A stretch of 64,000 nt of DNA from a virus: positions 20,462 through 84,461 of the IMG/VR virus record IMGVR_UViG_3300039210_000244. One strand, 5' to 3'. The notes under the pieces were generated by a model. That model searched no databases. It saw only the letters and a list, made by a program, of their open reading frames with translations, and was not told the origin of the DNA. The position numbers were made by a program, and so were the translations under genes. Positions 1 to 64,000 of the stretch are shown here, piece by piece (within the stretch, counting starts at the first letter, position 1; the number at the start of each line of letters is the position of its first letter).

Positions 1-578
1 GATGGGATTCGCTCGTCGGCACGTTGCCGGTCTTCGACTGACGTTCCGATCCACACGTTAGCGGGCGGCTCAGGATCGACATTTATGAGTGCACCATCAG
101 CCTTCTGGCCGATCCATGCGAAAATCCAGTTCTCAAGATCCATCCGACCTACGCAGCTCTCCATCGCTGCGAGCAAACGCGGACGGAAATTCTCCGGACG
201 CTTCGTGAGCAGCAGCCAATCGAGGTGCTGGCATTTGCGGATGAGATCAAGCAAGTCAGCCAGCCAATCAAGCGGAACCTCGTCGTCCAACCAGTCGGAG
301 AGCGATGCGCAGAAGACGCGTGGACGACGTTTTTTCGCGTCTCCCTTTTCAGCCCACCGAAGGCAGTCGGCTTCGGCGTTTCGACTCCATCGGATAGGCT
401 CTTTCCAATTCGCAGCGGATGTGCGCGAGCGCGGATTGCCCTTGCCCCATTTTACGCGGCCATAGCGCGCGTCCATCAGCGTTTCGGCATAGCAGTGCGC
501 ACAGCCGGGTGAAACCTTTGTGCAACCGATCCACGGATTAAACGTGTGATCGGTCCACTCGATTTTTGAGTTTTCCAT
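1..578 (-). CDS. Gp37/Gp68-family (DUF5131) phage protein, truncated by window edge
   Basis: The frame opens at an ATG at 578 and stays open to base 1, giving about 192 residues of a longer protein whose C-terminus is outside the window. The N-terminus reads MENSKIEWTDHTFNPWIGC and continues TKVSPGCAHCYAE, the signature of the phage Gp37/Gp68 family (DUF5131), which has three clustered cysteines in a radical-SAM-like arrangement. The biochemical role of the family is not established to my knowledge. The start is preceded by the phage hexamer leader (CTGAACCGAACCCGAA), which supports the ATG. Last visible gene of the leftward-reading block. Confidence 0.85.
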   Translation of the reverse strand, partial: MENSKIEWTDHTFNPWIGCTKVSPGCAHCYAETLMDARYGRVKWGKGNPRSRTSAANWKEPIRWSRNAEADCLRWAEKGDAKKRRPRVFCASLSDWLDDEVPLDWLADLLDLIRKCQHLDWLLLTKRPENFRPRLLAAMESCVGRMDLENWIFAWIGQKADGALINVDPEPPANVWIGTSVEDRQRADERIP

Positions 579-626
579 AATTCGGGTTCGGTTCAGGGTG
601 TTGGATAGAGCGGGCGACCTTGGCGA

Positions 627-1028
627 TCAGCGCGGTGTTCCCGAAACCGGATCGGGGAGCAGCTCGGCGAGATCGATGCCGCGCTGTAGTCCGGCAACGT
701 ACCCGTCGAAATACTTCGTCACAACTTCCGGGAAGGTCGGATATCCGAGGACAAACCGATCCAATTCGGCGATGTCGATCGCGCGACGGAGGCTGGCTAT
801 GAGTTCCGCCTTGGTGATCGGAACGAATGGCGCTGGCGACACCGCCACTACCGGGACAATCACGGCTGGCGCGGCGGTGATGACGGCCTTGGGAGCCAGA
901 TTGACGGGTGCAGGCGGGATGATTTTAGGCGGCGCATAGCCGCGGTATTGGGTGAACGGAGCCGCGCCACAGACGACGGCAGCGATCAGGAACAGGACTG
1001 ACAGGATGGTGTACTTTATCGGTTTCAT
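627..1028 (-). CDS. Secreted or membrane-anchored small phage protein, unknown function
   Basis: 133 residues. The N-terminus MKPIKYTILSVLFLIAAVV is a signal peptide or single membrane anchor, followed by a proline/alanine-rich stretch (residues about 30-70) and a more helical C-terminal part. I chose the ATG at 1028 because the leader ACCTGAACCTGAAACGAAA sits directly before it. Location among membrane and lipoprotein genes suggests a role in lysis or the envelope, but no domain is recognised. Confidence 0.65.
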   Translation of the reverse strand: MKPIKYTILSVLFLIAAVVCGAAPFTQYRGYAPPKIIPPAPVNLAPKAVITAAPAVIVPVVAVSPAPFVPITKAELIASLRRAIDIAELDRFVLGYPTFPEVVTKYFDGYVAGLQRGIDLAELLPDPVSGTPR

Positions 1029-1064
1029 TTTCGTTTCAGGTTCAGGTTTCGTTGCTGACAAAAA

Positions 1065-1268
1065 TTAGAATAGCTCAGGCTCACTCTGCGCGGCCTTCAC
1101 CGCGGCGATTATCCCCATCACATCATTGATGTTTGGATTCGTGAGGCGGGCGGACTGTTTCGAGCCGTTCGGAAAGTGCAGAGTAAACACGCCGTCCTCG
1201 CGCGTGACGCTATCGACGCCGGAGGCTTCGCACTGCGCGAACGACGGATGCATCGTGAGCACGTTCAT
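1065..1268 (-). CDS. Small conserved-looking phage protein, unknown
   Basis: 67 residues starting MNVLTMHPSFAQCEASG. The ATG at 1268 overlaps the stop of the upstream 62-residue gene as ATGA, which fixes the start and indicates translational coupling. The chain contains a beta-rich middle (GVFTLHFPNGSKQSARL) and ends in a short helix. No function recognised. Confidence 0.6.
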   Translation of the reverse strand: MNVLTMHPSFAQCEASGVDSVTREDGVFTLHFPNGSKQSARLTNPNINDVMGIIAAVKAAQSEPELF

Positions 1269-1453
1269 GCCGCGGCCTTGCTTGATAGATCGATCTGGTA
1301 TGCCAGTTCGTCGATCAACTCCTGTGCGTACTGTGTCTGCCATGCGCGGTCGATCGGATCATCGATCAGCTCGGCTACCGCCAGATCCGCGCGCAACATC
1401 GCGAGATCGTTCTGGAGGTGCTGCAATTGCTGGCGGTCGATTCGGGTGATCAT
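1265..1453 (-). CDS. Small helical protein, unknown
   Basis: 62 residues, mostly predicted helix rich in Leu, Gln and Asp (start MITRIDRQQLQHLQNDLAML). Its stop overlaps the next start as ATGA. The start is preceded by a weak version of the hexamer leader (CTGAACCGCCACGAAC). No recognisable family. Confidence 0.55.
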   Translation of the reverse strand: MITRIDRQQLQHLQNDLAMLRADLAVAELIDDPIDRAWQTQYAQELIDELAYQIDLSSKAAA

Positions 1454-1474
1454 GTTCGTGGCGGTTCAGCGAAG

Positions 1475-1831
1475 TCACTTGATGACCTCGATTATCATGG
1501 TACCGCGAATCTCCACGAGCAGGCCGGTTTTCTCGTCCTCGAAGTAGCAGCCGTCACCCTGCACGTCGGTCACGGCTCCGGTTGTCGTCCAAGATTCGAT
1601 CGGATTTCCGCTGTTTCCGTAGAGCGTGATCTTGTGCCGCTTTCCCAGCGCATTGAAGGACGCCACTTCCGCGTCAGTGCAGGCAGCGAGAAAGAGCAGA
1701 GCCAAACCAGCCACTAGAGCCAACGCCCACAGTCGGGGGCTTCGGCGATTGGCGGCGCGGATGATTCGGCTGTAAGCCATCCTCAGTTCGGGGATGGCGG
1801 ACACTGCAACTGTCATGTTTTTCGTGCTCAT
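1475..1831 (-). CDS. Small lipoprotein of the phage lysis/envelope region
   Basis: 118 residues. A hydrophobic segment (about 33-51, LWALALVAGLALLFLAAC) ends in a good lipobox, LAAC, so the protein is probably lipid-anchored after cleavage. The preceding 32 residues are unusually long and charged, so an internal start is possible. The exported part (FNALGKRHKITLYGNSGN onward) resembles small phage proteins with a repeated strand pattern ending in VEIRGTMIIEVIK. A conserved promoter element lies at 1889-1899 and the hexamer leader precedes the ATG. An outer-spanin role is possible but unproven. Confidence 0.65.
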   Translation of the reverse strand: MSTKNMTVAVSAIPELRMAYSRIIRAANRRSPRLWALALVAGLALLFLAACTDAEVASFNALGKRHKITLYGNSGNPIESWTTTGAVTDVQGDGCYFEDEKTGLLVEIRGTMIIEVIK

Positions 1832-1888
1832 GTCGTTTCGGGTTCTGGTTGCTGACTGACACGAACAAACTACCCGTTACATCGTTAG

Positions 1889-1899
1889 ATGTAAATATA
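1889..1899 (-). promoter_or_regulatory. Putative phage promoter element (TATATTTACAT)
   Basis: Member of the nine-copy TnTTTACAT family, 58 bases upstream of the start at 1831. Between them lie a GTCAGTCAG string and the hexamer leader. Assignment as promoter is inference from conserved sequence and position. Confidence 0.5.
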
Positions 1900-1938
1900 A
1901 TAATTTAACCAGGAGCGAAATAATTCGCTCACCGCCGA

Positions 1939-2286
1939 TCAATTCCGCGTCGCCAGCCAACCGATCAGTGCACCGACGAACGGACCGACTGACGCCAGCC
2001 ATCCCACCAGTTTGTATCCACCGCGAATTTGGTTCGCAATCTCCTTGAACTGATCCACCGCGATCCGGAGTTCGGCTGATTCTTTTTGTGCGGCCTCGAA
2101 CCGGGCGCTGCTCTCTTTTTGATTGGCTTGGAGCTGTGTTCGCAACTCGACGATCGCCGATGGTTCCTGCTCCGCCCGCGTCTTCAGCGTGGCATCGATC
2201 GCTGCCACCTTTTGAGCCATCTCGCCGACCTGCTTCGTCAGCACTTCAATCAGTCGTTCGAGGCGTTGCGTAGAATCGTCAGACAT
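1939..2286 (-). CDS. Coiled-coil protein with C-terminal membrane helix, holin-accessory-like
   Basis: 115 residues. Residues about 5-85 are a long charged coiled coil with repeated AQKES/QANQKES units, followed by one hydrophobic helix (KLVGWLASVGPFVGALIGWL) near the C-terminus. This layout resembles XhlA-type haemolysin/holin partner proteins of phages, but the resemblance is only architectural. The leader is degenerate (GAACCC at some distance from the ATG). Confidence 0.55.
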   Translation of the reverse strand: MSDDSTQRLERLIEVLTKQVGEMAQKVAAIDATLKTRAEQEPSAIVELRTQLQANQKESSARFEAAQKESAELRIAVDQFKEIANQIRGGYKLVGWLASVGPFVGALIGWLATRN

Positions 2287-2351
2287 GGTTGAGAGGGTTC
2301 ATCTGTAAGAGAACAACCTCCCATCATTCGGGAATTTATTTCGCTAAAATT

Positions 2352-3422
2352 CTATGCAGCCAACGGCGCCGTATTTGCTCCCTCAACCTGCATCCTCGAA
2401 TCGATCGCTTTCTCTATCGAGGTTTTCGCGCCATCAACTGCTCGCGGAATGCGATAGCGCAAATGCTCCTTGAGTTCGGAGAACGCGGCCACCGCTTTAG
2501 GGACGCCCACAGACGCCTCATCCTTGAGGTCCTGCACGCTCGCGCGGAGCTTCCGCTCAATCTGCCCAGTGAGCCACAGATGGCGCGCCACGAGCCCGCC
2601 GCCGATGAGGATCAGCGCAAGGCCACCGCCCGCGACATAGATGAACCACGTTTGACCGACGATATAACCGGCGCCGATTAGCAGCATGCCACCGACGGCA
2701 CCCGGGACCGCTTTAGTCAGCGCCGCGATGCCGGTGAAAAAGAGTAGGGCACCACAACCGAGCACGACCGCCATTCCCGTGCCGACCAAAATGCGAGACG
2801 CCCATCGGAGAAGATCGTCCGCGTGCTTTTTGTTCGCGGCCACAATCGCAGCCTTCGCCGCCGCAACTTCCGCGTCTTTGTCGGCGATGACCTTTTCGAG
2901 CGCGCTCTTCTGCTCGGCGAGCTCGGTGTCGGCGGCCGTTCGCAGCGCCACGAGTTGCTCGTCGCGCGCTTTGATTGTCTTCTGTTCCGCCTCCATCGCC
3001 AGCTTCAACCGCGACGTTTCATCGAGCGCAGAGCCGTAAAGTTTTTTCTGCTCCGCGAGATCACCTTTGACCGTCGCGAGAATTCGCGCGTCAGCCTCCG
3101 CTTTCTTCGCCGGTGTTGGATCTCCGACGATCGCGTGCGCGAGGTCAGCCTCCGCCGTGATAATTTCCTTCCCCTTGCTCGCTTCCGTTTTCTCCGCGCC
3201 CTGGCCTATGCCGTAAACGTTACCGGCGAGATCACCAAGCAGAGAATCTTTCGCCTCCAGCTGTTGTCCGAGCGCGGCGATTTGTTTTTGCTGCTCCTGT
3301 CCCAGCTGTTCCGTCTTCGGTCCGACTGGAGCAACGACCGTTTTCGTACTCTGGCAGCTGACGTTCAACAGAAGCACAAAGGCAACGACGAATAGTCCAA
3401 GGCAAGCGAGCGCGTTTTTCAT
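2352..3422 (-). CDS. Membrane-anchored coiled-coil protein, possible spanin-like
   Basis: 356 residues. It opens with a signal-anchor (MKNALACLGLFVVAFVLLL) ending in NVSC, a weak lipobox. Residues about 35-200 are a continuous Ala/Glu/Lys-rich coiled coil; two strongly hydrophobic, glycine-rich segments follow (about 210-290), then an amphipathic tail. The hexamer leader (GAACCCGAACCTGAA) precedes the ATG. Position near other membrane genes suggests envelope disruption or anchoring. No family is recognised with confidence. Confidence 0.65.
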   Translation of the reverse strand: MKNALACLGLFVVAFVLLLNVSCQSTKTVVAPVGPKTEQLGQEQQKQIAALGQQLEAKDSLLGDLAGNVYGIGQGAEKTEASKGKEIITAEADLAHAIVGDPTPAKKAEADARILATVKGDLAEQKKLYGSALDETSRLKLAMEAEQKTIKARDEQLVALRTAADTELAEQKSALEKVIADKDAEVAAAKAAIVAANKKHADDLLRWASRILVGTGMAVVLGCGALLFFTGIAALTKAVPGAVGGMLLIGAGYIVGQTWFIYVAGGGLALILIGGGLVARHLWLTGQIERKLRASVQDLKDEASVGVPKAVAAFSELKEHLRYRIPRAVDGAKTSIEKAIDSRMQVEGANTAPLAA

Positions 3423-3494
3423 TTCAGGTTCGGGTTCTCCTTCAGCTCTGAGCGTCGGAGGTATCAGAGCAAGCTATACAGATTAAAATCCTCC

Positions 3495-3713
3495 TCAGTA
3501 TATTGCCCGTTCCAGAGGCACCTGCCAAAGTCCCCCCTTCCCCACGCGATAAGGCATGAGGAAAGGGATGACGATGACGGTGCCTCCAAATTGCCCTGTC
3601 CCTGTCGGCCCCACCAGTTTTCCAAGCAGCAGCTCCCGCCGAGTATGGCCCCACGTTTCACGGTTCTTTATCGCTGTGCTCAGGTCGGCCCCAGTCTTCG
3701 CCGGGTCCGCCAT
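3495..3713 (-). CDS. Doubtful small protein
   Basis: 72 residues starting MADPAKTGADLSTAIKNRE. The composition looks protein-like, with a Gly/Val/Ile-rich C-terminal half, more so than the competing frames, but there is no hexamer leader, no overlap and no recognised family. It lies downstream of the strong terminator at 3824-3863, so it would need its own promoter. Confidence 0.35.
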   Translation of the reverse strand: MADPAKTGADLSTAIKNRETWGHTRRELLLGKLVGPTGTGQFGGTVIVIPFLMPYRVGKGGLWQVPLERAIY

Positions 3714-3823
3714 TCAGCTGTAACGGGTGGTAGTTGCCACCGATCACAGCACTCGCCAAAAATGAACACGATTGCCGATGTCGGCCCTCGTTTTCCGTTC
3801 GTTCGTAGCCGCGACGTAAAAAC

Positions 3824-3863
3824 AAGAACACCTCGGCGTGTCTCACGACGCCGAGGTGTTCTT
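3824..3863 (-). terminator. Strong, probably bidirectional terminator
   Basis: Perfect 16-bp stem (AAGAACACCTCGGCGT and its complement) with an 8-base loop. On the minus strand the stem is followed by GTTTTT; on the plus strand by TTCG. It is the strongest hairpin in the window and would end transcription coming from the tail genes. Confidence 0.85.
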
Positions 3864-3960
3864 TTCGATTCAGGTCTTAGTGACGGGATCGCCGTCACTC
3901 AAATTGGGTTCCTCGTTGCTGTGAGACTCGCAACGCAGAAACGGATGAGATCAAACACCG
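3824..3960 (-). ncRNA. Candidate small RNA ending at the strong terminator
   Basis: On the minus strand a promoter-like ATCTTTACTTC (3964-3974) resembles the phage TATCTTTACAT elements. Downstream come about 100 bases without an ATG, containing a GTGACGG...CCGTCAC hairpin, and then the 16-bp terminator. The layout fits a short non-coding transcript; nothing else supports it. Confidence 0.3.
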
Positions 3961-3995
3961 CGGAAGTAAAGATTATTCAGAAAACAATCTGTCAC

Positions 3996-4361
3996 TTAGA
4001 CATCGATCGCGTCCGAGAAAACAGTGAGCTGTCCCGCTTCCGGCTGAAAATCACAGATGGCCGGCTCAACCTTCGCGGCGGCGTAAATCTGAGCGCGGAA
4101 AGGATCATCCGCTGGATTTGCGGCAAGCGCGGTGGTCGAGAGCCATTGGTCGAACTTCGCACCGCTCAATCGCAGCTTGGCAAACGGGCGATCAGCCATC
4201 GAAAGCGTGGCCTTGGGGTTGGTCGCAGCCTGCGCGGCACTGAGGTAAAGCCCGAACCAAACAGAAATTTCTTTGCTCAGATAGTCAGCCGGCGCGGCGA
4301 TAATCTTGACGTAGTTGCCTGCGGCACCGTTGGGCAGGGTGAATGTTTTTTGGAGAGCCAT
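3996..4361 (-). CDS. Small tail-associated protein, unknown
   Basis: 121 residues (MALQKTFTLPNGAAGNYVKI). It follows the giant tail-tip gene after a 5-base gap, so it is probably in the tail operon. The opening resembles small beta-rich phage tail-tip accessory proteins, but no family can be named. Start chosen as the first ATG after the upstream stop. Confidence 0.65.
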   Translation of the reverse strand: MALQKTFTLPNGAAGNYVKIIAAPADYLSKEISVWFGLYLSAAQAATNPKATLSMADRPFAKLRLSGAKFDQWLSTTALAANPADDPFRAQIYAAAKVEPAICDFQPEAGQLTVFSDAIDV

Positions 4362-4366
4362 GACGT

Positions 4367-7300
4367 TTAGGCGTATTCGGTGAGCGAAATCTGGCAGCGG
4401 TATTGCGCGCTAGCCCCTATGTTGGACGCGTCGCGGGTCCAGAGTTTTATATAGGCCGTGGTGGACGTGCTGGTGGCGCCGTCAACGGCGAGATAACGTC
4501 CGAGAACGTTGTCGTCGGATTCGACCTGAACCGATCCCACGTCGGGATGCGCCGAGAAACCGCGATTGCTGATGTCGAGGGCGAAAATTTCGGACGCCGC
4601 GCCGCCGGTGAGCGGAGAAGTGACCATGTTCTCATCGTACTTTGCGAGCACCTGGCGCACGCTCGATCCGCTGCCGGTCTTGACGCCGCTCATCGATACG
4701 TTCGCCGAACTTTGCTCGGACATCGATCCAGCCGCTAACGCGAGAGTGAAATTTATCCAAATCCCCGTGTCCGTCCAATTGCCGCTGTCGGAATAATTCC
4801 CTGTGCGATCGCGTGTGCGAACCCACAGGCGCTGAGACGTAGTTGTGCCGCTGTAGAAAAAAACTTTCTCCGCAGTCCCATCTACAATCGTATCGGCCGA
4901 ACTCGGCGGCGTTCCGGTGCTTCCGCTGATTCCAAATTCGTAATTAGCAACATCGCGATCCGCGCTTCTGGTGAACGTAACCGTCATTCCGTATATCTGA
5001 GTGGAGCCCCAATACTTGGCGGCAATCGGGTAGGAAGAGTCAGGCGCGTGACCTACAAAGCCGGTGGGGTTGGCCGGGCCGGACGATTTATTTGGCGCCG
5101 TGAAAGGCGAACCGGTAGCCAAAACAATTGCGCTCGGAGCAAGATCGAACGTGAACACCTGCACCGCCACCTCGTACGACATGTTGGGCGCGAGGTCGTC
5201 GATCGTGCTCGTGCGCGGCGTCGGATTCCGGTTGTTGTCCCATTGGTCAGCGACTATCCATCCGGTCGATCCGTTCTTCCGATACAGAACGTTCATGATG
5301 TACCCGCCGGTGGGCATTGCCGGGACGTTGATCACGAGGCGGGAAAGCGCGGTGCCGTCACCGGCGAGATACGCGCTCGACGTGTTGAGGGTAGGCGCAG
5401 CCGGGTCTGTCGGCGGCGTCGTTTCGACGTAACCTTGGAGCAAGATCCACGTGTAGCTTCCGACCAACGTGCTCGGCGTCGCGCTATTGCTGGAGTACGT
5501 GCCGATGTACTTACCAACGACATCCCCTCCGGAGGCCGTGAACGTCGCGCCGCCGTCATTCGAGAACTTGAAATAAAAGTAAGCGTTGTCCCCAGGCGTG
5601 CCATCGTCACCGATGATCTTCATCGCCGCCGTGAACGTGCCGGTGGTGCCGACTTTTTGATGCTGGTAAAGATCGCCAACGGTGAACGTCGAATGCCACG
5701 AGGCACCATCCACGGAATACTCAATGATTACGTCGTTTCCGGCTACTCCGTCATAGCCTTCGCGGACTTTGACGATCGAGATATAATCTTCCACGCCGTC
5801 CCAAACGACTTTCACGGTGATCGCCTCGCTCAGCATGGATGAGACATCGACCGCACACGTGGTGCCTGTGACGGTCAGAGTCGCGCTGCCTGACGTGACG
5901 CTGAAGGTCGGCGAGCCCGCGAGATTCTGGCCGGTCGCCGTAAAGTTGATTGTCGCCGGAACCGGCGTCGTCGGCGCGGCCTTCGCGTATTGGACGGTCT
6001 GAGTGTCCGAGGTGAGCACAACCAACTTGGCGTTCGTGCCGCCGGTGCCGGCTTTTGACTTCGTGATCGTGAACCGCCGTACAATTGAATCGTAGCCAGT
6101 CCGCGCCGCGGTGATGTCCACGTATCCAACGTCCGCCGACAGCGCCGAAACGGTCACAACGCGGCCAACCAGCGCCGACGTGCAGTCCGTGTCCGCTTTC
6201 GTGACGGTCCAATCTGCCGACGAATCAACCACGCCCTCATAAATCTTGATCTCCGTCGAGGCGCCCGCAAACGACGACACCACGCCGGCAGAGTCTGCGG
6301 GAACAAGGTGAGCCTCGTTCGTCAGGATCGCATTCGGGCCACCGACGCCGCGTGGCGTGATTGCGGCGGAATTGCTTTTCTCTCCGATCAATTCGCCAGC
6401 CGACACCCCGGAGATCCAATACCAATATGGCACGTCAACATCGACCGTCACATCAACGAACCGCGGGTAAGCCTGCTCCGCGATCTCGGTCGATGCAGCC
6501 GGATCGCTCGTGGTGCCTCGGAAAATCTTGTATTCAACCGCGCCCGGGATCGCGGTCCACGTGAGGCCAATCGCTTTGCCGGTGCCAGCAATCGCCGCGA
6601 GGTCGGTCGCCGCGGCCGGAGTCGCGTCCGGTACGACAACCGTAATCTGCGGAACGTACGCGGCGCTCGTTTGAGGGTAGAATTCCGCAAGCGTTACGGC
6701 ATCAGCCACGCGGCGAACGTGCTCCGCATACGCAGTGTCGGGATCGTACAGCCCCGCGTTGCCGAACGGGATCATCCGGAAGTAGCTCGGATCTAGCGCA
6801 ACGTTCGGTGCCTCAAAATCTGGGTGCCAAAGGAAAGAGACATTTTCGATCGGCGCGCACCAAACCTCATACGTCGCCCACGAATCAGGGAACGAACCGG
6901 CCGAAAATTCCGCCGCAACCGTGTTCCTACGAGCGCGAAGCACAGGCACATCGAAAGTGTCGGTCGCAACCGCGCTCACCGGGCCGGCCACCGACAGGAA
7001 TTCAACCCAAGGTTTCCCGTCCGGCTTCGCGACGATGTTACCGCCACCGTCTTTTTTAATTAGACAAATGACCATCGAATCCATCGCGGCCTCGCCAGCG
7101 CCGCCGTTCCAGTTCGTCAGATAGGTCGAATCACGCCGCGGGTCCACGCCGTTTGAGCCCGTGAGCAACGACACGCGCAGGGTCGTGGCAACGTTCGAGA
7201 ACGCGGCAACGAGATTGAGCGGCAAGGCAAACGCCGGCTGCCGACCAATCTCCGCGTAGTCGCCAGCGACGGTCTTGCAGTATTGGACGATGTACCAAAA

Positions 7301-8614
7301 GGCCATGTCCGCAGGCCGTGCGGCAAAAGCAACAACACTCGGGCTGTCGCCAGTAACGTCCGAATCGAGTGAGACAATCCGAGAATAATTGACCGGCGGA
7401 GTCGCATCATCCGCGACATTGATGACCGGAGTCGGCACGACCACCTGCACGGCGCCGTTCGTTTCAAGCTCACCGGTGATTGTGATCGGACCCGTTTTGT
7501 CGAACGATCGACGCAAAATGAAAAAAAGTCGGATGTCTGACGCCTCACCCTGTTCCTCGACCGGGAAGGTGAAGTAGTCGCCGGGACGTAGTTTTGTCCC
7601 GTCGGAATTCACCGCTTTCCCGCGTTTGACTTCGAGTTCGAGCGTGGTTTTTGGATACGCCGCCGCGCGCAGGAGATCCGCACCGTGCGCAAAAACTTGA
7701 GCCTCGTGGGTGAGCAGCTGGCGCGACGCCGTTTTGCGCCGCACGATCCCCGTGGATCGGACGGAAGCGGTATTGTCCACCGTTCGAGCGTCGCCCTTGT
7801 GGTGTTTGTCGGCGTTTCGGAATTCGATCGAGAACGAGTTCGGTAGCGCCGAGGCGTCTTCCGTTTCAAAATGGGCTGAGTCAACGTCGTCATGAGTGAG
7901 AGCGGTAGCGCCTGCCACGACCCCTGTCCGTATGCGTCGGCCAGCCTCGATTCGACCATCCGCACCCATTCGTAGCCACGCATTGGAGACGCTTGAGAGA
8001 TCGGCGAGCGCCGACTTCATGTTCGTCTTCTCATTCCAGAATGGAGCAACCGATGACGAGATTCGGTTCGTTCCTGCAACCGTCTCGGCAGCGAGGTCAT
8101 TGCTCAATGTCACGAACGACGCTGCGTTCAACTTGTCGGACGGCAGTCCACCGAAATTCCACGAGGTAAGGATCTCAGCCGCTACCGCCGCGGGATTACA
8201 TGTGTCGTTGCCGTCAATCTGCTCCGTACCGTTGCTGATTATCAGCTGATTTGGCGCGCGGCTCCAACACACCTCGATCGTCGGCGCGGCGGTCTCGCCA
8301 CTTACGCCAAAGGAGCAATCCACCAAAACAAGATACACCCACCCACGGTACGCAGGCTGGAGTTTGAACGACGCGAGCACGCTGTCGGCCGCCTGCGTTT
8401 CCGTGCCCCAGTAGAAATATGCCGGCCCAACTCCGGTCAGAAAAATTGCCGAATAGTCAGCGCCTACTGGTTTACTGAGCGGTCCAGACCAAACGGTTTT
8501 ACCTCCGAAAACGATCCATTCTAGGCTATACGCCGGCCCCTCGCCAAGCGCGCCTGCGAGGGTGCCGTGGTACTCGTTGGTCGTGCTCGCCCCGCCTTTT
8601 GATCCGGAACTCAT
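4367..8614 (-). CDS. Large tail-tip / host-specificity protein (J-like), with FN3-type modules
   Basis: 1,415 residues. The N-terminal part (YHGTLAGALGEGPAYSLEWI) is like baseplate hub/tip attachment proteins of siphoviruses. The middle contains Ig/fibronectin-III-like units (for example near ATDLAAIAGTGKAIGLTW and around PTDPAAPTLNTSSAYLAGDG), and the C-terminus is beta-rich and fibre-like. The protein is expected at the distal end of the tail, contacting the receptor. Its ATG overlaps the previous gene as ATGA. Neighbours (NlpC/P60, BR0599-like, tape measure) give the same tail-tip order seen in many siphoviruses. Confidence 0.85.
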   Translation of the reverse strand: MSSGSKGGASTTNEYHGTLAGALGEGPAYSLEWIVFGGKTVWSGPLSKPVGADYSAIFLTGVGPAYFYWGTETQAADSVLASFKLQPAYRGWVYLVLVDCSFGVSGETAAPTIEVCWSRAPNQLIISNGTEQIDGNDTCNPAAVAAEILTSWNFGGLPSDKLNAASFVTLSNDLAAETVAGTNRISSSVAPFWNEKTNMKSALADLSSVSNAWLRMGADGRIEAGRRIRTGVVAGATALTHDDVDSAHFETEDASALPNSFSIEFRNADKHHKGDARTVDNTASVRSTGIVRRKTASRQLLTHEAQVFAHGADLLRAAAYPKTTLELEVKRGKAVNSDGTKLRPGDYFTFPVEEQGEASDIRLFFILRRSFDKTGPITITGELETNGAVQVVVPTPVINVADDATPPVNYSRIVSLDSDVTGDSPSVVAFAARPADMAFWYIVQYCKTVAGDYAEIGRQPAFALPLNLVAAFSNVATTLRVSLLTGSNGVDPRRDSTYLTNWNGGAGEAAMDSMVICLIKKDGGGNIVAKPDGKPWVEFLSVAGPVSAVATDTFDVPVLRARRNTVAAEFSAGSFPDSWATYEVWCAPIENVSFLWHPDFEAPNVALDPSYFRMIPFGNAGLYDPDTAYAEHVRRVADAVTLAEFYPQTSAAYVPQITVVVPDATPAAATDLAAIAGTGKAIGLTWTAIPGAVEYKIFRGTTSDPAASTEIAEQAYPRFVDVTVDVDVPYWYWISGVSAGELIGEKSNSAAITPRGVGGPNAILTNEAHLVPADSAGVVSSFAGASTEIKIYEGVVDSSADWTVTKADTDCTSALVGRVVTVSALSADVGYVDITAARTGYDSIVRRFTITKSKAGTGGTNAKLVVLTSDTQTVQYAKAAPTTPVPATINFTATGQNLAGSPTFSVTSGSATLTVTGTTCAVDVSSMLSEAITVKVVWDGVEDYISIVKVREGYDGVAGNDVIIEYSVDGASWHSTFTVGDLYQHQKVGTTGTFTAAMKIIGDDGTPGDNAYFYFKFSNDGGATFTASGGDVVGKYIGTYSSNSATPSTLVGSYTWILLQGYVETTPPTDPAAPTLNTSSAYLAGDGTALSRLVINVPAMPTGGYIMNVLYRKNGSTGWIVADQWDNNRNPTPRTSTIDDLAPNMSYEVAVQVFTFDLAPSAIVLATGSPFTAPNKSSGPANPTGFVGHAPDSSYPIAAKYWGSTQIYGMTVTFTRSADRDVANYEFGISGSTGTPPSSADTIVDGTAEKVFFYSGTTTSQRLWVRTRDRTGNYSDSGNWTDTGIWINFTLALAAGSMSEQSSANVSMSGVKTGSGSSVRQVLAKYDENMVTSPLTGGAASEIFALDISNRGFSAHPDVGSVQVESDDNVLGRYLAVDGATSTSTTAYIKLWTRDASNIGASAQYRCQISLTEYA

Positions 8615-8811
8615 TTCTTTCCCCCAGACTGTGCCGGCACCTTAACCACGCGCTGACCGTAGATTGGCGTGAGCCAGCGGATCGTCGTCTTGATTGTCCC
8701 CATTCCGAGCGGGATCGCCTGCGCCGCACGAGCGGACGACAGCGACTCGTCCTCCGCCTTGAATTCGTCGGTCGTGTTCGGTTCTGCGGCTTGGTCTGTC
8801 CTTGCGCCCAT
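8611..8811 (-). CDS. Small tail hub-associated protein
   Basis: 66 residues. The N-terminal half is charged and flexible; the C-terminal half (GTIKTTIRWLTPIYGQRVVK) matches a short motif I associate with small phage proteins next to the tail-tip protein. ATGA overlap with the downstream giant gene and a 4-base gap to the upstream peptidase gene support translation. Confidence 0.65.
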   Translation of the reverse strand: MGARTDQAAEPNTTDEFKAEDESLSSARAAQAIPLGMGTIKTTIRWLTPIYGQRVVKVPAQSGGKK

Positions 8812-8815
8812 TTGA

Positions 8816-9259
8816 TTATTTGATTGGACGCCATGCGCGGCGTAGTCGTTTCAATAGCTGCTTCTCCCTGAATGACGCGACGTGCACGCCGCCCTTCTGC
8901 CAGCTGTGCACCATTTCGTTCGCATCGAGCGCAAGCCCGATGTGTCCGATGCCGGCATAGAAAAGTAGAACGTCGCCCGCGCTGATCCCGGTCAAATTTA
9001 TCGGGTAAAAAAATGCAGGATGATCATCGAGCACATGGGCGATCCGCTCCAACGACTCGGATTTCGACACGTCGGCGCGATCAAACGGCTCCGGCCCTTC
9101 GTGGCCGAACTTCTGCAAGATCGCAAATGGCAGCCCGCCGCAACTGGCACCCGTGCCCTTCATTGGAACCCCGTTCCCAACCCACGGCGTACCGAACCAT
9201 GACATCGCTTCGGCGCGAAGGGCGATCGCGTCTGCAGCCGTTGAAATCACGGGGATCAT
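8816..9259 (-). CDS. NlpC/P60-family tail peptidase
   Basis: 147 residues. The catalytic cysteine is in GTGASCGGLPFAI (about residue 40) and the histidine in YAGIGHIGLALD (about 105), the spacing expected for NlpC/P60 (CHAP-like) papain-fold peptidases. In phage tails these proteins sit at the tip and cleave peptidoglycan during DNA entry (known for lambda gpK-like proteins). Gene order distal-tail protein, peptidase, tip protein is typical. Overlaps the upstream gene by 4 bases. Confidence 0.85.
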   Translation of the reverse strand: MIPVISTAADAIALRAEAMSWFGTPWVGNGVPMKGTGASCGGLPFAILQKFGHEGPEPFDRADVSKSESLERIAHVLDDHPAFFYPINLTGISAGDVLLFYAGIGHIGLALDANEMVHSWQKGGVHVASFREKQLLKRLRRAWRPIK

Positions 9260-11049
9260 TTCTTCCCTCCGGTGTTTGTCTTCGCAGCGATCATGGTCGG
9301 ATCAGCCTTCGGCATTTCCGGTGCTCCCCGGAAATTGTCGTAGTTGCTGTGCGCTTGACACGCTTCGGGAGTGCCGAGGCACCCGGGGACCAAGACCCAG
9401 CCCGGTTCAACCGCGGTCGGAGCGGGCGTAACTGGAGCGGCGAATATACACGAAAGATTTCCGTCCGGCAGATTCACAGAATCGACAATCGGATAGACCT
9501 GCGTTTCTCCGCCAATCACGCGTTCAGCATAGCCGTTCGCAAACCAATGATCAGGCAAGGCCGACGGACCGAATTCCGCTACGCCGGCGGTGATGCCGGC
9601 CAGCGCATGCGTGACCTGCACGTCCGCTTTCAATTTCGTGCACTTGGCATCGCAGAACACGGCTGCGCAATTCGGCGACAACGAGTAGCGCGGACCTTCG
9701 ATGTCTAGCATCGAGCCGAGACCTTTCAGCTTCATCGTCAGGATCGGACCATCCCCCTTCGGGGCAACGGCCTTGCCCGTGTAGATCAGCTCGGCTGCGG
9801 TTGGGTTGTCTGCCGTCCCCTCGTAAATTTTAACTTCGAGAGGTATTGCGGCCGGCCGGTTGCGGAGCCTCGTAAATGGCGACCCCGCCCAATTTGCGAC
9901 GGTCAAATCACAATCGTTGATCTGGAGGTTGATCTCCTCCGTGATCGTCCCGTGCTCGATCCCGCGGTGCTCGTACGTACCTCCCGGTCCCTCCCCACCA
10001 ACTTCGTACGGTGTGAAGCGCCAAGTCGTATAACCGTCGCTCACGACATATCCGAACCACGGTCCGGGCACGCCGCCGATCGTCACGCCCGGAGTCTCGC
10101 CGGTCAGGACGAGGGTCTCTGTCGGCAGCTTGATAAACTCGATCTGACCGCTCACGCATTCGCCCGCGATCGCCGGAAGCTCCCAGTTCAACGTCAACGC
10201 GTCGCCGTAGAACCGGCCGACGTTGTAAACCGCTGAATCGTTGTTCGACGGGCAGCGCCACGCGCCCACCGTGCCACACCGGTCTCGGAACAGGGTCAGC
10301 AGATAACACGTCTCCGACAGATCCATCGCCTTGAAGTTGATCGTCTGCTTACCGCGCGGAATCTGGGAATAGTATTCGTCGGCGTCCTCGCGACCGAAGC
10401 CGACCTTGGACCGCTTGATCCGCACATCATATTTTTCAGAGTTCGCGCCCCACGTGAACGGAACCGTCAGGGTTGGAACCGTCACCGTGCGCACGACCGA
10501 TGTCGTCAACGCGACGACGTTCGGACGGAGCGCATTTGCGGCTGATCCATTCTCAATCACCTCGAACGAAACGACGTGATCGCCCTGGCCGTTAATCGTT
10601 ATCAGCTCCGGGAATTGCGCGTCGAACCGCCCCCACAGGACCGGAGCAACCATGCACAGCGACGACGGAACGAACGTGGACGGTCCCGCACCGGTTCCAA
10701 TTTCATAAGTGGCAAAATCCGCCTCGAACCAAATCTTCAGCGCGCCAACGACGCTCGCTTCTTTGCCTCCAGAAAGGAGTGTCACCGCCGGCCAGAAGGG
10801 AGTGAGTACCGGACGATTGTCCCACGCGTCGAGCGATGCCGTCAGCACACCGTATTCGCCGGCGGTAAGCAGTCCGGTGAATTTGAAGGACGTAGTGGTT
10901 TCAACCGCCAACGGGAACCGCTCTTCACGATTCGTTTTGCCAGTGTTGCGCGTCGCCTTCGCCAAGATTTTTGCTGCGATCGGCTTCGACCAATCGTGCA
11001 GGTGGGGGATCAGAAATACGGCCTGGCCGAGATATGTCGTGGAGATCAT
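9256..11049 (-). CDS. Distal tail protein of the DUF2163 / phage BR0599 family
   Basis: 597 residues. The C-terminus has the cysteine-rich pattern PGCLGTPEACQAHSNYDNF then RGAPEMP, characteristic of the BR0599 family C-terminal domain; the middle is a DUF2163-like beta region ending in LGSMLDIEGPRYSLSPNCAA. The first 300 residues (MISTTYLGQAVFLIPHLHDW) resemble tail-hub domains, so this may be a natural fusion of two proteins that are separate in other phages. ATGA coupling with the tape-measure gene fixes the start at 11049. Confidence 0.75.
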   Translation of the reverse strand: MISTTYLGQAVFLIPHLHDWSKPIAAKILAKATRNTGKTNREERFPLAVETTTSFKFTGLLTAGEYGVLTASLDAWDNRPVLTPFWPAVTLLSGGKEASVVGALKIWFEADFATYEIGTGAGPSTFVPSSLCMVAPVLWGRFDAQFPELITINGQGDHVVSFEVIENGSAANALRPNVVALTTSVVRTVTVPTLTVPFTWGANSEKYDVRIKRSKVGFGREDADEYYSQIPRGKQTINFKAMDLSETCYLLTLFRDRCGTVGAWRCPSNNDSAVYNVGRFYGDALTLNWELPAIAGECVSGQIEFIKLPTETLVLTGETPGVTIGGVPGPWFGYVVSDGYTTWRFTPYEVGGEGPGGTYEHRGIEHGTITEEINLQINDCDLTVANWAGSPFTRLRNRPAAIPLEVKIYEGTADNPTAAELIYTGKAVAPKGDGPILTMKLKGLGSMLDIEGPRYSLSPNCAAVFCDAKCTKLKADVQVTHALAGITAGVAEFGPSALPDHWFANGYAERVIGGETQVYPIVDSVNLPDGNLSCIFAAPVTPAPTAVEPGWVLVPGCLGTPEACQAHSNYDNFRGAPEMPKADPTMIAAKTNTGGKK

Positions 11050-14000
11050 GCGAGTTCGTACTGCACGCCTTTGATGTAATCGTTCATGAAGCGCCGGCCC
11101 GGCATCGTCTGAAGCCATTGCTCTGCCGACTGCTCGTTTCCGAAGTGCGCGACGTTCACGGTCTGGCCACTGCCGGACGAACCGGTGACAACCCCGCTCG
11201 CGCCGCCAGTGGTTGATTTGAGCGCGCCGCCAGCTGCGGCGGAACCTCCACTCTGCACGTAAACGTCAGCCTGCGCCGCGCGCTGCGCGTCAGTCCGCGT
11301 GTCGGAAACAGTTCCGGTCTGCGACTGCGGTCCGCGATAGATACTCACGAGTTTGTCGTCGATGCCGGTAAACAGCATCTTGCCGAGCCAGCCGCCGGTT
11401 TTGAAACCGGGGATCTTCTTCCCCAGCCGAGCCGCTTCGTTGAGCCCCATAAGCCAGCGGTATTTCGGATTCTGCGCGACCTCCGCGGTCTGCACGTATT
11501 CGCCGTTCGACAACCGCGCGTCGATCTTGTCGTCCTTGGGACCGCCCGGACCGACCACGGCACCGCCGCCATCGGCGTAGTTGACCGGGCCACCATCACG
11601 GAAATTCTTTTTCATCACCGCCGCGCCCGCCGCGATGATCGCCGCCAGCGCCGCGATGGCGAGGAATGGCCCAACGTACGGAATGCTCGCGACGGCGGTC
11701 ATGCCTTTGATGCCGGCCTGAATCAGCGAAGATCCGCTCTCAGCGTTCGACGCAGCGATACGTGAGGTGGCGCCGCCGACCGTCACCGCTGTTTTCGTTC
11801 CCTCGGTAGCGATCGTGCCCACAACTTCCTTCGTGCGGAAGATCGCCGAGACCGCGGCCATCAATGTGTGTTTGATGACCCATTGAGCGGCCATGTCGGA
11901 AATCGATTTCACAACCGTCTTGGCGATCCCAAGGAAAACGCCGTTGACCGCTTGGCCGACGGTCATCGTCTTGTTGAGCAAACCCTCGATGCTCCCGGAC
12001 ACGGAATTGATCGCACTGCCCATCACGTCTGCAATTGAGCTTCCGATGGTTTTGAATCCGTTCTGCAGCTGAGTCATGGACGCGGTGACGGATTGGGAGA
12101 GATTGTTTGGATTCGGCCCGGCGTTAGCGGCATCGCCCTGCGCCCGTCCAAGATCGCGGCTCGCGCCAGCCACGTTCGTGTCTCCGATCGCGATCGCTTC
12201 GGGCGAGACGGCATGGCTCCGAATATCCTGCATCTGCTTCAGGTATTCCTTCGCCGCTACCACGGAGTCATCGAGCGCCTGCTTTCGCGCGTTCCATTTC
12301 TCCGCATCGGTGTGCGTGAAATCGGCATCGATATTCGCGAGCCGGAGCTGGATTTCATCCTGCTTATTCTCCAGAGCCAGCTTCTGCACGTCGATTTGTG
12401 CACGGGTCGCCTTCAACTCCGCCTCTTCCACTTTCTTGGCAGCGGCAATCTGATCGTCCGCGGCTTTTTTCTTTTCGTCGGCGATTTTGGTGTCCAGCGC
12501 GCCCTGCTTCGCGCCGATCTCCAGTTTCGTCTCCTGCAATTTAAGGCCCGCTGCCTCAATGGCATTGTCGTCGCCGACGAGGCGCGCGGCTGCTAGATCG
12601 ATTTTATAGATCTCCTCCGCCTTCGCCTTTTCGGCGTCGATCATCACCTGTTTCTTCTGATTGTCGGCAAGGGTATATTGCGCGGTCTCGATCTGATTGG
12701 CGTAGGCGTCCTTCTGCTTGTCGAGTTCGGCTGTCGTTTCCTTGGCCTTGTCCAGCGCCGCGGTTTCGGCCGCTGCTTGTTTCTCTTTTTCTCCACGCGC
12801 CGCCGCTTCGACCTTTAGCCGGGCAGTGACCTTTTCCTTCAGCTGTGTTTCGAGATTCGAAATCTCCTGATTGTAGGCGACGACCTGTTTGCGCTCGTTG
12901 TCGCCGAAGGTGTCGGTTTTTCCTACCGTCACAGTCCCGCCGCCCATGTTAGTCCCCACAACCTGATCTTTGTAGCGGCCCTTCATCAGCGCGTCGCGTT
13001 TTGCGATTAGATCATCAATCTCTTTTCGCGCCGCATCGTTGGCGGTATCCACCCCACCAGCACTCGTCGCCGTCTTGGCAGCATTTCTGATCTGATTCCC
13101 CTTCCCGTAGATTTCCGCGAGCTTGGTGTCGGCCTCCTCAATACCCTTCAAGACCGAATCGCGTATCGAGGCGATAATGATCGCGCCAAGTGCAACGGTC
13201 AGCGCCGCCCCCATGGGTGAAAAAAGAGCCGAACTGATCGACTTCCCAACGCTCGCCCAATTCCAACTAATCATACCCATCGACCATTTTGCCGCGAATC
13301 CCCTACCGAGAGGAACGGCGAGACCCGGCATGATCGACAACATTTTGGACAACCCGGAGAACGCACCAAAGCCGACCGCAGCCGTCGTCAGTCCTTCTCC
13401 GATCGCGCTGATTGCAGCACCATAGTCGGCGAGAAAACGGGTAATGTCCGCCTTCCACTCCAAAAGGCGAAGGTTCATCGGAGCGAAGGCGATGGAGAGA
13501 CGATTGGACGCGTGTTCACCCGCGAAAGCCGTCTCCACGAGCGCGTCTGACATCTCCTTCGAGAGAATTCCGGCGGTCTTCTGCACACTCTTCGACATCG
13601 CATCAAATCCCTGCTCATTGAGTGTCTTCAACACATCCAGCATCGGTCCCGCAAAGCGCCCGAAGAGTGTCATCGACAAACGCGCTTTTTCGTTCTCGCT
13701 AGAGATCTTCGAGAACGATCTCGCGAGCTCTTCGAGCTGTTGCTGCATCGGCAGCGCGTCAAGCGCCTTGGGGTCGAGACCCAATTGTGATCCAAACATC
13801 GCCGCTTGCGGTCCCTTCGGATCAATCAGCGCCGCGCCGAGCGCCGCACGATACTGCTGGAGGTGCATCGCCAGCTCCGAAAACGCCATCTTGCCACCGG
13901 CCGCCAAGACCTGCGTCGCATCGCCCGCAAGGCCGGTGGCACGCGTCACCCGCCACATCTCATCCGCCAACCGACTCGATCCGTTGACCGCCTCCCCGAT

Positions 14001-14222
14001 CTTCTCGGTGATCGCCTGAATCCCGATGGTCGCGATACCGAAGGCGGCGCCAAACTCCAGGAGACTATGGCCAGTCTCGGTCAGCTTTGAGTCGAGTTTG
14101 GAAACCTCCTCGGTGGTGCCCTTGACTTCTTGTTTGGCCGTTACAAATCCTTTGGCCATATCTGTCAATCCGGCGAGGTCCGCCTGAATTTTCAGCAGGA
14201 TAGAGGTGGATGTATCGGGCAT
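11046..14222 (-). CDS. Tail tape-measure protein
   Basis: 1,058 residues. N-terminal helical part (ILLKIQADLAGLTDMAKGF), a middle with hydrophobic glycine/alanine-rich segments (around 280-360 and 780-880), a long charged coiled coil (about 400-650) and a C-terminal glycine-rich tail. Length and layout identify the tape measure that sets tail length and passes into the host membrane. The start at 14222 (MPDTSTSILLK) is preferred to the upstream codon; it is preceded by GCGGTGCGTT, almost the same string as before the protease start at 22191. No hexamer leader here. Confidence 0.9.
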   Translation of the reverse strand: MPDTSTSILLKIQADLAGLTDMAKGFVTAKQEVKGTTEEVSKLDSKLTETGHSLLEFGAAFGIATIGIQAITEKIGEAVNGSSRLADEMWRVTRATGLAGDATQVLAAGGKMAFSELAMHLQQYRAALGAALIDPKGPQAAMFGSQLGLDPKALDALPMQQQLEELARSFSKISSENEKARLSMTLFGRFAGPMLDVLKTLNEQGFDAMSKSVQKTAGILSKEMSDALVETAFAGEHASNRLSIAFAPMNLRLLEWKADITRFLADYGAAISAIGEGLTTAAVGFGAFSGLSKMLSIMPGLAVPLGRGFAAKWSMGMISWNWASVGKSISSALFSPMGAALTVALGAIIIASIRDSVLKGIEEADTKLAEIYGKGNQIRNAAKTATSAGGVDTANDAARKEIDDLIAKRDALMKGRYKDQVVGTNMGGGTVTVGKTDTFGDNERKQVVAYNQEISNLETQLKEKVTARLKVEAAARGEKEKQAAAETAALDKAKETTAELDKQKDAYANQIETAQYTLADNQKKQVMIDAEKAKAEEIYKIDLAAARLVGDDNAIEAAGLKLQETKLEIGAKQGALDTKIADEKKKAADDQIAAAKKVEEAELKATRAQIDVQKLALENKQDEIQLRLANIDADFTHTDAEKWNARKQALDDSVVAAKEYLKQMQDIRSHAVSPEAIAIGDTNVAGASRDLGRAQGDAANAGPNPNNLSQSVTASMTQLQNGFKTIGSSIADVMGSAINSVSGSIEGLLNKTMTVGQAVNGVFLGIAKTVVKSISDMAAQWVIKHTLMAAVSAIFRTKEVVGTIATEGTKTAVTVGGATSRIAASNAESGSSLIQAGIKGMTAVASIPYVGPFLAIAALAAIIAAGAAVMKKNFRDGGPVNYADGGGAVVGPGGPKDDKIDARLSNGEYVQTAEVAQNPKYRWLMGLNEAARLGKKIPGFKTGGWLGKMLFTGIDDKLVSIYRGPQSQTGTVSDTRTDAQRAAQADVYVQSGGSAAAGGALKSTTGGASGVVTGSSGSGQTVNVAHFGNEQSAEQWLQTMPGRRFMNDYIKGVQYELA

Positions 14223-14341
14223 AACGCACCGCACGGAATCCCAGCGAGCCCGTCAAATTTTACCTCCTAAAAATATACTTTCGAAAGCCGTCTGCGCGCT
14301 TTGCGACTTGTCCGCGTAGGTTTAACCGGCTACCAGCGGAA

Positions 14342-14818
14342 ATGACTCGCCACATTTTCGTATCAGTTTTGGCACTCGCATCGCTGTTTTTGGCGGGCTG
14401 CAAGCAGAGCGACAAATTCAAGACCCATGCAGAGACATGGCTGATCCACTCCGAAGGAGCACCCAACAGCCTGAATCTGCGGCTGCTGCAGGCAGCACAA
14501 TTCATCAAGCCCGATGAACTGTTGAGCAAGGACGAGATCGCACGGATATGGGCCGTGATCGATGAATCGACCGGAAACCAATGGCTGGCGACCTCAGCCA
14601 CCCAGATCCGAGCTTCTTTCAATCAGATTGGTCAGCCGCCATCGGAGTTTCGTGATACCTACGCTGACATGCAGCAGTTCACGCGGCTAATCGAAGAGGC
14701 CGTAGTTTACGAAATGAACCACAGGGACGATCCGCGGGAAGTCTATGCGACCGTCAAGCCGATGACAGACCGAGCAGAACAGTTACTTGCCGTGATCCGT
14801 CTCCGGCTTGGGAAGTGA
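14342..14818 (+). CDS. Plus-strand lipoprotein, candidate lysogenic-conversion or superinfection-exclusion gene
   Basis: 158 residues. MTRHIFVSVLALASLFLAGC is a clean lipoprotein signal with lipobox LAGC at residue 20; the mature chain is helical and charged. It is transcribed against all neighbours, between the tail-chaperone and tape-measure genes, and its 3' end overlaps the chaperone extension by 36 bases convergently. Phage-encoded lipoproteins in such positions often act on the lysogen's envelope (for example superinfection exclusion), which is inference here. No hexamer leader, so it is probably controlled separately. Confidence 0.8.
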   Translation: MTRHIFVSVLALASLFLAGCKQSDKFKTHAETWLIHSEGAPNSLNLRLLQAAQFIKPDELLSKDEIARIWAVIDESTGNQWLATSATQIRASFNQIGQPPSEFRDTYADMQQFTRLIEEAVVYEMNHRDDPREVYATVKPMTDRAEQLLAVIRLRLGK

Positions 14819-15229
14819 CGGCGGCACCGCCGGGCGCGGGGTTTCCGCTACGAGCGCGAGCAGCTTCGAGAACAGGCTGTTCTTTTTCTTCTCGGCCGGG
14901 GTCAGCGGACGAATGATCGCTTTCAGCGCGGAGGCGCAACGGTCAAACGCACTTCCACCTTTCTCGCCGACAAGCAGCGGAGCAACCGCAGCGTGAACCG
15001 TGTCGAGATTCTGCAACGCGAGCGCAGCGTCCCGGCGATCACAGCCGGCCAACGCCACGCGGATTTGGGGCACGGACATTTCTCGCACCTCGAACCAAGT
15101 ACCTACGCCCCTAGCTACGGCGTCGCCAAGGAATTCGTCAAGGCGGACACTTCTTGCGAGCTGATCGCCATCGGCTTCACGCCCTGTAGTGTCTTCTTTT
15201 GGCGGGCAAGAAGACGGGCAAAGCGAGGG
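14783..15229 (-). CDS. Downstream (T) half of the tail assembly chaperone, reached by -1 frameshift
   Basis: This frame is open from 15229 to the TAA at 14783 and lies in the -1 phase relative to the upstream chaperone gene. The protein-like, conserved-looking part (DEFLGDAVARGVGTWFEVRE) begins upstream of the first ATG (15088), so ribosomes most likely arrive from the upstream gene. A slip at CCAAAAG (15202-15196) would give a 246-residue G-T fusion. In lambda-like phages the G and GT products are made in fixed ratio and coat the tape measure during tail assembly. Confidence 0.65.
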   Translation of the reverse strand, partial: PSLCPSSCPPKEDTTGREADGDQLARSVRLDEFLGDAVARGVGTWFEVREMSVPQIRVALAGCDRRDAALALQNLDTVHAAVAPLLVGEKGGSAFDRCASALKAIIRPLTPAEKKKNSLFSKLLALVAETPRPAVPPSLPKPETDHGK

Positions 15230-15522
15230 TCATTTTGGGCTTTCCCCAATTCGTCGATCGCGTAGAGCGAATCGTCGTCGAGGGTTTCCGCCCAGCCCTT
15301 CGGCATGTCGGTCACGAATTCAACGAACGCGTGAATGTCGCCGATTGTGTCGAAATACTGCGCCACTTTCGTGAGTGGGACCAAACGCACGTTTACGACT
15401 TCCGTCGCTCCGTGCATGTAGGTGATCGGCTGGTCTTGCCCCCTGCCGTCGTGGTGCACAACCGTTGCCGGCTGTGCACCGTTGATGATTGTCTGTGCCG
15501 CTATCGGGTTCGGTTCGCTCAT
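15115..15522 (-). CDS. Tail assembly chaperone (G protein)
   Basis: 135 residues, beta-rich first half (EVVNVRLVPLTKVAQYFDTI) and helical second half. It sits between the major tail protein and the tape measure, the fixed place of tail chaperones. The stop at 15115 is inside the open -1 frame. The leader before the ATG is a long version of the hexamer repeat (GAACCTGAAACGAACTG...CCCGAACTGAA). Confidence 0.75.
   Translation of the reverse strand: MSEPNPIAAQTIINGAQPATVVHHDGRGQDQPITYMHGATEVVNVRLVPLTKVAQYFDTIGDIHAFVEFVTDMPKGWAETLDDDSLYAIDELGKAQNDPRFARLLARQKKTLQGVKPMAISSQEVSALTNSLATP
15196..15202 (-). promoter_or_regulatory. Candidate -1 frameshift site
   Basis: CCAAAAG read as C CAA AAG in the chaperone frame. 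The A-site codon AAG can re-pair as AAA; the P-site re-pairing is imperfect, so the site is not a canonical heptamer. It is the best slip candidate inside the overlap of the two open frames. Confidence 0.4.
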
Positions 15523-15566
15523 TTCAGTTCGGGATCAGTTCGTTTCAGGTTCTAAAAAAATCAGGA

Positions 15567-16070
15567 TCAGGCGAGCAACGCGTTAGGCGTGAGCACGACC
15601 TTCTCCAGCGCGTCGATCTTGATCGTCGCCTTGGTGACCTCGCCGGCGGTCAGCTTGAAACCGCCGTCGAGCTGCCAGCTCGCTTTGAAAATGTTCGAGT
15701 GCAGGGCAATCGCGGTCACGGCATCATCGGGATCGACGATGAAGACTTCGGCGGTGCCGGTGGAGAAACCGCCTTCGATTCCAGTGGAACCAGCGAACGC
15801 GCCCGCGAGCGTCTTCACGTCTTCAACCTCGAACTTGAACCCCTGCGTACGTTTCTTCGGCACGGTGCGATCGGGGCGGAGGAAACCGTCAGCGTCCGGA
15901 ACCTCGCGCTGCGTGGTCTCGATCGTTTGCTCGTAATCACAAAGCTTCCCAATAATTGAAACCGGTGTTTGCGGAACGCCGGCTACCGACGGGGTAAGCG
16001 TGACGTACGTTTTACGAGGAATTATGGTCTTCGTCGGGTCGAAGGTAACGGTTGGGATCACGATAGGCAT
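15567..16070 (-). CDS. Major tail (tube) protein
   Basis: 167 residues, beta-rich, with threonine/valine strands and a C-terminal ATIKIDALEKVVLTPNALLA. Size, position between tail-completion genes and chaperones, and a strong double hexamer leader before the ATG identify the tail tube subunit. No signature motif is available for this divergent family, so the call rests on gene order. Confidence 0.75.
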   Translation of the reverse strand: MPIVIPTVTFDPTKTIIPRKTYVTLTPSVAGVPQTPVSIIGKLCDYEQTIETTQREVPDADGFLRPDRTVPKKRTQGFKFEVEDVKTLAGAFAGSTGIEGGFSTGTAEVFIVDPDDAVTAIALHSNIFKASWQLDGGFKLTAGEVTKATIKIDALEKVVLTPNALLA

Positions 16071-16143
16071 GGTAGGAGTCGGTTCAGGTTCAATTCAGGT
16101 TCAGGTTCTTTGCTCCTCTGTCGTCGGAGTCCGCGCACCCTCC

Positions 16144-16154
16144 GTCAAATTTTA
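16144..16154 (-). promoter_or_regulatory. Recurrent AAATTTGAC element upstream of the tail tube gene
   Basis: TAAAATTTGAC on the minus strand. The same core occurs before the tape-measure, protease and two small structural genes (14252-14262, 22208-22217, 22699-22708, 23346-23354). TTGAC could serve as a -35 box; no clear -10 is seen. Confidence 0.35.
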
Positions 16155-16166
16155 CCTGTTTAATTC

Positions 16167-16517
16167 TCAGCGCATCGCCAACCGCCGCCGTCTCGCCCGA
16201 TAATCAGCGGTCAGCTTGCGCTCGATCCCGCCCTTTGGAGGCGTCTTTTTTCGCTGGATACCCGCAAGGCAGGTGACGAGGCGATCGCTTACCGCATCGT
16301 AAACCACGGTCATCGCCTTTCCGTACATCCGCACCTTCCAGATCGTTCGCGCTTTTGATGTTCCTGCGCCGACGAACCGTACGCACTCGCGACCTTCGCG
16401 CACCGCGGTTAGAATCACATCGTAGCTTGAAGGGTAGAGCTTGAGCCCAAGGCGCTCGTTCGCGCGCCGGATGAAGTGCCTCTCCTGCGCAAGCTGCGTG
16501 ACCGCGAGATCGTTCAT
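16167..16517 (-). CDS. Small basic phage protein, unknown
   Basis: 116 residues. HFIRRANERLGLKLYPSSYD and a following beta region (IWKVRMYGKAMTVVYDAV) resemble small RelE/DUF4258-like folds seen in phages, with a highly basic C-terminus (YRARRRRLAMR). The ATG at 16517 overlaps the upstream 46-residue gene's stop as ATGA. Located in the head-tail completion block; function unknown. Confidence 0.65.
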   Translation of the reverse strand: MNDLAVTQLAQERHFIRRANERLGLKLYPSSYDVILTAVREGRECVRFVGAGTSKARTIWKVRMYGKAMTVVYDAVSDRLVTCLAGIQRKKTPPKGGIERKLTADYRARRRRLAMR

Positions 16518-16654
16518 GGTGAGACCGCCCGATTACGACGCCGGCATTTCGGTAACACGTTTGAGGTCGGATCCGGCCGCGGAACACGCGGGTAACACGG
16601 ACGCGCAAACTGGCGCGTCTGCACCGCAAGCCAGAGGATAACCGCCGCGGTCAT
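16514..16654 (-). CDS. 46-residue microprotein linking two tail genes
   Basis: A short frame starting MTAAVILWLAVQTRQFARP and ending in a basic RCRRRNRAV-like tail. Its start overlaps the stop of the tail-completion gene as ATGA (16651-16654) and its own stop overlaps the next start as ATGA (16514-16517), so it exactly fills the space between coupled genes. One hydrophobic N-terminal helix. No homology recognised. Confidence 0.6.
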   Translation of the reverse strand: MTAAVILWLAVQTRQFARPCYPRVPRPDPTSNVLPKCRRRNRAVSP

Positions 16655-17196
16655 AGAGCATACATGTCCGCGGTGATCGGGGACAGCCGGCGGTTCGCGC
16701 GGCGTCCAGTCGGAACGACGAACGAGAGATCCAACTGCCAGAGAAACGACTGCTCGCTGATCTCCGACATGCGTCCGTCCCAAGTGAACGCCTCCGTGAG
16801 CAGCGCGACTGACGGCTCATTCTTACCGGCAACGACCGTCCCGTCGGCATTGTGCACCTTGAGGAGCAGTTCCGGCTTGAGATCCGACGGCGCCGTCTCG
16901 ATCGCGTCCATCAAACTCTCGGCCCAATCGAGCAGACCTGGCTCAGCGCGCGGATCGAGCTTCACGAAGTCCTGCTTCTTCTTCGTGCGAAGGAACAGTG
17001 AGACCTTGCCAGTGGCTTTGCCGCCGACGCTCTCTGTCATCGTGAGGTCAACCATCGTCACGAGCGGCAGATCCTTCTCACCGGTGATCGTAAACTCGTT
17101 GCCCTTTTTCACGGCAAGGCCAGCCAGCAGACCGTAAGTCTGCGAGTGAAAAACGAGGCGCGTCCAGATTTCGCGAGCGATGGCGGAGTAGATCAT
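16651..17196 (-). CDS. Tail terminator / tail completion-like protein
   Basis: 181 residues, beta-rich middle (TGKVSLFLRTKKKQDFVKLD) and C-terminal QLDLSFVVPTGRRANRRLSP. Third gene after the head-tail connector, the usual place of the tail terminator. ATGA overlaps at both ends. Assigned by position. Confidence 0.55.
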   Translation of the reverse strand: MIYSAIAREIWTRLVFHSQTYGLLAGLAVKKGNEFTITGEKDLPLVTMVDLTMTESVGGKATGKVSLFLRTKKKQDFVKLDPRAEPGLLDWAESLMDAIETAPSDLKPELLLKVHNADGTVVAGKNEPSVALLTEAFTWDGRMSEISEQSFLWQLDLSFVVPTGRRANRRLSPITADMYAL

Positions 17197-17453
17197 TTGA
17201 GAGTGATGTTTTTACTGTCTGACCAAAGCAGCTCCCAATGGTCGCCACAGTCGGCGACGTTGTGCTTTGTGCACTCGGTTTCGGTACGAACAAAAGCCAG
17301 CACGAATTCAGTGGGACGGATGCGGACACGAACACGCCCAACAGGCGTCGGAACGATCGGCTTCACAGGATCGGCCTCGGGGCCGTACAGGATTTGCTCC
17401 GCGTCGATTTCGGTCCCGCAGACCGTGATGATTTTACTCATGGGGTAGCTCAT
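17193..17453 (-). CDS. Small head-tail region protein
   Basis: 86 residues starting MSYPMSKIITVCGTEIDAEQ, beta-rich with a C-terminal WELLWSDSKNITLK. The ATG at 17453 overlaps the upstream stop as ATGA; its own stop overlaps the next start the same way. Function unknown; possibly an accessory of the neck. Confidence 0.6.
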   Translation of the reverse strand: MSYPMSKIITVCGTEIDAEQILYGPEADPVKPIVPTPVGRVRVRIRPTEFVLAFVRTETECTKHNVADCGDHWELLWSDSKNITLK

Positions 17454-17977
17454 TTGATTACTTTCTGCAGGAAGGATTTCATTTCCGCTTGGAGTAGCGC
17501 ACGCGCCTTGGGCCGCATGTTCTCGACGATTCGCATCGCCTTGATTCCGCGCACGCGCTTCGCCAAAACGTAGTCGGTCCCGAACTTCATCCCGGGCGTC
17601 CAGCCGCCAACTGCTGCGGTCGAGGTGAGGGGAATAAATAGCAGCCGCGCAGTCTTCGGATAGATGTAGCCGCCATTGCTCGTCGGCGTGCCGGCGTTGC
17701 CGGTTCCCTTCTCCAGCCAAAGCATGATCTTGTTCGGGTTGGCCGGATTCCCGTCGGTCGAATTGAAGATCAGCCGCTCGCTATCGTTTGTCTTCAGGAT
17801 CGTCCAATTCCGACGCGTGTTGCCGGTCCAGCCCTTCGGCGTGGCGGCGATCAAAGCCGTCCTCGTTCTCCACGCGGCGATCTCAACTGGCTTGTCAAAC
17901 GACTTGTCGGTCAGCGCCAGCTTTATCCGAGCGATCATGCGATCACCGGCGTCGGTGTTGGCGGTCGCGCGAATCAT
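17450..17977 (-). CDS. HK97 gp10-like neck/tail protein
   Basis: 175 residues. The pattern of an N-terminal helix, RTRTALIAATPKGWTGNTRR, a central IMLWLEKGTGN and a C-terminal basic helix (ARALLQAEMKSFLQKVIK) fits the gp10-like head-tail joining family. Placed between connector and tail-completion genes with ATGA overlaps. Confidence 0.65.
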   Translation of the reverse strand: MIRATANTDAGDRMIARIKLALTDKSFDKPVEIAAWRTRTALIAATPKGWTGNTRRNWTILKTNDSERLIFNSTDGNPANPNKIMLWLEKGTGNAGTPTSNGGYIYPKTARLLFIPLTSTAAVGGWTPGMKFGTDYVLAKRVRGIKAMRIVENMRPKARALLQAEMKSFLQKVIK

Positions 17978-18615
17978 ACGAGCCCGATTCGGTAGCGATC
18001 CAAAATATCCGTGACCTCAGCGGGGATCTTGCGAAGCGTGACCGTTTGCCGGTCGCCATTCACGCCGACGTACTCGCGCGTCGAACGGCCTGAACTGACC
18101 GCGGCAAAGATCGTGCACGCGCGGGTGATGTTGGCTGGGATGCCTGTTGGCGGGACCGTCAACGGGTTCGTTGCATCGAGCGCATAGCCAAATTTACCCT
18201 GTAGCGTGATCTGCTTCAGCAGCGGAAACGTGCGACCTCCGTTGAGCACGTCCATTCGAAATGTGTCCGGGCGAAGCCAGCGACCGACGCGGACAATCTT
18301 AGCATCCTTCGAGAATGGCGCCGTCTCCAGTCGGTATTGATCGGCCGGCAAAACCTCGCCGTCCACTTGGATCTCCGTGAGCTCGATGCACGGGAACGGC
18401 AGCCAAATCCTATTCAGAGCGATCCAGTATGACGGCACTACGAGCACCGAGGATGAGTGGTCGTGGAACAGGAAGTCGCGATGACAGTAATCGTCGATCG
18501 CTCGCGACGCCGCGTTGATGCAGTCCGTGAACAGGTCTATTTCGGTATCGTCGGTGTTGCGCGTTTCAGCCTGAACGTTCGCGACGGTACAATACGGATA
18601 AAGGAGCGTGCTCAT
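17974..18615 (-). CDS. Head-tail connector (adaptor) protein
   Basis: 213 residues. N-terminal helical bundle with TDCINAASRAIDDYCHRDF, typical of gp6-like/gp15-like connectors that bind the portal, followed by beta strands carrying a hairpin (ELTEIQVDGEVLPADQYRLE). Position directly before neck genes agrees. Start overlaps the upstream stop as ATGA. Confidence 0.7.
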   Translation of the reverse strand: MSTLLYPYCTVANVQAETRNTDDTEIDLFTDCINAASRAIDDYCHRDFLFHDHSSSVLVVPSYWIALNRIWLPFPCIELTEIQVDGEVLPADQYRLETAPFSKDAKIVRVGRWLRPDTFRMDVLNGGRTFPLLKQITLQGKFGYALDATNPLTVPPTGIPANITRACTIFAAVSSGRSTREYVGVNGDRQTVTLRKIPAEVTDILDRYRIGLV

Positions 18616-18851
18616 ATTGTGCAGAGCGTAACCATTTTCTTGTCACGCGGAGAGGGAGACTGACCGTGCCAGTAGCGGCGGTGACTCTGGAGTACCTTCG
18701 TCCGGCACTTCTCCACCTCGATCTGGTAGTCCCGCACAACCGCGGCGACTCCATCGTGGGATGCGATCTTCAGCCGGCGGAGCAAGAGATCCTGCTCGGC
18801 GAGAGCGATCACCGATTCCCTGATCGTCTGAGCGAGTTTGTCGCGGTCCAT
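18612..18851 (-). CDS. Small helical protein of the head-tail block
   Basis: 79 residues, helical N-terminus (MDRDKLAQTIRESVIALAEQ) and a basic C-terminal part. ATGA coupling to the connector supports it. Two hairpins lie upstream (18870-18888 and the terminator 18899-18920). No family recognised. Confidence 0.55.
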   Translation of the reverse strand: MDRDKLAQTIRESVIALAEQDLLLRRLKIASHDGVAAVVRDYQIEVEKCRTKVLQSHRRYWHGQSPSPRDKKMVTLCTI

Positions 18852-18898
18852 AAGCTGAGCGGTTTAGCCCGCAGCTGCCGCGGGCAGGTGAAAGAAAA

Positions 18899-18920
18899 AG
18901 AGCGGCGCAACGGCCGCTCT
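18899..18920 (-). terminator. Rho-independent terminator after the 65-residue gene
   Basis: Perfect 8-bp stem AGAGCGGC/GCCGCTCT, 6-base loop, followed on the minus strand by TTTTTCTTT. It separates the 18924-19121 gene from the connector operon. Confidence 0.8.
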
Positions 18921-18923
18921 CGT

Positions 18924-19121
18924 TTACTCAGCGGACGGCTTCGCTACTTGGCCGGTCTTTGCGGGAACAGGAACCTCGGGAACGAGCTTGAACTGTTCTG
19001 GCGCGTGCTTCTCAAGGCCAGCGGCCTGTTCGGCCGTGACTGTGATGATGCAGCCTTCGGTGACTAGACCGACGCCAGCAAGATTCTGTTTCACTTTACC
19101 AATGTATTTATAGCGCGGCAT
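18924..19121 (-). CDS. Small head-region protein
   Basis: 65 residues. MPRYKYIGKVKQNLAGVGLV and a following turn-rich strand pattern look like a small beta domain of the kind found next to capsid genes; the C-terminus is Pro/Ala/Lys-rich. It has its own hexamer leader (GAACTGAATTGAACCCGAA) and is immediately followed by a terminator, so it is a single-gene unit. Confidence 0.65.
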   Translation of the reverse strand: MPRYKYIGKVKQNLAGVGLVTEGCIITVTAEQAAGLEKHAPEQFKLVPEVPVPAKTGQVAKPSAE

Positions 19122-19306
19122 AAAATTCGTTTCGGGTTCAATTCAGTTCGGGTACAAACACCGTGCGAAATCGAGTCGCGGCCATGCAAGCAATATCGCT
19201 GAAAATCAATCAGCAGCCGTTGTCCCTTCAACGCACAGCGCGAATCTCATCGGACTCGATACAGAACGGCGGCAGAAAAAAGAGCCCCGTTAAATCGAAA
19301 AGAAAA

Positions 19307-19333
19307 GGCCGGCTCCACCCGATGGAACCGGCC
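19307..19333 (-). terminator. Second terminator downstream of the capsid gene
   Basis: GGCCGG(T)TCCA stem of about 11 pairs with one mismatch and loop TCGGG-like, followed on the minus strand by TTTTCTTTTC. Confidence 0.75.
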
Positions 19334-19424
19334 TCCCGATTAACAAGAGCAAGGAACAAGCTCGCTCTACCCATCAGCATCAGCGGGCGCGGACGCGTAT
19401 CCGTCAAACAATTCCGAAAATAAA

Positions 19425-19452
19425 AAGCCCGCCCCAGTTAAGGAGCGGGCTT
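19425..19452 (-). terminator. Terminator directly after the capsid gene
   Basis: AAGCCCGC/GCGGGCTT 8-bp stem with TTTTT following on the minus strand, about 20 bases after the capsid stop codon. Confidence 0.85.
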
Positions 19453-19473
19453 GAAGGTATCAGACAGGCTCGC

Positions 19474-21066
19474 TTAGGCCGTCCAATTGAAACCGATCGC
19501 AGCCGCTTTCGTGTTTGCGAGTGATTCCATCGGCGCGAAGGCGCGACGGAACGAGGCAACCACGCAGTTGACCTGCTTCTGCACGTCACGGAACGTTTCG
19601 AGCATGAAGCCACGACGCACGCCAGCGATCCAGGCCGGCTTGTAAACGATCAGGATCGAACCCTTGGTCGTGGTGATGCCATCGTACACGCCGGTAGCGT
19701 TCAAGTCCTCGCGGACCGCAGCCGACGGAACGATGTCGATGCCGAAGACGCTCGGCGCCACACCGGTGAAGATGCGAGCGTTCTGAGTACCGCCGGCCTT
19801 TTCCGCCGTGAGGGTTTCAGGGAGCAGGATCAGATCGTTGTAGGCCAGAGGGCCGGCAATGATCAGGAGTTGCTTCGGGTCCATGCCCCACTTTCCAAGC
19901 AGCTTGCGGAGAGCACCGATGTTGGCCGCGGAGACGCCGCCCGTCGCGAGCGACAACTGGAGCGAAGCCTGCGCGAGCGCGAGCTTGCGGATGCCGTTGA
20001 ACGCGCGGGCAACATGCGTTGCACCGAGAGCGAGGATGTCGGAATCCTGAGCGCCGGTCGTGTCACCACTGACCATCGCGAACTCCAGCGCGGCAGCCGC
20101 GGCTTCACCGAGCTGCGACGTGATGAGCGGGAGAACCGCGATCAACGAGTCCTCATCGGCCTCGTAATCGTAGTTCGTCTGGCCCATGATCTTCGCAGCC
20201 GTCAGCGTCAGCTTGTCAGTGCCAGGGCTCGATTCCGTGGCCGCGGTCGAGGAGGTGCCCAATTGGAACACCGGTCGAGTCGTGGACAGCGGGAACGGGA
20301 ACGGATTGGTCGGCATGTTGACCTCGGTGCCAGCCAGCGCGACCGCCAGCTTGCTTTCGAGGTACAAGCGTTGGAGCAGCGTGCTCGACAGCGTGACGTT
20401 CATCAATTCCAAGCCGCTGCCAGCGGCACCGGAGGTGATCGCTTTGGTTTGGATGCTGGACATCAGGCGCTTTTCAGAGCGCACGCCGCGGTCGGTCGCG
20501 TCTTTCAACACGGACTCCGGAATGCCGTCGTTGATGACTTCGTCCGGGATCGCGCCTTGGCCGAGGAAGCGGCCACCCTTGGTCAGCACGTTGAGGAGCT
20601 GCTTCTGGGAGACCGACAAATTGCCGGCGCGGTGAGCGATGGGGAACTCGATACCGGATTCCTCCGGAAATTCCATTTTAGAAGGAGCGCGGACGCCCTT
20701 GACGGCTTGATCGACGATCGCCTTGACGGCTTCGGCTGTGAGACCGGCGGTGGCCGATTTCTTGACGGCCTCGGCGACGGCGCTCGCGAGAGCGACGGGA
20801 TCGAGGTTTTCGATCTTGATCGCCTTAACGGCGGTCGAGACGATTTCCGTGACCTTGGCTTCGGTGACGTTGCCAGCGGTCGCGTCCTTGACGGCTTTCG
20901 TCACGGTCGCAGTCAGGTCAGCCTCGGTCATCGAGCTTTCGTCGGTGGAAGCAGCGGCCTTCGCTTGAAGGTCGGCGAGTTCGATTTTTTCCTCTGCCGT
21001 ATGACTGGCAGCGGATTTGGCAATCAGCTCTAGGAGCCGTTTGAGTTGTGCAGCGGTGAGTTTCAT
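19474..21066 (-). CDS. Major capsid protein, HK97 fold, with N-terminal scaffold-like domain
   Basis: 530 residues. Residues 1 to about 150 are an Ala/Glu/Lys-rich helical delta-domain that acts as internal scaffold and is probably removed by the neighbouring protease. The rest contains typical HK97-type capsid features: a spine-helix region (GEAAAAALEFAMVSGDTTGA), then GALRKLLGKWGMDPKQLLII and C-terminal strands ending in RGFMLETFRDVQKQVNCVVA. A long hexamer leader (AACCTGAACCTGAAACGAAA plus further CGAAA units) precedes the ATG and a terminator follows, consistent with high expression. Confidence 0.9.
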   Translation of the reverse strand: MKLTAAQLKRLLELIAKSAASHTAEEKIELADLQAKAAASTDESSMTEADLTATVTKAVKDATAGNVTEAKVTEIVSTAVKAIKIENLDPVALASAVAEAVKKSATAGLTAEAVKAIVDQAVKGVRAPSKMEFPEESGIEFPIAHRAGNLSVSQKQLLNVLTKGGRFLGQGAIPDEVINDGIPESVLKDATDRGVRSEKRLMSSIQTKAITSGAAGSGLELMNVTLSSTLLQRLYLESKLAVALAGTEVNMPTNPFPFPLSTTRPVFQLGTSSTAATESSPGTDKLTLTAAKIMGQTNYDYEADEDSLIAVLPLITSQLGEAAAAALEFAMVSGDTTGAQDSDILALGATHVARAFNGIRKLALAQASLQLSLATGGVSAANIGALRKLLGKWGMDPKQLLIIAGPLAYNDLILLPETLTAEKAGGTQNARIFTGVAPSVFGIDIVPSAAVREDLNATGVYDGITTTKGSILIVYKPAWIAGVRRGFMLETFRDVQKQVNCVVASFRRAFAPMESLANTKAAAIGFNWTA

Positions 21067-21180
21067 TGTCGTTCTTTCGTTTCTGTCGTTTCGAGTCGTT
21101 TCGTTTCAGGTTCAGGTTTTCCGAAGGCTACTCCCGCTGAGGGTTTGGCCGTGATCGCCTAAAAAATTTGGGGCGCGCTT

Positions 21181-22191
21181 TCATTCCGTGCGGAGGGATT
21201 TCTTGCTGCGCCAAAACTTGGAGAATGCTTTCTGGCAGTCGGCGGCGCCGAGGCTGCGTGTGCGCACGAGCGCGTCCGGGTTCATCGGGACCGCCACGAG
21301 GCTGATCTCGTACAAATCCGCCGTGTGGATACCGCGACCATCGTCCTCGTAGTACCAGATGCCGCCGATCGACACGCCTTTCAGGTGGCCTTCGACGAGC
21401 TTGTACCGGACATCGCACATCCCGGGCGCGTTGCTGATCCGTCCGCGAACCGCGAGACCTTGCGCGGTGACGCCAACTTTCTCCCAGCTTCCGGCGATGG
21501 CATCGACCTCGTTCTCGTGATCGGTCAGAATCACGGGGTTGGTCATGAACTCCGGGATCGTCGCATCGAATGCGCCCGGGAGAATATAGTCGCCACCGCG
21601 GTCCTTCGGCGTCGTTGAGACGAAGGTGGAGGCGAAGCCTTCGATCACCACGTCCTGATAATCACAGATCGGGCAGTCGGCATCGTCCGCAGCACCGGCG
21701 TCAACCATGCTGGTGCCGTCGGCTGCCGTCTTCGGCGCCATTGGGCGCGGCATGCGAATCGGTTTAGCTTTGCAGTCAGCCGGGAGCGTGAGTGCCGCCG
21801 AGGCTTCAAAAATCTTGATTTGCTGGCCGGAGATCAGCGCCTTGCCGAGTTCGAGATCCGTCTGCTTAACCGCGGTCGTCGCTTCGGTCAGATAGAGCCG
21901 ACCGTCGCGGCCCGGGATCGCCATCTGTGCGATGACGTTCGCGCCCTCGATGCGTAGTGCCTTGCCGGCTACGCGCGCACCCTCGTAGGCAAAGAACACC
22001 GGTTTGCCCAACAACTCTGCCATCGCCTTCTCGTGCGCGTTCGGCGCGAGCAGATTCCCTACGACGTGACGTCCGGTTTCGGACGCGAGCCACGCCTTCA
22101 TCTCCGTTTGGTTGGAGTGATTACGCACGAGCAAAATCTTTTGCGCGGGCTTTTTGAGTTGGAGAATCTTGCTCACGTATTTGGGTTTCAC
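21181..22191 (-). CDS. HK97-type prohead protease with long N-terminal extension
   Basis: About 336 residues from a GTG at 22191 (a TTG at 22212 is also in frame). The C-terminal 170 residues are the protease: PGAFDATIPEFMTNPVILT, the catalytic His in TDHENE, Ser in LKGVSIGGIWYYED and a following LYEISLVAVPMNPDAL. Residues 1 to about 165 (ILQLKKPAQKILLVRNHSNQ onward) are not usual in this family and include a CPICDY pair. The GTG is preceded by TGCGGTGCGTC, as at the tape-measure start, which favours it. Confidence 0.8.
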   Translation of the reverse strand: MKPKYVSKILQLKKPAQKILLVRNHSNQTEMKAWLASETGRHVVGNLLAPNAHEKAMAELLGKPVFFAYEGARVAGKALRIEGANVIAQMAIPGRDGRLYLTEATTAVKQTDLELGKALISGQQIKIFEASAALTLPADCKAKPIRMPRPMAPKTAADGTSMVDAGAADDADCPICDYQDVVIEGFASTFVSTTPKDRGGDYILPGAFDATIPEFMTNPVILTDHENEVDAIAGSWEKVGVTAQGLAVRGRISNAPGMCDVRYKLVEGHLKGVSIGGIWYYEDDGRGIHTADLYEISLVAVPMNPDALVRTRSLGAADCQKAFSKFWRSKKSLRTE

Positions 22192-22229
22192 GACGCACCG
22201 CAGGTCGGTCAAATTTAACGTGAATAAAA

Positions 22230-22255
22230 AGAGCCGCCCATTTCGGAGCGGCTCT
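22230..22255 (-). terminator. Terminator upstream of the protease gene
   Basis: AGAGCCGC/GCGGCTCT 8-bp stem with TTTTTATT after it on the minus strand. It ends the upstream small-gene unit; the AAATTTGAC element follows at 22208-22217. Confidence 0.8.
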
Positions 22256-22342
22256 GTAATGCCTCACGCGGTGTTAGCTACCGGGTGAGGCGAGTGGCCT
22301 AAGAGCCAAGTGGTCCAATAAAGCCGAGCCCTTCAAAAAAAC
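22256..22342 (-). other. Structured intergenic segment
   Basis: Short gene-free segment able to form a GCCTCAC/GTGAGGC hairpin (22261-22291) just ahead of the terminator. No ORF. Confidence 0.3.
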
Positions 22343-22669
22343 TTAGACGGACCGCGATCCCAAGAAGCCTCGGACCGTGATGGTGCCGGACGCCCACGCA
22401 GAGATCGTCGCGCGAATCGCCTGCCCGAAAAGATTCGGCAGCTGGATCGCCGTCTGTGCACCGACGGTCGTGAATGCGGCCTGCGCCACACGGTGCCAGT
22501 TCGTGCCATCGGGGTTCAAAACCTCGATGGTCAGCGTCATTCCAGCGGTGGCGCCGGCCGTGACCGGGAGAATCACAATCGTATCCTGCCCCTTCTTGGT
22601 CTCGACCGCTTGTCCACTGCCGTTCGCGCCCTGCGCGTTGAGGAGAATAAAATCAGATACAATTTGCAT
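22343..22669 (-). CDS. Small beta-rich structural-type protein
   Basis: 108 residues, almost all beta-prone and glycine/threonine-rich (MTLTIEVLNPDGTNWHRVAQ). Looks like a head decoration or minor tail protein; gene order just upstream of the protease favours head. No hexamer leader; an AAATTGAC element lies at 22699-22708. Confidence 0.6.
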   Translation of the reverse strand: MQIVSDFILLNAQGANGSGQAVETKKGQDTIVILPVTAGATAGMTLTIEVLNPDGTNWHRVAQAAFTTVGAQTAIQLPNLFGQAIRATISAWASGTITVRGFLGSRSV

Positions 22670-22719
22670 GGTGCCAACTTTCTTCCGCCGTGCTGGCGGT
22701 CAATTTATTGTGCAAAAAT

Positions 22720-23310
22720 TCAGAGCCACGATGGCCCCTTGACGCCCTTGGGAATGCGCAGAATCAGCCGGACAACGAATTTAAAAATGATGTACGCCTT
22801 GAGCTTCATGCTCTCCACAAACAGCCAGCGGCAGGCACCGTGGAGTCTCACACTGAACGGCACGACCCAGCCAGTGACGACGTACACCGGGAGCGCGTCC
22901 GGGTGAATGAAATCCAGCGACACGCCAGAAGTCATCGCGTAGGTTTGATCCATCCACTGGCCAACCTGGATGTGGGCACCTTGGCGCCCTGGATCGCTGA
23001 GAATCGTTCCGCCGAGATCAATCGCGTGCGAACCACCCTTGACGGTGATCACTTGCCCACCAGCCGGCGCGACACCCAACGTCCCGAATTCACCGCGGAG
23101 CCTGATGTTCGTCGCGACATCAATATCCACCGCATTCTCGCGGAATTGTGGGAGCTTCACGCTCTCGCCGTGCACGTCGGAGACATGCGCGATCTTTAGC
23201 GGCGCGCTCATCGTCGTGTCTGGCGCGGTCGTGAGGTCGAGGCCGTCGAGGCATTCGCCCGCGGTGGCAACCTTCGTATAGGTGTCAATCGTTTCGGAGG
23301 CTGTGTTCAT
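22720..23310 (-). CDS. Unknown phage protein with hydrophobic C-terminus
   Basis: 196 residues. The first 150 are beta-rich; the C-terminal about 35 residues (LKAYIIFKFVVRLILRIPKG) are hydrophobic and basic, suggesting membrane association. AAATTGAC element at 23346-23354. It follows holin-like genes. No family recognised. Confidence 0.6.
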   Translation of the reverse strand: MNTASETIDTYTKVATAGECLDGLDLTTAPDTTMSAPLKIAHVSDVHGESVKLPQFRENAVDIDVATNIRLRGEFGTLGVAPAGGQVITVKGGSHAIDLGGTILSDPGRQGAHIQVGQWMDQTYAMTSGVSLDFIHPDALPVYVVTGWVVPFSVRLHGACRWLFVESMKLKAYIIFKFVVRLILRIPKGVKGPSWL

Positions 23311-23361
23311 TCGAGTGTCGCGACTCTCCGAGTGCGAGGTTGTCAGTCAATTTATGGCTGC

Positions 23362-23589
23362 TTAATTCGGCAGCGATTTTTCGGCATCGGCAATCGCGAT
23401 GGCGGCGGGCGCAACCGACACGACATTTGTTGAGCACCCGCTGAGCAGAAAGCCGAGGATCGCCGCGACAACCAACAGACCAACGCGCACGCTGCTATAT
23501 TCGAACAGCGCCAGCACGGCCCGCGCGAAATGTTTCCCCGCGCATCCTGCGTGGTAAGCGGCCTGCTGTGCTGGCGTAAGCGTGCTCAC
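23362..23589 (-). CDS. Small lipoprotein, spanin-like
   Basis: 75 residues from a GTG at 23589, one base after the upstream stop. A single hydrophobic segment (VGLLVVAAILGFLLSGC) ends in lipobox LSGC; the mature tail is about 25 residues. The small size, lipid anchor and position right after a membrane protein suggest an outer-spanin partner, unproven. Confidence 0.6.
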   Translation of the reverse strand: MSTLTPAQQAAYHAGCAGKHFARAVLALFEYSSVRVGLLVVAAILGFLLSGCSTNVVSVAPAAIAIADAEKSLPN

Positions 23590-23590
23590 G

Positions 23591-23833
23591 TCATTCCGAC
23601 CTTTTGTTAATCGCGAACAACACCACGACAGCAGCCGCCGATGCGCCTGCAAAGCCAGTTACAGAGCCCGGGATTTCAAGGAGCTTTGAAGCCAAGCCCG
23701 AAAGCCAGAACCACAGCAGACCCGGTAGAATAATCGTGACAAACACGACCGATAAAAACGCGAGACGAGATGAGGAAACGTTGCCGGTTCCGTCGTCGAT
23801 TGCTGAACGTAGCCAATCTGGGATGAGTTTCAT
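23591..23833 (-). CDS. Small membrane protein, holin candidate
   Basis: 80 residues with two hydrophobic helices (about 25-50 and 56-74), short charged ends (NKRSE) and a charged N-terminus MKLIPDWLRSAIDDG. Two helices and following lipoprotein fit a class II holin or related lysis protein. No endolysin is seen next to it, so the call is tentative. Confidence 0.6.
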   Translation of the reverse strand: MKLIPDWLRSAIDDGTGNVSSSRLAFLSVVFVTIILPGLLWFWLSGLASKLLEIPGSVTGFAGASAAAVVVLFAINKRSE

Positions 23834-23897
23834 AAATTCTTTATTGGTTTGCGTAGTCTAGGGAGTTGGCACTACCTTGCCGCGTCTCTTCCCCCAC

Positions 23898-24515
23898 ATG
23901 AAATCTCCCCTGTTTGCTTGCTTGTTCGCCGGGCTGTGCGCCTCGGCTTCGGCTTCCGGCTTCGACTGCTCGATACTCAGCCACATCACCTTCGATCAGC
24001 CGTGGCGCGACCTTGATAACTGGTACGCCTATATCGACACGGCGGGAGACGGCGCATACTCCGTGAGCACGTTCGACTCTCAGGGGTACAGCGGAACGCG
24101 GTGGGGGCAGCGAACGATACTGAGCGGGACGGCGGGCGATGGCGTGAACGCAGGAAGCGCCAGTGGCTCCGTAGAAATCTACACGATCTTCTGGTTTGAT
24201 TTTGGCATCGAGGGAGGAGCCCTGAGCTTCACGCATCAACGGCTGGCTAACTACGCCTATGCTTTGGGAAATGCAGACGGCATGGCGTTCGATTCGATTC
24301 TGTTCGATGGTGTCGAGACCAACCGAACGAGCTTCGACGGCCTGCAATTCTGGCATTCCGTGCAGCTCACGACGCGCGTTGAGGGGTGGGCGGTTGAGAA
24401 TAACGAGGCCAGCCATGTGCCGGACGGCGGATCGACCGTTGGGCTGCTTTTGATTGCGTTGTCTGGATTCGCGATTCATAGGGTTTTATGCCTAGTTCAG
24501 AATGTTCAGTTCTAA
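23898..24515 (+). CDS. Exported protein with VPDSG-CTERM-type sorting signal
   Basis: 205 residues. Signal peptide MKSPLFACLFAGLCASASA; mature beta-rich domain with aromatic residues; C-terminal VPDGGSTVGLLLIALSGFAI followed by HR, the pattern of VPDSG-CTERM signals recognised by exosortase/XrtA-like systems. Instead of ending in an Arg cluster the frame runs on about ten residues (CLVQNVQF), so the signal may be slightly eroded. Plus strand inside a minus-strand phage block, without the phage leader. ATG at 23898 preferred over 23877 because the signal peptide starts there. Confidence 0.8.
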   Translation: MKSPLFACLFAGLCASASASGFDCSILSHITFDQPWRDLDNWYAYIDTAGDGAYSVSTFDSQGYSGTRWGQRTILSGTAGDGVNAGSASGSVEIYTIFWFDFGIEGGALSFTHQRLANYAYALGNADGMAFDSILFDGVETNRTSFDGLQFWHSVQLTTRVEGWAVENNEASHVPDGGSTVGLLLIALSGFAIHRVLCLVQNVQF

Positions 24516-24526
24516 CCCCTGTAAAA

Positions 24527-25072
24527 ATGAAAATCAGAAATATAGTCGCGGGCCTCGGCCTGCTCGCTTCGGTGTTCGCGTGTTCGACCGCTTCGGCCCT
24601 TACTATGTGGCAGTCGCAAACAAGCACGATTGACCAGACCGCGTATATAACGGCTGTTTATGGAGCATTTGCCACCGACGATCTGAACTCGAACGGGGTA
24701 ATTACCGCCGATGAAATATCGCAGCACGCTGACGTTCCTTACGGGGCAACGTTTGCGGGCGTCCGGATTTCGGGCGTAGGCGGCGCACCCGTCGAACTCA
24801 CATGGGGCAATTTTCAATTGGTTCATGCGGTTTACAATTGGCGTTATGCAGTCGGCGACTTCACCGGCATTTTTGCGGGAGGTAGCATTGAGTGGTCGGG
24901 GGATGCCAGCGGAGGGCTGCTAACCGTAACCGCTGGCGGAAACGACCCAGTAGCATACGCCACAACCGGCTTTCTGATGCAGCCCATGCCCGACGCCGGG
25001 CAAACGGCGGGACTTATCGCCTTCGCTCTTGTGGGGCTCGGCTTGATACGTCGAAGGCTTTCGACGGCGTAA
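24527..25072 (+). CDS. Second exported sorting-signal protein, with EF-hand-like loop
   Basis: 181 residues, 11 bases after the previous gene. Signal peptide MKIRNIVAGLGLLASVFACS; a 12-residue calcium-loop-like DLNSNGVITADE near residue 55; C-terminal MPDAGQTAGLIAFALVGLGL then IRRRL, a complete PEP/VPDSG-CTERM-like tripartite tail (motif, helix, Arg cluster). Probably co-transcribed with the preceding gene and ended by the terminator at 25104-25131. Expected at the cell surface of the lysogen rather than in the virion (inference). Confidence 0.8.
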   Translation: MKIRNIVAGLGLLASVFACSTASALTMWQSQTSTIDQTAYITAVYGAFATDDLNSNGVITADEISQHADVPYGATFAGVRISGVGGAPVELTWGNFQLVHAVYNWRYAVGDFTGIFAGGSIEWSGDASGGLLTVTAGGNDPVAYATTGFLMQPMPDAGQTAGLIAFALVGLGLIRRRLSTA

Positions 25073-25103
25073 CCTGAGAGGAAGAACTCTTGATTCCAAA
25101 ACC

Positions 25104-25131
25104 GCCCTACTCGTAACCGAGTGGGGCTTTT
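25104..25131 (+). terminator. Terminator of the plus-strand surface-protein pair
   Basis: GCCCtACTCG/CGAGTgGGGC stem with 4-base loop followed by TTTTCG on the plus strand, 31 bases after the stop codon. A private terminator is typical of inserted moron genes. Confidence 0.8.
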
Positions 25132-25163
25132 CGTTCTGCGCTTACTTTGTTGTGCGGCGTGCA

Positions 25164-27299
25164 TCAGTTGAAAAACAGAGCCCCGCGACGCAACCGTGCA
25201 TGGACGGGTGTGCTTGGGGGCGCCTGAGTTGTCGCGCTGGCGTTTGCCGTGTAGCTGGAGTTTCCGAAGCTATTCACGGCGCGCACACGGTAATAGTACG
25301 TCGTCGAAGCCGACAGACTGGTGTCAGTGTAGGCCGTCGCGTTACTGGCTGTCGTGAAGATCAACGTCCAGCCCGTCGATCCGTCTAAGCTGCGCTCAAT
25401 CTCGAACCCGGTTTCATCGGAGGACGTGTCAACCCACGTTAAATCAATAGACGATGTGGTGAAAGACGGAGCCGCGAGCGTGTTCGGTGCGGTCGGGGCA
25501 GAGCCGGTGCCCGGTGAATAGGCATAGGCCCCAATGTCCCAGCTTGTGCGCGTTGCTCCAGTGATGTCGGTCGTGAAGTAAGCGGATAGGTCTTGCCCGG
25601 CACCAATAAGTGGTGATCCAGCGGTCGGTCGGGCATCCCACGTTGAGGGGTTCCCCGAGGTACTGACTAATGCTGGATCAGCCCACAGGCTATTCAGGTC
25701 CACGCCGCGTTTAGTTTGCCAAGCCGCGAGGGTATTATATGTGGTGTCGTAAATTGCCCGAGCTGCATTACCTCCGTAGAACAAGTTATTGTCTGACGTG
25801 AAGTCGGTTATCTGATCGGCTTGAATAGTAACAACCACGTCAGCGAAGTTTCTAAAAAACGCATTGTTCCTAATATCAACCAATTGGTGCTGATTAACAT
25901 TAGACTCTACCCCTAAACCACGGTTTGATCCTACGAAAGTATTATTCCATATTCGGACAACAGAAGCCATCCCGGGCGAGGCAAAACCCACGTCAATATA
26001 CTCCGAATTGTGGTCGTCCAGAAAAAGACAGTTGTATATGTCCACGCTTGGACCTTGGCTGACATAAATTGATGCCGTTCCTCCATTGCTGGTCTGGTCG
26101 GAATAAAATTTCGAGTTACGAATGACGATATTATCCCACGTCGAGACGAGTCCCGTCGTCCTTAGAAAAATCCCGTCTTGGTGAGGCTTTTCCCCAAACC
26201 CCTGCCAATTAGGGCTATCAAACTCTTTGTAATCATGGAACGTGCAACCGTCAATTAATATGTTCCTAAACGTAGCTCCCGTAGTGTGGACCGCGATGTC
26301 GATTAACCAATGTACATAGTTGTGAAACGTGCATCCTAAAACCGATATGTCGGATATTGTTGCAGACGACTTAATTCCTACTGGATTAGCCATGCGTGTA
26401 AAATCACAGCCAGAAATGGTAATCCCAGTGTTGTTTTCCAGGGCAACCCCACTACCTGTAACGCTATTCCCGCCATCCATAGGAATTATGGGCTGCCACT
26501 GCCCAATTTCAGAAAATGTACAGTTGCTAATCGTGACGTTTGACCCACCTGACGCTAAATAGACTCCACCTCCACCCGGTGGAGTTATAACCGGTCTCCA
26601 GCCATAAACTGTACCTGTACCGGCAGCCGTAAGGTCGAACTGAGAGCCCCCGCTTAGGGTTGAAATAGTAAACTCTGTCGGAGAAATAACCGACTGGACA
26701 TAGTACGGTTTTGCGCTTGTTCCAGAGCCGACTTCACGAGTCAAAGGGGTTGGAAAAGTCCCACCGCCGACGGTGAATTTCACGGTGTTTCCGACAGACA
26801 GCCCGTGCGCCGTTGCGGTCGCAAAGCTGTTGGCCGTTATGTCGATTGTGCACGCTTGTCCCGATGCCCAAATTGGGTCTGTTTCGGCATACCCACCGAT
26901 ATTGTAGTATGCAAAACCAGTGATAACAACATTGCTCTTTGCCGCGCCTCCGTCGGTGAACGCATTTGCGACAACGTTGTTTGACGTTATTACTGCCCTT
27001 GTACCCGCCCCCCACGTACTTCCGTCATAGGTAATAGGACTTGCGGCGCTTCCGCTGGAAAGTGTGAGCCCGGCCGAACCTACAACATAAGAAACGTCGT
27101 TCTTAAATTGTACTGTATCACCAGCTAAAAATGTCGTAGATGAAGCGAGACCTGTGGCTAGCGGGTCGCCATGACAGTGTTTCCAGGGCGTGGAGGTCGT
27201 AGTTCCGTTTGCGGAATCAGAACCGGTCGCGTAATCGACGTAGTATGTAGATGCCGAAACGGTCGCGAACGACAATAGGAATATAATTATGGCGCGCAT
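25164..27299 (-). CDS. Signal-peptide-bearing parallel beta-helix protein with FN3 module (tailspike/depolymerase-like)
   Basis: 711 residues. Starts with a signal peptide (MRAIIIFLLSFATVSASTYY). Residues about 20-560 form a right-handed beta-helix of the pectate-lyase/PbH1 type with repeated NNxF/NCxF turns (for example DIYNCLFLDDHNSEYIDVGF). A fibronectin-III domain follows (about 615-700; TSSDETGFEIERSLDGSTGW). Such proteins are commonly tailspikes degrading surface polysaccharide; a signal peptide on one is unusual. The DNA is visibly more AT-rich than flanking genes. Confidence 0.75.
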   Translation of the reverse strand: MRAIIIFLLSFATVSASTYYVDYATGSDSANGTTTSTPWKHCHGDPLATGLASSTTFLAGDTVQFKNDVSYVVGSAGLTLSSGSAASPITYDGSTWGAGTRAVITSNNVVANAFTDGGAAKSNVVITGFAYYNIGGYAETDPIWASGQACTIDITANSFATATAHGLSVGNTVKFTVGGGTFPTPLTREVGSGTSAKPYYVQSVISPTEFTISTLSGGSQFDLTAAGTGTVYGWRPVITPPGGGGVYLASGGSNVTISNCTFSEIGQWQPIIPMDGGNSVTGSGVALENNTGITISGCDFTRMANPVGIKSSATISDISVLGCTFHNYVHWLIDIAVHTTGATFRNILIDGCTFHDYKEFDSPNWQGFGEKPHQDGIFLRTTGLVSTWDNIVIRNSKFYSDQTSNGGTASIYVSQGPSVDIYNCLFLDDHNSEYIDVGFASPGMASVVRIWNNTFVGSNRGLGVESNVNQHQLVDIRNNAFFRNFADVVVTIQADQITDFTSDNNLFYGGNAARAIYDTTYNTLAAWQTKRGVDLNSLWADPALVSTSGNPSTWDARPTAGSPLIGAGQDLSAYFTTDITGATRTSWDIGAYAYSPGTGSAPTAPNTLAAPSFTTSSIDLTWVDTSSDETGFEIERSLDGSTGWTLIFTTASNATAYTDTSLSASTTYYYRVRAVNSFGNSSYTANASATTQAPPSTPVHARLRRGALFFN

Positions 27300-27300
27300 T

Positions 27301-29385
27301 TTAATAGAGCAGGTAGTACGCATTAACGTTATTCCGAAGCGTTGCTTCATCAGCGCCTAGGGTCGTAAGCGAAGCGTTGAACCAAATGTCCTCGCTTACG
27401 TCTGCCAGCGGACTAAGCGTCGCACTCCCCAATCGTAATTCTGACGGGGCGTTATCTCCCGCTGTTCCAACAGTGGGGCTACCTGCGTTCACCTGAAGAC
27501 TGTCATTTATTCCGGTCTCAAAATATGCGGTAACAACATATTGCGATCCTATGGAGTATGCCGTCGTGTTAGTGAGGTTTGCCCCAGACGAGATTAAGAA
27601 GGTGTTTCCAGTGTTTTGCTTGAGACCTGTCCGAATTGCACCACCTCCGCTCACAATCGAATCCAATGCGGTCGTTGAGTTGTTGGTCACGACCGCAAAG
27701 ACAGTAATAGGAAGCGTTGGAGAGAGGGCCGCTGTAACAATCGTATCGTCTGTTCCGTCCAAACTGACTTTCGCGTGACCGTGCGCGTCCACAATCACCG
27801 TGCCCGCTGAGACGATCTTAGGCTGTGCAGTTGTGGTTGCTTGCGTTTGGTTTCTTCCATTTGTGGTTTGATCATACCGCGTCACGACAAAGCCGTCCGT
27901 TCCAGCGCAGAAAGCAGCAAGTGCAGTCGTGTCTAAGTCTTCACCTGAAAATCCGATGTCCTGTTCGGTGTTATCGCTCGCGCGCCGAACACGAATAGCT
28001 GAACCAGCATAGGCCGCGCGCAACTTGCGAAGACTATATGCCGCGTAAGCCGAGGTAGAGATTGCATCTAGCGCGTAAGTGGACGCGGATATTGTGTAAG
28101 CAGCCGATGCAACCGCGCTGTCTTCGTAATACGGCGGGCCATCAATATACCCCGTCGCCTGCACGGTCTGAGTCGTGCTGACGGTGATCGCTGAGGTGTA
28201 GTCAGACCCAGCCGAACGCGACGGAGTCGTCACACCATCGACCGAATATTTCTGTCCCGTCGCCGTGCCGTAGTCGATAGTCACAGTCTGCGCCGACGAG
28301 TAGGTGCCTGCGGGAGGGGAGAACGTGGGCGTCGGTACCGTGCCAGCTCCAACAATCGTCGGGGTCACGCCGCCGCCGAGTCCAGTGACAGTCGGCGTCC
28401 CGTTCGTGCCATCCGCAGCTAACCAATTCGTCGGCAGATTGCCGAGGTCCGCCGTGACCCACCATCCGCCCGTTCCTACCGGGACTGATCCTGCGACTAC
28501 GCCGGCAATCTGAGTGTCAACATAAGCGGTGCTCGCTTTGGTATCTAATGCCGACTGAGTTGCGGTCGAAACAGGAAGTGATCCAGCCGTGACCTTCTTC
28601 TTCGCATTCAATGCCGCCGCATCTTCGATCACCAGTAGATCGCTCGTCGTTGGTGTCGTCTTGCTGGCAATACCGCTGATTTCGCCAGAGGCGTTGACGT
28701 GTATCGCATTGGTGTCAGTGCCGCCACCGCCACCCGCGCCTAGCTGCTGTAATGCCGCTTCGACGTTGTCGGTCGTGAAATAGCTGCCTGCATCGACGAT
28801 GGGTAAGTCTGCTCCGGTTACAACCGTGTCGTCCAAGAACAGCGTTGAGCCGGCGTCTGGCGTCCAAACGCGAAACGTGTGATTCCCGACCGGGACGGCG
28901 ATCGTCGTTGCGCCAAGGGCCGTCGTGCTGCCGTTGCGATAGACCGTGCCGCCTGCGGCAGAGATCGTGAGCGTGACCGGGACTGTTGCGCTAACCTGGA
29001 CGACGCCGCCTCGGCCTGCGGTGTAGGCGCTATTCGCGATCGTCAGTGTCTTAGGGCTGCTGCTCCATGTCACAGGGTTGATCGGCCATGGAGCTGATCC
29101 AAGCGTGAGCGTGTCGCTGACAAGCAAGCTAACGGTGAGCGCGGGCGCCGCGCCGACGTCTGACAGCGTTACCGACACGTCTCCGCTGAGTGCGTGGCCG
29201 TTGACTGTGCGCGAGGTTGGCACACTGGCAGCCGCCGCCGCATTCGCCTTCGTGGTTGCGTCGGAAGCCGCGGTCGAGATCGCGTCGGCCTTCGCCGTGT
29301 CCACATAAGCAGTTGTCGCCGTTTTCTGAACCGTCTGACCAAAGAGCGGTAGCGCCAGCGTGAGAAAAACAAGGATACGTTTCAT
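27301..29385 (-). CDS. Fibre-like protein with signal peptide, chitobiase-type and arabinofuranosidase-like modules
   Basis: 694 residues from ATG at 29385 (MKRILVFLTLALPLFGQTVQ, a signal peptide). Next a fibre-like Ala/Thr region with TVNGHALSGDVSVTLSDVGA, a common tail-fibre motif. Around 330-420 a chitobiase C-terminal-like unit (PTFSPPAGTYSSAQTVTIDY). From about 430 the region LDAISTSAYAAYSLRKLRAA to the end resembles the ArabFuran-catal jelly-roll module often appended to phage tail proteins. One base separates it from the beta-helix gene. Confidence 0.7.
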   Translation of the reverse strand: MKRILVFLTLALPLFGQTVQKTATTAYVDTAKADAISTAASDATTKANAAAAASVPTSRTVNGHALSGDVSVTLSDVGAAPALTVSLLVSDTLTLGSAPWPINPVTWSSSPKTLTIANSAYTAGRGGVVQVSATVPVTLTISAAGGTVYRNGSTTALGATTIAVPVGNHTFRVWTPDAGSTLFLDDTVVTGADLPIVDAGSYFTTDNVEAALQQLGAGGGGGTDTNAIHVNASGEISGIASKTTPTTSDLLVIEDAAALNAKKKVTAGSLPVSTATQSALDTKASTAYVDTQIAGVVAGSVPVGTGGWWVTADLGNLPTNWLAADGTNGTPTVTGLGGGVTPTIVGAGTVPTPTFSPPAGTYSSAQTVTIDYGTATGQKYSVDGVTTPSRSAGSDYTSAITVSTTQTVQATGYIDGPPYYEDSAVASAAYTISASTYALDAISTSAYAAYSLRKLRAAYAGSAIRVRRASDNTEQDIGFSGEDLDTTALAAFCAGTDGFVVTRYDQTTNGRNQTQATTTAQPKIVSAGTVIVDAHGHAKVSLDGTDDTIVTAALSPTLPITVFAVVTNNSTTALDSIVSGGGAIRTGLKQNTGNTFLISSGANLTNTTAYSIGSQYVVTAYFETGINDSLQVNAGSPTVGTAGDNAPSELRLGSATLSPLADVSEDIWFNASLTTLGADEATLRNNVNAYYLLY

Positions 29386-29389
29386 AGGG

Positions 29390-30247
29390 TTACATTCCAA
29401 AATTTACGGGGTAGGTTGAGCGGAGCGGATTCCACTTGGTCCCGTCGTGATATAGCTCGAACAGCGCGTCATCGCCCGACGCGTCGGTTTCGATCGAGTA
29501 AAGCGTGTCGCCGGTCGTGTTCTTAATCGTGATGATTACTCCAGCCGTCGCAGGGAGGCGGAACATCAATTCGAGTTTGTTTGCCGCCGCGCGCGTCGCC
29601 GATGTTTCATCATCGACCGTCAACAGAGCAGCCCCAGCCGCGAGTGAGACGGTGACGATTTCAAGATGCCGGTGGGCATTCGCATCTGCGATTACGGTCG
29701 CGTCTCCAGCCGCCCACGTCTGCACGTGGAATCCGTCGGGAACACTTCCAGCTGTAACTACGCCGACCGGAGTGCCATCGCTCGCCATGTTCACTTCGCA
29801 GAGCAGCTTGAACGGCTGCTGCGCGAACGTGTAGCGGGTCACGACGCCGGTTCCATCGGACGATGAAATTTCGACCTCGAAAAAAACAGTGATGTAGCGG
29901 TCGGACGAAACAGGAATGGAGTCCACCAGCGCCAGTATTTCGGTTGTGTTCAGGTTCAGCCGCGTCGTCGCAACGTCGGCCACGAGCGTGTACGCACCGG
30001 ATACCGCCAGCAGAGCGCCATCGCTGGTGTACCGTCGCAAACCAACCCGCATCTCCGTTCCCGCCGGCAGAACGCTCCCCGTCACCTTTGTCGGGGTCGA
30101 TCCCGTGGCCCCGGCGGTGAACACGATTTCGAGATCCATGATGTCCCCCGCATACAACTGCGCCATGAGGTTTGCTGGCACGGCGCCGTCGCCGAACGAG
30201 CGCGTGAGCACAGCTGTTGGGATGTCGATGGTGAAACGTGGGAGCAT
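29390..30247 (-). CDS. Tail/baseplate-associated structural protein
   Basis: 285 residues, beta-rich throughout (ITVFFEVEISSSDGTGVVTR), ending in FELYHDGTKWNPLRSTYPVN. The N-terminal FTIDIPTAVLTRSFGDGAVP looks like the upper-baseplate or fibre-linking proteins encoded ahead of fibres. First gene of the fibre operon; no hexamer leader seen. Function inferred from position. Confidence 0.6.
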   Translation of the reverse strand: MLPRFTIDIPTAVLTRSFGDGAVPANLMAQLYAGDIMDLEIVFTAGATGSTPTKVTGSVLPAGTEMRVGLRRYTSDGALLAVSGAYTLVADVATTRLNLNTTEILALVDSIPVSSDRYITVFFEVEISSSDGTGVVTRYTFAQQPFKLLCEVNMASDGTPVGVVTAGSVPDGFHVQTWAAGDATVIADANAHRHLEIVTVSLAAGAALLTVDDETSATRAAANKLELMFRLPATAGVIITIKNTTGDTLYSIETDASGDDALFELYHDGTKWNPLRSTYPVNFGM

Positions 30248-30346
30248 AGCGCGTCGGGATCAGTCCCTACTGCGCAAGCCAATGAATCCACGAAGCCTGT
30301 CGAGAAATACGCTGTTTATTCTTCCGTGATACCTAACTGAGAGCGT

Positions 30347-30697
30347 TCATGTGCGTGCCTTTGCTTTCTCAATCTTGCGTCCAATGCGGCGCTTCCGTTG
30401 GGCTTCCTCACCATCGCAGCAACTCCCGCAGAAGTGATACGGCGCGTGGCCGAAGTCTAGACACTCGCCCGCGCTCCATTCGTTATACCAGTCACCGCAA
30501 ACCTCACACCGCTCAACGTGGTCAGTGACTTGCCAGTCTTGATTGCCGAGAAACCAGATCACCGTTGCGGCTTGCTCTGGCGTGAGCTTTGGCATGTGGG
30601 CTGGCACGATCACGTGCCCTTCCTGCACTTCACCCTGCAAGAAGCTAAACAGCTCCTCTGTGTTCTTTCTGTCGAGTTCGTTTTGGTCGGCTCTCAT
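30347..30697 (-). CDS. Small zinc-ribbon-like protein
   Basis: 116 residues. Two cysteine pairs (CEVCGDW and CGSCC) about 30 residues apart suggest a zinc ribbon; the C-terminus is very basic (RKRRIGRKIEKAKART). The ATG at 30697 overlaps the upstream stop as ATGA. No family named. Confidence 0.65.
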   Translation of the reverse strand: MRADQNELDRKNTEELFSFLQGEVQEGHVIVPAHMPKLTPEQAATVIWFLGNQDWQVTDHVERCEVCGDWYNEWSAGECLDFGHAPYHFCGSCCDGEEAQRKRRIGRKIEKAKART

Positions 30698-31035
30698 CGC
30701 CCCACCTCGTCGAGTAGTTGCGACGCTGCTGCCCGGCATCGGTCGAGCTCGCGCATGTGCACGAGCGTTGGCTTCGCGTCGTCCTCGACGATTCGAGCGG
30801 CAGCACTGGCGAGATTGCGCAGTGCCTCAGCCAGCTTAGACGCTAGTACACTGGCGGCATCATACGCGGCGGTCTGCTTCTGCCACTGATCTCTCCAGTA
30901 CGCGACCGCTGGCACCGCGTCGTTTGCACTGCGCGCTTCGGTGATGATCGCTTCGAGTTCAGGCACCAACGCAATTGCCTCGGGCATGTTCACGTCGTCG
31001 GCGATCGCGCAGATATGCTCGGCGAGATTTTTCAT
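30694..31035 (-). CDS. Helical small protein, unknown
   Basis: 113 residues, alpha-helical and Ala-rich, common style of phage accessory proteins (MKNLAEHICAIADDVNMPEA). The start has the clearest form of the hexamer leader in the window (CGAAACCCGAACCCGAAACG). Confidence 0.65.
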   Translation of the reverse strand: MKNLAEHICAIADDVNMPEAIALVPELEAIITEARSANDAVPAVAYWRDQWQKQTAAYDAASVLASKLAEALRNLASAAARIVEDDAKPTLVHMRELDRCRAAASQLLDEVGR

Positions 31036-31068
31036 TTTCGTTTCGGGTTCGGGTTTCGTTTCGGGAAA
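31036..31068 (-). promoter_or_regulatory. Representative hexamer-repeat translation leader
   Basis: Minus-strand CCCGAAACGAAACCCGAA followed by CCCGAAACGAAA directly before ATG. Related leaders built from (CCCGAA/CCTGAA/ACTGAA) units precede starts at 578, 1028, 1831, 3422, 15522, 16070, 19121, 21066, 31035, 31348, 32136, 33264, 36500, 39604, 44567, 45136, 47188, 48193, 49264, 49442, 50393, 52061, 52815, 53409, 56141, 57996, 58322, 60331, 61164, 61561, 63401 and 63545. None contains a Shine-Dalgarno GGAGG at normal spacing. A preceding GTCAG string is frequent. Confidence 0.8.
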
Positions 31069-31069
31069 T

Positions 31070-31348
31070 TTAGCCGACGGGTAAAGACCGCGCCGGCGGT
31101 TGGACTGTGATGGGTTTTATCTCATCGGAAGTGACTTGGAAATAGAGCTGCCCGCGCTGGCTGATCATACCGATCCGCACGAGCGCACCCATCAGGTTCT
31201 CGAACTGCGGGAGCGTGCATCCTTGCGACAAGAGCGCCGCGTAGAGCACACCGGCCGGAGCGCCGAAGGGACCGGCGGCTTTCACGCCTTCGATCACGGC
31301 ATCACAGACCGCCTTCAGAGCGGCGTTTTGTTGGGGAGTAGGGTTCAT
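31070..31348 (-). CDS. Small protein with winged-helix-like layout
   Basis: 92 residues. AAGPFGAPAGVLYAALLSQG and LPQFENLMGALVRIGMISQR followed by a strand (GQLYFQV) give a helix-helix-wing pattern that I have seen in small phage proteins; DNA binding is possible. Hexamer leader before the ATG. Confidence 0.6.
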   Translation of the reverse strand: MNPTPQQNAALKAVCDAVIEGVKAAGPFGAPAGVLYAALLSQGCTLPQFENLMGALVRIGMISQRGQLYFQVTSDEIKPITVQPPARSLPVG

Positions 31349-31385
31349 GTCTTTTCGGGTTCGGTTCGGGTTGCTGACGGAGAAT

Positions 31386-31586
31386 TTACCGCGGGCAGTA
31401 GCCGTGTTTTGACAGCGCCCGGCGCACTTCTTCGAGTGCGCCCATCATCTGATACGCCTCTTCTTTGTCGCAGGCGTTGTCGGTGTGTCTGAGTACCGTG
31501 TCGTAACCTACGCGCTTCAGGAATTGGGCGAGCGCATGGCGTTCGTCTTCGGTAAGGTCCGCGGTAAGGATAAGTGGATTTTCCAT
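31386..31586 (-). CDS. Small acidic helical protein
   Basis: 66 residues (MENPLILTADLTEDERHALA), helical, with two His/Cys-containing segments. A partial leader (CCGAACACTACC) like that of the portal gene precedes the start. Function unknown. Confidence 0.55.
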   Translation of the reverse strand: MENPLILTADLTEDERHALAQFLKRVGYDTVLRHTDNACDKEEAYQMMGALEEVRRALSKHGYCPR

Positions 31587-31602
31587 GGTAGTGTTCGGTT
31601 GG

Positions 31603-32136
31603 TCAGCTCTGCTTCTCTAACTTGAAATATCCACTCGGCGCCGCCTGAACCGCCAGCGAGGTGAAGAGCTCCAGCCCTTTCTTGCGTGAGTCACCGTGCA
31701 GACACCAATCGCGGATCTCCGGCATGATCTTCGGAACCGCGTACTGCAGCAGGTTGTTCTCTGCGATGATTTGAAGATGCTCGGCCATCAGCGCCGGACA
31801 GGCACCATCCGGACCGGTGAACCCATGCGCACGGTGTTCCTTGTCGCACTCAGCGAACCACGGCGTCGTTTGCGAATCCGGCGCGAGCCAGATGTATTTC
31901 ATGTCGGTGATGACCTCGCCCAGCTTCTCGCCACGGGCGACGTTCTTCGGATCGACCGTGAACGTGTAGAGCTCGAACAGCGGTTGAATGTAGGCGTCAA
32001 CGCGCTCGCGTTCGAGTTGGGCGAAGGCTTTGGCCATCGCGTACGCCTTCACGCAGGCCCAGAACGTCGGGTCTTTGGCGAAGGCTTTGAGCTTCGGGAT
32101 AGTGAGCGGAGAGGACTTCGTTTCGGTGGTTGTCAT
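31603..32136 (-). CDS. Unknown accessory protein
   Basis: 177 residues, mostly helical; contains a conserved-looking IWLAPDSQTTPWFAECDKEH and a C-terminal SGYFKLEKQS. Hexamer leader and promoter element (32191-32200) upstream. No family recognised. Confidence 0.65.
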   Translation of the reverse strand: MTTTETKSSPLTIPKLKAFAKDPTFWACVKAYAMAKAFAQLERERVDAYIQPLFELYTFTVDPKNVARGEKLGEVITDMKYIWLAPDSQTTPWFAECDKEHRAHGFTGPDGACPALMAEHLQIIAENNLLQYAVPKIMPEIRDWCLHGDSRKKGLELFTSLAVQAAPSGYFKLEKQS

Positions 32137-32190
32137 TTCGGGTTCGGGTTCTAACTGGAACGATCTAAGAAGATCATAAAGGCCGGTTAG

Positions 32191-32200
32191 TGTAAAGATA
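32191..32200 (-). promoter_or_regulatory. Putative phage promoter element (TATCTTTACA)
   Basis: Copy of the TnTTTACAT family, about 54 bases upstream of the start at 32136. Confidence 0.5.
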
Positions 32201-32264
32201 AAAAAGAACTAAGTTTCGTCGTCCGCCACGCACTCGTCGTTAATTCGGGTTTAGGTTAAAACGC

Positions 32265-32726
32265 TCAGTAGCCTGCACGACGCAGTAGCGCCCATGCCGA
32301 CTCGTCACCTGCTCCCCACGCTTTCTCTGCACTCCAGCCGTACTTCTGTCCAGTCGCCTGAACATGTGGCGACTCACGCAGCCGCTTTTCATCGGCCTCC
32401 TGCCTAGCGTCGTCGGCTTCGCGCTGCTTTGCTCGTTCGATCTGTCCAGCGATATCTTCGGGCATTTCTCGGAGGCCCACCAACCACGCATTTTTTTCAA
32501 CGAAGCAGTTGCCGGGAAGGCGTTCGCGAAGTTCCGAGATCAAATCGCGCAGTCGCGCCCATGCATCCGGCCTCGTCTTCCAGTATTCAGTAAACCTCGC
32601 ATGAAAGCGGGCGGGCGCATCATGCGCTTCGGAAGCCGGGAGCACAATGCTTTGGGACGGCATTGCGTTGTTTATTTCGCCGAGCGGCGAGTATTGATAG
32701 GTCAGAGACGGCGTGAAAATTTCCAT
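32265..32726 (-). CDS. Unknown accessory protein
   Basis: 153 residues from ATG at 32726 (MEIFTPSLTYQYSPLGEINN). The C-terminal half is a charged helix (AGQIERAKQREADDARQEAD) and ends EKAWGAGDESAWALLRRAGY. No hexamer leader; a short 40-base gap follows the upstream gene. Not recognised. Confidence 0.6.
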   Translation of the reverse strand: MEIFTPSLTYQYSPLGEINNAMPSQSIVLPASEAHDAPARFHARFTEYWKTRPDAWARLRDLISELRERLPGNCFVEKNAWLVGLREMPEDIAGQIERAKQREADDARQEADEKRLRESPHVQATGQKYGWSAEKAWGAGDESAWALLRRAGY

Positions 32727-32766
32727 GTTGGGTGGGCGGTTGAGGTTGAGACCTGCGAGGACGTGG

Positions 32767-33264
32767 TTAAACCCGCGCCATCTGGAGCGCAAGAGCTTCG
32801 ACGGCCCAGGTCTCGCGCTTCGCTTCGTACGCGCGGATGTAGCAGCCACGGTCAGCGAGGTCGTTGGCCGTAACCCACATTTCGCCTCTCTCGTGCTGGA
32901 GGTACTTGCCATTGCTCAGGATCAGCGCGTTTCCCTCGGCTACGATCGTGACCGCGTTGCGGATCTCTTCGAAGTGCGGAGCGGCGTGGACCTCATCGAC
33001 CTCGCGCGTGGTCTCCACACGGACGCTCTGACCCCAGTGGTAGTCGGTCTCGTCCGATTGCGCAGTGTGGAACGGCTTCGCGAACGCCTTCACCTTGGCC
33101 AAGTCAACCGAGGCATCGCGGACGGTGATCCGGAGCCCGGGATAGCCATCGGACGAGACTGTGACCTGCCGGGCATTGTAGCCGAGATTGGCTTTGATCA
33201 GCTGGCGGAGAGCTTCTGGCGTTACGCGTTCGCTGCTGGAGCGGGTAAGTGTTTCGGTTGTCAT
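32767..33264 (-). CDS. Unknown protein with N-terminal polyvalent-associated-like domain
   Basis: 165 residues. Residues about 15-70 (LRQLIKANLGYNARQVTVSS then GYPGLRITVRDASVDLAKVK) have the alternating strand-helix pattern of small domains found in phage polyvalent proteins (LPD29-like, uncertain). The rest is beta-rich. First gene after promoter element 33324-33334 and hexamer leader. Confidence 0.6.
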   Translation of the reverse strand: MTTETLTRSSSERVTPEALRQLIKANLGYNARQVTVSSDGYPGLRITVRDASVDLAKVKAFAKPFHTAQSDETDYHWGQSVRVETTREVDEVHAAPHFEEIRNAVTIVAEGNALILSNGKYLQHERGEMWVTANDLADRGCYIRAYEAKRETWAVEALALQMARV

Positions 33265-33323
33265 GTTCTATTCGGGTTCGGGTTAATCTGACTACCCAAA
33301 TAGAAGAACAGAAATCCGTGTTA

Positions 33324-33334
33324 ATGTAAAGAGG
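33324..33334 (-). promoter_or_regulatory. Putative phage promoter element (CCTCTTTACAT)
   Basis: Copy of the TnTTTACAT family, 60 bases before the start at 33264. Confidence 0.5.
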
Positions 33335-33371
33335 AAAAACAAATAAATCGAAAGTATTTTCGCCGGTCTTT

Positions 33372-33779
33372 TCAGCGACCAAGCTCCGGGTTCAGCTCGC
33401 ACAGCCGTTCATACGCGCCTTTGTCCGCCGGGCACTCGACGTAATCGACGCTCCAGCTAAATCCGTTGTGAAACGTCTGCACTTTCTCATCGGTGAAGCA
33501 GCCGCGCTCCTCGCTCCATTTCGATTCCGAGCAGAGCACCGACGGCGTGACGTTGATCCTGCCAACGCATCCGAACATCACCGGCCGCGCCACGACGTAG
33601 CACCATGCCGCGCCGTTGTGCGTATCCGGCTTAGGATGGCCCTGGCTATACGCTGGCAGCCGCAGGTTCATCAGATGGCCTGCGCGTGGCCCGGCGGTGG
33701 GTAGGGCAGCGACGTGCAGCCATTCCTTGCCGTCGGGATCTCGCTTCAAAACAGCAGTGCCTTTGATCTCGTCGCTCAT
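33372..33779 (-). CDS. Unknown accessory protein
   Basis: 135 residues (MSDEIKGTAVLKRDPDGKEW), beta-rich with several Cys and Trp. A TTTGACCG string but no hexamer leader lies upstream, between it and the 33831 gene. No family recognised. Confidence 0.6.
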   Translation of the reverse strand: MSDEIKGTAVLKRDPDGKEWLHVAALPTAGPRAGHLMNLRLPAYSQGHPKPDTHNGAAWCYVVARPVMFGCVGRINVTPSVLCSESKWSEERGCFTDEKVQTFHNGFSWSVDYVECPADKGAYERLCELNPELGR

Positions 33780-33830
33780 GTCCGCAGCACAGAGCCGTGG
33801 CCGAGTCGGTCAAACTTCTGACCAAACAAA

Positions 33831-34175
33831 TCACTGCCGAGGCATCACGTCGAGGTACGGGCCTCCGGAGCCAGCGCCCGTCAGGTGGATCGAGTACGCG
33901 ACGCGACCGTGCGGCTTCTGCGTCGGCCATCCGTCATGATAGTATTTATCGTCAACCTCACGATCGACGCACACGAAGCAGCCGCCCACCGCGTCCCGCA
34001 TCGCCCGGACCAACGTCAGGGCATCGACCGCGAGCTCGGTCCACGGGATCGCTACGAGATCCATGTCTCGCGTGTTCGTGCCGTGCGTCGCCAGCGCGTA
34101 ACCGTGGGCGCGTGCGACCTCTGAGAGCTGAGGGTAGAGCACCACATACGCCGCCGTTATCGACGCGGGTTTCAC
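33831..34175 (-). CDS. Conserved phage hypothetical protein
   Basis: 114 residues. ARAHGYALATHGTNTRDMDL, VAIPWTELAVDALTLVRAM and KPHGRVAYSIHL are features shared by a family of phage hypotheticals; the HGT...RDMDL-VAIPW arrangement recalls minimal nucleotidyltransferase-like folds, but activity is unknown. ATGA overlap with the head-morphogenesis gene. Confidence 0.7.
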   Translation of the reverse strand: MKPASITAAYVVLYPQLSEVARAHGYALATHGTNTRDMDLVAIPWTELAVDALTLVRAMRDAVGGCFVCVDREVDDKYYHDGWPTQKPHGRVAYSIHLTGAGSGGPYLDVMPRQ

Positions 34176-35077
34176 TCGTAGAACGATTCAGGAACGATCA
34201 CCCCGCCGTGGTTGGGGTGAAATTCCAGCTCATCGACGCGCTGCGCATCTACCCCTGTTATGTTGCACGTGGGCCTCCCGTCGAACGTCGGAATACCTGG
34301 CTCTACCGCTTGGCAACCCACCACGCACACCGTCTTCACGACAGCCGACTCTTTGATTGCCTGCATGGTCCCCTGATCGACCGCCCGGCCGATCTCCGTT
34401 CGGGCGATCGTCGGAATGCGTGCACTTGCGATCTCCGGAATGGACGATCGAACTGCGTCCACCGTTTCACGGATCGTCAGGCCGTCGGCCATCGACTGCT
34501 GAATCACCCGGTTGAGGTTGGCCTTCGTGGTGTCGTTGATCCGCGTGACCTGCTGCGCAAGCGTGATCGACCGGCGGAGGATGATCGAACTAGCATCGTG
34601 CACCGCTTCCTCGCCGAGAAAAGTAACCGTTCGATCGTACGCCTTGGCTGCCACGCTCTGCACCGCCGGCTGGTAGTCCATCACGAGCTCGATGTCCGCA
34701 TCAGCTCCGAGAACTTCCTCGATCGCTTGCCGCCAGAGTGCTTCGTGAGCGCCAAGGTGGATGTCGAGCTCTGCTGTCTTGGTCATCGGTACGTCAGCCG
34801 AGGCGTAGTGCGCCCGCTGTTCGAACCATGTGCATACCGCCTCGATCTTCTGCGTGAAAAAGTTATGCAAGATCCGCGAAAGGTTACGCTGACCGGCGAT
34901 CATCAATTGCCGGCGGCTTCGGATCATGTCGCTGCGGATACGCGCGCGCTGAGCGTGCACCGCTTTCGCGCCGGCGTGGAGTGGAACTGACGACGTACGA
35001 AAGCACTTGAGCTGACGCGCGGCGTTCATTGGCCGGCGGCACGCGCAGGGCTCCGGAAGATTAAGCAACAACGGCAT
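34172..35077 (-). CDS. Phage head morphogenesis protein (Mu F / SPP1 gp7-like)
   Basis: 301 residues from ATG at 35077, overlapping the portal's 3' end by 17 bases. The C-terminal domain has ARIPTIARTEIGRAVDQGTM, the typical Mu F-type motif, followed by a Cys/His end (CVVGCQAVEPG, GRPTCNITGVDAQRVDELEF, HPNHGGVIVP). These minor head proteins are injected or assist head assembly and usually follow the portal gene, as here. Confidence 0.85.
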   Translation of the reverse strand: MPLLLNLPEPCACRRPMNAARQLKCFRTSSVPLHAGAKAVHAQRARIRSDMIRSRRQLMIAGQRNLSRILHNFFTQKIEAVCTWFEQRAHYASADVPMTKTAELDIHLGAHEALWRQAIEEVLGADADIELVMDYQPAVQSVAAKAYDRTVTFLGEEAVHDASSIILRRSITLAQQVTRINDTTKANLNRVIQQSMADGLTIRETVDAVRSSIPEIASARIPTIARTEIGRAVDQGTMQAIKESAVVKTVCVVGCQAVEPGIPTFDGRPTCNITGVDAQRVDELEFHPNHGGVIVPESFYE

Positions 35078-36500
35078 TGTCTTTGCCGGGCTTCGGCTTG
35101 CCGGCCGCAGGGCCGTTCGGATTATTCTGATCTTGCGGCGGGGCTCCCGTCGGAGGATTCGCGCTCGCATTAGAGCCCGCCCGTGCATCGTCCGGAGCGA
35201 TGCCCGCGACCTCGATCGGCACGTGGATGTTCGAGATGAAATACTGATCCATGTATGGATCATTGATCGTCGGAAGGCCGCAGAACTTGCGTAGCTCATT
35301 CGGCGAACAGCCACCGCGGTCGAACAGCGGGCCATGATCCTTCATTACCTGCTCAACGTCGATCAGGCCGGAGAGCGAGAAGTCGAGCTTCAGGTCGGGA
35401 CCGAACGATGGGATCAGCCCGTGCGGCGAGTTTATCGCATCGGTAAAAAGATTGAGGAGCGGCAGGCAGGTGTATTTTCGGAACTGGATGTCCTCGACGC
35501 GGGCCGTGGCGTAGTTGCTTGAGCCAAATCCAGCGACGGACAGCGGTACACCGTGGTTCAGGAAAATCTGCTCAACATTCACCTTCGCCTTTTCCATCTC
35601 CTGCATCTGCTGCGCGGTAATGCCCATCTGGAGTAGCGACCATTTGCCGTTCATCCAGGCGACTTTGCCGGAATTTTTAACGCCGGCATATTTATCGTTG
35701 AACGCCGCCTGCTGTTTTTCCCAGTCGGACTGCACGCCCTTAAACTCTTCTCGCACGAGAACAGCCGACGGCATGGCGCCGTTCTGCATGAACCGTTCGT
35801 TGTAGAGAGCGCGGTTGATGAAATCGTCGAAGACCGACTCGGCTTGTTCGATCTCACCCAAGCCCCAAATCTGACTACCTGCATTCGGGCGCTTGAAATG
35901 GATAATCTCGTCCGGCGTAAACTCCACCTCACCGCCGCTCACCCGGTAGCAGTATTTTGCCACGCGCATTGTCCTGTCGGGAATGATACGGATTAGGTGC
36001 GGGTAGAGGGCGAAGATGTTCTTCGGCTGTCCGTAGCCGTTCATCTCATCCTTAAACCAGAAGCAGTTGCCCGTGGATTTCATGTGCGCGACCCACAGAT
36101 ACAGCAGCTCGGAAATTGTGTCGTACGGGTTCGGGTTCTTCAGCAACCGCGCCAGTTCTGGATCCACCTTTACCTTTGCGCCGCGCTTTCTTTTGTCCGG
36201 GTCGCTTGAGACGAAACTCATGTCGGTCGAGAGCACGACGTTCGCCACGAGGTCGATCGCGCGAGCGGAGGCCCAGACCTGTTTCGTGCTGGCCTTGATG
36301 TAGGACGAAAAGCCGGCGAACTTATTCGTCGCGACGCCAGGGCCTAGCGACATGATGCCGCCGAACGATCCGTCACCTTCGTTATCATCGACTCCGAGTA
36401 GCATTTTCTGATCGTTAGATCGGAAAGCTCCAACCAAAGATTGGCGGTCAGCAATGAGCGCAGCCGCCTTGGCGGTCGGTGATCCAAAGAATCGCGGCAT
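35061..36500 (-). CDS. Portal protein (HK97-like)
   Basis: 479 residues from ATG at 36500 (MPRFFGSPTAKAAALIADRQ). Contains LLYLWVAHMKSTGNCFWFKD, IIHFKRPNAGSQIWGLGEIE and HGVPLSVAGFGSSNYATARV, all typical of HK97-family portals, and a disordered Pro/Asn-rich C-terminus. Forms the dodecameric DNA channel. Leader of CTGAA units ending ACACTACC before the ATG. Confidence 0.9.
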   Translation of the reverse strand: MPRFFGSPTAKAAALIADRQSLVGAFRSNDQKMLLGVDDNEGDGSFGGIMSLGPGVATNKFAGFSSYIKASTKQVWASARAIDLVANVVLSTDMSFVSSDPDKRKRGAKVKVDPELARLLKNPNPYDTISELLYLWVAHMKSTGNCFWFKDEMNGYGQPKNIFALYPHLIRIIPDRTMRVAKYCYRVSGGEVEFTPDEIIHFKRPNAGSQIWGLGEIEQAESVFDDFINRALYNERFMQNGAMPSAVLVREEFKGVQSDWEKQQAAFNDKYAGVKNSGKVAWMNGKWSLLQMGITAQQMQEMEKAKVNVEQIFLNHGVPLSVAGFGSSNYATARVEDIQFRKYTCLPLLNLFTDAINSPHGLIPSFGPDLKLDFSLSGLIDVEQVMKDHGPLFDRGGCSPNELRKFCGLPTINDPYMDQYFISNIHVPIEVAGIAPDDARAGSNASANPPTGAPPQDQNNPNGPAAGKPKPGKDNAVVA

Positions 36501-36604
36501 GGTAGTGTTCAGTTCAGTTCGGTTCAGCTCTGGCGTTCGCACGCTTAGAGAAACACCTCTGGCCGTCTAGCAATTCCCTTAACTTTCGCGCATGGGCACA
36601 AAAA

Positions 36605-36630
36605 AGCCGGCCCACCTCGGCGGACCGGCT
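36605..36630 (-). terminator. Terminator upstream of the portal unit
   Basis: AGCCGG(T)CC/GG(C)CCGGCT stem with TTTTTT following on the minus strand. It closes the 36.6-39.6 kb accessory operon. Confidence 0.8.
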
Positions 36631-36647
36631 CGAAACTATCTCAACGA

Positions 36648-36908
36648 TCAACCTCGTTCGACACCGCGCGGCCCCGGGATCTTGCCGAGCAATCGGTGAT
36701 AGTCCGTGACCTCGTTCTGGATCGCCTCGAACACCTTTGCCGAATCGTCGGGAGAGAGATTGGCTGTCTCCATGATTCGAAAGAAGCACGCGGCGTATCC
36801 AGCCATGAACATACGTTCACTCTCTTGTTTCTGAGTCTGGCTGATCGGGTGCATGTGCGGCTCCCAGACAGAGGCGCACAAAGATTTGAAAGCGTTTTGT
36901 GCGTTCAT
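36648..36908 (-). CDS. Small accessory protein
   Basis: 86 residues from ATG at 36908 (MNAQNAFKSLCASVWEPHMH), helical; ATGA overlap with upstream gene. Last gene before the terminator. Unknown. Confidence 0.6.
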   Translation of the reverse strand: MNAQNAFKSLCASVWEPHMHPISQTQKQESERMFMAGYAACFFRIMETANLSPDDSAKVFEAIQNEVTDYHRLLGKIPGPRGVERG

Positions 36909-37270
36909 GGTGAGAGTTTGGTGAGTAGAGCCGCGTTCGCCTGCGCGTCGTGCAGCTCGCGCTCGGTGCGTGCGTGGAAGTAGCGGATGACCGCGTTTCG
37001 GTGATTCCAGAAAACACCCTCCAGCCGATCCAGCGACCCGCACGGACAGTCAAACACGTGTGACACGCCGTTGAAGTCGCCGACGCTGATCGAGCTGCTC
37101 GCGTTGTCCGGGATGTAGAGATCCGGCTTCGCCTTGCGATTCGCTTCGAGCGCTGCGAGCTCACCGTCATCCATGTTCTCGCCGGTCGCGACGTAGTGCT
37201 TGCGGCCACACTGGCACGTCGCGGTCGGTGATCCTCCCCAGCTAAGCATTGCTTCGAATTCTTTTGTCAT
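36905..37270 (-). CDS. Small Cys-motif accessory protein
   Basis: 121 residues. Two cysteine clusters (CQCGRKHYVATGEN and FDCPCGSLDRLEGVFWNHRN) suggest a zinc-binding fold. Short gap from upstream gene, ATGA with downstream gene. Similar short proteins occur in other phages, function unknown. Confidence 0.65.
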   Translation of the reverse strand: MTKEFEAMLSWGGSPTATCQCGRKHYVATGENMDDGELAALEANRKAKPDLYIPDNASSSISVGDFNGVSHVFDCPCGSLDRLEGVFWNHRNAVIRYFHARTERELHDAQANAALLTKLSP

Positions 37271-37273
37271 AGG

Positions 37274-37630
37274 TCAGAGGGTTTCAGGTTGAACGCGATC
37301 AGGAATGGCCGGCAGTGGCATCCACGCTTCAGGCGGACTCACGCGCTGCTCACGCGTTCCCCGGGCACCGGTCGTTCGCCAATACGGCGCCGGCCTATTG
37401 GCATACTTGTCGTCATCCCATTCCGCGAGCTCGTGGTAGCCTTTGAATGGTGTTCGGACGAGCACGAGGATTCGTGTTCCATCCCTCGGCGCAGAGTCCA
37501 TCGGTTGCCAAGGCGGAGGCAACGCGCAGGGCTTTTTCGCGAACAGAAAAGCGAACTCCGGCCGCGTGAAATGCTCGATGATCTTGGCCGCGACTAGACC
37601 GTGAGGATCTTTGGGGTCGAAGTGACTCAC
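37274..37630 (-). CDS. DUF551-like small protein
   Basis: 118 residues from a GTG at 37630 that overlaps the upstream stop (GTGA). The region WQPMDSAPRDGTRILVLVRT with later PEAWMPLPAIP matches the DUF551 pattern (W.p..taP.dg..IL ... W.PLP.iP) common in phages. Function unknown. Confidence 0.7.
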   Translation of the reverse strand: MSHFDPKDPHGLVAAKIIEHFTRPEFAFLFAKKPCALPPPWQPMDSAPRDGTRILVLVRTPFKGYHELAEWDDDKYANRPAPYWRTTGARGTREQRVSPPEAWMPLPAIPDRVQPETL

Positions 37631-38025
37631 GTTGGCACCTCCAATCCGCCGGTCGCATGACACCAAACCCGGCTGTGCGCCATCAGCGCCTCGTCGTTCT
37701 TCTTAATCTGCTGCCACAGCCCCTCCGCCCCGGCCCTATGGACGCTGCGCAGGATCTCATTGTGCCGGGCGCGTATGATGTTGTCGCTCGCGCGTAGCGC
37801 CGTCTCCAACGCCTCGATTCGGGCATGCAGCGTCGCCAGTTCGGCGACGTCCGCCGTTCGCTCTTTGTCTTTGGCGATGATCACGCGGGCGGACATTGCC
37901 AAGCCGTGCGTGGCCTCGATCAACTCGCGTTCGATCTTCTCGGCGAAGTCGAGGCATTCATGCGCCCAAAGGGCAACGAGTGGGACGCGCGCCCGCAGCC
38001 CGTCTGTTCGTGGTGTGCCGCTCAT
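37627..38025 (-). CDS. Helical accessory protein
   Basis: 132 residues from ATG at 38025 (MSGTPRTDGLRARVPLVALW), with a coiled coil at about 55-100 (ELATLHARIEALETALRASD). The opening resembles small phage proteins beginning MS.TPRTD. Stop-start overlaps on both sides. Confidence 0.65.
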   Translation of the reverse strand: MSGTPRTDGLRARVPLVALWAHECLDFAEKIERELIEATHGLAMSARVIIAKDKERTADVAELATLHARIEALETALRASDNIIRARHNEILRSVHRAGAEGLWQQIKKNDEALMAHSRVWCHATGGLEVPT

Positions 38026-38357
38026 GGCGTGGCCTTTCGCGCGGCGGAGATCGTCAAGCGAGCCACCTCGGTCGCGAGTTTGTCGGCACTGTGACACGCA
38101 ACCTTGTACTGGCCCGCCCAACTTTCCGCGGCTTCGGTTGCCCGATCCGCCCGTGCTTTCTCTTCGGCGTATGCGTCGAGGCGTTGGGATGACCGCTCAC
38201 CGATTTCCCTGATGAAGTCTTCGGTCGAGTAGTCGCCTTCCAGCACGCTATGGCGCTGTGCGAGATGGTAGAGACTGCTCAGCCGGCCATACGCCTCGGC
38301 CAGAGCGCCTCCGTTCCAGGCTCGTTTGTACGCCTCGACGAATTGGACCGCGCTCAT
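38022..38357 (-). CDS. Helical accessory protein
   Basis: 111 residues from ATG at 38357 (MSAVQFVEAYKRAWNGGALA), fully helical. ATGA overlap with the 416-residue gene upstream and with the next gene downstream. Unknown function. Confidence 0.65.
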   Translation of the reverse strand: MSAVQFVEAYKRAWNGGALAEAYGRLSSLYHLAQRHSVLEGDYSTEDFIREIGERSSQRLDAYAEEKARADRATEAAESWAGQYKVACHSADKLATEVARLTISAARKATP

Positions 38358-39604
38358 GCGGTGTCCTTTTCGCTTCTCGTACGTAATGGGTTGTACTCCA
38401 CGAAGCCGAGCAACGCATCGCCGGAAAAGGTATCCACGATCGACGCGGCGACCTTCCGTCCGGTCAGAGCCTCGCAAATTCCGTTGATCAGACCGATCGG
38501 GCGAAGGGAGAAACCTACACCGGCGTCATCCACATAGCGAACCTGAATGGTCGGATGATTCGCCAGTACTTCGTTACAAGAAACACCCTTGTTCAGCAGC
38601 TCCATCACCGCCCGCGAATCGGCTTTGCACGCCTCGTTGAGTACACGAAGGAACGAGTCAAACGTATCGGCAGCGGGTCGATTCCGTTCGATTTTCGCCG
38701 CGTCTTCTAGGTAGCGAATGCGACCGCGTTGGCGCTCGATCTTTGCCCGCAGTTCGTCGTTCACCTTCCGTTCGGTCTGCAACTTCACGTCGTAGATGGT
38801 GGACTCAGTAATGGCCAACGCCTGACGGTTGTTGGCAGCCTCGACCTGCATGGCGATGTGCTCTTCGAGTGAGCAGAGGTCACGGCGCCAGTCCTTCTCA
38901 TCGTGCACGTAGCGGAATCGCTCACACAGCCGGGCGTGGAATGACTTGAACATGCCCAAAATAGCTTGGGCGTCGTTCTCTCGCTCGGCGGAACGTTGCA
39001 TCATTGCGGCCACGTCCGCGAGTGGGAATGGCTCATATCCCTCCTTACATGAAGCGATCATCGGGCTCGTGATTCCGCACTTCTTATCCGCCAGCGGCGC
39101 GCCCGGTCCGGGCGCCACGACGTTGCAGCCGGTCAACTCCTTCAGCGCCGTCGCCCATTGGGCATGTTTTTGCGTCCCTCGGAAGTGCGCATGGTTGTCG
39201 CCGTAGGCTCGGCAGAGCGCGAATCCCATCTCCCATGCGAGGCGCAGGAGATCCTCGTTAACGATACGCGCGGGCACCACGTCCGCAACCGCAGGTTCGC
39301 CGGCGGGACAAACGCGAAGCATATCCGCATGCGTCCGCAGCCGCCGCGGGCAGCCGTAGAGCACGAGCGCTCGGATCGCCAGCGCCGCACACTTGCGCAG
39401 CTCGTGGAGCGCCCTGTCGCCGGAGTGATACACATACGCGCCACGCGCGATCATCACCTGATCTTCGAGCGTCAGGATTTGGCCCTGCACTCCGTTGTCT
39501 TTGGCATCGGCGCGGCTCGTTCCGGCCATGCGGTTCTGGTGGGCGAGCTCTTCGTTCAGAGCTTCGATGACGCTGGGCGTCAGTTGTACGTTCACAGTGT
39601 CCAT
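38354..39604 (-). CDS. Large accessory protein of unknown function
   Basis: 416 residues. The N-terminal part has VQGQILTLEDQVMIARGAYV and YHSGDRALHELRKCAALAIR, a helical segment I recognise from phage hypotheticals; a coiled coil follows (about 265-305). First gene of its operon, with promoter element 39675-39685 and hexamer leader. No enzymatic motif seen. Confidence 0.65.
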   Translation of the reverse strand: MDTVNVQLTPSVIEALNEELAHQNRMAGTSRADAKDNGVQGQILTLEDQVMIARGAYVYHSGDRALHELRKCAALAIRALVLYGCPRRLRTHADMLRVCPAGEPAVADVVPARIVNEDLLRLAWEMGFALCRAYGDNHAHFRGTQKHAQWATALKELTGCNVVAPGPGAPLADKKCGITSPMIASCKEGYEPFPLADVAAMMQRSAERENDAQAILGMFKSFHARLCERFRYVHDEKDWRRDLCSLEEHIAMQVEAANNRQALAITESTIYDVKLQTERKVNDELRAKIERQRGRIRYLEDAAKIERNRPAADTFDSFLRVLNEACKADSRAVMELLNKGVSCNEVLANHPTIQVRYVDDAGVGFSLRPIGLINGICEALTGRKVAASIVDTFSGDALLGFVEYNPLRTRSEKDTA

Positions 39605-39674
39605 AATCAGTTCGGGTTCAATTCGGGTTAACCAACACCAACAGGAAACCGAACGAGATCAGAGGACGCGCTAA

Positions 39675-39685
39675 ATGTAAAGATA
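39675..39685 (-). promoter_or_regulatory. Putative phage promoter element (TATCTTTACAT)
   Basis: Best consensus copy of the TnTTTACAT family, 71 bases before the start at 39604 and inside the terminase-accessory gap. Confidence 0.5.
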
Positions 39686-39788
39686 GAATGCGAGCACGAA
39701 CAAATATCGTGTATGTAATTCCGTGCGGTGGCGCCCTGCCATTTTTCTCCTATGAAGCCGCAAAACGCATGATTTCATAACTAACGAA

Positions 39789-41843
39789 TCACGCCATGAG
39801 CAGCACGTCATCATTCGACGCCATTTCCCACAACACCGTCACCGCGTCCACTTGGTCATCGTGCGTGCAGTTCGGGAACTGGCGGAGTTCGTCGAGGAAA
39901 TCCTGATTCCACAGCCCCTCGACGATAAACAAATTGTCGGCCGCGATCGTCGCCAGCCACGGCAGAGCACGCGTCTGCTTGTCCGCCGCCGGACGGTAGT
40001 CCTGCACGATCGCACGGCCAACCAGCGTTTCACGCAACTCCTGCGCTGCCACTTCCCAGCCTCTCACCGCCTCGATGCCAACACGTCCAACATTGTCCAC
40101 GTTCACCGCGTAGTTCGTAATGGTCTTCTTTTGGTCGGGCCACGCGCGTTTGTCCCGGTCGATGTGAACGATGTAGAGCTGCCTGAGCTCGACTTCTTCG
40201 CCGTTGTCCAGCTTGCGTTTCACCGTCCGAACACCGCCGTACACACCCACCGAGTAATCGGCCGCGGTCTTGATACTGATCGCCAAATCCCATCCGCGCA
40301 TCAGCTCCATGTCCGCCGGCACTTCGCTGCGCTTGATCTTCCGGACCCTGTTCACGTCGCACAAATTGCCGTCCGGTGGGTTCGGCCGCTGCTGGTACTG
40401 CGCATTCCACTCGAATGGTCCAACGATCAGCCGGCGTGCCTGTAGCTTGCCAACCGTCCAACGCTCCGGCCACAACGCCTCACCGGCCTTGCGGTGCATC
40501 GGGTCGGTCTCCGGGTTCTCGCAGATTGCCTCCATGTTCACGAGCTCGAACACCTCTTCAGGGAAACCCGCATCCTCCAGCTCCTTCACGCGCTTCGGAT
40601 CTTTCAGCCGGCCGATCAAATCGTCTTCGTGCCAACGCGTCTGGATCACGATCACCACGCCGTCAGGGCTCAGACGGTTGACCACCGTGCCAGTGAACCA
40701 ATTCCACACCTCGTCGCGCCGCGCCTGACTGTTCGCCTCTGCGCGATTCTTGATCGGGTCGTCGATTATGAAGCAATTATGAGTGAGGATTCCATTAGCG
40801 AAGAAGTTCTCAGTTCCTTCAACCTGAAGATTGAACACATCGGTGTCGCGGTATATTCGCTCAACCATGGCCACAGAATCACTGACCGTTTGGATTTCTG
40901 AGCAGCATGGAATTGCGTGTGACATTTCAGACAGAGCGTCACGAGGTTCGTTGGTCTGTGATCCGTCGGATCTAGATTGTTCGAGCAGTAGAATTCCATT
41001 AGCCCTCGCTTCAGATGCTTGTGCATCTCGTGCGGTTTTCTTGTCATCGGTTTTCGGCATCGCGAGCACGAGACGATCACCGGGGGCAAGTTCCATCGCC
41101 CGCGTGTATTCTTTTCCCGTGAAGAAAGGATGCTCTCCCGTAGCCTCAACCACTCGTCCAGAGGCAGTGCTAATTCTATAGATGGTCGCAGCTCGTCGAA
41201 AAGCAGTTGCTCTAACACGCCTCCAACACAGTCCTTCGGGTTCATGACTATATGATAACACATAAACGTCGCGTTGCGATATGTTTATATCCGAAATTGG
41301 GATGTTACCCTCGCTCGTTGTAATGAGCGTATCTGGTGTTAAACAATCTGCGCCTCTTCCGACACCGCCACCGCCGACGCCGGTCGCGAAGTACGCGCCG
41401 CCGTGAACCGTGCGCCAGAGCTTCGTCGTGTCGTGCGTTACGTCGATGACCTGCTCAGGAAAGAATCGCCGGCACCGTGCGCTGTTGAGCACGGCCTTGG
41501 TCTGGATCGAAAACTCTTCCGAGAGCTCAGCCGTGTAGCCGGCCTGGATGATTTCAAGCGCCATCTTCCGCGCGGCGGATTTGATATGTGCCCACGCAGG
41601 GAACATGACCGAAGTCGTGCGCGACTTGCCGTGACGCGGAGGAAACGAAATCGCCAGCCGCTTGATCTTTCCCGTGTAGCAGTCTTCCAGCTTCCGGCTC
41701 AGCAGCTCGTGACACGCGCCCGCGCGATACTTCGGATCGACCAATTCGGAGAATGCCGCCAGCGAATTGAGCGCCCCGTCCTTTAGCAGAAACTCCTGCT
41801 CACGCTGGAGCGTCTGCGGGTCGGTTGCGCTGGATACGCTCAT
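39789..41843 (-). CDS. terL: Terminase large subunit interrupted by an intein
   Basis: 684 residues, of which 167-356 are an intein; the spliced product would be about 494 residues. ATPase motifs: Walker A-like AISFPPRHGKSRTTSV (about 64-79) and Walker B CFIIDDP directly after the intein. Nuclease domain: RGWDLAISIKTAADYS, GRVGIEAVRGWEV and HDDQVDAVTVLWE. It packages DNA at the portal. The start overlaps the small-subunit gene by 44 bases. Without splicing the ATPase would be inactive because the insertion splits the Walker B region. Confidence 0.92.
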   Translation of the reverse strand: MSVSSATDPQTLQREQEFLLKDGALNSLAAFSELVDPKYRAGACHELLSRKLEDCYTGKIKRLAISFPPRHGKSRTTSVMFPAWAHIKSAARKMALEIIQAGYTAELSEEFSIQTKAVLNSARCRRFFPEQVIDVTHDTTKLWRTVHGGAYFATGVGGGGVGRGADCLTPDTLITTSEGNIPISDINISQRDVYVLSYSHEPEGLCWRRVRATAFRRAATIYRISTASGRVVEATGEHPFFTGKEYTRAMELAPGDRLVLAMPKTDDKKTARDAQASEARANGILLLEQSRSDGSQTNEPRDALSEMSHAIPCCSEIQTVSDSVAMVERIYRDTDVFNLQVEGTENFFANGILTHNCFIIDDPIKNRAEANSQARRDEVWNWFTGTVVNRLSPDGVVIVIQTRWHEDDLIGRLKDPKRVKELEDAGFPEEVFELVNMEAICENPETDPMHRKAGEALWPERWTVGKLQARRLIVGPFEWNAQYQQRPNPPDGNLCDVNRVRKIKRSEVPADMELMRGWDLAISIKTAADYSVGVYGGVRTVKRKLDNGEEVELRQLYIVHIDRDKRAWPDQKKTITNYAVNVDNVGRVGIEAVRGWEVAAQELRETLVGRAIVQDYRPAADKQTRALPWLATIAADNLFIVEGLWNQDFLDELRQFPNCTHDDQVDAVTVLWEMASNDDVLLMA
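40766..41245 (-). CDS. HNH-like frame nested out of phase inside the intein
   Basis: 159 residues (ATG at 41245; another at 41263) in the +1 phase relative to terL, ending 10 bases beyond the intein. It contains a zinc-finger-like CSRCRKPMTRKPHEMHKHLK with FYCS, and an HNH-like end NLVTLCLKCHTQFH preceded by DPTDHRPT. The usual HH before the D(G)D segment reads NN. The ATG is followed by AACCCGAAGG, reminiscent of the leader. Expression is unproven; the motif density makes chance unlikely. Confidence 0.6.
   Translation of the reverse strand: MNPKDCVGGVLEQLLFDELRPSIELALPLDEWLRLRESILSSREKNTRGRWNLPPVIVSCSRCRKPMTRKPHEMHKHLKRGLMEFYCSNNLDPTDHRPTNLVTLCLKCHTQFHAAQKSKRSVILWPWLSEYTATPMCSIFRLKELRTSSLMESSLIIAS
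40776..41345 (-). other. Intein in TerL, inserted at Walker B
   Basis: 190 codons. Block A CLTPDTLITTSEGNIPISDI, block B RISTASGRVVEATGEHPFFT, C-terminal blocks F/G DVFNLQVEGTENFFANG then ILTHN followed by Cys+1. First residue Cys, last residues His-Asn, so all splicing residues are present. The linker between splicing halves (about 60 residues from PKTDDKKTARDAQ to TVSDS) has no endonuclease motif in this frame, so in-frame it is a mini-intein. Confidence 0.9.
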
Positions 41844-42396
41844 AGTGTCGTTTCAAAAGATCGTCCTTCTCTATGTCGGTCATCCCGGTCGTATCCGTGG
41901 TCTCGGTCTGGATCGGCGCACCGTTCGGGCCGGAGTGCTCCGCCTTCACGAAGTTGCGCTGCCCCCACTTGTCCGGGTTCTTCCGCTCAAGGCGCCACGC
42001 CGCGGCCTGCCAGCTTTTGACGCTGGCTTTCTTGATCGTCACCACGTCGGACAGGTCCGCTTCAGCGACCGCTTTTTCAATTGCGTCAAGAAACTGCAGC
42101 AGGAGGCGCTGCTTCGAGCCGATGCGCTGCCTGCCGCCGCCAAGCTCTGCTTTCTTTATGTTCTCGCGTATATCGTTGGCGTCCTTGAACCACGTGAAGT
42201 AAGTCTGCTTTGACACGCCCGCGGCAATGGCCGCGGTTTCGATGTAGCTCCCCATGCGGACGTAGCTGACGATCGTGGCGATCAGCTCGGGTGAGAGCTT
42301 GGTTGGACGCCCTTCGCGAATGCGGGGAGCCCGTTTTGCTGCAGCTTTTGCCAAAGCTGGCGGGATTTCCGGCGTGCTGTTGGCTTCAGACGACAT
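41800..42396 (-). CDS. terS: Terminase small subunit
   Basis: 198 residues. Helix-turn-helix-like region LIATIVSYVRMGSYIETAAI then AAGVSKQTYFTWFKDA (about 38-73), followed by a helical middle with WQAAAWRLERKNPDKWGQRN, a common small-terminase motif. It recognises the packaging site and presents DNA to TerL. Overlaps terL by 44 bases and the ParB-like gene by 11, so packaging and modification genes are translationally linked. Confidence 0.85.
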   Translation of the reverse strand: MSSEANSTPEIPPALAKAAAKRAPRIREGRPTKLSPELIATIVSYVRMGSYIETAAIAAGVSKQTYFTWFKDANDIRENIKKAELGGGRQRIGSKQRLLLQFLDAIEKAVAEADLSDVVTIKKASVKSWQAAAWRLERKNPDKWGQRNFVKAEHSGPNGAPIQTETTDTTGMTDIEKDDLLKRHYERIQRNRPADAPA

Positions 42397-43189
42397 TGGG
42401 AGCGGGCGTTGAGGCTGGCTGATCCGTAGAGTCGGCCTGCGTTGACGTTGTGGCGGTGGCCAGCATCGAGGTGAGCTGATCGATCAGGGCGGACATCGCG
42501 ACGGCGGTGTTCTTGATGTTGTCCCGCCGCTTCTTCTCCATGATGGCCTTGAAGAGATCATCGTACTTGGCGAGCGGTGCGATATACACCTGCTTGGCGC
42601 CGACGAGCTCGGCCATCTTGTCGAGCAAGGCGTCGAAGTTCTTCACCTCGTCAGGGAGGAACCAAAGTGTGATTGCCTCCGTGCGGATCTGTTCGGCGCC
42701 GAAGCCTGCGAAGTTCACCTTGGAGATTTCGCCGAGCACCTTCGAGTCGAGACCCGAGTAGATGCGGTCGCTGATGTCGTCGATCTCGTGCCACAGCTCA
42801 ACGAGCAACTGCAGGTCATCCTGGCCAACGATCGCGTTGTGCGACAGCTGGACCGCGCGCTTCTTTCCGACCTTCAGCTCGTAGCTGAAGCAGAGAATGA
42901 TTATCTCCTTTACGCCGGCTTCGACCGCAGCTTTGACGCGGTGATTGCCTGAGATGATTTCGATACCGCCCGCATCAAGCTTGTGGCAGAGCGGGACGGA
43001 CTGGAGCGCGCCGTCGCCTTTGACGTTCTGCATCAGTTGGTCGAAGACCTCCTTTGGCATGTAACGCGCGTTCTTCCGTGTGGGCAGCAAATCAGCTGGA
43101 TTTACGACGAGCAGTTCGAGCTTGTCGCCGAAGATGCGCTTGCTGATTTCGGTCAGCTTCGCGTTCAGGGATTCGATGTCTTCATTCAT
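42386..43189 (-). CDS. ParB-like N-terminal domain protein of the modification cassette
   Basis: 267 residues. ParB/sulfiredoxin-type N-domain: NPADLLPTRKNARYMP, then EIISGNHRVKAAVEAGVKEI (motif GNHR) and QLSHNAIVGQDDLQLLVELW. C-terminal helical tail with a Thr/Pro/Ala-rich end. In several phages proteins of this type lie next to the methyltransferase-like gene encoded just upstream. It overlaps that gene by 8 bases. Likely DNA-binding, possibly CTP/ATP-using; exact role unknown. Confidence 0.75.
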   Translation of the reverse strand: MNEDIESLNAKLTEISKRIFGDKLELLVVNPADLLPTRKNARYMPKEVFDQLMQNVKGDGALQSVPLCHKLDAGGIEIISGNHRVKAAVEAGVKEIIILCFSYELKVGKKRAVQLSHNAIVGQDDLQLLVELWHEIDDISDRIYSGLDSKVLGEISKVNFAGFGAEQIRTEAITLWFLPDEVKNFDALLDKMAELVGAKQVYIAPLAKYDDLFKAIMEKKRRDNIKNTAVAMSALIDQLTSMLATATTSTQADSTDQPASTPAPNVV

Positions 43190-44567
43190 TGGCTACGTCT
43201 TTCGATTTGAGGCTTTGCTGTTTCTGTAACCATTCGGCGTACAGGGCGCGCATCCGCTTCTGGCCGATGTGCGCATAATAATTGATGGACCACACTCCGC
43301 TGTCCGTCTTCTTACGGGAATGGAGCTTGAAGGCGCCGCGGTACTTCATCGACGCGGGGTTGTGCGAGAATGCGGTCGTGAAGATGAACTTCACCGACTG
43401 CATCGTTCGGTGTTCGAGCTCGGTCTGCATTTCCTTCGAGCAGAGCGCGGCGAGCACGAGTTTCGAGAGACGGGGATGATTCTCCAACGTCACCGGGAGA
43501 TCCGACATCAGGTAGAGGCACTGAGCTCCGATGTTCTGGCCCTCCACTACGGCGCCGAATGTCGGGAGTGACATCATGACCTGTCCAAAAACTTTCCCGT
43601 CGATCGCGAACACGTAGCAAAACTGGGCGCTCGCCGGCATCGGGATCACCGATGAGAACAGCTGTCGAAAGTAGTTCGCCTCTTTGAATGTGACTCGGTG
43701 GAACGTGATGCGCTCTTTCCCCGTGAGCGTGTCGGCGTCGGTGAGGCGTGGCCAGTTCGCCTCCGTGCACTCTACCTTCCGGCGGACGAGTAGCGGTTTC
43801 GCCGGGATGTTCGAATAAAGGAACACGTTTTTCGCCGCTCCGCGCGACGCCTGCGCGATCGGCTGCCCGACGATGGCCTCCACCGCGGCGTCGCGGTACT
43901 CGGTTCCGAGTGCCCACTTTCCTTTGATGCTCGTGATGAGCTTCGCGAAGTCCTCTTCCTGCCCAATATTCGTGTACGTCGGCTGATTCCACGACACGAC
44001 CGAATCGAGCCACTTGTAGAGCTTTTCGTAACCGCCCGAATATGTCGGCGGAAATGAAATGACGAACGTCTCTGGGTCGTCCTTGATCGAGTTGATGACT
44101 TCCACGCCATCCCGGGCATAGAAGCCGTCCAGCTTCACGAGCCCTTTCTTCTTCTCCAGTCGCTTGAGCGTGCCCTCGTAGAGCTGCTGAGCCTGCGAGA
44201 CTACCGCATGCCACATCCTTTTTTGAAATGCGTTCTTTCTCGGAGCGTGCTCGCTGAGATCGAGTAAGATTGCGACCGCCGCCGCTTGCCCGATGGGATC
44301 AGCGAACATCGGCCTGAATACTTCGAGCTCAGGATCGACGTTCGCCGCCAGCCGGATCACCAAGTCCTGTCCGGACAAATACGCGCCGAGGCTGCATGTG
44401 TAGAGCGATATGTCGCAGCCCTCCAGCCGCCCGGCGAATCCGTTCATCCGGAGCGTCGTCTCCAAGGTGAAGTTGCCAGAGCAAACGTTGATCGCTCTCG
44501 CCGGCAATTTCGGGATCAGGTCCAGCAAGATCGCCCGCGCGTTTGCATGCACAACACCTTTGAACAT
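43182..44567 (-). CDS. Putative antirestriction adenine modification protein: methyltransferase-like plus Mom-like domains
   Basis: 461 residues. The first about 250 have a Rossmann-type AINVCSGNFTLETTLRMNGF and a catalytic-loop-like FVISFPPTYSGGYEKLYKWL, resembling N6-adenine methyltransferases (PPT/Y). The last about 170 look like the Mom/GNAT fold: CYVFAIDGKVFGQVMMSLPT, AFSHNPASMKYRGAFKLHSR, WSINYYAHIG. Mom of phage Mu converts adenine to a modified base and blocks restriction; here the two halves would act on phage DNA. Hexamer leader CCCGAAACGAAAG before the ATG. Confidence 0.7.
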   Translation of the reverse strand: MFKGVVHANARAILLDLIPKLPARAINVCSGNFTLETTLRMNGFAGRLEGCDISLYTCSLGAYLSGQDLVIRLAANVDPELEVFRPMFADPIGQAAAVAILLDLSEHAPRKNAFQKRMWHAVVSQAQQLYEGTLKRLEKKKGLVKLDGFYARDGVEVINSIKDDPETFVISFPPTYSGGYEKLYKWLDSVVSWNQPTYTNIGQEEDFAKLITSIKGKWALGTEYRDAAVEAIVGQPIAQASRGAAKNVFLYSNIPAKPLLVRRKVECTEANWPRLTDADTLTGKERITFHRVTFKEANYFRQLFSSVIPMPASAQFCYVFAIDGKVFGQVMMSLPTFGAVVEGQNIGAQCLYLMSDLPVTLENHPRLSKLVLAALCSKEMQTELEHRTMQSVKFIFTTAFSHNPASMKYRGAFKLHSRKKTDSGVWSINYYAHIGQKRMRALYAEWLQKQQSLKSKDVANE

Positions 44568-44698
44568 ATCGATTCTTTCGTTTCGGGTATCCTGCGGCGC
44601 TACTCGCCGTCAGGTGGCTAAAATGGAGCGGTGTTCTTTCCTTTCGGAAAGACCCTCCTCACTGGAAAGTGAGACGTGCCGGACACCGACACCGCGTA

Positions 44699-45136
44699 TT
44701 AACTAAACAGAAGATCTGTTTGCCCCTTGATCACCTTGCCGCAAGCCATTTCGCGTTTTTCCGCTGGGGGCAGTGGGAATTCGCTGACTTCGGCCATTTC
44801 ATTCTTCACCAAATAGTCGAGCAGCCAGCCGCGGTGACACGTGCACACGTCTTTCTCGTAGCACAGCAGAATCGATTGATCAGGGATCGAGTCGATGATC
44901 GTCTGCAGTTCGCCGGTGTTCTTCAGCAGATCCATCTGCTCAAAGTAATCCGCCTTCATGTCGCCCTTGAAGAGCCCCTGCTTCCAGACCTTGAACGAGC
45001 GCCAAACGAGTTTCGGTTGGTAGCTCTTCAGCTTCGCGCCCCACCACTGCGGGGCCATTGAGGCGATCCGGACCTGGAGTGCGGATTCGGGATATTTCTT
45101 CGCGGCTCCAAAGTAGCCGGTAAATAGTTTTTTCAT
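44699..45136 (-). CDS. DUF488-like protein of the modification cassette
   Basis: 145 residues. ILLCYEKDVCTCHRGWLLDY is the DUF488 signature (YEK...CHR..L). Members occur near DNA-modification genes in phages; biochemical function is not known to me. It has promoter element 45179-45189 and hexamer leader, and is the first gene of the cassette. Confidence 0.75.
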   Translation of the reverse strand: MKKLFTGYFGAAKKYPESALQVRIASMAPQWWGAKLKSYQPKLVWRSFKVWKQGLFKGDMKADYFEQMDLLKNTGELQTIIDSIPDQSILLCYEKDVCTCHRGWLLDYLVKNEMAEVSEFPLPPAEKREMACGKVIKGQTDLLFS

Positions 45137-45178
45137 TTCGGGTTCGGGTATGGGTTGATGTTGTGACGTGACGCTAAA

Positions 45179-45189
45179 ATGTAAAGACG
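45179..45189 (-). promoter_or_regulatory. Putative phage promoter element (CGTCTTTACAT)
   Basis: TnTTTACAT-family copy 43 bases upstream of the DUF488 start; would drive the modification-terminase operon. Confidence 0.5.
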
Positions 45190-45225
45190 AAAACGCTCAT
45201 TTTACGATTAACAGAGGTTTTGAGC

Positions 45226-45771
45226 TTATCCATTTGGTGAAGTGAAGTTTTTCAGCGCAGCGCAGCAGCGGTTCACAGCCTCTTCGATCGTGGGCGCCTC
45301 TTCCGACGTTTCAGAGTGAACGAGCGGCTGCGTCGGGTCGCTCCCGGTAATGCCTTTGAACTTGCTGGCGATCCAACCGTGCGTCAGCGCCGACGGTCGA
45401 ACAAGCAGACCGTACTGCTTGATTAACTCGATAGTCGTTTTCGACGCATCGACTTCCGGCGCCTCACTCTTTATTATGGACGACACATCGACGATGCCAT
45501 TCGTACGTTCGATTTCTGCAATGGCTTCAGGTGGAATCACTGTCGGGACTTCCGGCACGAAGATTTCCTCCCAGTCCTCCATCAACCCCGTCTCATTGCT
45601 GTCGAAAACGAGTTGGTGCCCCATGTGATCGAACAGGAAATCATTCAGCGCCTTGTCGTGCGCCTCTCCACGGTAGAGCGTTGTTGATTCGTTGCCGGAT
45701 GCCGCGCTGGCCTGCGCGATCCATACGTGTTTCCGGCACTGCCGGCATCCGATTGAGAATGTGCGACTCAT
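45226..45771 (-). CDS. Zinc-ribbon-containing phage protein, unknown
   Basis: 181 residues from ATG at 45771 (MSRTFSIGCRQCRKHVWIAQ). The CRQC near the start and FLFDHMGHQLVFDSNE are features of a phage hypothetical family with an N-terminal zinc-binding hook. C-terminal half is acidic. ATGA with upstream gene. Confidence 0.65.
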   Translation of the reverse strand: MSRTFSIGCRQCRKHVWIAQASAASGNESTTLYRGEAHDKALNDFLFDHMGHQLVFDSNETGLMEDWEEIFVPEVPTVIPPEAIAEIERTNGIVDVSSIIKSEAPEVDASKTTIELIKQYGLLVRPSALTHGWIASKFKGITGSDPTQPLVHSETSEEAPTIEEAVNRCCAALKNFTSPNG

Positions 45772-45971
45772 GGCTTGTTGAGACACTTCCCGGTTCTGCG
45801 ACATAGGTGGCAATCGCCATCGCCGTCATTGTCGTTCGGGCACCCGACTTGCGGCGCGAGTGTCATCACCACCTCACCCTTCGCCTCGAATGTGGCGATC
45901 GTGACGTGCTTATGGCCAGCGGCATCAGTCTTGACGTTGGCGAAAGAGACTCGGGCTTTCGGGATCTTCAT
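45768..45971 (-). CDS. Small Cys/Asp-rich protein
   Basis: 67 residues (MKIPKARVSFANVKTDAAGH), beta-strand first half and a C-terminal CPNDNDGDGDCHLCRRTGKC, a likely metal-binding segment. Stop-start overlaps on both sides. Unknown. Confidence 0.6.
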   Translation of the reverse strand: MKIPKARVSFANVKTDAAGHKHVTIATFEAKGEVVMTLAPQVGCPNDNDGDGDCHLCRRTGKCLNKP

Positions 45972-46210
45972 GATTTGATGAGTTTTGCTATTTCAACGTC
46001 ACCCTTACGCGGACGATATGCGTGGGAAGCGATCATCTCGCGCTCTCCGTTATCGTAGAAGATTTCAGCCACGCCATAGACGAAGCTCGGACTTCCGATC
46101 GGAACGACTCGCGCCACTTTCCTGAACGGCCCCCTCGACCAAGCGAGCCGACACATTTTGCCGGCCCACCAACCATTGTACCGAGCATCAGCCTTTGACA
46201 ATCCGCTCAT
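45968..46210 (-). CDS. Small basic protein
   Basis: 80 residues from ATG at 46210 (MSGLSKADARYNGWWAGKMC), beta-rich with VYGVAEIFYDNGEREMIASH. ATGA coupling at both ends. Unknown. Confidence 0.6.
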   Translation of the reverse strand: MSGLSKADARYNGWWAGKMCRLAWSRGPFRKVARVVPIGSPSFVYGVAEIFYDNGEREMIASHAYRPRKGDVEIAKLIKS

Positions 46211-46776
46211 GGCTTCATAGGGGTTTGCTGATACAGCGTGTCGAATGTCGGCGCGCATGGGTCATCGATAATCATGAACGTCGCCGTCTTGCCCGCAATT
46301 TTGGGCGCCGTCAGCGTACGGTCCAGAGCGCGCCGGGCGGCCTGCAGCTTGTGGAGCGTGTCGAGACCTCGGGCGGCCGGGTGGGGCGCCATGATGCAGG
46401 GGAATGACCATCTGGCGCCAGCGAGTCTCACGCCATCCTCCGCGATCTTGCCTAACGCCAGCACGACGTCGGGCTTCTCGTCTTCGAGTACCTTTCGGAT
46501 GTGAGCGAGATCCGCCGGGAACGCCGCGCGCGAATGTCCGCCGATCTCGCGCGATGCCTCTTCCCAAACGATGTCGTCGCAGAGCTTGCCGAACACCTTT
46601 CGCAGCATCTTCCCGGATTTGCAGCCGGCGAACAGTGCGTAATGGATCAGGCGACGGCGGTACTTCTCGGCGTGTGCCGGTCCGCGCTCAGGGTCTGAGG
46701 CCATTCGCGCCATGTCGGCCAGGATCTTCTCCGGCTCGTGGAACCACTGGCACTGCATGAAAGCGACGATCTTCAT
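46207..46776 (-). CDS. Uracil-DNA-glycosylase-like phage protein
   Basis: 189 residues. The pattern KMLRKVFGKLCDDIVWEEAS, DVVLALGKIAEDGVRLAG and a C-terminal CIMAPHPAARGLDTL resembles the small UDG-superfamily-like proteins found in many phages, with HPA in the place of the HPS loop. Whether it excises a base, or has become a binding protein, cannot be told. Coupled on both sides. Confidence 0.5.
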   Translation of the reverse strand: MKIVAFMQCQWFHEPEKILADMARMASDPERGPAHAEKYRRRLIHYALFAGCKSGKMLRKVFGKLCDDIVWEEASREIGGHSRAAFPADLAHIRKVLEDEKPDVVLALGKIAEDGVRLAGARWSFPCIMAPHPAARGLDTLHKLQAARRALDRTLTAPKIAGKTATFMIIDDPCAPTFDTLYQQTPMKP

Positions 46777-46976
46777 CGATCCTCCGGTTTCGGTATAGGA
46801 CCGGCAAACTCACCGAGGCAATCCGCCAGCTCTACCTCAAACGTATATTCGCCAAAAAATGAGAGATAGAGTTCTCCGCCCTTGGAGATCACGCATGCTA
46901 TTTCCGGGATTTCATCGTCGGCATTCTTGTACCAGTACCAGCCCGGGGCTGTCGGCTTCTCATGCGTCCATTTCAC
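46773..46976 (-). CDS. Small DUF551-like protein
   Basis: 67 residues. The start TAPGWYWYKNADDEIPEIAC resembles phage proteins with P..PGWYW(Y/V) motif. Unknown function; ATGA overlaps on both sides. Confidence 0.6.
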   Translation of the reverse strand: MKWTHEKPTAPGWYWYKNADDEIPEIACVISKGGELYLSFFGEYTFEVELADCLGEFAGPIPKPEDR

Positions 46977-47188
46977 AGCTTAACCGCCAACTCGACGTTC
47001 GTCACCACGAGGCGATCCACTTCTGAGCGCCCGTGAACATTCGGGCGCTCGCGCTTCGTTGTGGAAACGCTGATGTAGTTCGGCGATAGTCCGGTCAACT
47101 GCTGGAACTTCAGAATCTCCTCATTGATCAGGATTCCGATTTGGATCTCAGCGGCGATTCGCGCTGCTCTGATTTCGTTGATGGTCAT
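46973..47188 (-). CDS. Small protein, unknown
   Basis: 71 residues (MTINEIRAARIAAEIQIGIL), helical then beta with basic residues. First gene of a coupled six-gene run; promoter element 47245-47255 and hexamer leader precede it. Confidence 0.6.
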   Translation of the reverse strand: MTINEIRAARIAAEIQIGILINEEILKFQQLTGLSPNYISVSTTKRERPNVHGRSEVDRLVVTNVELAVKL

Positions 47189-47244
47189 TTCAATTCGGGT
47201 TTCGGGTTAAACTGACATCTGAAGTAAAATAAAAGCCTCGTTAG

Positions 47245-47255
47245 ATGTAAAGACT
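47245..47255 (-). promoter_or_regulatory. Putative phage promoter element (AGTCTTTACAT)
   Basis: TnTTTACAT-family copy 57 bases upstream of 47188, abutting the T-run of terminator 47260-47290. Confidence 0.5.
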
Positions 47256-47259
47256 AAAA

Positions 47260-47290
47260 AGGCGTGAGCCGAAAGATTCAGCCCACGCCT
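47260..47290 (-). terminator. Terminator closing the 47.3-49.4 kb unit
   Basis: AGGCGTG(G/A)GC 9-10-bp stem, followed on the minus strand by TTTTTAG, which runs into the promoter element. Confidence 0.8.
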
Positions 47291-47306
47291 GACGCTGCCG
47301 GGCCGT

Positions 47307-47579
47307 TCACTGGAATCGACTCGGCGTAAACTTCGGCTCGATCCACTCTTCCCCGTCTCTGTTCACATGCTTGCAGTCGAGATCGTACATCGGAGCCACC
47401 ATGCCGGGCTCGACCTCATCGAAGTCGTTCGAGAGCGCCACGTATTCGAACGCGTCCATGTCGTAGCGCAGCTCGCAGCTGACCACGACGACACGACTGA
47501 AGATCGGCGCGAGTTTAGCGATCGGAGTTTTCTGGATCAGCTCGCGGTTTATCCGGAATTTTCCAAGGCGTTGTAACAT
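47307..47579 (-). CDS. Small protein, unknown
   Basis: 90 residues (MLQRLGKFRINRELIQKTPI); a middle SRVVVVSCELRYDMDAFEYV looks like a beta strand pair seen in phage hypotheticals. Followed directly by the terminator. Confidence 0.6.
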   Translation of the reverse strand: MLQRLGKFRINRELIQKTPIAKLAPIFSRVVVVSCELRYDMDAFEYVALSNDFDEVEPGMVAPMYDLDCKHVNRDGEEWIEPKFTPSRFQ

Positions 47580-47583
47580 AGGT

Positions 47584-47802
47584 TCAGGCGTTGACGGTTG
47601 CGGTTGTTGAGAGGACCGGCGTGGGCCACTGGCGTAGCACTTTCCCGGCCTCAGCAGTGAGACGCCAGAGCTTCACTTCTTTGGCGCGTTTCCCCTCGGT
47701 TGCTCGGTCAAACGCACCGTTGGCTGCGCTGTGATCGCGTCCACGGTACGGCTCAAATTTCTCGCCGGCTTTCGTAATGGCAACGACCGAGAACTCAAAC
47801 AT
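47584..47802 (-). CDS. Small protein, unknown
   Basis: 72 residues (MFEFSVVAITKAGEKFEPYR), beta-rich. Overlaps the upstream gene by 8 bases (ATGTTTGA). Confidence 0.55.
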   Translation of the reverse strand: MFEFSVVAITKAGEKFEPYRGRDHSAANGAFDRATEGKRAKEVKLWRLTAEAGKVLRQWPTPVLSTTATVNA

Positions 47803-48193
47803 GGGAGTCCGAAGGTTGAGGTTCGGCGACCGGGGCCAGCGCCTCGGCTATGTCTGCCTTGGCGCTCGCCTTCAGACGTTCTACAGCCTGCAGAGCCGTA
47901 ACGATTTTCTCATTCTCAGTCTGCAGCGTCATCGTCACGAACTCCTCGGTCGTGCTGAGATAAAGCCGATTGAGGTTTCTGATCCGAAGGATGCCCTCGT
48001 GCGTGAACACGCGGCTGCGTTTGCCGTCGGCGCCCATGTGCCCGCCGGTGCCCCAGAAGATCGCTTCGTACGCCTCGGAGTAGGTGCACTGCTTGCCGGG
48101 TGACTCTTTGAGTTTGTACCGTGCAACGCCGTTGCAGGGCAGCTTGTAGATCCGACGCATGACCGCGTTCGAGATAGATTTTTCGTTCGACAT
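47795..48193 (-). CDS. Unknown protein with coiled-coil tail
   Basis: 132 residues from ATG at 48193 (MSNEKSISNAVMRRIYKLPC); the C-terminal half is helical. Hexamer leader GAACCCGAAACGAAA before the start. Confidence 0.6.
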   Translation of the reverse strand: MSNEKSISNAVMRRIYKLPCNGVARYKLKESPGKQCTYSEAYEAIFWGTGGHMGADGKRSRVFTHEGILRIRNLNRLYLSTTEEFVTMTLQTENEKIVTALQAVERLKASAKADIAEALAPVAEPQPSDSHV

Positions 48194-48222
48194 TTTCGTT
48201 TCGGGTTCGGGGTTCAACTGGC

Positions 48223-48807
48223 TCAGGCGGCGACCGGCTTTTTGAGCGGCCAACCAAATTCACGAAGCAATCTCACTTGATCCTTCGCTGTTCGCCGTAG
48301 CGGAGCCACATGCGCCAGCGCGTTGTGCATGCGCCAATAACAGACAGAGCGCGCTTGCTTCTCGATCGCTGGATCTGGCTTTTGATTATGGAGCCTCGGC
48401 GCCTTCATCCTCTCGCGCTCGTACAGGCGATGTCCCGGGCCTTTGCCGTCCATTTCGATCAGCCCGGCCCAGTCGGGGACTTCGTTCATGCGCACAAGAT
48501 CCGGCGGAGTGACAAAGAAAAACTGCACCGGCCCGCGCGTGCTCTTCTGATTGAGCAGGTCGTGCTTGTTCAGAAACACCGGCGGTGCTCCGTACGGTCG
48601 CGGCCACACCTGCTCGTATTTCTTCGCGTCGGCAAAAAAGTCGGCCCGGCTGATCTTTACCTCGAACTCACGGAAGTATCCGGCCTCTGTCAGTTCGTAT
48701 AGATCGCACTCCCACCAATCTTTCGGGGTGAAGTGAGGCAGCACGAAACTCCGGCGATAACGCTCGCGTATCAGGGCCTCCGTTATGTCCTGCGCGTTCA
48801 CGTTCAA
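48223..48807 (-). CDS. PD-(D/E)XK-type nuclease-like protein (MmcB-related)
   Basis: 194 residues. The core WWECDLYELTEAGYFREFEV then KISRADFFADAKK shows the conserved D....E-x-K pattern of MmcB-like nuclease folds (WECD ... EFEVK). The rest is helical with Arg-rich segments. Possible role in DNA degradation or repair. ATGA overlap with the membrane gene. Confidence 0.65.
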   Translation of the reverse strand: MNVNAQDITEALIRERYRRSFVLPHFTPKDWWECDLYELTEAGYFREFEVKISRADFFADAKKYEQVWPRPYGAPPVFLNKHDLLNQKSTRGPVQFFFVTPPDLVRMNEVPDWAGLIEMDGKGPGHRLYERERMKAPRLHNQKPDPAIEKQARSVCYWRMHNALAHVAPLRRTAKDQVRLLREFGWPLKKPVAA

Positions 48808-49013
48808 AACGTCTTAGCTTCCCTGAGAGCTTCTTTCCAGTCAGCCCACAGGAATGCTGCGCTTTCAAACAGAGAATAGCTCGTGAAGATCCAGCGGCAA
48901 TAAAACGCGACTGGTAGGAGCAGCAGCAACACCGTCAGGTACAGCAGTAGCGCGATCCGCACCGCGTACTCAGTGCCACGACCGACGACCTTGCCAAGAT
49001 CGTGCGGGTTCAC
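48804..49013 (-). CDS. Small membrane protein
   Basis: 69 residues with one long hydrophobic helix (VRIALLLYLTVLLLLLPVAF). Coupled to its neighbours by ATGA. Unknown. Confidence 0.6.
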   Translation of the reverse strand: MNPHDLGKVVGRGTEYAVRIALLLYLTVLLLLLPVAFYCRWIFTSYSLFESAAFLWADWKEALREAKTF

Positions 49014-49264
49014 TTCTGCACCTCATCCGGCTTTCGGACAGACAGCGCGACGGGTGGATGTCCGCTCATCAGAACGGAGAGCCAGATTCGGCCGGTGAAC
49101 AAAAGTCGGACGCGGTGCCAGAACGGAACCCTCCAACACGAGACCGTTTCACCGGTCGTTCTCCAACAAGGTAGATCCTCGCAAGAGCCATCCGCCTTCA
49201 GCGACGCGGGCGCTGTGAAGACGTAGTTAGATTGAGGGAACGGGATCGGGCGCACGTAGCTCAT
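49010..49264 (-). CDS. Conserved small phage protein
   Basis: 84 residues. CWRVPFWHRVRLLFTGRIWL followed by HPPVALSV matches a small protein family common in phages (c..p.w.RlrLl.tG.iwl). It overlaps the upstream gene's last 38 bases. Hexamer leader CCCGAACCGAAAGAAACGAA. Confidence 0.65.
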   Translation of the reverse strand: MSYVRPIPFPQSNYVFTAPASLKADGSCEDLPCWRTTGETVSCWRVPFWHRVRLLFTGRIWLSVLMSGHPPVALSVRKPDEVQK

Positions 49265-49442
49265 TTCGTTTCTTTCGGTTCGGGTGACGGACGCGGAATT
49301 CTGCGTGCAGTTTCAGCTGTTTGTCAATCGCTTCCTGCGGTATCCGCCGACCTTTTACGGTCAGCCCAGAGGCTTCGATGCCGGCGTCGAATAGACGCCA
49401 CAGCTCTTTTTTCAACTCACGGGACAGCTCGATGTGCTTCAT
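49227..49442 (-). CDS. Small helical basic protein
   Basis: 71 residues (MKHIELSRELKKELWRLFDA), helical, basic end (VRHPNRKKRNE). Start preceded by repeated hexamers (CTGAACCTGAACTGAACTG). Unknown. Confidence 0.55.
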   Translation of the reverse strand: MKHIELSRELKKELWRLFDAGIEASGLTVKGRRIPQEAIDKQLKLHAEFRVRHPNRKKRNELRAPDPVPSI

Positions 49443-49481
49443 CAGTTCAGTTCAGGTTCAGGGTTCAGGCGTGAATCGGAA

Positions 49482-50393
49482 TCACACGCTGTCAATTCTG
49501 GCGTCGATATTCTTCATCACCTGCGCAAGAAACGTGGCACCGCGCCGGTTCTGCATGGTCGCGGGGATCAGCTCCGCGGCCTCGGCGGCGAGCACCCGGC
49601 CCAACTTTGCCCGGTCGCTGCCGTTCAGCCCGGCGATCATATTCGCCGCAAGCATCACCTGAATTGCCACCTGTTTCGCCGTATCCACTTTCTTCTGGGC
49701 CGAGACTCCGGCTGCCTCGCAGGCGAGTTCAAAACTCTGCTGCTTCATCGAATCCAGGTAGCTGTAAAGGATGGCGCCCGCGCGCTTGTAGTCCTTATCC
49801 ACACAGCGCATCAGCAACGTTTCAACATGCTCGAAGGGCATCGATCCGATTGCCCGTTCCACCAGCCATTGCTGGAGCGAACCGCTAACAATCAGCTTCC
49901 AAATTTGCTCTGAAAGCCCGGCCATTTTCTGAAAAATACGGACACGGTTTACGCTTTCACCCAGCGCGGCGGCGGCGGCTTCATCGGTGTCGCCCAGCTT
50001 CTTCATCCGGACCGCGGCGTTTGCGGTTTCGCGCAGTGTCATCGACTGCCGCGCGTGGTTCTCGATCACCTGCGCTCTAAAGCGGCTCGCTTCGTCATCC
50101 CGGTTGAGCGTGACACGCGCCGGGATTGATTGGATGCCGGCGAGGCAGTGAGCCCGCCAGCGACACTCGCCCATGATGATTAGATATTTTCCCGGCTCGC
50201 TGGGATTCTTTCGGACGGTAATGGGTTGGAGCAGTCCCTCCGCTTTAATCGACTCGGCGAGTCCGTTTATGTATTCCGGAGTGAACTCTTTGCGGGGTTG
50301 GTCCGGATCAGGCGAAATCAGGCTTGTGGGAATAGCGAGTACGCTATGCGCGATCTTCGGTTTCAGTTCAGCAACGGGTTCGATAGCAATCAT
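49482..50393 (-). CDS. ParB/Spo0J-family protein
   Basis: 303 residues. N-terminal ParB domain: ISPDPDQPRKEFTPEYINGL, then GLLQPITVRK and the CTP/nucleotide-motif MGECRWRAHCLAG (about 75-87). A helix-turn-helix follows (RETANAAVRMKKLGDTDEAA, about 122-150). The C-terminal about 100 residues are helical. Known ParBs bind DNA at parS and act as CTP switches; here it may serve plasmid-prophage partition, gene regulation or replication. Promoter element 50449-50459 and leader upstream. Confidence 0.8.
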   Translation of the reverse strand: MIAIEPVAELKPKIAHSVLAIPTSLISPDPDQPRKEFTPEYINGLAESIKAEGLLQPITVRKNPSEPGKYLIIMGECRWRAHCLAGIQSIPARVTLNRDDEASRFRAQVIENHARQSMTLRETANAAVRMKKLGDTDEAAAAALGESVNRVRIFQKMAGLSEQIWKLIVSGSLQQWLVERAIGSMPFEHVETLLMRCVDKDYKRAGAILYSYLDSMKQQSFELACEAAGVSAQKKVDTAKQVAIQVMLAANMIAGLNGSDRAKLGRVLAAEAAELIPATMQNRRGATFLAQVMKNIDARIDSV

Positions 50394-50448
50394 GTTCTTT
50401 TCGGGTTCGGGTTTACTGACAAGAGAAGTGAAATAGAAAAACTAGTTC

Positions 50449-50459
50449 ATGTAAAGATG
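50449..50459 (-). promoter_or_regulatory. Putative phage promoter element (CATCTTTACAT)
   Basis: TnTTTACAT-family copy 56 bases upstream of the ParB start, about 50 bases beyond terminator 50508-50537. Confidence 0.5.
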
Positions 50460-50507
50460 ATAATGCGAATTTGACTTAAAAAATTCAAGCGGCCAGAACA
50501 TGAAAAA

Positions 50508-50537
50508 GCCCGGCGGGGACATGACTACCCGCCGGGC
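50508..50537 (-). terminator. Terminator of the large clamp gene
   Basis: GCCCGGCGGG/CCCGCCGGGC type 10-bp stem followed by TTTTTC on the minus strand. Confidence 0.85.
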
Positions 50538-50549
50538 CACCGAACCAAA

Positions 50550-52061
50550 TTACGCGAGACGCACCGGCATCAAGACCGCCAGTTTATCGCCAGCCTCAAC
50601 GAGCACCGCGGAAACGTCGTCTTTGACGCTCATCGTGATCCGGTCATCAGTCCACGAATTCACCACGTCGAGCAGGAAGATCGGGTTGAGCGCAGTCACA
50701 AGCGGCTCCGCCAAATCAGCGCCGCCGGCCACCTTGATCTCTTCTTTCCCGGTTCCGATGCTCACGTTGAGCACGTTGATCCTCAGCAGTCCTGCTGTGA
50801 TCGTGAGCTTCACCGAATTGGCTTTCTCACTGTTCAGCACCATCATTCGTCCGAGCGTGTTGAGCAGCTCGACCCGATCGATCACGAGCGTCGTCGCCCG
50901 GTCCTTCGGAATAACCTGCGCGTAGTTCGGGTAATTGCCGGCGATCAGCCGAAAGACACCGCGGTAGGTGTGCCCATTGGCATCCGATGCGATGCTTAGC
51001 CGGTTGCCTCCATCGTTGAGCGAGGCCGTCACCGTTGCGTCGAGCGGTACGCTGGCGCGGATTGCTTCGGCTGCCAGCGTGGGAATGATCAGCACGCCAG
51101 GCCGGGAAAGGATCTTGTCAGCGCAGAGTGGAACGCGGACGAGGCGCCGGCCATCGGTGGCCACGACATCATCGCGGGTGTTGTCCTTCGAAAGCGCAAC
51201 CGCGATCCCTAATAGGATATACCGCGTTTCATCGGCGCTCGCGCACTTGATGGTCTCGGTCACGACCCGGGCGAGGTTCTTGCCCGTGATTTCCATCACT
51301 GGTTTCTCACCAAGCGCCGGCATCGGTGGCCATTCCGTCGATGAAATCCCCATGATTTCCGTCCGGTTCTCAATGTCTGAGATCTTCAGCATCCCGCTCG
51401 TGACCTCGGCCATCATGAAGTCGGACGAGCAGCGCGCGACGAACTTCGAGAGGACCGTGAACGGAACCGCCAACGAGTGTTCACCGGTTGTTTCGGCCGG
51501 GACTTCGGTCGCAATGAAGCTATCCAGATTCGTTCCCTCCACTTTCAGCCGACCGTTGCCGAACGTGATCAGAGCGCAGTTCAAAATTGGCATCGTCGCC
51601 TTGGCGCCCGTGACCTTCGCGACGCACTGGAGCTGGCGGATGAATACCTTGCGGCTCACCTTGAACATCCCGAGCGAACTCGTCTTCGAGAGCGGTGTTT
51701 CGGCCTCGACCGGGATCTCGGTCTGTTCGTGGGCCGGCTCGAATGCGACAACGTTGGTCGGTTCGGGCACCGGGTCGTTAATGAAACCTTCTACGACTGG
51801 CGCATCTGACTCGGGTTCGTCGAGCACAGCCACAACAGACGGAGCGGCGCGCGTCGCGGACGTTTCGGCCGCGGTCGGTGCGATGACCTCCACTTCGGCG
51901 ACGGGCGCCGCATTTGGCACGGGCTGGAGCTTCATGATCTGATCGATCAGCTTCGTGCTTTTCGTCGCGTAGGGCGATTTGATGCCGGCAACGAGAGCGG
52001 CTGAGATCAGGTCTTTGCGGGAGAGAGCAACGAGGCTCTCGGATGTATGGACGTTTTTCAT
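50550..52061 (-). CDS. Sliding clamp (DnaN-like) with N-terminal SAP/Rho-N-like domain
   Basis: 503 residues. The last about 370 match the beta clamp: FKVSRKVFIRQLQCVAKVTG start, VVATDGRRLVRVPLC, FRLIAGNYPNYAQVIPK and C-terminal LAVLMPVRLA (compare DnaN end MPMRL). Residues 1-50 (SLVALSRKDLISAALVAGIK and SPYATKSTKLIDQIMK) look like a Rho-N/SAP helix-extended-helix DNA/RNA-binding domain, joined by an Ala/Pro/Glu-rich linker (about 50-130). Clamps tether DNA polymerases and other factors to DNA. Leader and promoter precede it, terminator follows. Confidence 0.85.
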   Translation of the reverse strand: MKNVHTSESLVALSRKDLISAALVAGIKSPYATKSTKLIDQIMKLQPVPNAAPVAEVEVIAPTAAETSATRAAPSVVAVLDEPESDAPVVEGFINDPVPEPTNVVAFEPAHEQTEIPVEAETPLSKTSSLGMFKVSRKVFIRQLQCVAKVTGAKATMPILNCALITFGNGRLKVEGTNLDSFIATEVPAETTGEHSLAVPFTVLSKFVARCSSDFMMAEVTSGMLKISDIENRTEIMGISSTEWPPMPALGEKPVMEITGKNLARVVTETIKCASADETRYILLGIAVALSKDNTRDDVVATDGRRLVRVPLCADKILSRPGVLIIPTLAAEAIRASVPLDATVTASLNDGGNRLSIASDANGHTYRGVFRLIAGNYPNYAQVIPKDRATTLVIDRVELLNTLGRMMVLNSEKANSVKLTITAGLLRINVLNVSIGTGKEEIKVAGGADLAEPLVTALNPIFLLDVVNSWTDDRITMSVKDDVSAVLVEAGDKLAVLMPVRLA

Positions 52062-52131
52062 GTTCTATTCGGGTTCGGGTTTTGTTTCGGGTACTAACTG
52101 ACTGAACAGAGTAGAATAAAAAGACCGATAC

Positions 52132-52142
52132 TTGTAAATATA
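52132..52142 (-). promoter_or_regulatory. Putative phage promoter element (TATATTTACAA)
   Basis: Most divergent TnTTTACAT-family copy, 71 bases upstream of the clamp start and next to terminator 52149-52178. Confidence 0.45.
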
Positions 52143-52148
52143 AAAAAC

Positions 52149-52178
52149 AAAAGGACGAAGATTTTTCTTCGTCCTTTT
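52149..52178 (-). terminator. Terminator of the KH-protein unit
   Basis: Perfect 12-bp stem AAAAGGACGAAG/CTTCGTCCTTTT followed by GTTTTTT on the minus strand, merging with the promoter element. Confidence 0.9.
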
Positions 52179-52212
52179 AATGCCGGATAACCGGGATAAA
52201 CTGGCGTTCAGG

Positions 52213-52815
52213 TCACGCTTTGTTCGGCTGGAGAACGACGCGGATAATCCGACCGTGATTCTTTCCAATGCCGTCGAATATGTTCTTGATCGCGCCTATG
52301 ATCGCACCATCGGTGCCGTAGTCGAATTGTATTTCTGGACCGTACACCTGCGGATAATCCTCCGCCTTCACTTTCACGACGAAGATCGTCGTCGTACCGA
52401 TCTCCGATGAATCGATGTCCATTGAGTCTGGATTGAGCAGGAACGGTGAGATCACCCGGCGCAACAACGGCTGCACCTTATCGAATTTCTGCGTATCAAC
52501 TCGGCTGTAAACGAAGCCTTTTACCGGCGCCACGTTGGGCGGCGGGCCTTTGTCATCCACAATAATATGGGACTCGCGATCGATCAGTTTGCAAAGGCTG
52601 GCCGCAATACCTTCGAGCGCCTTGTAGTGCTTCCCCCTCGTGCCAATAACTCGGCGTACGTCTTCCTGTTCGGTGCGGATTCTGAAAGCGACAAGCGGCC
52701 CGTGCTCGGAGCTTTCGACCTTCACGTTTTCGGGATGCGTGACGATGCTCATGACAAGCGCGGTTAAGATTGAGCGGATTTCAATAATTTCATTAGTCTC
52801 GGGTGCTGTGTTCAT
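52213..52815 (-). CDS. KH-domain (KhpA-like) RNA-binding protein
   Basis: 200 residues from ATG at 52815. The segment DVRRVIGTRGKHYKALEGIA (about 52-72) has the KH signature GxxG in the right helix-loop-helix setting, followed by SLCKLIDRES as in KhpA. The second half contains a degenerate repeat (FDYGTDGAIIGAIKNIFDGI) suggesting a duplicated KH fold. KhpA binds RNA and stability factors in bacteria; phage versions are uncommon. Leader AACCTGAACCGAAAAC before the start. Confidence 0.7.
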   Translation of the reverse strand: MNTAPETNEIIEIRSILTALVMSIVTHPENVKVESSEHGPLVAFRIRTEQEDVRRVIGTRGKHYKALEGIAASLCKLIDRESHIIVDDKGPPPNVAPVKGFVYSRVDTQKFDKVQPLLRRVISPFLLNPDSMDIDSSEIGTTTIFVVKVKAEDYPQVYGPEIQFDYGTDGAIIGAIKNIFDGIGKNHGRIIRVVLQPNKA

Positions 52816-52873
52816 CTGGTTGGGTTGTTTTCGGTTCAGGTTTCGTGAGGAAAAAACCCAGTAAACCAAAGCA

Positions 52874-52901
52874 GCCGGCCTCATTCGGTGGAGAGGCCGG
52901 C
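52874..52901 (-). terminator. Weak terminator-like hairpin
   Basis: GCCGGCCTC/GAGGCCGGC 9-bp stem between the 52915 and 52815 genes; the T-run is about 20 bases further on (TTTTTT), so activity is uncertain. Confidence 0.45.
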
Positions 52902-52914
52902 CACCTAATGATTG

Positions 52915-53409
52915 TTACTCAGGCTTCAGGACGAACTCCGTTTGTCGGAGATCCTCCTGCGTTTGGCCGGAGACTGAGTGTTTTTCGGAATAAGAGGTTG
53001 TGACCTTCGTATCCATCATCTGGAGGTTCGAGTGGTCGATCACGATTGAGACTGCCAGAGAAACCTTCGCGGCTTTCTCGCTTTCCTTGCCCGCTTTTTG
53101 CGCGGTCTTGCAGATCCCCTTCCACATGTCGGCGAGCTGCACACCGACCTGTCGGCACACGAAGTCCGCGGTCGCCATGTAGTTCTTAACCTCGGCGTCG
53201 TTGCAGCCGGTGACGGACGCTCCGCACACCTGCACATTGGGGAGAACTTCGCCGTTCAGCCGCGGAGGCGGTGGAACGATTTCATTCTCGGCGTCGCCGC
53301 CTTCTTGCGCGGATGCTTCGAGAGGAACAACTGGCGCCATGCCGTCGGTTTCCGGGGCTTCCGAGTTGGTCTGTACCTCGTCGGCTGGATTTTGTTTACG
53401 CTTAGCCAT
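52915..53409 (-). CDS. Unknown replication-region protein
   Basis: 164 residues. N-terminal about 55 residues are disordered (Glu/Pro/Ala-rich); the rest is helical then strands (VSLAVSIVIDHSNLQMMDTK). Two Cys-containing spots (VCGASVTGCND). Leader CCCGAATAGAACCCGAA. No family recognised. Confidence 0.6.
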   Translation of the reverse strand: MAKRKQNPADEVQTNSEAPETDGMAPVVPLEASAQEGGDAENEIVPPPPRLNGEVLPNVQVCGASVTGCNDAEVKNYMATADFVCRQVGVQLADMWKGICKTAQKAGKESEKAAKVSLAVSIVIDHSNLQMMDTKVTTSYSEKHSVSGQTQEDLRQTEFVLKPE

Positions 53410-53434
53410 TTTATTTCGGGTTCTATTCGGGTTT

Positions 53435-55225
53435 CTAGTTTGTCAGGAATTTCCTGACTAAGTTCTTCAACAGAGCTGACTGTGTAAGCTCTTCGCCGTC
53501 CGCTGTCGAGGCTGTAATCTTCGCCTTGTCCGAAACAAGCTCCCAAAGATCGTCATCGATAGTGTTTGGCGCTAAGAAGTAATACGCATTCACGCAGTCC
53601 TTTTGTCCAATGCGATGCACGCGATCGACCACCTGCTGATGCTTTGAGTGTGTCCACATCAACTCGGCAATTCCGATGTGCGAAGCTGCGGTCAAGGTGA
53701 GTCCGAAACCAGCCGCCAGCGTTGATCCGATGAACAACCGGCACCGCTCGTCTTTCATGAATTTGTCCTGCTCGCGCTGCACGTCGTCGCAGCCGCCGAG
53801 CACGGTGGCCGGATGCCACTGAGCGAGACCGCGCACGAGCGCATCGAGCACGGCTTTATGGTGAGCATAGATCACGAATTTTTCGCCGCCTTCGAGAAAC
53901 GTGTCGATCCAGTCGATGATCCAGTTGACCTTGCCGATACCCGCGCACTGTCGGAGCGCGTTGAGTTTTATAAGATGCTTGGCATCCATCCGCGTTTGGC
54001 CGACCAAACCGCCAGCCTCCGCCATCATCCACGCGACAATATCTTTTTCGATCCGCCGATACTCGACCTCGTTCGATAGCTCTGCCTCGTACACCGCTTC
54101 GATTTTGTCGGGTAGCTCCTTGAGCACATCTTTCTTGCGGCGCCGAATCAGCACCGTACGCGAAAGCAGACTGTGGAGTTCGAGCGTGTTGGTCGCGCCG
54201 GTGAGATCAAAGCCGAACTTCGTCCGTTTACCGCCGCAGTACCGCGTGGCGTAATGGTGCCATCCTCCCATCTTAGTCATCACATCCAGGAACGTGAGCG
54301 GCGCGATGAGCTCGGCGGGCCGGCCGTTCTCAATTGGTGTGCCTGATAGTACAAACCGAACTGGCGCTTCAGACAGCTGCGCGATCGCCGTGGCCGCCAT
54401 GCACCTAATCGAGTCACCGTGTTTGATCCAGTGACCTTCGTCGCACGTGACCGATTTCGGGCGCACGAAATCCGGGAAGAAAAACTTGCGCGTTCCAATC
54501 TCGTGGGCAGCGGCTTTGCGAACTTTCGCCTTTGGACTCGCGAGCTTGTAGTGAACGAGTTTGTGGATCTCTGAGTAACCCAAAATCGTGATCTCTGCAA
54601 AATCGTTGGCCAGTAGCGAAGCGCTCCGCTTCGGCAGCCACTTTCGGCACTCGTGAAGCCAGTTCTGTTTCAGCTTCACCGGGCAAATGATCAACGCCGG
54701 GTAAGCCTGCTTCAGTTCGATGGCGGCGAGAGCCTGAAGGCTTTTTCCGGTTCCCATGTCGTCGCCGTTGTAGGCGCGTTCCATCGTCGCCATGAATTTG
54801 ACGCCGGATTTCTGGTAGTTTTTCAGCGACTTCTCCAGCTCTGGATTGCCGGGAATATGCAGGTCGATCGCTTCCTCGGTCGCGGACTGCGCGAGCGCGT
54901 TGACCGCGGCTGATTTCTTGAGCTCAGCCGACAGCTTTTCCCGCGCGTCCTTCGTTGGCGTGATGCCCCAAGCAATGAACTGAGTGAGCTGCTTCACCGC
55001 GTCGGGCGCCACCGCGATCGTCCATGCAAACCCGTGCGTGGACGGCTTGCGCTGCTTCAACGCCCGCACGAGCTCGACGAACATCAAATACTCCTGCCGG
55101 TGCGTCTTCAGGAAACCATGGTCAAACGAGAGTGTGAATTCACCACACAAAAACATCAGCACTCCCTTGCGGACGTTCTGCGCGACGGCGCCTTCGAGCG
55201 GCGGTTTCTCCAGCGTCGTGCTCAT
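53435..55225 (-). CDS. SNF2-family helicase
   Basis: 596 residues from ATG at 55225. SNF2 core: Walker A-like NGDDMGTGKSLQALAAIEL (about 155-173), TCDEGHWIKHGDS (DEAx box variant DEGH), VRFVLSGTPIENGRPAEL, KFVIYAHHKAVLDALVRG and ATPase arginine motif QQVVDRVHRIGQKD. Remodelling/translocase activity on double-stranded DNA is expected; in phages it may aid replication or recombination. It is coupled by ATGA to the DUF1064 nuclease gene. Confidence 0.9.
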   Translation of the reverse strand: MSTTLEKPPLEGAVAQNVRKGVLMFLCGEFTLSFDHGFLKTHRQEYLMFVELVRALKQRKPSTHGFAWTIAVAPDAVKQLTQFIAWGITPTKDAREKLSAELKKSAAVNALAQSATEEAIDLHIPGNPELEKSLKNYQKSGVKFMATMERAYNGDDMGTGKSLQALAAIELKQAYPALIICPVKLKQNWLHECRKWLPKRSASLLANDFAEITILGYSEIHKLVHYKLASPKAKVRKAAAHEIGTRKFFFPDFVRPKSVTCDEGHWIKHGDSIRCMAATAIAQLSEAPVRFVLSGTPIENGRPAELIAPLTFLDVMTKMGGWHHYATRYCGGKRTKFGFDLTGATNTLELHSLLSRTVLIRRRKKDVLKELPDKIEAVYEAELSNEVEYRRIEKDIVAWMMAEAGGLVGQTRMDAKHLIKLNALRQCAGIGKVNWIIDWIDTFLEGGEKFVIYAHHKAVLDALVRGLAQWHPATVLGGCDDVQREQDKFMKDERCRLFIGSTLAAGFGLTLTAASHIGIAELMWTHSKHQQVVDRVHRIGQKDCVNAYYFLAPNTIDDDLWELVSDKAKITASTADGEELTQSALLKNLVRKFLTN

Positions 55226-55695
55226 GACAAAACGTCCTGCTTGTACCATTGGCCGGATACGCGCCACACGAGGCGGAATTTTGCCCACGTGTGCTGCGTT
55301 GCTGCTATTTTCAAAAACTCGAATCCTCCGCGAAAAACTTTCGGCCCCTTCACTTCGATGAAGAGTTTTTCTTCGGGCAAAAAGAAATCAGGTTTATACC
55401 AGTCGCCGTTTGCAAGTTTGAGCCGAATCCCTTGCGGAATTGCCAGCTTGCCTGGGAAGAGCACCCGAAGCTGATCTGAATAGGCCAGCTCCAGTTTGTT
55501 CATCAGCGGTTTTTTCGACTGGCGCATCCGTGGCTTCACGCCATTTGTTCCAGCCTCCAGCTCAGTCGCTTCTTCGAGCGGGTAGGCGTGCGTGACCGAC
55601 ACGCTGAGCGGCTTCCTGTCGGCACGCGCGGCTTCGATCTGCGCGTGGAAGCGCGGATGAATCTTCGCCATGACATCTGTCATTTTCATTCCCAT
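55222..55695 (-). CDS. DUF1064-like restriction-fold nuclease
   Basis: 157 residues. MNKLELAYSDQLRVLF opening, then NGDWYKPDFFLPEEKLFIEV with KG, the D...E-x-K core of the DUF1064/VRR-like nuclease family (PDF, EVKG). Usually found in phage recombination clusters and used in DNA processing. TAATG overlap with the upstream gene. Functionally probably paired with the SNF2 helicase. Confidence 0.75.
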   Translation of the reverse strand: MGMKMTDVMAKIHPRFHAQIEAARADRKPLSVSVTHAYPLEEATELEAGTNGVKPRMRQSKKPLMNKLELAYSDQLRVLFPGKLAIPQGIRLKLANGDWYKPDFFLPEEKLFIEVKGPKVFRGGFEFLKIAATQHTWAKFRLVWRVSGQWYKQDVLS

Positions 55696-56141
55696 TAGAG
55701 AAACGAGGTTTGGAGCTCACGACGCACCGGCGTCTGGCGGAATTTCTTCTGGGCGAAGGACAGACTGCGCAGCTCCAGCAATTCGCGGAGCTGCTTAACC
55801 TCGAACTTCAACGCAGCGTTCTGCGCCACGAGCACCGATCGATCGGTCTTGTCCTCGCGCACGGCCTGCGCTGACTGCCCGTTGAGCCGGTATGAATATA
55901 GACCGTTCCCATCATAGCGGCGTTCGACGTGCCAGCTGCCAAACCGCACCTTGCGGAGATCCCGCAAACGTGCGCTCACGCTGGCCGGCGGAGCGCCCAC
56001 GAGAACGGCGATCGTCTGCAGCGTGCGCCATTCGCCATCCTGCATGAGATCGCGGACAGCGGCGAATTGGAGCGTGAGCCTGGATTCGTCGCGCTCCGGC
56101 TCGTAGGTGGCTCCGTCAAATTGTACTGCTTGAGTGCTCAT
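55695..56141 (-). CDS. Winged-helix regulator-like protein
   Basis: 148 residues from ATG at 56141. The segment VRDLMQDGEWRTLQTIAVLV then ASVSARLRDLRKVRFGSWHV and ERR (about 30-75) has the winged-helix layout; the C-terminal about 60 residues are a leucine-rich coiled coil (AALKFEVKQLRELLELRSLS). Likely DNA-binding dimer. Hexamer leader ACCCGAACCCGAACTGAA. Confidence 0.65.
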   Translation of the reverse strand: MSTQAVQFDGATYEPERDESRLTLQFAAVRDLMQDGEWRTLQTIAVLVGAPPASVSARLRDLRKVRFGSWHVERRYDGNGLYSYRLNGQSAQAVREDKTDRSVLVAQNAALKFEVKQLRELLELRSLSFAQKKFRQTPVRRELQTSFL

Positions 56142-56167
56142 TTCAGTTCGGGTTCGGGTTGCTAATT

Positions 56168-56389
56168 TCAGTCTGAGTAGAGAACTGAGTCTCCGTCGGC
56201 ATCGCAGTGCTCGGGTGGCCATCCGGCTTTGCGGATCGTCATCATACGCATTGTGCGCGAATAGATGCGGAAAAGAAAATTCAGCAGCTCCAGCAGCGCC
56301 GATTGGGCAATGGCGAGCGCGAGAAAAGCCAGTATGCCGAGGAAAATAGCCATCCTCGGATTGGCAGACGTGTATTCAAAAACGTTCAT
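56168..56389 (-). CDS. Small membrane protein
   Basis: 73 residues with one hydrophobic N-terminal region (MAIFLGILAFLALAIAQSAL) and a basic middle. Starts near a run with no hexamer leader. Unknown. Confidence 0.55.
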   Translation of the reverse strand: MNVFEYTSANPRMAIFLGILAFLALAIAQSALLELLNFLFRIYSRTMRMMTIRKAGWPPEHCDADGDSVLYSD

Positions 56390-56410
56390 ATAATTCGATG
56401 GTTGTTACGA

Positions 56411-56896
56411 TCACTTGGACAAAATTTCTTCGGTTCGCAGTGCACGCACTTCTTCACTCGACACGTCGATGACCCAGCCGATGCGGCGGCTTTCGCTGAT
56501 CTTCGTTTTCGCAAGATCGTGGTGAGCCCGGCACGCGGTCCGCATGTACTTCCGGCAGTAGAGTAGGGGGCCATTGCGCCCGGCGGCGTGGTGGAGATCC
56601 ATCACGTCGCCCTTCAGGATCGAGCGCGTGCATCCCCCCGGGTACTGGCAGCCGGGATGCTCGGCGAAGTGAATAATCTTCTCGCAGTAGTATCGACGAT
56701 CATCCGCCGCCTTCGTTGGCGATCGCTGACGGATACGCTTCAGCGGCTTCTTTCCAAGGATCACCCGAGCGAACGAATGCTTCAATACGCAGAGCTCGCG
56801 GCGTGCCTTGCGCTCGGCGTTCACCTTTGGAATCGGCTTGCGCGGTTTCGGTCCGGCGGGCTTCCGAGAGAGCCAGTCTGTGAACGGTTGGCTCAT
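56411..56896 (-). CDS. HNH endonuclease-like protein
   Basis: 161 residues from ATG at 56896. GGCTRSILKGDVMDLHHAAG, RNGPLLYCRKY and ACRAHHDLAKTK give Cys, HH and terminal HH in the HNH arrangement; the N-terminal half is very basic (KPRKPIPKVNAERKARRELC). Like NinG/other recombination-region HNH proteins. Coupled to the second clamp by ATGA. Confidence 0.7.
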   Translation of the reverse strand: MSQPFTDWLSRKPAGPKPRKPIPKVNAERKARRELCVLKHSFARVILGKKPLKRIRQRSPTKAADDRRYYCEKIIHFAEHPGCQYPGGCTRSILKGDVMDLHHAAGRNGPLLYCRKYMRTACRAHHDLAKTKISESRRIGWVIDVSSEEVRALRTEEILSK

Positions 56897-57996
56897 TTGA
56901 GTCTCACCGGCATCACCATCGTTTGTAGGTCGCCGCAGTTGACGGCCAAAGGCGACATCTCCGGTTTGACCTCTTTGATGTTGAGCACCGTCGTCTCGTC
57001 CGTGCCGGCGTTCACCGCATCGAGCAGGAAACGATAATTCACCGCCACTTTGCCTGACAAGTTGTGAGGATTCGCGCAATCGAGCTCGTCCTGCGACGTA
57101 TCTTCGTCACCGGCCGTCAGGAGGATTTTTTGCTCTTTGAATTCGAGACAGATGGCGCTGAATTTTTCGGTCGTTGCCAGGGCGACAAGTTTGACGGCCT
57201 TGCGTAGTCCCTCGCGATCAACCATCACGCCCTTCGTTTCGTATTGAGCGAGCACACCGCGCCAATTCGGATAATTGCCGGCCACGACTTTCGTCTGGAA
57301 AACGATTTCGCCGTCAGGTCGGTCGATCACGAATTCAACCTGCTTGTCGTCAAGCGTGACCTGCACTTTCCCGGTTCCTTCGAGCAGGCGGACCAACTTG
57401 TCCACAGCGGTATCGGGAATGATGATCGAGAGCTGACCGTCACTCGCTTCGTTCGACGTGTTGACGTGCATTCGCCGGCCGTCCGTCGCGACGAACGTGA
57501 TCCCCGTTGGCGTTTTCGCGACCAACACGGATTTAATGATGTAGCGTTGCTCCTGATCGGACGCCGAGGCTGCAACCGAGTTCAGGCGGTCGGCCAAATC
57601 CTGCTGCTTCAGCTCCATCATTACACCCGACGCGATCGGCGGGCGAATAGGGAACTCCGCGCCGGACATCCCCATGAATCGATAATCCGACGGGCCGCAC
57701 TTCATCGAAATGGCAAATCGGTCGGTGACTGTGATCGTGATCTCGCCTTCCGCCAGCGCGCCGACGATGCCGGTGAATCGGCTGCCGGGCAGGCAAACGC
57801 TGAAATCCTTTTCGATCACCGCCGGCGTGCTCGTGCTGATGCACATATCGAGATTGGTCGATGTGAGGAATACGCGCTGAACGGCCTTGCGGGCTTCGAT
57901 CATGACACACGCCAGGACCGGCAGTGTGGCTTTGGGCTGGGCGACGCGCGCACCGACAGACAGAGCGGCGAGGAATTTTTCTTTCGTGATTTTCAT
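56893..57996 (-). CDS. dnaN: Second sliding clamp (DnaN-like)
   Basis: 367 residues, the normal length of a bacterial beta clamp. Conserved features: LAALSVGARVAQPKATLPVL, FVATDGRRMHVNTSNEAS, FQTKVVAGNYPNWRGVLAQ and the terminal MVMPVRLK. It differs clearly from the 503-residue clamp and lacks the N-terminal domain. ATGA overlap with both neighbours (HNH below, SWIM above). Two clamps and no polymerase in view suggest host Pol III recruitment (inference). Confidence 0.85.
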   Translation of the reverse strand: MKITKEKFLAALSVGARVAQPKATLPVLACVMIEARKAVQRVFLTSTNLDMCISTSTPAVIEKDFSVCLPGSRFTGIVGALAEGEITITVTDRFAISMKCGPSDYRFMGMSGAEFPIRPPIASGVMMELKQQDLADRLNSVAASASDQEQRYIIKSVLVAKTPTGITFVATDGRRMHVNTSNEASDGQLSIIIPDTAVDKLVRLLEGTGKVQVTLDDKQVEFVIDRPDGEIVFQTKVVAGNYPNWRGVLAQYETKGVMVDREGLRKAVKLVALATTEKFSAICLEFKEQKILLTAGDEDTSQDELDCANPHNLSGKVAVNYRFLLDAVNAGTDETTVLNIKEVKPEMSPLAVNCGDLQTMVMPVRLK

Positions 57997-58322
57997 TTCG
58001 GGTTCGGGTTTTCTGACTGCTTGAAGAGAGCGACTAAGTTTTTCTTAAACCGGTAACAGAGGATCTTTTCCGCCCTCCTGATATGCTTGCACTTCGAGCG
58101 TTCGCTATGCTTTTTGATGACTCGATCCCGCAGCAATGGACGTATCGTGAAGTCGAAATTCTGGCAGCTACAAGCGCCGCTACAGTCGTTCTCGTCGAGG
58201 TGAACGGTGTGCGAGATTTCCGGATCATCCGTGCTCTGAAAATGCCATGTGAGCCAGTCGTCAGAGACGAATTTGAGGACACCGCACGCACGAGCGTCAT
58301 CCTGTCGGACTTTGTTTGACAT
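57993..58322 (-). CDS. SWIM-type zinc-finger protein
   Basis: 109 residues. CSGACSCQNFDFTIRPLLRD followed by SKCKHIRRAEKIL gives the CxC...CxH SWIM arrangement. SWIM fingers occur in DNA-binding and recombination proteins. Element 58375-58385 and hexamer leader ACCCGAACCCGAACTGAA upstream; ATGA coupling to the clamp downstream. Confidence 0.7.
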   Translation of the reverse strand: MSNKVRQDDARACGVLKFVSDDWLTWHFQSTDDPEISHTVHLDENDCSGACSCQNFDFTIRPLLRDRVIKKHSERSKCKHIRRAEKILCYRFKKNLVALFKQSENPNPK

Positions 58323-58374
58323 CGATTCATTCAGTTCGGGTTCGGGTACGAGGAGTGTTTGGAACGCGCCTCAA

Positions 58375-58385
58375 ATGTAAAGATA
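58375..58385 (-). promoter_or_regulatory. Putative phage promoter element (TATCTTTACAT)
   Basis: TnTTTACAT-family copy between the primase-helicase stop and the SWIM gene, 53 bases before the start at 58322. Confidence 0.5.
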
Positions 58386-58393
58386 TAATCGGC

Positions 58394-60331
58394 TCAGAAG
58401 GGTTGATCCTCGTCGATTTCTTCAGCTGGCGCAGGCGGTGCTGACGGCGCGTCTGTCTTCGCATCGAGAAACGAAAAACCGGTGTCGGTATAATGGCCGA
58501 AGAATTGTTTTCCTCCCGAAACGTACCATAGATCGATCGTCGGCTCGGCGCCGTCGTCGTTGCGCTGCTTGCCGACGATCATGAGCGCGTCCGGCTTTGC
58601 CCGTTTCTTCTGAGTGATCAGCGCCGGATCGGTCTTCATCTTCTCCATCATCTCGATTTCCTTCTCCTTCTTTTTATTCCGCCATACTGTGATGACATTA
58701 TGCGCCTCATCGGTGAGCTGACCGCTGCCCTTCACGTCCAGCTTGTTCGCCTGCTCCTCTTCGTTCTTCAGCTTGCGCGGGTGCGCGACAACGAACAGGT
58801 GCACGTCGCTCCCGTCCACGAACTCTGAAAAACCACCGATAACTTCGGCCTGCGCGTCCAAGTCGTCAGAGCTAATTCCCATCTTCATCCACGAATCGAT
58901 GATGAAAAAGCGGCAGCCGTGCCGGCGGTACGCATAGCGGAAAGTCGTCAGCACGTCTTTCCAGTTCGCGCGGCCAACGCGCTCGTAAAACCAGATGCCC
59001 TTCTCGATCGCGTCCATCGCAGCCTCCGCTTTCGGCCGGTCTGGCGATTTTTCGCCAGTCTGCTGTCGGATGAAAAATTCGATCGTCTGTTCCGGGTGCA
59101 CCTCTAACGAGGCGACGCATGACGAGTAACCGAGCTTCGCCAGATAGTTTGTAATGAAGGACAGACAGACCGTTTTGCCGCTGCCGTTCATCCCCGTAAT
59201 CACCGTCCACTCGTGCCAGCGCAGATGAAACGGATAGTTGCCAAACGGAAGCGGAATGCCGCGCTTCGTGTTCGCGTCCGCGCTGAACATGCGAGCCAGC
59301 ACGGCATCGCGGTACTCGCCCGCGTTGCGCAGTGCCGCTGGGTCCAGGGTCTTCGCGGCGTTGAACGCGATGGTCAGTTCAGCCTCGCGGCAGGCCTTCA
59401 ATAGTTCGTTAGCGTCCTTCAGCGGGAGAGCGATGACGAAACAAATCTCCCGACCCAGCCGCTTGACGATGGAGGCGCACGCCTGCTTCCCCGGCTCGTC
59501 CATGTCCATCGACAAATACACGCGCTCGAAGCGGGAAATAAATTCCCAGTCTTCCCCGATCCACTCGTCATTCGGATCTTTGCCGTCCTTGCCTTCCCAC
59601 TTCGCGCCGAAGGGAACAGAGCAAACACACAAACCCGGGATCTTCATCGACGCCCACGTCAGCGCGTCTGGCTCGCCTTCGCATATCAACAGATAGCGAT
59701 CCGCCGGTTTGACCGTGTGTTTTCCGAACAGAACTTTGGGCGTGTCCTTACTCGTCCATGTCTTCTTTTTTCCATCCTCCGTTCGCTCCAGAGCAAGGAA
59801 CTTGAGCATCTGCGCAGCGTGCGGAGCGTTCTCGTGGAGATACGGGAAGACGATCGCAGTTCCGTCCTCGGTCATTGCGATCTTGTAGGCTTCGACTATC
59901 TCGCGCGGGATCTTACGATCTACCGTCAGGTAGAACTCGGCAGCGTTTGCGATCCACGTCACACCGCGTTTGTCCGGTTTCGAGTAAGCACGCGGTTCTC
60001 TCTCTTTCTTCTGGAACTTGGCCCCGCCGTCCATGTTGACGCCGTGCGCCACCAGCCATTCCTTCGCCTCTCGGAGCGCGTCCTGAAAAGGAACGCCCCG
60101 CGCCTGAACCCAGAGCTCCAGCATGTTCGAGCCGCCGTCGGTTCCGCCAAAGTCTTTGAAGATCCCGGCCTTGTCGCCGTGGCATGAGACGCTGAGAGAG
60201 TGGCCTCCGACGCCGGATGCGAGCCGGCCACCGACCCACTCACCTTTCACCATCATGCCGTCGGGGAGTAGCAGTTTACAGACATCCTCGGCGCGGTCCG
60301 CCAAGGCTTTTTTGATTTCGGGTAATTCCAT
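58394..60331 (-). CDS. Primase-helicase (Twinkle/T7 gp4-like)
   Basis: 645 residues. The Toprim-associated N-terminal part has GHSLSVSCHGDKAGIFKDFG; TOPRIM motif LLICEGEPDALTWASM (about 215-235) and VYLSMDMDEPGKQA (about 280); RecA-like helicase with Walker A VITGMNGSGKTVCLSFITNY (about 385) and Walker B RFFIIDSWMKMGISSDD, plus HLFVVAHPRKLKNEEEQANK. The C-terminus is acidic (EEIDEDQPF), as in phage helicases that bind polymerases. Expected to prime and unwind the replication fork. A canonical zinc-binding domain is not evident. Confidence 0.9.
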   Translation of the reverse strand: MELPEIKKALADRAEDVCKLLLPDGMMVKGEWVGGRLASGVGGHSLSVSCHGDKAGIFKDFGGTDGGSNMLELWVQARGVPFQDALREAKEWLVAHGVNMDGGAKFQKKEREPRAYSKPDKRGVTWIANAAEFYLTVDRKIPREIVEAYKIAMTEDGTAIVFPYLHENAPHAAQMLKFLALERTEDGKKKTWTSKDTPKVLFGKHTVKPADRYLLICEGEPDALTWASMKIPGLCVCSVPFGAKWEGKDGKDPNDEWIGEDWEFISRFERVYLSMDMDEPGKQACASIVKRLGREICFVIALPLKDANELLKACREAELTIAFNAAKTLDPAALRNAGEYRDAVLARMFSADANTKRGIPLPFGNYPFHLRWHEWTVITGMNGSGKTVCLSFITNYLAKLGYSSCVASLEVHPEQTIEFFIRQQTGEKSPDRPKAEAAMDAIEKGIWFYERVGRANWKDVLTTFRYAYRRHGCRFFIIDSWMKMGISSDDLDAQAEVIGGFSEFVDGSDVHLFVVAHPRKLKNEEEQANKLDVKGSGQLTDEAHNVITVWRNKKKEKEIEMMEKMKTDPALITQKKRAKPDALMIVGKQRNDDGAEPTIDLWYVSGGKQFFGHYTDTGFSFLDAKTDAPSAPPAPAEEIDEDQPF

Positions 60332-60350
60332 TTCAGTTCGGGTTCGGGTT

Positions 60351-60581
60351 TCAGAAAGCCGTCGCGGATATGCCCGCGGTCATCCAGTGGTACAGGAGAA
60401 CCGCTTGGATCTCGCAGTGCTCTTCGTCGCCCACGTTGTAAGCGACCTTAATGTATTCGAGTTTGCTGTTGTGGTACTGCTTCCACCGGAAGTCGCACTC
60501 ATTGCCGAATACGGCCGGGAGTCGGATGTAGGACACCGGGAGGCAGCCCGCGGCGATTTGCTCGTTGATGAATTTGAGCAT
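60351..60581 (-). CDS. Small replication-region protein
   Basis: 76 residues (MLKFINEQIAAGCLPVSYIR), alpha-beta mix, no known motif. One base after the upstream stop, 20 bases before the primase start. Unknown. Confidence 0.6.
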   Translation of the reverse strand: MLKFINEQIAAGCLPVSYIRLPAVFGNECDFRWKQYHNSKLEYIKVAYNVGDEEHCEIQAVLLYHWMTAGISATAF

Positions 60582-60582
60582 G

Positions 60583-61164
60583 TCAGTCCTTCAGATCGAT
60601 CACGAGCGGGAGGCCGTTGGCGTGCGTGCCGGCCGGACGGAAACGAGCCGACCCGTTCAATTGCTCAGCTAGATTGACCTCGATCGCCGTCGAACTTCCG
60701 ACCGGCATCACCTTTGTCAGCTTCGCCACGCCGCGGGTCAGCACGAAGGCCATCGCCTCCGTCGAGTAACCGCCGAACAAGATGCTATCAGCTCGGAGCT
60801 CGCCCTTGTTATTCTTGCTGAAGATCCATCCCCAGCTGTACGGCTTGCCCTCGTTGCCGGTGTGACCGTTGCGAGCCATCAGGTAATCGGACGCAGCGAC
60901 ATTCTCGGCCAACACCTCGAACGCGCTGACCGTTTTCCCGTGGTCCCGCCAAAACTTTTTCATCATCAGGTCACGGCGTTGGCCGGTCACTGGCATGATG
61001 ACTTCGGGTACGATCCGCTTGACAGCTCCCATGATTTGGCGCCACGGGAAAGTTTTCCCGTTTGGTTCATCTTCGGACGACAGCGCGAGCTCAGGCTCCG
61101 GCGCCACGTAATCCGGTAGATCGGCTGGGTTCAGTCCGCATTCTTCGAGTGTGAGAGTATTCAT
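60583..61164 (-). CDS. Replication-associated protein, loader/organizer-like
   Basis: 193 residues from ATG at 61164. The C-terminal half (KKFWRDHGKTVSAFEVLAEN, then SDYLMARNGHTGNEGK and PYSWGWIFSK) resembles the domain at the end of phage replisome organizers/helicase loaders. It lies just upstream of the primase-helicase, where such a partner is expected. Leader of GAA units with ACCCGAACTGAACTCGAA. Tentative. Confidence 0.45.
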   Translation of the reverse strand: MNTLTLEECGLNPADLPDYVAPEPELALSSEDEPNGKTFPWRQIMGAVKRIVPEVIMPVTGQRRDLMMKKFWRDHGKTVSAFEVLAENVAASDYLMARNGHTGNEGKPYSWGWIFSKNNKGELRADSILFGGYSTEAMAFVLTRGVAKLTKVMPVGSSTAIEVNLAEQLNGSARFRPAGTHANGLPLVIDLKD

Positions 61165-61192
61165 TTCGAGTTCAGTTCGGGTACTAAAATAG

Positions 61193-61221
61193 ACCTCGCC
61201 GCCGGTTGAAGACGGCGAGGT
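61193..61221 (-). terminator. Terminator between the 97-residue and 193-residue genes
   Basis: ACCTCGCCG/CGGCGAGGT 9-bp stem, followed on the minus strand by CTATTTTAG. Moderate. Confidence 0.55.
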
Positions 61222-61267
61222 TGCGGGTATTTGCTTCGGGCACCGATCCGCGAGCGGTGCCGAGAAA

Positions 61268-61561
61268 TCAAAGCGTTTGGACGTGATCGCGGCTAACGCG
61301 AGCAATGACCGATTTTCCTGACTTTCCGAGGATCGTGACCTCGTACTCCGGGACGTGACCGCGCGCGAGAAAACCTAGCCACTTCTGGGCAACTATCTCG
61401 CCTTTCTCTTCAGTCGTTTTCCCGCCGGCTCTCCGGCAGTCAAAGCGGACGACTGAGCCAACGTACTTGCGCGCCATTGGCTCAGCGCCGGGGACAATCA
61501 CGTCCGGTAAATCTGACCTGCCGTCCCGGGTATTCGGGTTCGTTTCGAGTTTCGGATTCAT
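61268..61561 (-). CDS. Small protein, first gene of the leftward block
   Basis: 97 residues from ATG at 61561 (MNPKLETNPNTRDGRSDLPD). Beta-rich core GSVVRFDCRRAGGKTTEEKG, EYEVTILGKSGKSVIARVSR. The hexamer leader ACCCGAACCCGAACTGAA immediately precedes the start, which excludes the long antisense frame running through the integrase. Unknown function. Confidence 0.65.
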   Translation of the reverse strand: MNPKLETNPNTRDGRSDLPDVIVPGAEPMARKYVGSVVRFDCRRAGGKTTEEKGEIVAQKWLGFLARGHVPEYEVTILGKSGKSVIARVSRDHVQTL

Positions 61562-61861
61562 TTCAGTTCGGGTTCGGGTATCTAACCTGTTCAGTTCGGG
61601 ATCGTTTCGGGTATCTATCAGGGACGGCAGGAAGGGATTGACGCGGCCGCGTGAGGCACGCAATTTGCGCGGTTTTAGTGCGCGGGACTGTCTCGGACGG
61701 CCCGAAATAGGACCGCTCACGACAACCAAATGACATCCAGTGCAAAACGCCGGGCTACGATAGAACCCCTCAGCGTCCACCACTTTGACCACGCCGCGAG
61801 CGTGGTTTTTGCTTTTCATAGGTAACGATGCCACTCGACACAAGCCGGCGCAATCGGCTGC
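61562..61861. other. Divergent control region between leftward genes and integrase
   Basis: About 300 bases without a credible gene. It holds the hexamer leader of 61561, a second leader-like CCCGAAACGATCCCGAAC (around 61590-61609), the plus-strand terminator at 61788-61810 and a group of repeated CGACAWCCAA-like motifs (61720-61740; two more inside the integrase 5' end at 61872-61893). Confidence 0.5.
61788..61810 (+). terminator. Terminator upstream of the integrase on the plus strand
   Basis: ACCACGC/GCGTGGT 7-bp stem, CGCGA loop, followed by TTTTTGCTTTT. It would stop plus-strand transcripts from further left about 52 bases before the integrase start. Confidence 0.75.
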
Positions 61862-63154
61862 ATGCATCGGATGGCATCCAAACGACATCCAAAAGAACAA
61901 CCGAATGCCAACCGAGTGCCCACTCGGGGCGTTTTGGAGATCGAGAGACCCGGCCGTCCGAATCCATACGGCGTTCAATGGCCGGAACAAGAGTTCGATC
62001 AGGTCACGCACAAGAGCCGGCGCGTGCGCAAGACTCTGTTCTTCCCGACGACTGCTTCGCGTGACGAGAAAGCTCGGGAGCTGCGCGACGCGCGCCGAAG
62101 CCGCATGATGGTCGCCAGCGTTCCGCGAGACGAGATCGCCAACTACCGCGCGTTCAAGACCGCCATCGGCGAGACGCCTTGGCAGAACGTCATCGCCGGC
62201 TGGCGGGCGCATCTCATGTCCGCCGGCCTCGTTCCATGCGACATGACCGTCGAGGCGGCTGGTACGGAGTATCTGGCGAAGATGAAAGAGCTCTTGGATA
62301 AAAAGAGGATCAGCGCCGACACCGAGCGACACAAGCGCCACAAGATTCGCCTCTTTGTTGAGGAGTTCGGGGATCTGACTCTCGACCGCGTGACCACCGC
62401 CATGATCGAGGACTGGATCGATGAATTCGACGAGATCCAGAGCGATTACACCTTCGACGGGTACGCGAAGCACATCCGCGCGTTCTTCGGCTACTTCGTC
62501 AAGGACAAGAAGGTTCTCCGCGATAACCCGGGCAGTGGATTGAAACATCGAAGCGACGGAATCGGCGAGGTGAAGATCATCAGCGTCGCACAAACCGCTC
62601 GCCTGTTTCACGTCTGTCTCACCGAACCCAAATTCAAGCCGATCGTCGGACGGCTGGCGATGGAAGCCTTCATCGGCCTGCGCTTCGGCTCTGGCTGCCG
62701 ATTGGAGAGGGTTGACATCAATCGGGAGGACAAGGGCGTCACCCTGCCGAAGCACAAGCTCAAGACCAAACGGCGGCATTACATCGACGGCCTGCCCGAA
62801 TGCCTCTGGAGCTGGATCGATGTCACTCCCGACGAGTGCTGGGAACTCACACCCCGGCAATATATGGGGCTGAAGAGCGACATCTTCACCAAGGCCAACG
62901 TCCCGCATCCCCACAATTGTCTGCGGCATGGCTTCGCAACTTACTACACCGCGGCGTTCAAGAATCCCGGCGCGACGGCAACGATTCTGTGCCACCGGGA
63001 TCAACAAGAGCTGTGGGATCATTATAACGGGAGAGCGACGGAGGCTGATGGGAAATTGTACCAAGAAATCACGCCGACAACGGCAGAGCGGATTTTAGTT
63101 GGCTACGTTCCAGCACGTGCTGCGCAAGGCGGTCGGCTGCAATCTCCGGCGTGA
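61862..63154 (+). CDS. int: Tyrosine recombinase (phage integrase)
   Basis: 430 residues from ATG at 61862 (or 61874). SAM-like core-binding domain about 115-215 and catalytic domain after it: Arg in FIGLRFGSG (about 280), Lys in HKLKTKRR, HxxR in HPHNCLRHGFATYY (about 355) and the second H with Tyr in CHRDQQELWDHYNG. It integrates and excises the prophage. Divergent from all leftward genes and convergent with the 63069 gene, with which its 3' end overlaps by 86 bases. Confidence 0.9.
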   Translation: MHRMASKRHPKEQPNANRVPTRGVLEIERPGRPNPYGVQWPEQEFDQVTHKSRRVRKTLFFPTTASRDEKARELRDARRSRMMVASVPRDEIANYRAFKTAIGETPWQNVIAGWRAHLMSAGLVPCDMTVEAAGTEYLAKMKELLDKKRISADTERHKRHKIRLFVEEFGDLTLDRVTTAMIEDWIDEFDEIQSDYTFDGYAKHIRAFFGYFVKDKKVLRDNPGSGLKHRSDGIGEVKIISVAQTARLFHVCLTEPKFKPIVGRLAMEAFIGLRFGSGCRLERVDINREDKGVTLPKHKLKTKRRHYIDGLPECLWSWIDVTPDECWELTPRQYMGLKSDIFTKANVPHPHNCLRHGFATYYTAAFKNPGATATILCHRDQQELWDHYNGRATEADGKLYQEITPTTAERILVGYVPARAAQGGRLQSPA

Positions 63155-63401
63155 CACCGAATAGCTTGAGCGCGCGCGGGTGCAGCAAATAGGGCGGTCC
63201 ATCGAAGTCTGAATCCGGAATGAACCGGCTGCGGATCTTGCAGCGCACGTGTTCAGGGCCGCGTTCGATGCAGGCCGCGAACTCGTCAACCGTCAGGCGT
63301 CGCGTAATTGTCTTCGACGCTGGCGCGAGTTGCGGGGCGATCAATCTCAGCACTTGGGCCGCGATTTCGGTCGCGCACCGGGTCAGTTCATCAGGATTCA
63401 T
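63069..63401 (-). CDS. Small convergent protein, possible excisionase/regulator
   Basis: 110 residues (MNPDELTRCATEIAAQVLRL). ITRRLTVDEFAACIERGPEH has an excisionase-like helix-turn-helix flavour, with GPPYLLHPRALKLFGV after. It overlaps the integrase's 3' end on the opposite strand and uses the hexamer leader (CCCGAATTGAC before ATG). Possibly a recombination directionality factor; unproven. Confidence 0.5.
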   Translation of the reverse strand: MNPDELTRCATEIAAQVLRLIAPQLAPASKTITRRLTVDEFAACIERGPEHVRCKIRSRFIPDSDFDGPPYLLHPRALKLFGVTPEIAADRLAQHVLERSQLKSALPLSA

Positions 63402-63435
63402 GTCAATTCGGGTTCTATTCGTTTCAGGTAAAAAT

Positions 63436-63454
63436 CCCTCTCCAGCGGAGAGGG
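63436..63454 (-). terminator. Terminator at the right end, minus strand
   Basis: CCCTCTCC/GGAGAGGG 8-bp stem, 3-base loop, followed on the minus strand by ATTTTTACC. It ends leftward transcripts arising at the phage's right edge, including the minigene. Confidence 0.8.
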
Positions 63455-63515
63455 GCTCAACGTAGCGAGGTGAAAAGCAATCGGGGTTTCTACCATTCGA
63501 TGCAAGCAGATACCA

Positions 63516-63545
63516 CTAATCTGAGGGAAAGACCCTGTTGCTCAT
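63516..63545 (-). CDS. Nine-residue leader-type minigene
   Basis: ATG AGC AAC ... TAG encodes MSNRVFPSD. Directly before it is a full hexamer leader (ACCCGAACCCGAAACGAAA followed by AG). The frame is followed by about 60 bases and then the terminator, an arrangement like a leader peptide/attenuator, or the remains of a truncated gene. Confidence 0.4.
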   Translation of the reverse strand: MSNRVFPSD

Positions 63546-63595
63546 CTTTTCGTTTCGGGTTCGGGTTTCGTTTCGGGTATCAGCCGAGCAACAGG
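63534..63595. repeat. 10-bp inverted repeat around the leader
   Basis: CCTGTTGCTC (63534-63543) and its exact complement GAGCAACAGG (63586-63595), 42 bases apart, with the leader and the minigene start in between. Could form a hairpin hiding the start codon, or be a protein-binding or recombination site. Confidence 0.6.
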
Positions 63596-63742
63596 ACGCT
63601 CCAAACATACGGTGAAACTCCGGCTCTGTCGTTAAGGAATTGCCCTAAAAATTAGGGAAGATGTTCTGCACTAGGACAGGAACTTCTTCCCATTTTTGCC
63701 GGCAACATTTCCCGCAAAATGAGACGACGTGTGTTTTGAAAT

Positions 63743-64000
63743 ATGGATACCAAACGAACACCTTTCTGCATAATCGAGGATCATGTTGGCGTCGCCGAAG
63801 CGATCAGCTTTGCGATCGAAGCGACTCATCACATGCGGACCGCAGGCAGCTTCAACTCGCTGAAAGCCGCCAGAGCCGGTCTCGTCAGATGCAATCCGCG
63901 CGTAGTCGTCGTGGACTGGAGGATCACCGATGGCACTGGCCCTACAATCGTTGCTGAGGTTAAAGCTGCACTCCCTGAGTGCCGATGGCTTCTCTACACC
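63743..64000 (+). CDS. Host response-regulator receiver protein, truncated by window edge
   Basis: At least 86 residues, C-terminus beyond the window. Receiver-domain features: the acidic pair in FCIIEDHVGVAEAIS, the phospho-acceptor Asp in VVVVDWRITDGTGPTIV, and the conserved Thr in CRWLLYT. No phage leader precedes the ATG; on this evidence it is the first host gene. Confidence 0.7.
   Translation, partial: MDTKRTPFCIIEDHVGVAEAISFAIEATHHMRTAGSFNSLKAARAGLVRCNPRVVVVDWRITDGTGPTIVAEVKAALPECRWLLYT

Follow-up and report, generated by a model that had tools for sequence, protein, structure and literature searches.

Why a phage without a DNA polymerase gene should carry two different sliding clamps is the question raised by a 64,000-nucleotide stretch of viral DNA, hereafter the window, which covers positions 20,462 to 84,461 of the IMG/VR record IMGVR_UViG_3300039210_000244. 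The features of the locus, including the clamp genes, here called clamp A and clamp B, are given in Table 1.

TABLE 1 Features of the two-clamp locus, with positions counted from the first base of the window.
Feature	Position	Strand	Basis or remark
ParB-family partition protein	49482..50393	-	downstream of clamp A
Clamp A, DnaN-type sliding clamp, 503 aa	50550..52061	-	Pfam domains, TIGR00663, AlphaFold fold
Clamp A three-domain core, residues 131-503, C-terminus MPVRLA	50550..51671	-	AlphaFold and structure alignment
Clamp A N-terminal tail, residues 1-130	51672..52061	-	AlphaFold model, low pLDDT throughout
Clamp A leader, CCCGAA repeats immediately 5' of ATG	52062..52106	-	
KH-domain protein	52213..52815	-	adjoins clamp A gene
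SNF2-type helicase	53435..55225	-	between the clamp A and clamp B genes
Possible nuclease	55222..55695	-	between the clamps; weak Holliday junction resolvase family match (E 0.0036)
Clamp B, DnaN-type sliding clamp, 367 aa, C-terminus MPVRLK	56893..57996	-	Pfam domains, TIGR00663, AlphaFold fold
Clamp B leader, two CCCGAA units abutting ATG	57997..58041	-	
Primase/helicase, 645 aa	58394..60331	-	phrog_239, E 8.1e-88; second gene upstream of clamp B
Replication initiation protein family, 193 aa	60583..61164	-	weak match (E 0.0039)
Tyrosine-integrase family protein	61871..63154	+	phrog_1, E 2.3e-19; no Pfam match

The phage record and its gene neighbourhood

The record is 84,461 bases long, with 103 called proteins, and its last 99 bases repeat the first 99 with one mismatch, so that it can be taken as an almost complete circle. 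A response-regulator-like ORF spans the join of the two ends; together with the repeat, it indicates that sequence to the left of the record's first 20 kb probably does not exist. The initial annotation had regarded the window as the edge of a prophage, which the end repeat (98/99 bases) and the ORF reading across the join contradict, and a prophage edge with host flank was ruled out by the same repeat. The phage is probably circular, approximately 84.4 kb in size, and temperate.

A primase/helicase (phrog_239) is encoded by the phage itself; its C-terminus, EEIDEDQPF, is SSB-tail-like. The SSB of the phage ends in DEDVSF, resembling the host-type SSB tip. The CCCGAA repeats just ahead of the clamp A start codon support the 503-residue start, and the exact leader pattern was absent from 387 Verrucomicrobiota genomes.

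Two distinct DnaN-type clamps

Clamps A and B are intact, each a full three-domain clamp; they are DnaN-type proteins distinct from each other, as their initial annotation had it. Three Pfam DnaN domains were found in clamp A (59, 35.3, and 29.7 bits) and in clamp B (87.9, 56.4, and 38.7 bits), all above the curated cut-off, and both proteins pass NCBIfam TIGR00663 "dnan" (cut-off 137.65) with scores of 142.7 and 181.6, respectively. The AlphaFold model of clamp B, with a mean pLDDT of 92.8, aligns with the beta clamp 6ams_D (Z 40.6, rmsd 2.4, 353 aligned), and that of clamp A, with a pLDDT of about 84-97 per ten-residue block in the core, aligns with the beta clamp 7evp_A (Z 40.7, rmsd 1.9, 363 aligned). 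The two share 27% identity, which rules out a recent duplication of the clamp gene.

Ahead of its core, clamp A has a tail in which the low-confidence model places two short predicted helices (residues 15-24 and 32-44), followed by a disordered linker (about 46-127). Residues 1-60 matched no Pfam family at an E-value of 1 or below; by eye only, the tail was likened to SAP or Rho-N helix-loop-helix modules.

Polymerase search and survey of clamp-bearing phages

That the window holds no polymerase gene was borne out for the entire 84,461-base record, where six-frame searches for polymerase families A (PF00476), B (PF00136 and PF03175), C (PF07733), and Y (PF00817) returned no match, the PF03175 search being a weak one whose control was barely detected. 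A polymerase in the adjacent phage segment, which would have changed the picture, was likewise absent from the rest of the genome, and a known-family polymerase to the left of the window was ruled out by the record's first 20 kb. A PHROGs scan of 37 of the 103 called proteins found no clamp-loader family.

Phages with one clamp of their own had been expected to carry a polymerase as a rule. This expectation failed in a survey of 52 other DnaN-bearing phage records, none of which matched PF00476, PF00136, or PF07733, and the absence of a polymerase here thus needs no special explanation; a phage that has a DnaN-type clamp need not have a polymerase. DnaN-bearing phages without a polymerase were readily found and are apparently little studied. 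No second full clamp was seen in any of the 136 further IMG/VR contigs with a clamp or in any matched INPHARED record, so that the present phage, with two, departs from the single-full-clamp pattern of all other examined records. Its unusual feature is the pair of different clamps, borrowing of the host polymerase being ordinary for DnaN phages. An open-literature search found no report of a phage with two DnaN proteins; clamp terms are absent from PMC6536676, and PMC7556043, in the part available, concerns the theta subunit.

Relatives of the clamps and the likely host

Among the bacterial clamps compared, the nearest to both A and B belong to Opitutales or other Verrucomicrobiota. In trees with bacterial DnaN proteins, clamp B groups with the Opitutales set (95-98 SH-aLRT) and the placement of clamp A is unstable: without clamp B it is not settled, in one tree it joins clamp B (support 72), as a possible sister, and in others it joins a long-branched viral clamp (L067). 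Long branches may attract each other in these trees. From clamp relatedness, the host is likely a member of Verrucomicrobiota, most likely of Opitutales.

A single-sequence scan of GTDB genomes returned no relative of clamp A, and in 132 Opitutales genomes nothing matched its 225-residue middle part at more than 33% identity. Two DnaN genes occur in two of 123 matching Opitutales genomes; in one of these (G108), one of the two adjoins terminase and DUF5906 genes, and in the other (G152), they lie on two contigs.

Partner pocket and ring interface

The partner pocket was compared at 22 positions, numbered as in E. coli and taken to line it. Clamp A shares 21 of the 22 with an Opitutaceae DnaN (L099) and clamp B shares 17, with five altered residues, compared with 16 for E. 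coli. Overall identity to the same DnaN is about 31% (110/361 for clamp A and 111/360 for clamp B), from which the pocket differs at p 5.6e-11 and 4.9e-06, respectively (Fisher). Judged by these residues, the host type is conserved far more strongly in both pockets than elsewhere in the two proteins. The same kept-pocket pattern is seen in single-clamp phages: 26 viral clamps that are less than 45% identical to the closest bacterial clamp keep a mean of 20.5 of the 22 residues. Conservation among the compared bacterial clamps is 90% or more at 56 positions; clamp A keeps 38 of these and clamp B 31, against a mean of 48.6 in other phage clamps, by which some function may have been lost.

Among the 103 phage proteins, the strict clamp-binding motif QL[SD]LF does not occur, and the looser Q[LMIV]x[LM]F occurs once, against 0.77 expected from shuffles. 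This sole match, QMKLF in a 282-residue protein (L003; 12716-13564 of the record's left 20-kb part), is at chance level, and with no excess of the motif, no phage partner for a special clamp role is visible.

At the ring interface, A and B have 0 or 1 of 13 positions in common, depending on the alignment, and each has three or four of 13 in common with Opitutaceae. E. coli and Opitutaceae themselves agree at only three of 13, which leaves the test with little power; as far as these residues tell, the comparison lends no support to mixed rings. The basic/acidic pairing of the E. coli beta interface is no longer present in clamp A.

Proposed roles of the two clamps

Taken as a whole, it is reasonably probable that this is a phage of a Verrucomicrobiota host, most likely of Opitutales, that uses host Pol III and divides labour between two working rings of its own. 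The firmest component, which is very probable, is that the two clamps are functional and operate with host Pol III; host Pol III use, the likeliest role and one already suggested in the initial annotation, is supported by the missing polymerase and the kept host-type pockets. A division of labour between A and B is put forward tentatively. Counting against the overall reading are the lack of a binding-motif excess in the phage proteins, the unstable place of clamp A in the trees, the lost conserved positions in both clamps, and the failure of the genome scans to find a close relative of clamp A or the leader pattern. In replication, the phage would combine a primase/helicase, SSB, and accessory helicases of its own with host DNA polymerase III, the host clamp loader would load both rings, and A and B would each be homodimeric, apart from host beta. 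Clamp A, with a near-host pocket and a flexible N-terminal arm, may serve Pol III much like host beta, and clamp B, with five altered pocket residues and a place by the primase/helicase block, may have a narrower or different partner set. In its most specific and somewhat doubtful form, the proposal is that two homodimeric rings of unlike partner preference let the phage choose the host enzymes that act at its fork and those that act in other processes, such as recombination or partition; the binding face of A, a ring with a tethering arm, would then nearly match that of the host clamp, and B would be a ring with a re-cut pocket.

It is unlikely that one clamp is a redundant, drifting leftover, with a second DnaN acquired through recombination or arising in an old duplication and a single one active at the fork. 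The rarity of the two-clamp state would allow a passing state, and clamp B, besides its altered pocket, retains fewer of the broadly conserved positions. Neither clamp is clearly a decayed duplicate, however: the ORFs are intact, the folds complete, and the pockets kept far above the protein background in both, while 27% identity points to long coexistence without decay, and a copy of the phage on a contig of metagenome 3300001535 retains both clamp genes unchanged.

That one clamp serves recombination, repair, or partition and not the fork is rather improbable. Clamp A would be one candidate, with its 130-residue tail beside the KH and ParB genes, and the SNF2 helicase and possible nuclease between the clamp genes fit such a role; yet its pocket is the closer to the host's, as expected for Pol III binding, and the tail has no Pfam match and low model confidence. 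Least probable is a ring of A with B, or a mixing with host beta that would poison or retune the latter. In its favour the shared gene block, the lost interface pairing of clamp A, which may need another partner, and the toxicity of a mycobacteriophage clamp discussed below can be cited; against it stands the low-power interface comparison.

The two clamps form a natural pair of the same pocket type with different pocket details and different interfaces, and the genome offers a way to ask if a virus needs no more than a sliding clamp to take over or sort host polymerases.

Comparison with known systems

A T4-type self-contained replisome comprises its own polymerase, clamp, and loader; the present phage differs in having no polymerase of known family. 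Closer in this respect are Aurantimonas phage AmM-1, Rhizobium phage 16-3, Paracoccus phage Pyei1, and Caulobacter phage Sansa, which likewise encode a DnaN-type clamp and an annotated primase and/or helicase, with no family A, B, or C polymerase match. They have alphaproteobacterial hosts and one clamp each, in contrast to the two described here, and their clamps group with alphaproteobacterial DnaN in the tree. Mycobacteriophage Adephagia, for which one clamp gene is named, infects a mycobacterial host; according to the available part of the report, its putative clamp gp35 is toxic to the host when expressed, and the authors suggest interference with host replication (PMC11373665). Like clamps A and B, gp35 is a phage clamp suggested to work with the replication machinery of the host or to affect it, a likeness by description only.

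An apparent Opitutales prophage (L210, genome G108 contig 11), from the same host order, has a DnaN gene that adjoins genes for a gpA-type terminase and a DUF5906-type protein, with one clamp in the 15 kb covered that is 24-25% identical to clamps A and B. The host DnaN proteins of Opitutales (e.g., L099 and L101) are the nearest relatives of both clamps and have the same partner-pocket type, but they are only 30-33% identical to them and differ in the interface residues, and clamp A adds its tail.

Two intact clamps in a probably circular phage genome

The phage encodes two intact and distinct DnaN-type sliding clamps, clamp A and clamp B. All three DnaN domains exceed the Pfam cut-offs in both, TIGR00663 is passed by both, and both structure models are complete three-domain beta subunits (pLDDT 92.8 for clamp B; a high-confidence core from approximately residue 131 for clamp A), aligning to solved clamps with a Z of approximately 40 each; their mutual identity is 27%. 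Clamp A has an extra tail of 130 residues, predicted with low model confidence as two short helices and a long disordered linker, for which a Pfam search gave no match. A repeat leader abuts the ATG of the 503-residue form, which supports this start.

Coordinates of features in the window (bases 20462-84461 of the record), in L003 (first ~20 kb of the record) and in stretches of two other genomes (L210, L214)
Feature	Position	Strand	Remark
Clamp A	window 50550-52061	minus	ORF, 503 aa
Clamp B	window 56893-57996	minus	ORF, 367 aa
Primase/helicase	window 58394-60331		C-terminal end EEIDEDQPF
Repeat leader, examples	window 52062-52106; 57997-58041
Tyrosine-integrase family proteins, two different	window 61871-63154; L003:15292-16263
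Response-regulator-like ORF	window 63743-64000 to L003:1-483		spans the record join
SSB	L003:7712-8218		outside replication block; C-terminal end NLDEDVSF
Protein with QMKLF at residue 185	L003:12716-13564		282 aa, no Pfam family
UvrD/Rep-like helicase			outside replication block
Dda/RecD-like helicase			outside replication block
SMC-like ATPase			outside replication block
Terminase, portal, tail genes			outside replication block
Second DnaN of G108	L210:6625-7797		contig 11
Clamp scrap of G022	L214:10215-10394		38 residues

The final 99 bases of the 84,461-base IMG/VR record equal its first 99, with a single mismatch at the extreme end, and a response-regulator-like ORF (of LuxR type at its end, judged by eye) runs across the join; the record is therefore read as a circle of approximately 84.36 kb. 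A script called 103 genes in it. The replication block comprises a weakly recognized initiation-like protein, a phrog_239 primase/helicase, clamp B, a possible nuclease, an SNF2 helicase, a KH protein, clamp A, and ParB. Among the matches listed, Pseudomonas phage primase/helicases are 35-37% identical to that of this phage. The C-terminal ends of this phage's primase/helicase and of its SSB both resemble the acidic tip with which an SSB binds replication proteins of the host; such a tip would be unusual on a primase/helicase. Two unlike tyrosine-integrase family proteins are encoded in the one genome.

A leader of CCCGAA/CCTGAA units lies directly 5' of many start codons. CC[CT]GAA occurs within 45 nt upstream of 42 of the 103 called genes, but among 373 intragenic control windows only 15 contain it; all 28 tandem pairs are on the minus strand, and strong Shine-Dalgarno 5-mers precede eight genes of the 103. 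The exact leader dimer followed by NNNATG was found in none of 387 Verrucomicrobiota genomes. The leader may serve the phage as an unusual signal for starting translation or transcription.

Absence of a known polymerase

The initial annotation described two distinct clamps without a polymerase, and this holds for the whole record, including the part left of the window: PF00476, PF00136, PF07733, PF03175, and PF00817 were all without a match (the control searches gave matches in 5-11 of the 14 genomes used, except that for PF03175, which gave a weak match in one). A PHROGs scan of 37 of the 103 called proteins gave a polymerase as main family in none; the clamps match phrog_6615 ("DNA polymerase") weakly, and phrog_947, a processivity factor, scores higher. 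The genome may carry a polymerase of an undescribed family.

The annotation's premise that a single-clamp phage usually brings its own polymerase did not survive a survey of 54 records. A viral-contig profile scan gave at least 80 clamp loci, whose 48 longest records (>36.1 kb), together with the Caulobacter phage Sansa and L097, a primase relative without a clamp, made up 50 records searched whole for clamps, the 32 other first-scan records being left out; the polymerase survey added the present record and phages AmM-1, 16-3, and Pyei1. PF07733, PF00476, and PF00136 were found in none of the 54, of which 52 are other clamp bearers. Temperate phages of Alphaproteobacteria supplied the seed of the profile and are over-represented in the sample as a result, and many of the records may be fragments. 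Judged from these sequences, a missing polymerase in a clamp-bearing phage is not odd.

Rarity and origin of the clamp pair

Two clamps in one phage are a real oddity, with no match in what was searched. A clamp was present in 49 of the 50 whole records and exactly one in 48; G022, a 69-kb viral record, has a full clamp and, approximately 7 kb away, a scrap of a second (E 2e-4). Two clamps occurred at 0 of 80 loci in each of two scans, among the matches listed and in the stretches examined, whose flanks of at most 10 kb would miss a distant second clamp where the record was not searched whole; with 24 contigs in common (names compared by eye), the scans cover at least 136 distinct contigs. INPHARED matches lay in 70 records at 70 places for clamp B and 105 records at 105 places for clamp A. 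Among these matches, only the present record and a near-identical IMG/VR contig, 3300001535_000001, have two clamps; in that contig both are at 100%. Contig 3300014827_000017, named for another metagenome, is 99.97% identical across the 10.9 kb seen, a region outside the clamps.

In a GTDB profile scan, the nearest relatives of clamp A among the matches listed are Opitutaceae and Opitutae DnaN (30-32%, E ~1e-45 to 1e-42); those of clamp B, among the rows compared, are an Opitutaceae DnaN and another bacterial DnaN grouping with Verrucomicrobiota. In trees, both clamps sit on very long branches, either within the Verrucomicrobiota part or next to it. Clamp B groups with Opitutales at 95-98 SH-aLRT; clamp A does so only if clamp B is included. 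A DnaN match was found in 123 of 132 Opitutales genomes, exactly one in 121 of these 123. In one of the two exceptions, G108, the second DnaN adjoins genes for a gpA-type terminase and a DUF5906-type protein, so that it appears to belong to an Opitutales prophage that brings one clamp of its own. Of the 18 records or genomes behind the clamp-relative loci, 17 show a single clamp B match; the remaining one, G053, shows two, of which one is truncated.

Probable use of host partners

Both clamps would be used by the host clamp loader and host Pol III, probably as separate homodimers that may divide labour. The strongest hint of such a division comes from their unlike pockets and their different gene sites in the block: the pocket of clamp A, whose gene lies near KH and ParB, is host-like, and that of clamp B, whose gene lies near the primase/helicase, has three methionines and a glycine replacing host-type residues. 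At the 22 positions (E. coli numbering) that we take to form the partner pocket, the host-type reference, an Opitutaceae DnaN, has the residues RYILTGRRLPQVNFVPVMPVRL; there is one difference in clamp A (A for P), and there are five in clamp B (I, M, G, M, M), although overall identity to this reference is only 110/361 for clamp A and 111/360 for clamp B. Of 13 presumed ring-interface positions, clamp A shares three and clamp B four with this reference, a weak test since E. coli likewise shares three. A motif search of the phage's proteins found no clear clamp-binding motif, which weakens the claim that clamp B serves phage partners. One protein has a possible motif, QMKLF; approximately 0.8 matches of this type are expected genome-wide by chance.

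Other viral clamps with less than 45% identity to the nearest bacterial clamp (26 rows, counting near-copies and excluding both clamps of the window) keep a mean of 20.5 of the 22 pocket positions and 5.6 of the 13 interface positions, so that a kept pocket with a freer interface seems, from these alignments, to be a general trait of phage clamps, one that fits the use of host partners.

Follow-up and report, generated by a model that had tools for sequence, protein, structure and literature searches.

The closest analogue of the arrangement described here is the SAS/ESAS system of the Cluster K mycobacteriophages. In Cluster K, a start-associated repeat is found on 13-19 genes, a subset of which also carries a SigA-like promoter with a spacing of 17-18 bp (PMC3203893, PMC11373665), and similar motifs occur in Cluster EF (PMC7302621). 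The virus examined here (G000) is not a member of Cluster K, and its sequences are unrelated to those of that group. Common to both are a short asymmetric repeat that lies directly before many start codons in a single orientation (PMC3203893, PMC11373665, PMC7302621), and a conserved promoter upstream of a subset of the repeats, which in G000 comprises 12 of the 33 genes preceded by the repeat (the leader). On the other hand, the Cluster K SAS, GGGATAGGAGCCC, has a Shine-Dalgarno core, whereas the G000 leader, ACCCGAACCCGAA, has none and consists of a variable number of ACCYGAA units. The ESAS also includes a 15-17 bp imperfect inverted repeat, while no inverted repeat is shared by the copies in G000 or its relative G008.

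Other described systems resemble one half of the arrangement or the other. The L5-type stoperators of Cluster A are likewise asymmetric, numerous, intergenic and oriented with transcription in short gaps (PMC9283540), but the G000 repeat is fixed to start codons and no repressor was identified. With host sigma70/SigA promoters, G000 shares a hexamer (TTTACA) near TTGACA, a 17-bp spacer and, at most sites, T at -10 positions 1 and 6; it differs in that its -10 element rarely has A at position 2 (A2) and in an unusual degree of conservation in the upstream and -35 flanks. In the middle (MotA) promoters of T4, a phage-specific box at about -35/-30 replaces the standard -35 element, and the -10 element is a good TATAAT. 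G000 also has its box at the -35 side, but its -10 is poor and no MotA was identified. The explanation that is probably correct for G000, with appreciable room for doubt, is a genome-wide cassette of two parts, a sigma70-type promoter and a leader that acts independently of Shine-Dalgarno pairing.

The window referred to throughout is a stretch of 64,000 nucleotides, corresponding to record positions 20462-84461 of the whole virus record (G000; 84,461 bp, GC 0.578). An identical 98-bp repeat is present at both record ends (window 63902-63999 and L003:1-98) and contig L055 spans the joined ends, so the record probably represents an entire genome, in circular or circularly permuted form. All of the evidence is computational, with gene starts taken from a simple caller of our own. 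The minus strand carries 109 of the 119 called genes and is treated as the gene strand. G000 is a tailed phage according to its gene content, which includes a portal, an intein-bearing terminase large subunit, a DnaB-like primase-helicase, an SNF2 helicase, two DNA clamps, ParB-like proteins and integrases; given the integrases, it looks temperate. The intein splicing domain occupies residues 197-356 of the terminase (window 39789-41843, minus strand), and the two clamp-like proteins (PolIII beta/processivity factor; 50550-52061 and 56893-57996, minus strand) are different from each other within one phage. An integrase-like gene on the plus strand (61916-63154) overlaps a minus-strand ORF (61268-63064); the plus frame is the real gene, because its product is 65% identical in G008. 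The phage has one more Phage_integrase gene, at L003:15292-16263 (minus strand).

Across the 84-kb record, the minus strand has 14 copies of the pattern T[CA]TTTAC[AT] and the plus strand has none. All 14 copies are in noncoding DNA, which makes up 16% of the record, and the equal rate of occurrence within genes that the original prediction had named as evidence against itself was not seen. The repeat is real and chance is untenable, because no copy is coding and none is on the other strand. The exact core TNTTTACAT is found seven times in the window (1889, 33324, 39675, 45179, 47245, 50449 and 58375, all minus), compared with 0.40 +/- 0.62 in shuffles. The original prediction counted nine copies of the core; seven are exact, while those at 32190 and 52132 are variants (TATCTTTACAC and TATATTTACAA), so that nine overstates the exact core and understates the pattern genome-wide. 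Four further box copies lie outside the window, at record positions about 3653, 7510, 13987 and 19492. The predicted siting upstream of genes and on their strand stands: all nine sites are outside genes, with the start codon approximately 49-77 nt past the first T of TTTAC. The copies in the window are as follows.

58375-58385, minus strand: -35 box TATCTTTACAT, with -10 window ACACTC (58353-58358); the ORF downstream starts at about 58330/58322 and was skipped by our gene caller.
52132-52142, minus strand: -35 box TATATTTACAA, with -10-like TCTACT (52110-52115) and GTCAG 36 nt past TTTAC.
50449-50459, minus strand: -35 box CATCTTTACAT, with -10-like TTCACT (50427-50432) and GTCAG 35 nt downstream; it serves gene 49482-50393 (ParB-like; leader at 50400-50412).
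47245-47255, minus strand: -35 box AGTCTTTACAT, with -10-like TTTACT; a terminator-like hairpin (47260-47290) precedes the box.
45179-45189, minus strand: -35 box CGTCTTTACAT, with weak -10 window AACATC.
39675-39685, minus strand: -35 box TATCTTTACAT, with -10-like TCTCGT; leader ACCCGAATTGAACCCGAACTGATT before the ATG of 38354-39604.
33324-33334, minus strand: -35 box CCTCTTTACAT, with -10-like TCTTCT and GTCAG 38 nt downstream.
32190-32200, minus strand: -35 box variant TATCTTTACAC, with -10-like TCTTCT; downstream gene 31603-32136.
1889-1899, minus strand: -35 box TATATTTACAT, with -10-like TAGTTT and GTCAG 35 nt downstream.
3964-3974, minus strand: doubtful copy AATCTTTACTT, with the standard leader absent downstream.

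The repeat probably serves as the -35 box in a promoter of which the phage uses at least 13 copies. The hexamer is TTTACA at 11 of 13 sites and TTTACT at the other two, TTTACA matching TTGACA at 5 of 6 positions. In a spacing scan anchored on TTTAC, with the -10-like hexamer scored on T1, A2 and T6, the best spacing in G000 was 17 bp, and none of 2000 shuffles did as well, a significance inflated by apparent duplicates among the 13 promoters. The same 17-bp optimum was obtained separately in two distant relatives, G009 and G010 (0 of 2000 shuffles each), whose boxes are TTGAC/TTGCT. In G008, the best spacing was 16 bp, which is not significant, since 14% of shuffles did equally well (n=7). The 17-bp geometry supports both the promoter-like character and the likeness of TTTACA to a -35 box that had been noted earlier. 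The earlier remark that no simple TTGACA/TATAAT pair is matched also holds: a generic promoter scanner detected none of the boxes in window 44000-60000, because the -10 element is poor. Its consensus is T...cT in G000, with T1 and T6 at most sites and A2 at few, and.A..cT in the relatives. Sigma70 normally needs A at -10 position 2, and an activator may thus be required by the promoters of G000.

Sigma70-dependent transcription is expected to start 6-8 nt past the -10 element. In most copies having the sequence GTCAG, it lies where a start 7 nt past the -10 is expected, and in G000 and G008 the distances from an exact CTTTAC to GTCAG group at 34-36 and 38 nt. GTCAG-like sequence is also found at leader genes that have no box (4 of 21 in G000 and 8 of 25 in G008), so GTCAG may partly be a leader feature instead of a start site. 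Several boxes are preceded by terminator-like hairpins. In the proposed mechanism, the main sigma70-type RNA polymerase of the host would recognize [T/C]NTCTTTAC[A/T] as a -35 box, together with the degenerate -10 located 17 bp past it, and transcription would begin approximately 35 nt past TTTAC, in many cases at GTCAG. The 5' part of such mRNAs would then be little more than the leader, and operon-internal genes would have the leader alone. In one promoter copy outside the window (-969 to -1034 in window numbering; L003:19427-19492), TTCGGGT stands upstream of the leader ACCCGAA, and the two could pair as a hairpin.

The original prediction had also allowed for a phage-encoded factor as the reader of the element. 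Neither Sigma70 region 2 nor region 4 was found in four phages (G000 and three relatives) by a search whose positive controls gave a signal, and a sigma factor of the phage's own thus has no support; the Pfam family listing covered 25 of 54 families. No T7-type RNA polymerase was seen, in a search whose positive control likewise gave no signal. Since no sigma factor was found, the reader of the box is likely a host enzyme, the simplest being the main holoenzyme, perhaps helped or blocked by a phage regulator.

This promoter is only one half of a two-part cassette, whose larger repeat, ACCCGAACCCGAA, the original prediction had overlooked. The record contains 16 exact 13-mers of this leader, every one on the gene strand; the opposite strand has no copy, and a reversed control occurs nowhere. 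It is positioned downstream of the boxes and directly before the ATG, and contains a variable number of ACCYGAA units (classically ACCCGAACCCGAA), often followed by a GAA that abuts the ATG. Variant units include CCCGAA, ACCTGAA, CCTGAA and ACGAA. Exact copies in the window, with and without a promoter, include the following.

50400-50412, minus strand: leader ACCCGAACCCGAA, promoter-associated, 6 nt before the ATG.
52068-52080, minus strand: leader ACCCGAACCCGAA, promoter-associated.
58335-58347, minus strand: leader ACCCGAACCCGAA, promoter-associated.
45137-45149, minus strand: leader ACCCGAACCCGAA, promoter-associated, abutting the ATG of 44699-45136.
33271-33283, minus strand: leader ACCCGAACCCGAA, promoter-associated.
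32137-32149, minus strand: leader ACCCGAACCCGAA, promoter-associated, abutting the ATG.
60337-60349, minus strand: leader ACCCGAACCCGAA, promoter-less, before the DnaB-like primase-helicase gene 58394-60331.
57997-58009, minus strand: leader ACCCGAACCCGAA, box-less, abutting the ATG of the clamp-like gene 56893-57996.
56147-56159, minus strand: leader ACCCGAACCCGAA, promoter-less, before gene 55695-56141.
31042-31054, minus strand: leader ACCCGAACCCGAA, promoter-less, before gene 30694-31035.

In G000, the leader is found at 33 of 64 starts with an upstream gap of at least 10 nt, versus 1 of 37 with a gap below 10 nt. It is independent of the promoter, because 21 of the 33 leader genes in G000 and 25 of 30 in G008 have no box.

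G008 (IMGVR_UViG_3300031548_000001, 95 kb) has many proteins in common with G000, at identities of about 60% overall and up to about 65%. It carries both parts of the cassette, mostly as CCTCTTTACT/ATTAA plus leader, with 15 exact 13-mers. Where the upstream gap is 10 nt or more, the leader stands at 30 of 67 starts, versus 3 of 44 where it is shorter, and 23 of its 33 leader genes have GAA immediately before the start codon. The box downstream of DnaB and the box after the gene of a KH protein occupy equal positions in the two phages, and the box before 31603-32136 is kept at the G008 ortholog even though that gene lies elsewhere in G008. The box core is common to G000 and G008 by descent. 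A Tad4-like (type I Thoeris inhibitor) match (E 1.2e-29) was noted in one member of the G000/G008 protein alignment A6. The more distant G009 and G010, with portals 44 and 42% identical to that of G000, are leaderless relatives, in which the leader is present at 1 of 98 and 1 of 130 starts, respectively. They have repeated promoters of their own, TTGC(T/A)nAACGAAA and TTGACnACGAATC. In G010 (L063-L067, IMGVR_UViG_3300042560_001229) there are 18 promoters of the form TTGACnACGAATC, about ten of which have a palindrome, TTTGCAAC[AT]GTTGCAAA, just upstream that is likely an operator. The ATG is 37 nt past the box in most G010 copies, which suggests that its mRNAs are leaderless. Matches to the composite of promoter and leader in the further viral contigs L007, L008, L010, L013, L038 and L040 were isolated, lacked the leader pattern and were set aside as chance.

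Shine-Dalgarno-like motifs occur at background frequency in G000 (0.13 vs 0.12), and background is also the level in its three relatives and one Akkermansia phage. With the leader, ribosomes can probably initiate in the absence of a Shine-Dalgarno signal. The mean predicted folding energy from -35 to +25 in G000 is -3.9 kcal/mol at leader starts, -10.4 at other starts and -15.2 in random windows; the corresponding values in G008 are -3.0, -10.7 and -14.6. Weak structure around the start has been reported for non-SD genes, and is said to favor translation of mRNAs that lack the signal (PMC5397173). The weak folding of leader genes may come simply from the A/C-rich composition of the leader. As a Shine-Dalgarno-independent initiation signal, the leader would keep the surroundings of the ATG single-stranded, and it may also be recognized by a ribosomal or phage-encoded RNA-binding protein. 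Such a binding partner is suspected because the exact repetition of 13 bases exceeds what openness alone would need.

An unproven candidate for this partner is encoded in the window.

52213-52815, minus strand: putative RNA-binding protein with two KH domains (PF13083, KhpA/KhpB family).

The 200-aa protein matches PF13083 at 47 bits (cut-off 32.1) and is 45% identical in G008. AlphaFold predicts two alpha-beta-beta-alpha-alpha-beta units (type-II KH folds), from an alignment of only two sequences; the best of the five models (range 57.9-81.4) has a mean pLDDT of 81. The first KH domain has a GXXG loop, GTRG (residues 58-61; GAKG in G008), and the loop of the second is altered. With KhpA/KhpB (EloR/Jag) and the KH1-KH2 domains of NusA it shares a KH match over the Pfam cut-off and two predicted type-II folds; unlike them, it is a single 200-aa chain of two KH units with no other domain. 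A possible lead is that NusA KH domains bind GAACUCAA-like boxC RNA, which is similar to GAACCCGAA. A structure search with the model gave no significant match in the PDB, the KH proteins NusA, S3 and KhpB being among the weak ones, and one significant match among viral models, to an uncharacterized phage protein. The protein was not found in G009, G010 or G011, tblastn gave no match among 50,697 phage records, and no relatives were seen beyond G008 and fragments of the G000 phage itself. The co-occurrence, in that both leader phages have the KH protein and two leaderless relatives do not, is suggestive but does not amount to evidence of function. A tentative and rather unlikely idea is that the phage has a code of its own in place of Shine-Dalgarno pairing, in which this protein, bound to the tandem ACCCGAA units of an mRNA leader, would selectively recruit ribosomes to the start codons of the phage or would switch those starts.

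Other readings of each half were weighed. The conserved box and its flank could be the site of a phage activator or repressor that overlaps the -35 region, as MotA boxes at -30 and repressor operators do, on top of weak host elements. Conservation is indeed stronger and longer on the -35 side than at the -10, the conserved block in G009 and G010 spans the -35 and reaches into the spacer, and the upstream palindrome is found at many promoters of G010. Yet the boxes of G000 or G008 have no inverted repeat in common, no regulator was identified and the 17-bp geometry already suits sigma70, so this reading is improbable, if the strongest of the alternatives. The Bacteroidota -7 consensus is TAnnTTTG, about 7 nt before the start. 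Were the box an element of this -10/-7 type, transcription would start about 10 nt downstream; TATCTTTAC resembles the consensus and the region is AT-rich, but its first two bases vary (G008 has mostly CC(TC)TTTAC), the last base is A and not G, and the consensus has no TTTG-type upstream element. Nor would it account for the TTTAC-GTCAG spacing or for a -10 at 17 bp. This very improbable reading was dropped, as the TA is not kept in G008.

For the leader, the ACCCGAA repeats could instead be DNA sites for an elongation-blocking repressor, as the L5 stoperators are. Their asymmetry, orientation with transcription, placement in short intergenic gaps and copy number would agree with this, as would a temperate-looking phage with integrases. 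Their tight register to the start codon, with GAA often abutting the ATG, the differing unit numbers and variants (CCTGAA, ACGAA), and their occupation of the Shine-Dalgarno place in unfolded start regions make it unlikely; the Cluster K authors separated the SAS from stoperators by the same start-codon argument (PMC3203893). It is equally unlikely that the leader is nothing more than the A/C-rich sequence usual around start codons in a host poor in Shine-Dalgarno signals. The related phages and the Akkermansia phage also lack Shine-Dalgarno motifs above background, and SD-scarce Verrucomicrobia are documented (PMC10783764), but composition falls far short of explaining a 13-bp word with 16 exact copies, and other SD-less relatives do not have the leader. 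Moreover, the composite pattern gave only 13 scattered single matches, in contigs of unrelated organisms among 84,980 species genomes, which were put down to chance.

As to the host, the portal of G000 had no relative in a protein search of genome contigs. The integrase had no match among plasmids, and its only phage match (INPHARED) was to Akkermansia phage Chantilly, at 21% identity. Together with the documented SD-scarce Verrucomicrobia, this match makes a Verrucomicrobiota host a plausible lead only. G000 adds another, unrelated phage lineage with the puzzling design of a promoter and a start-associated sequence, the function of which is still called unclear in Cluster K. The design in G000 is not explicable by Shine-Dalgarno pairing, and it isolates the possible role of a start-associated repeat beyond that pairing, with the two-KH protein as a concrete candidate binder. 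Promoter models are also gained for the phages of an SD-poor host group, possibly the Verrucomicrobiota.
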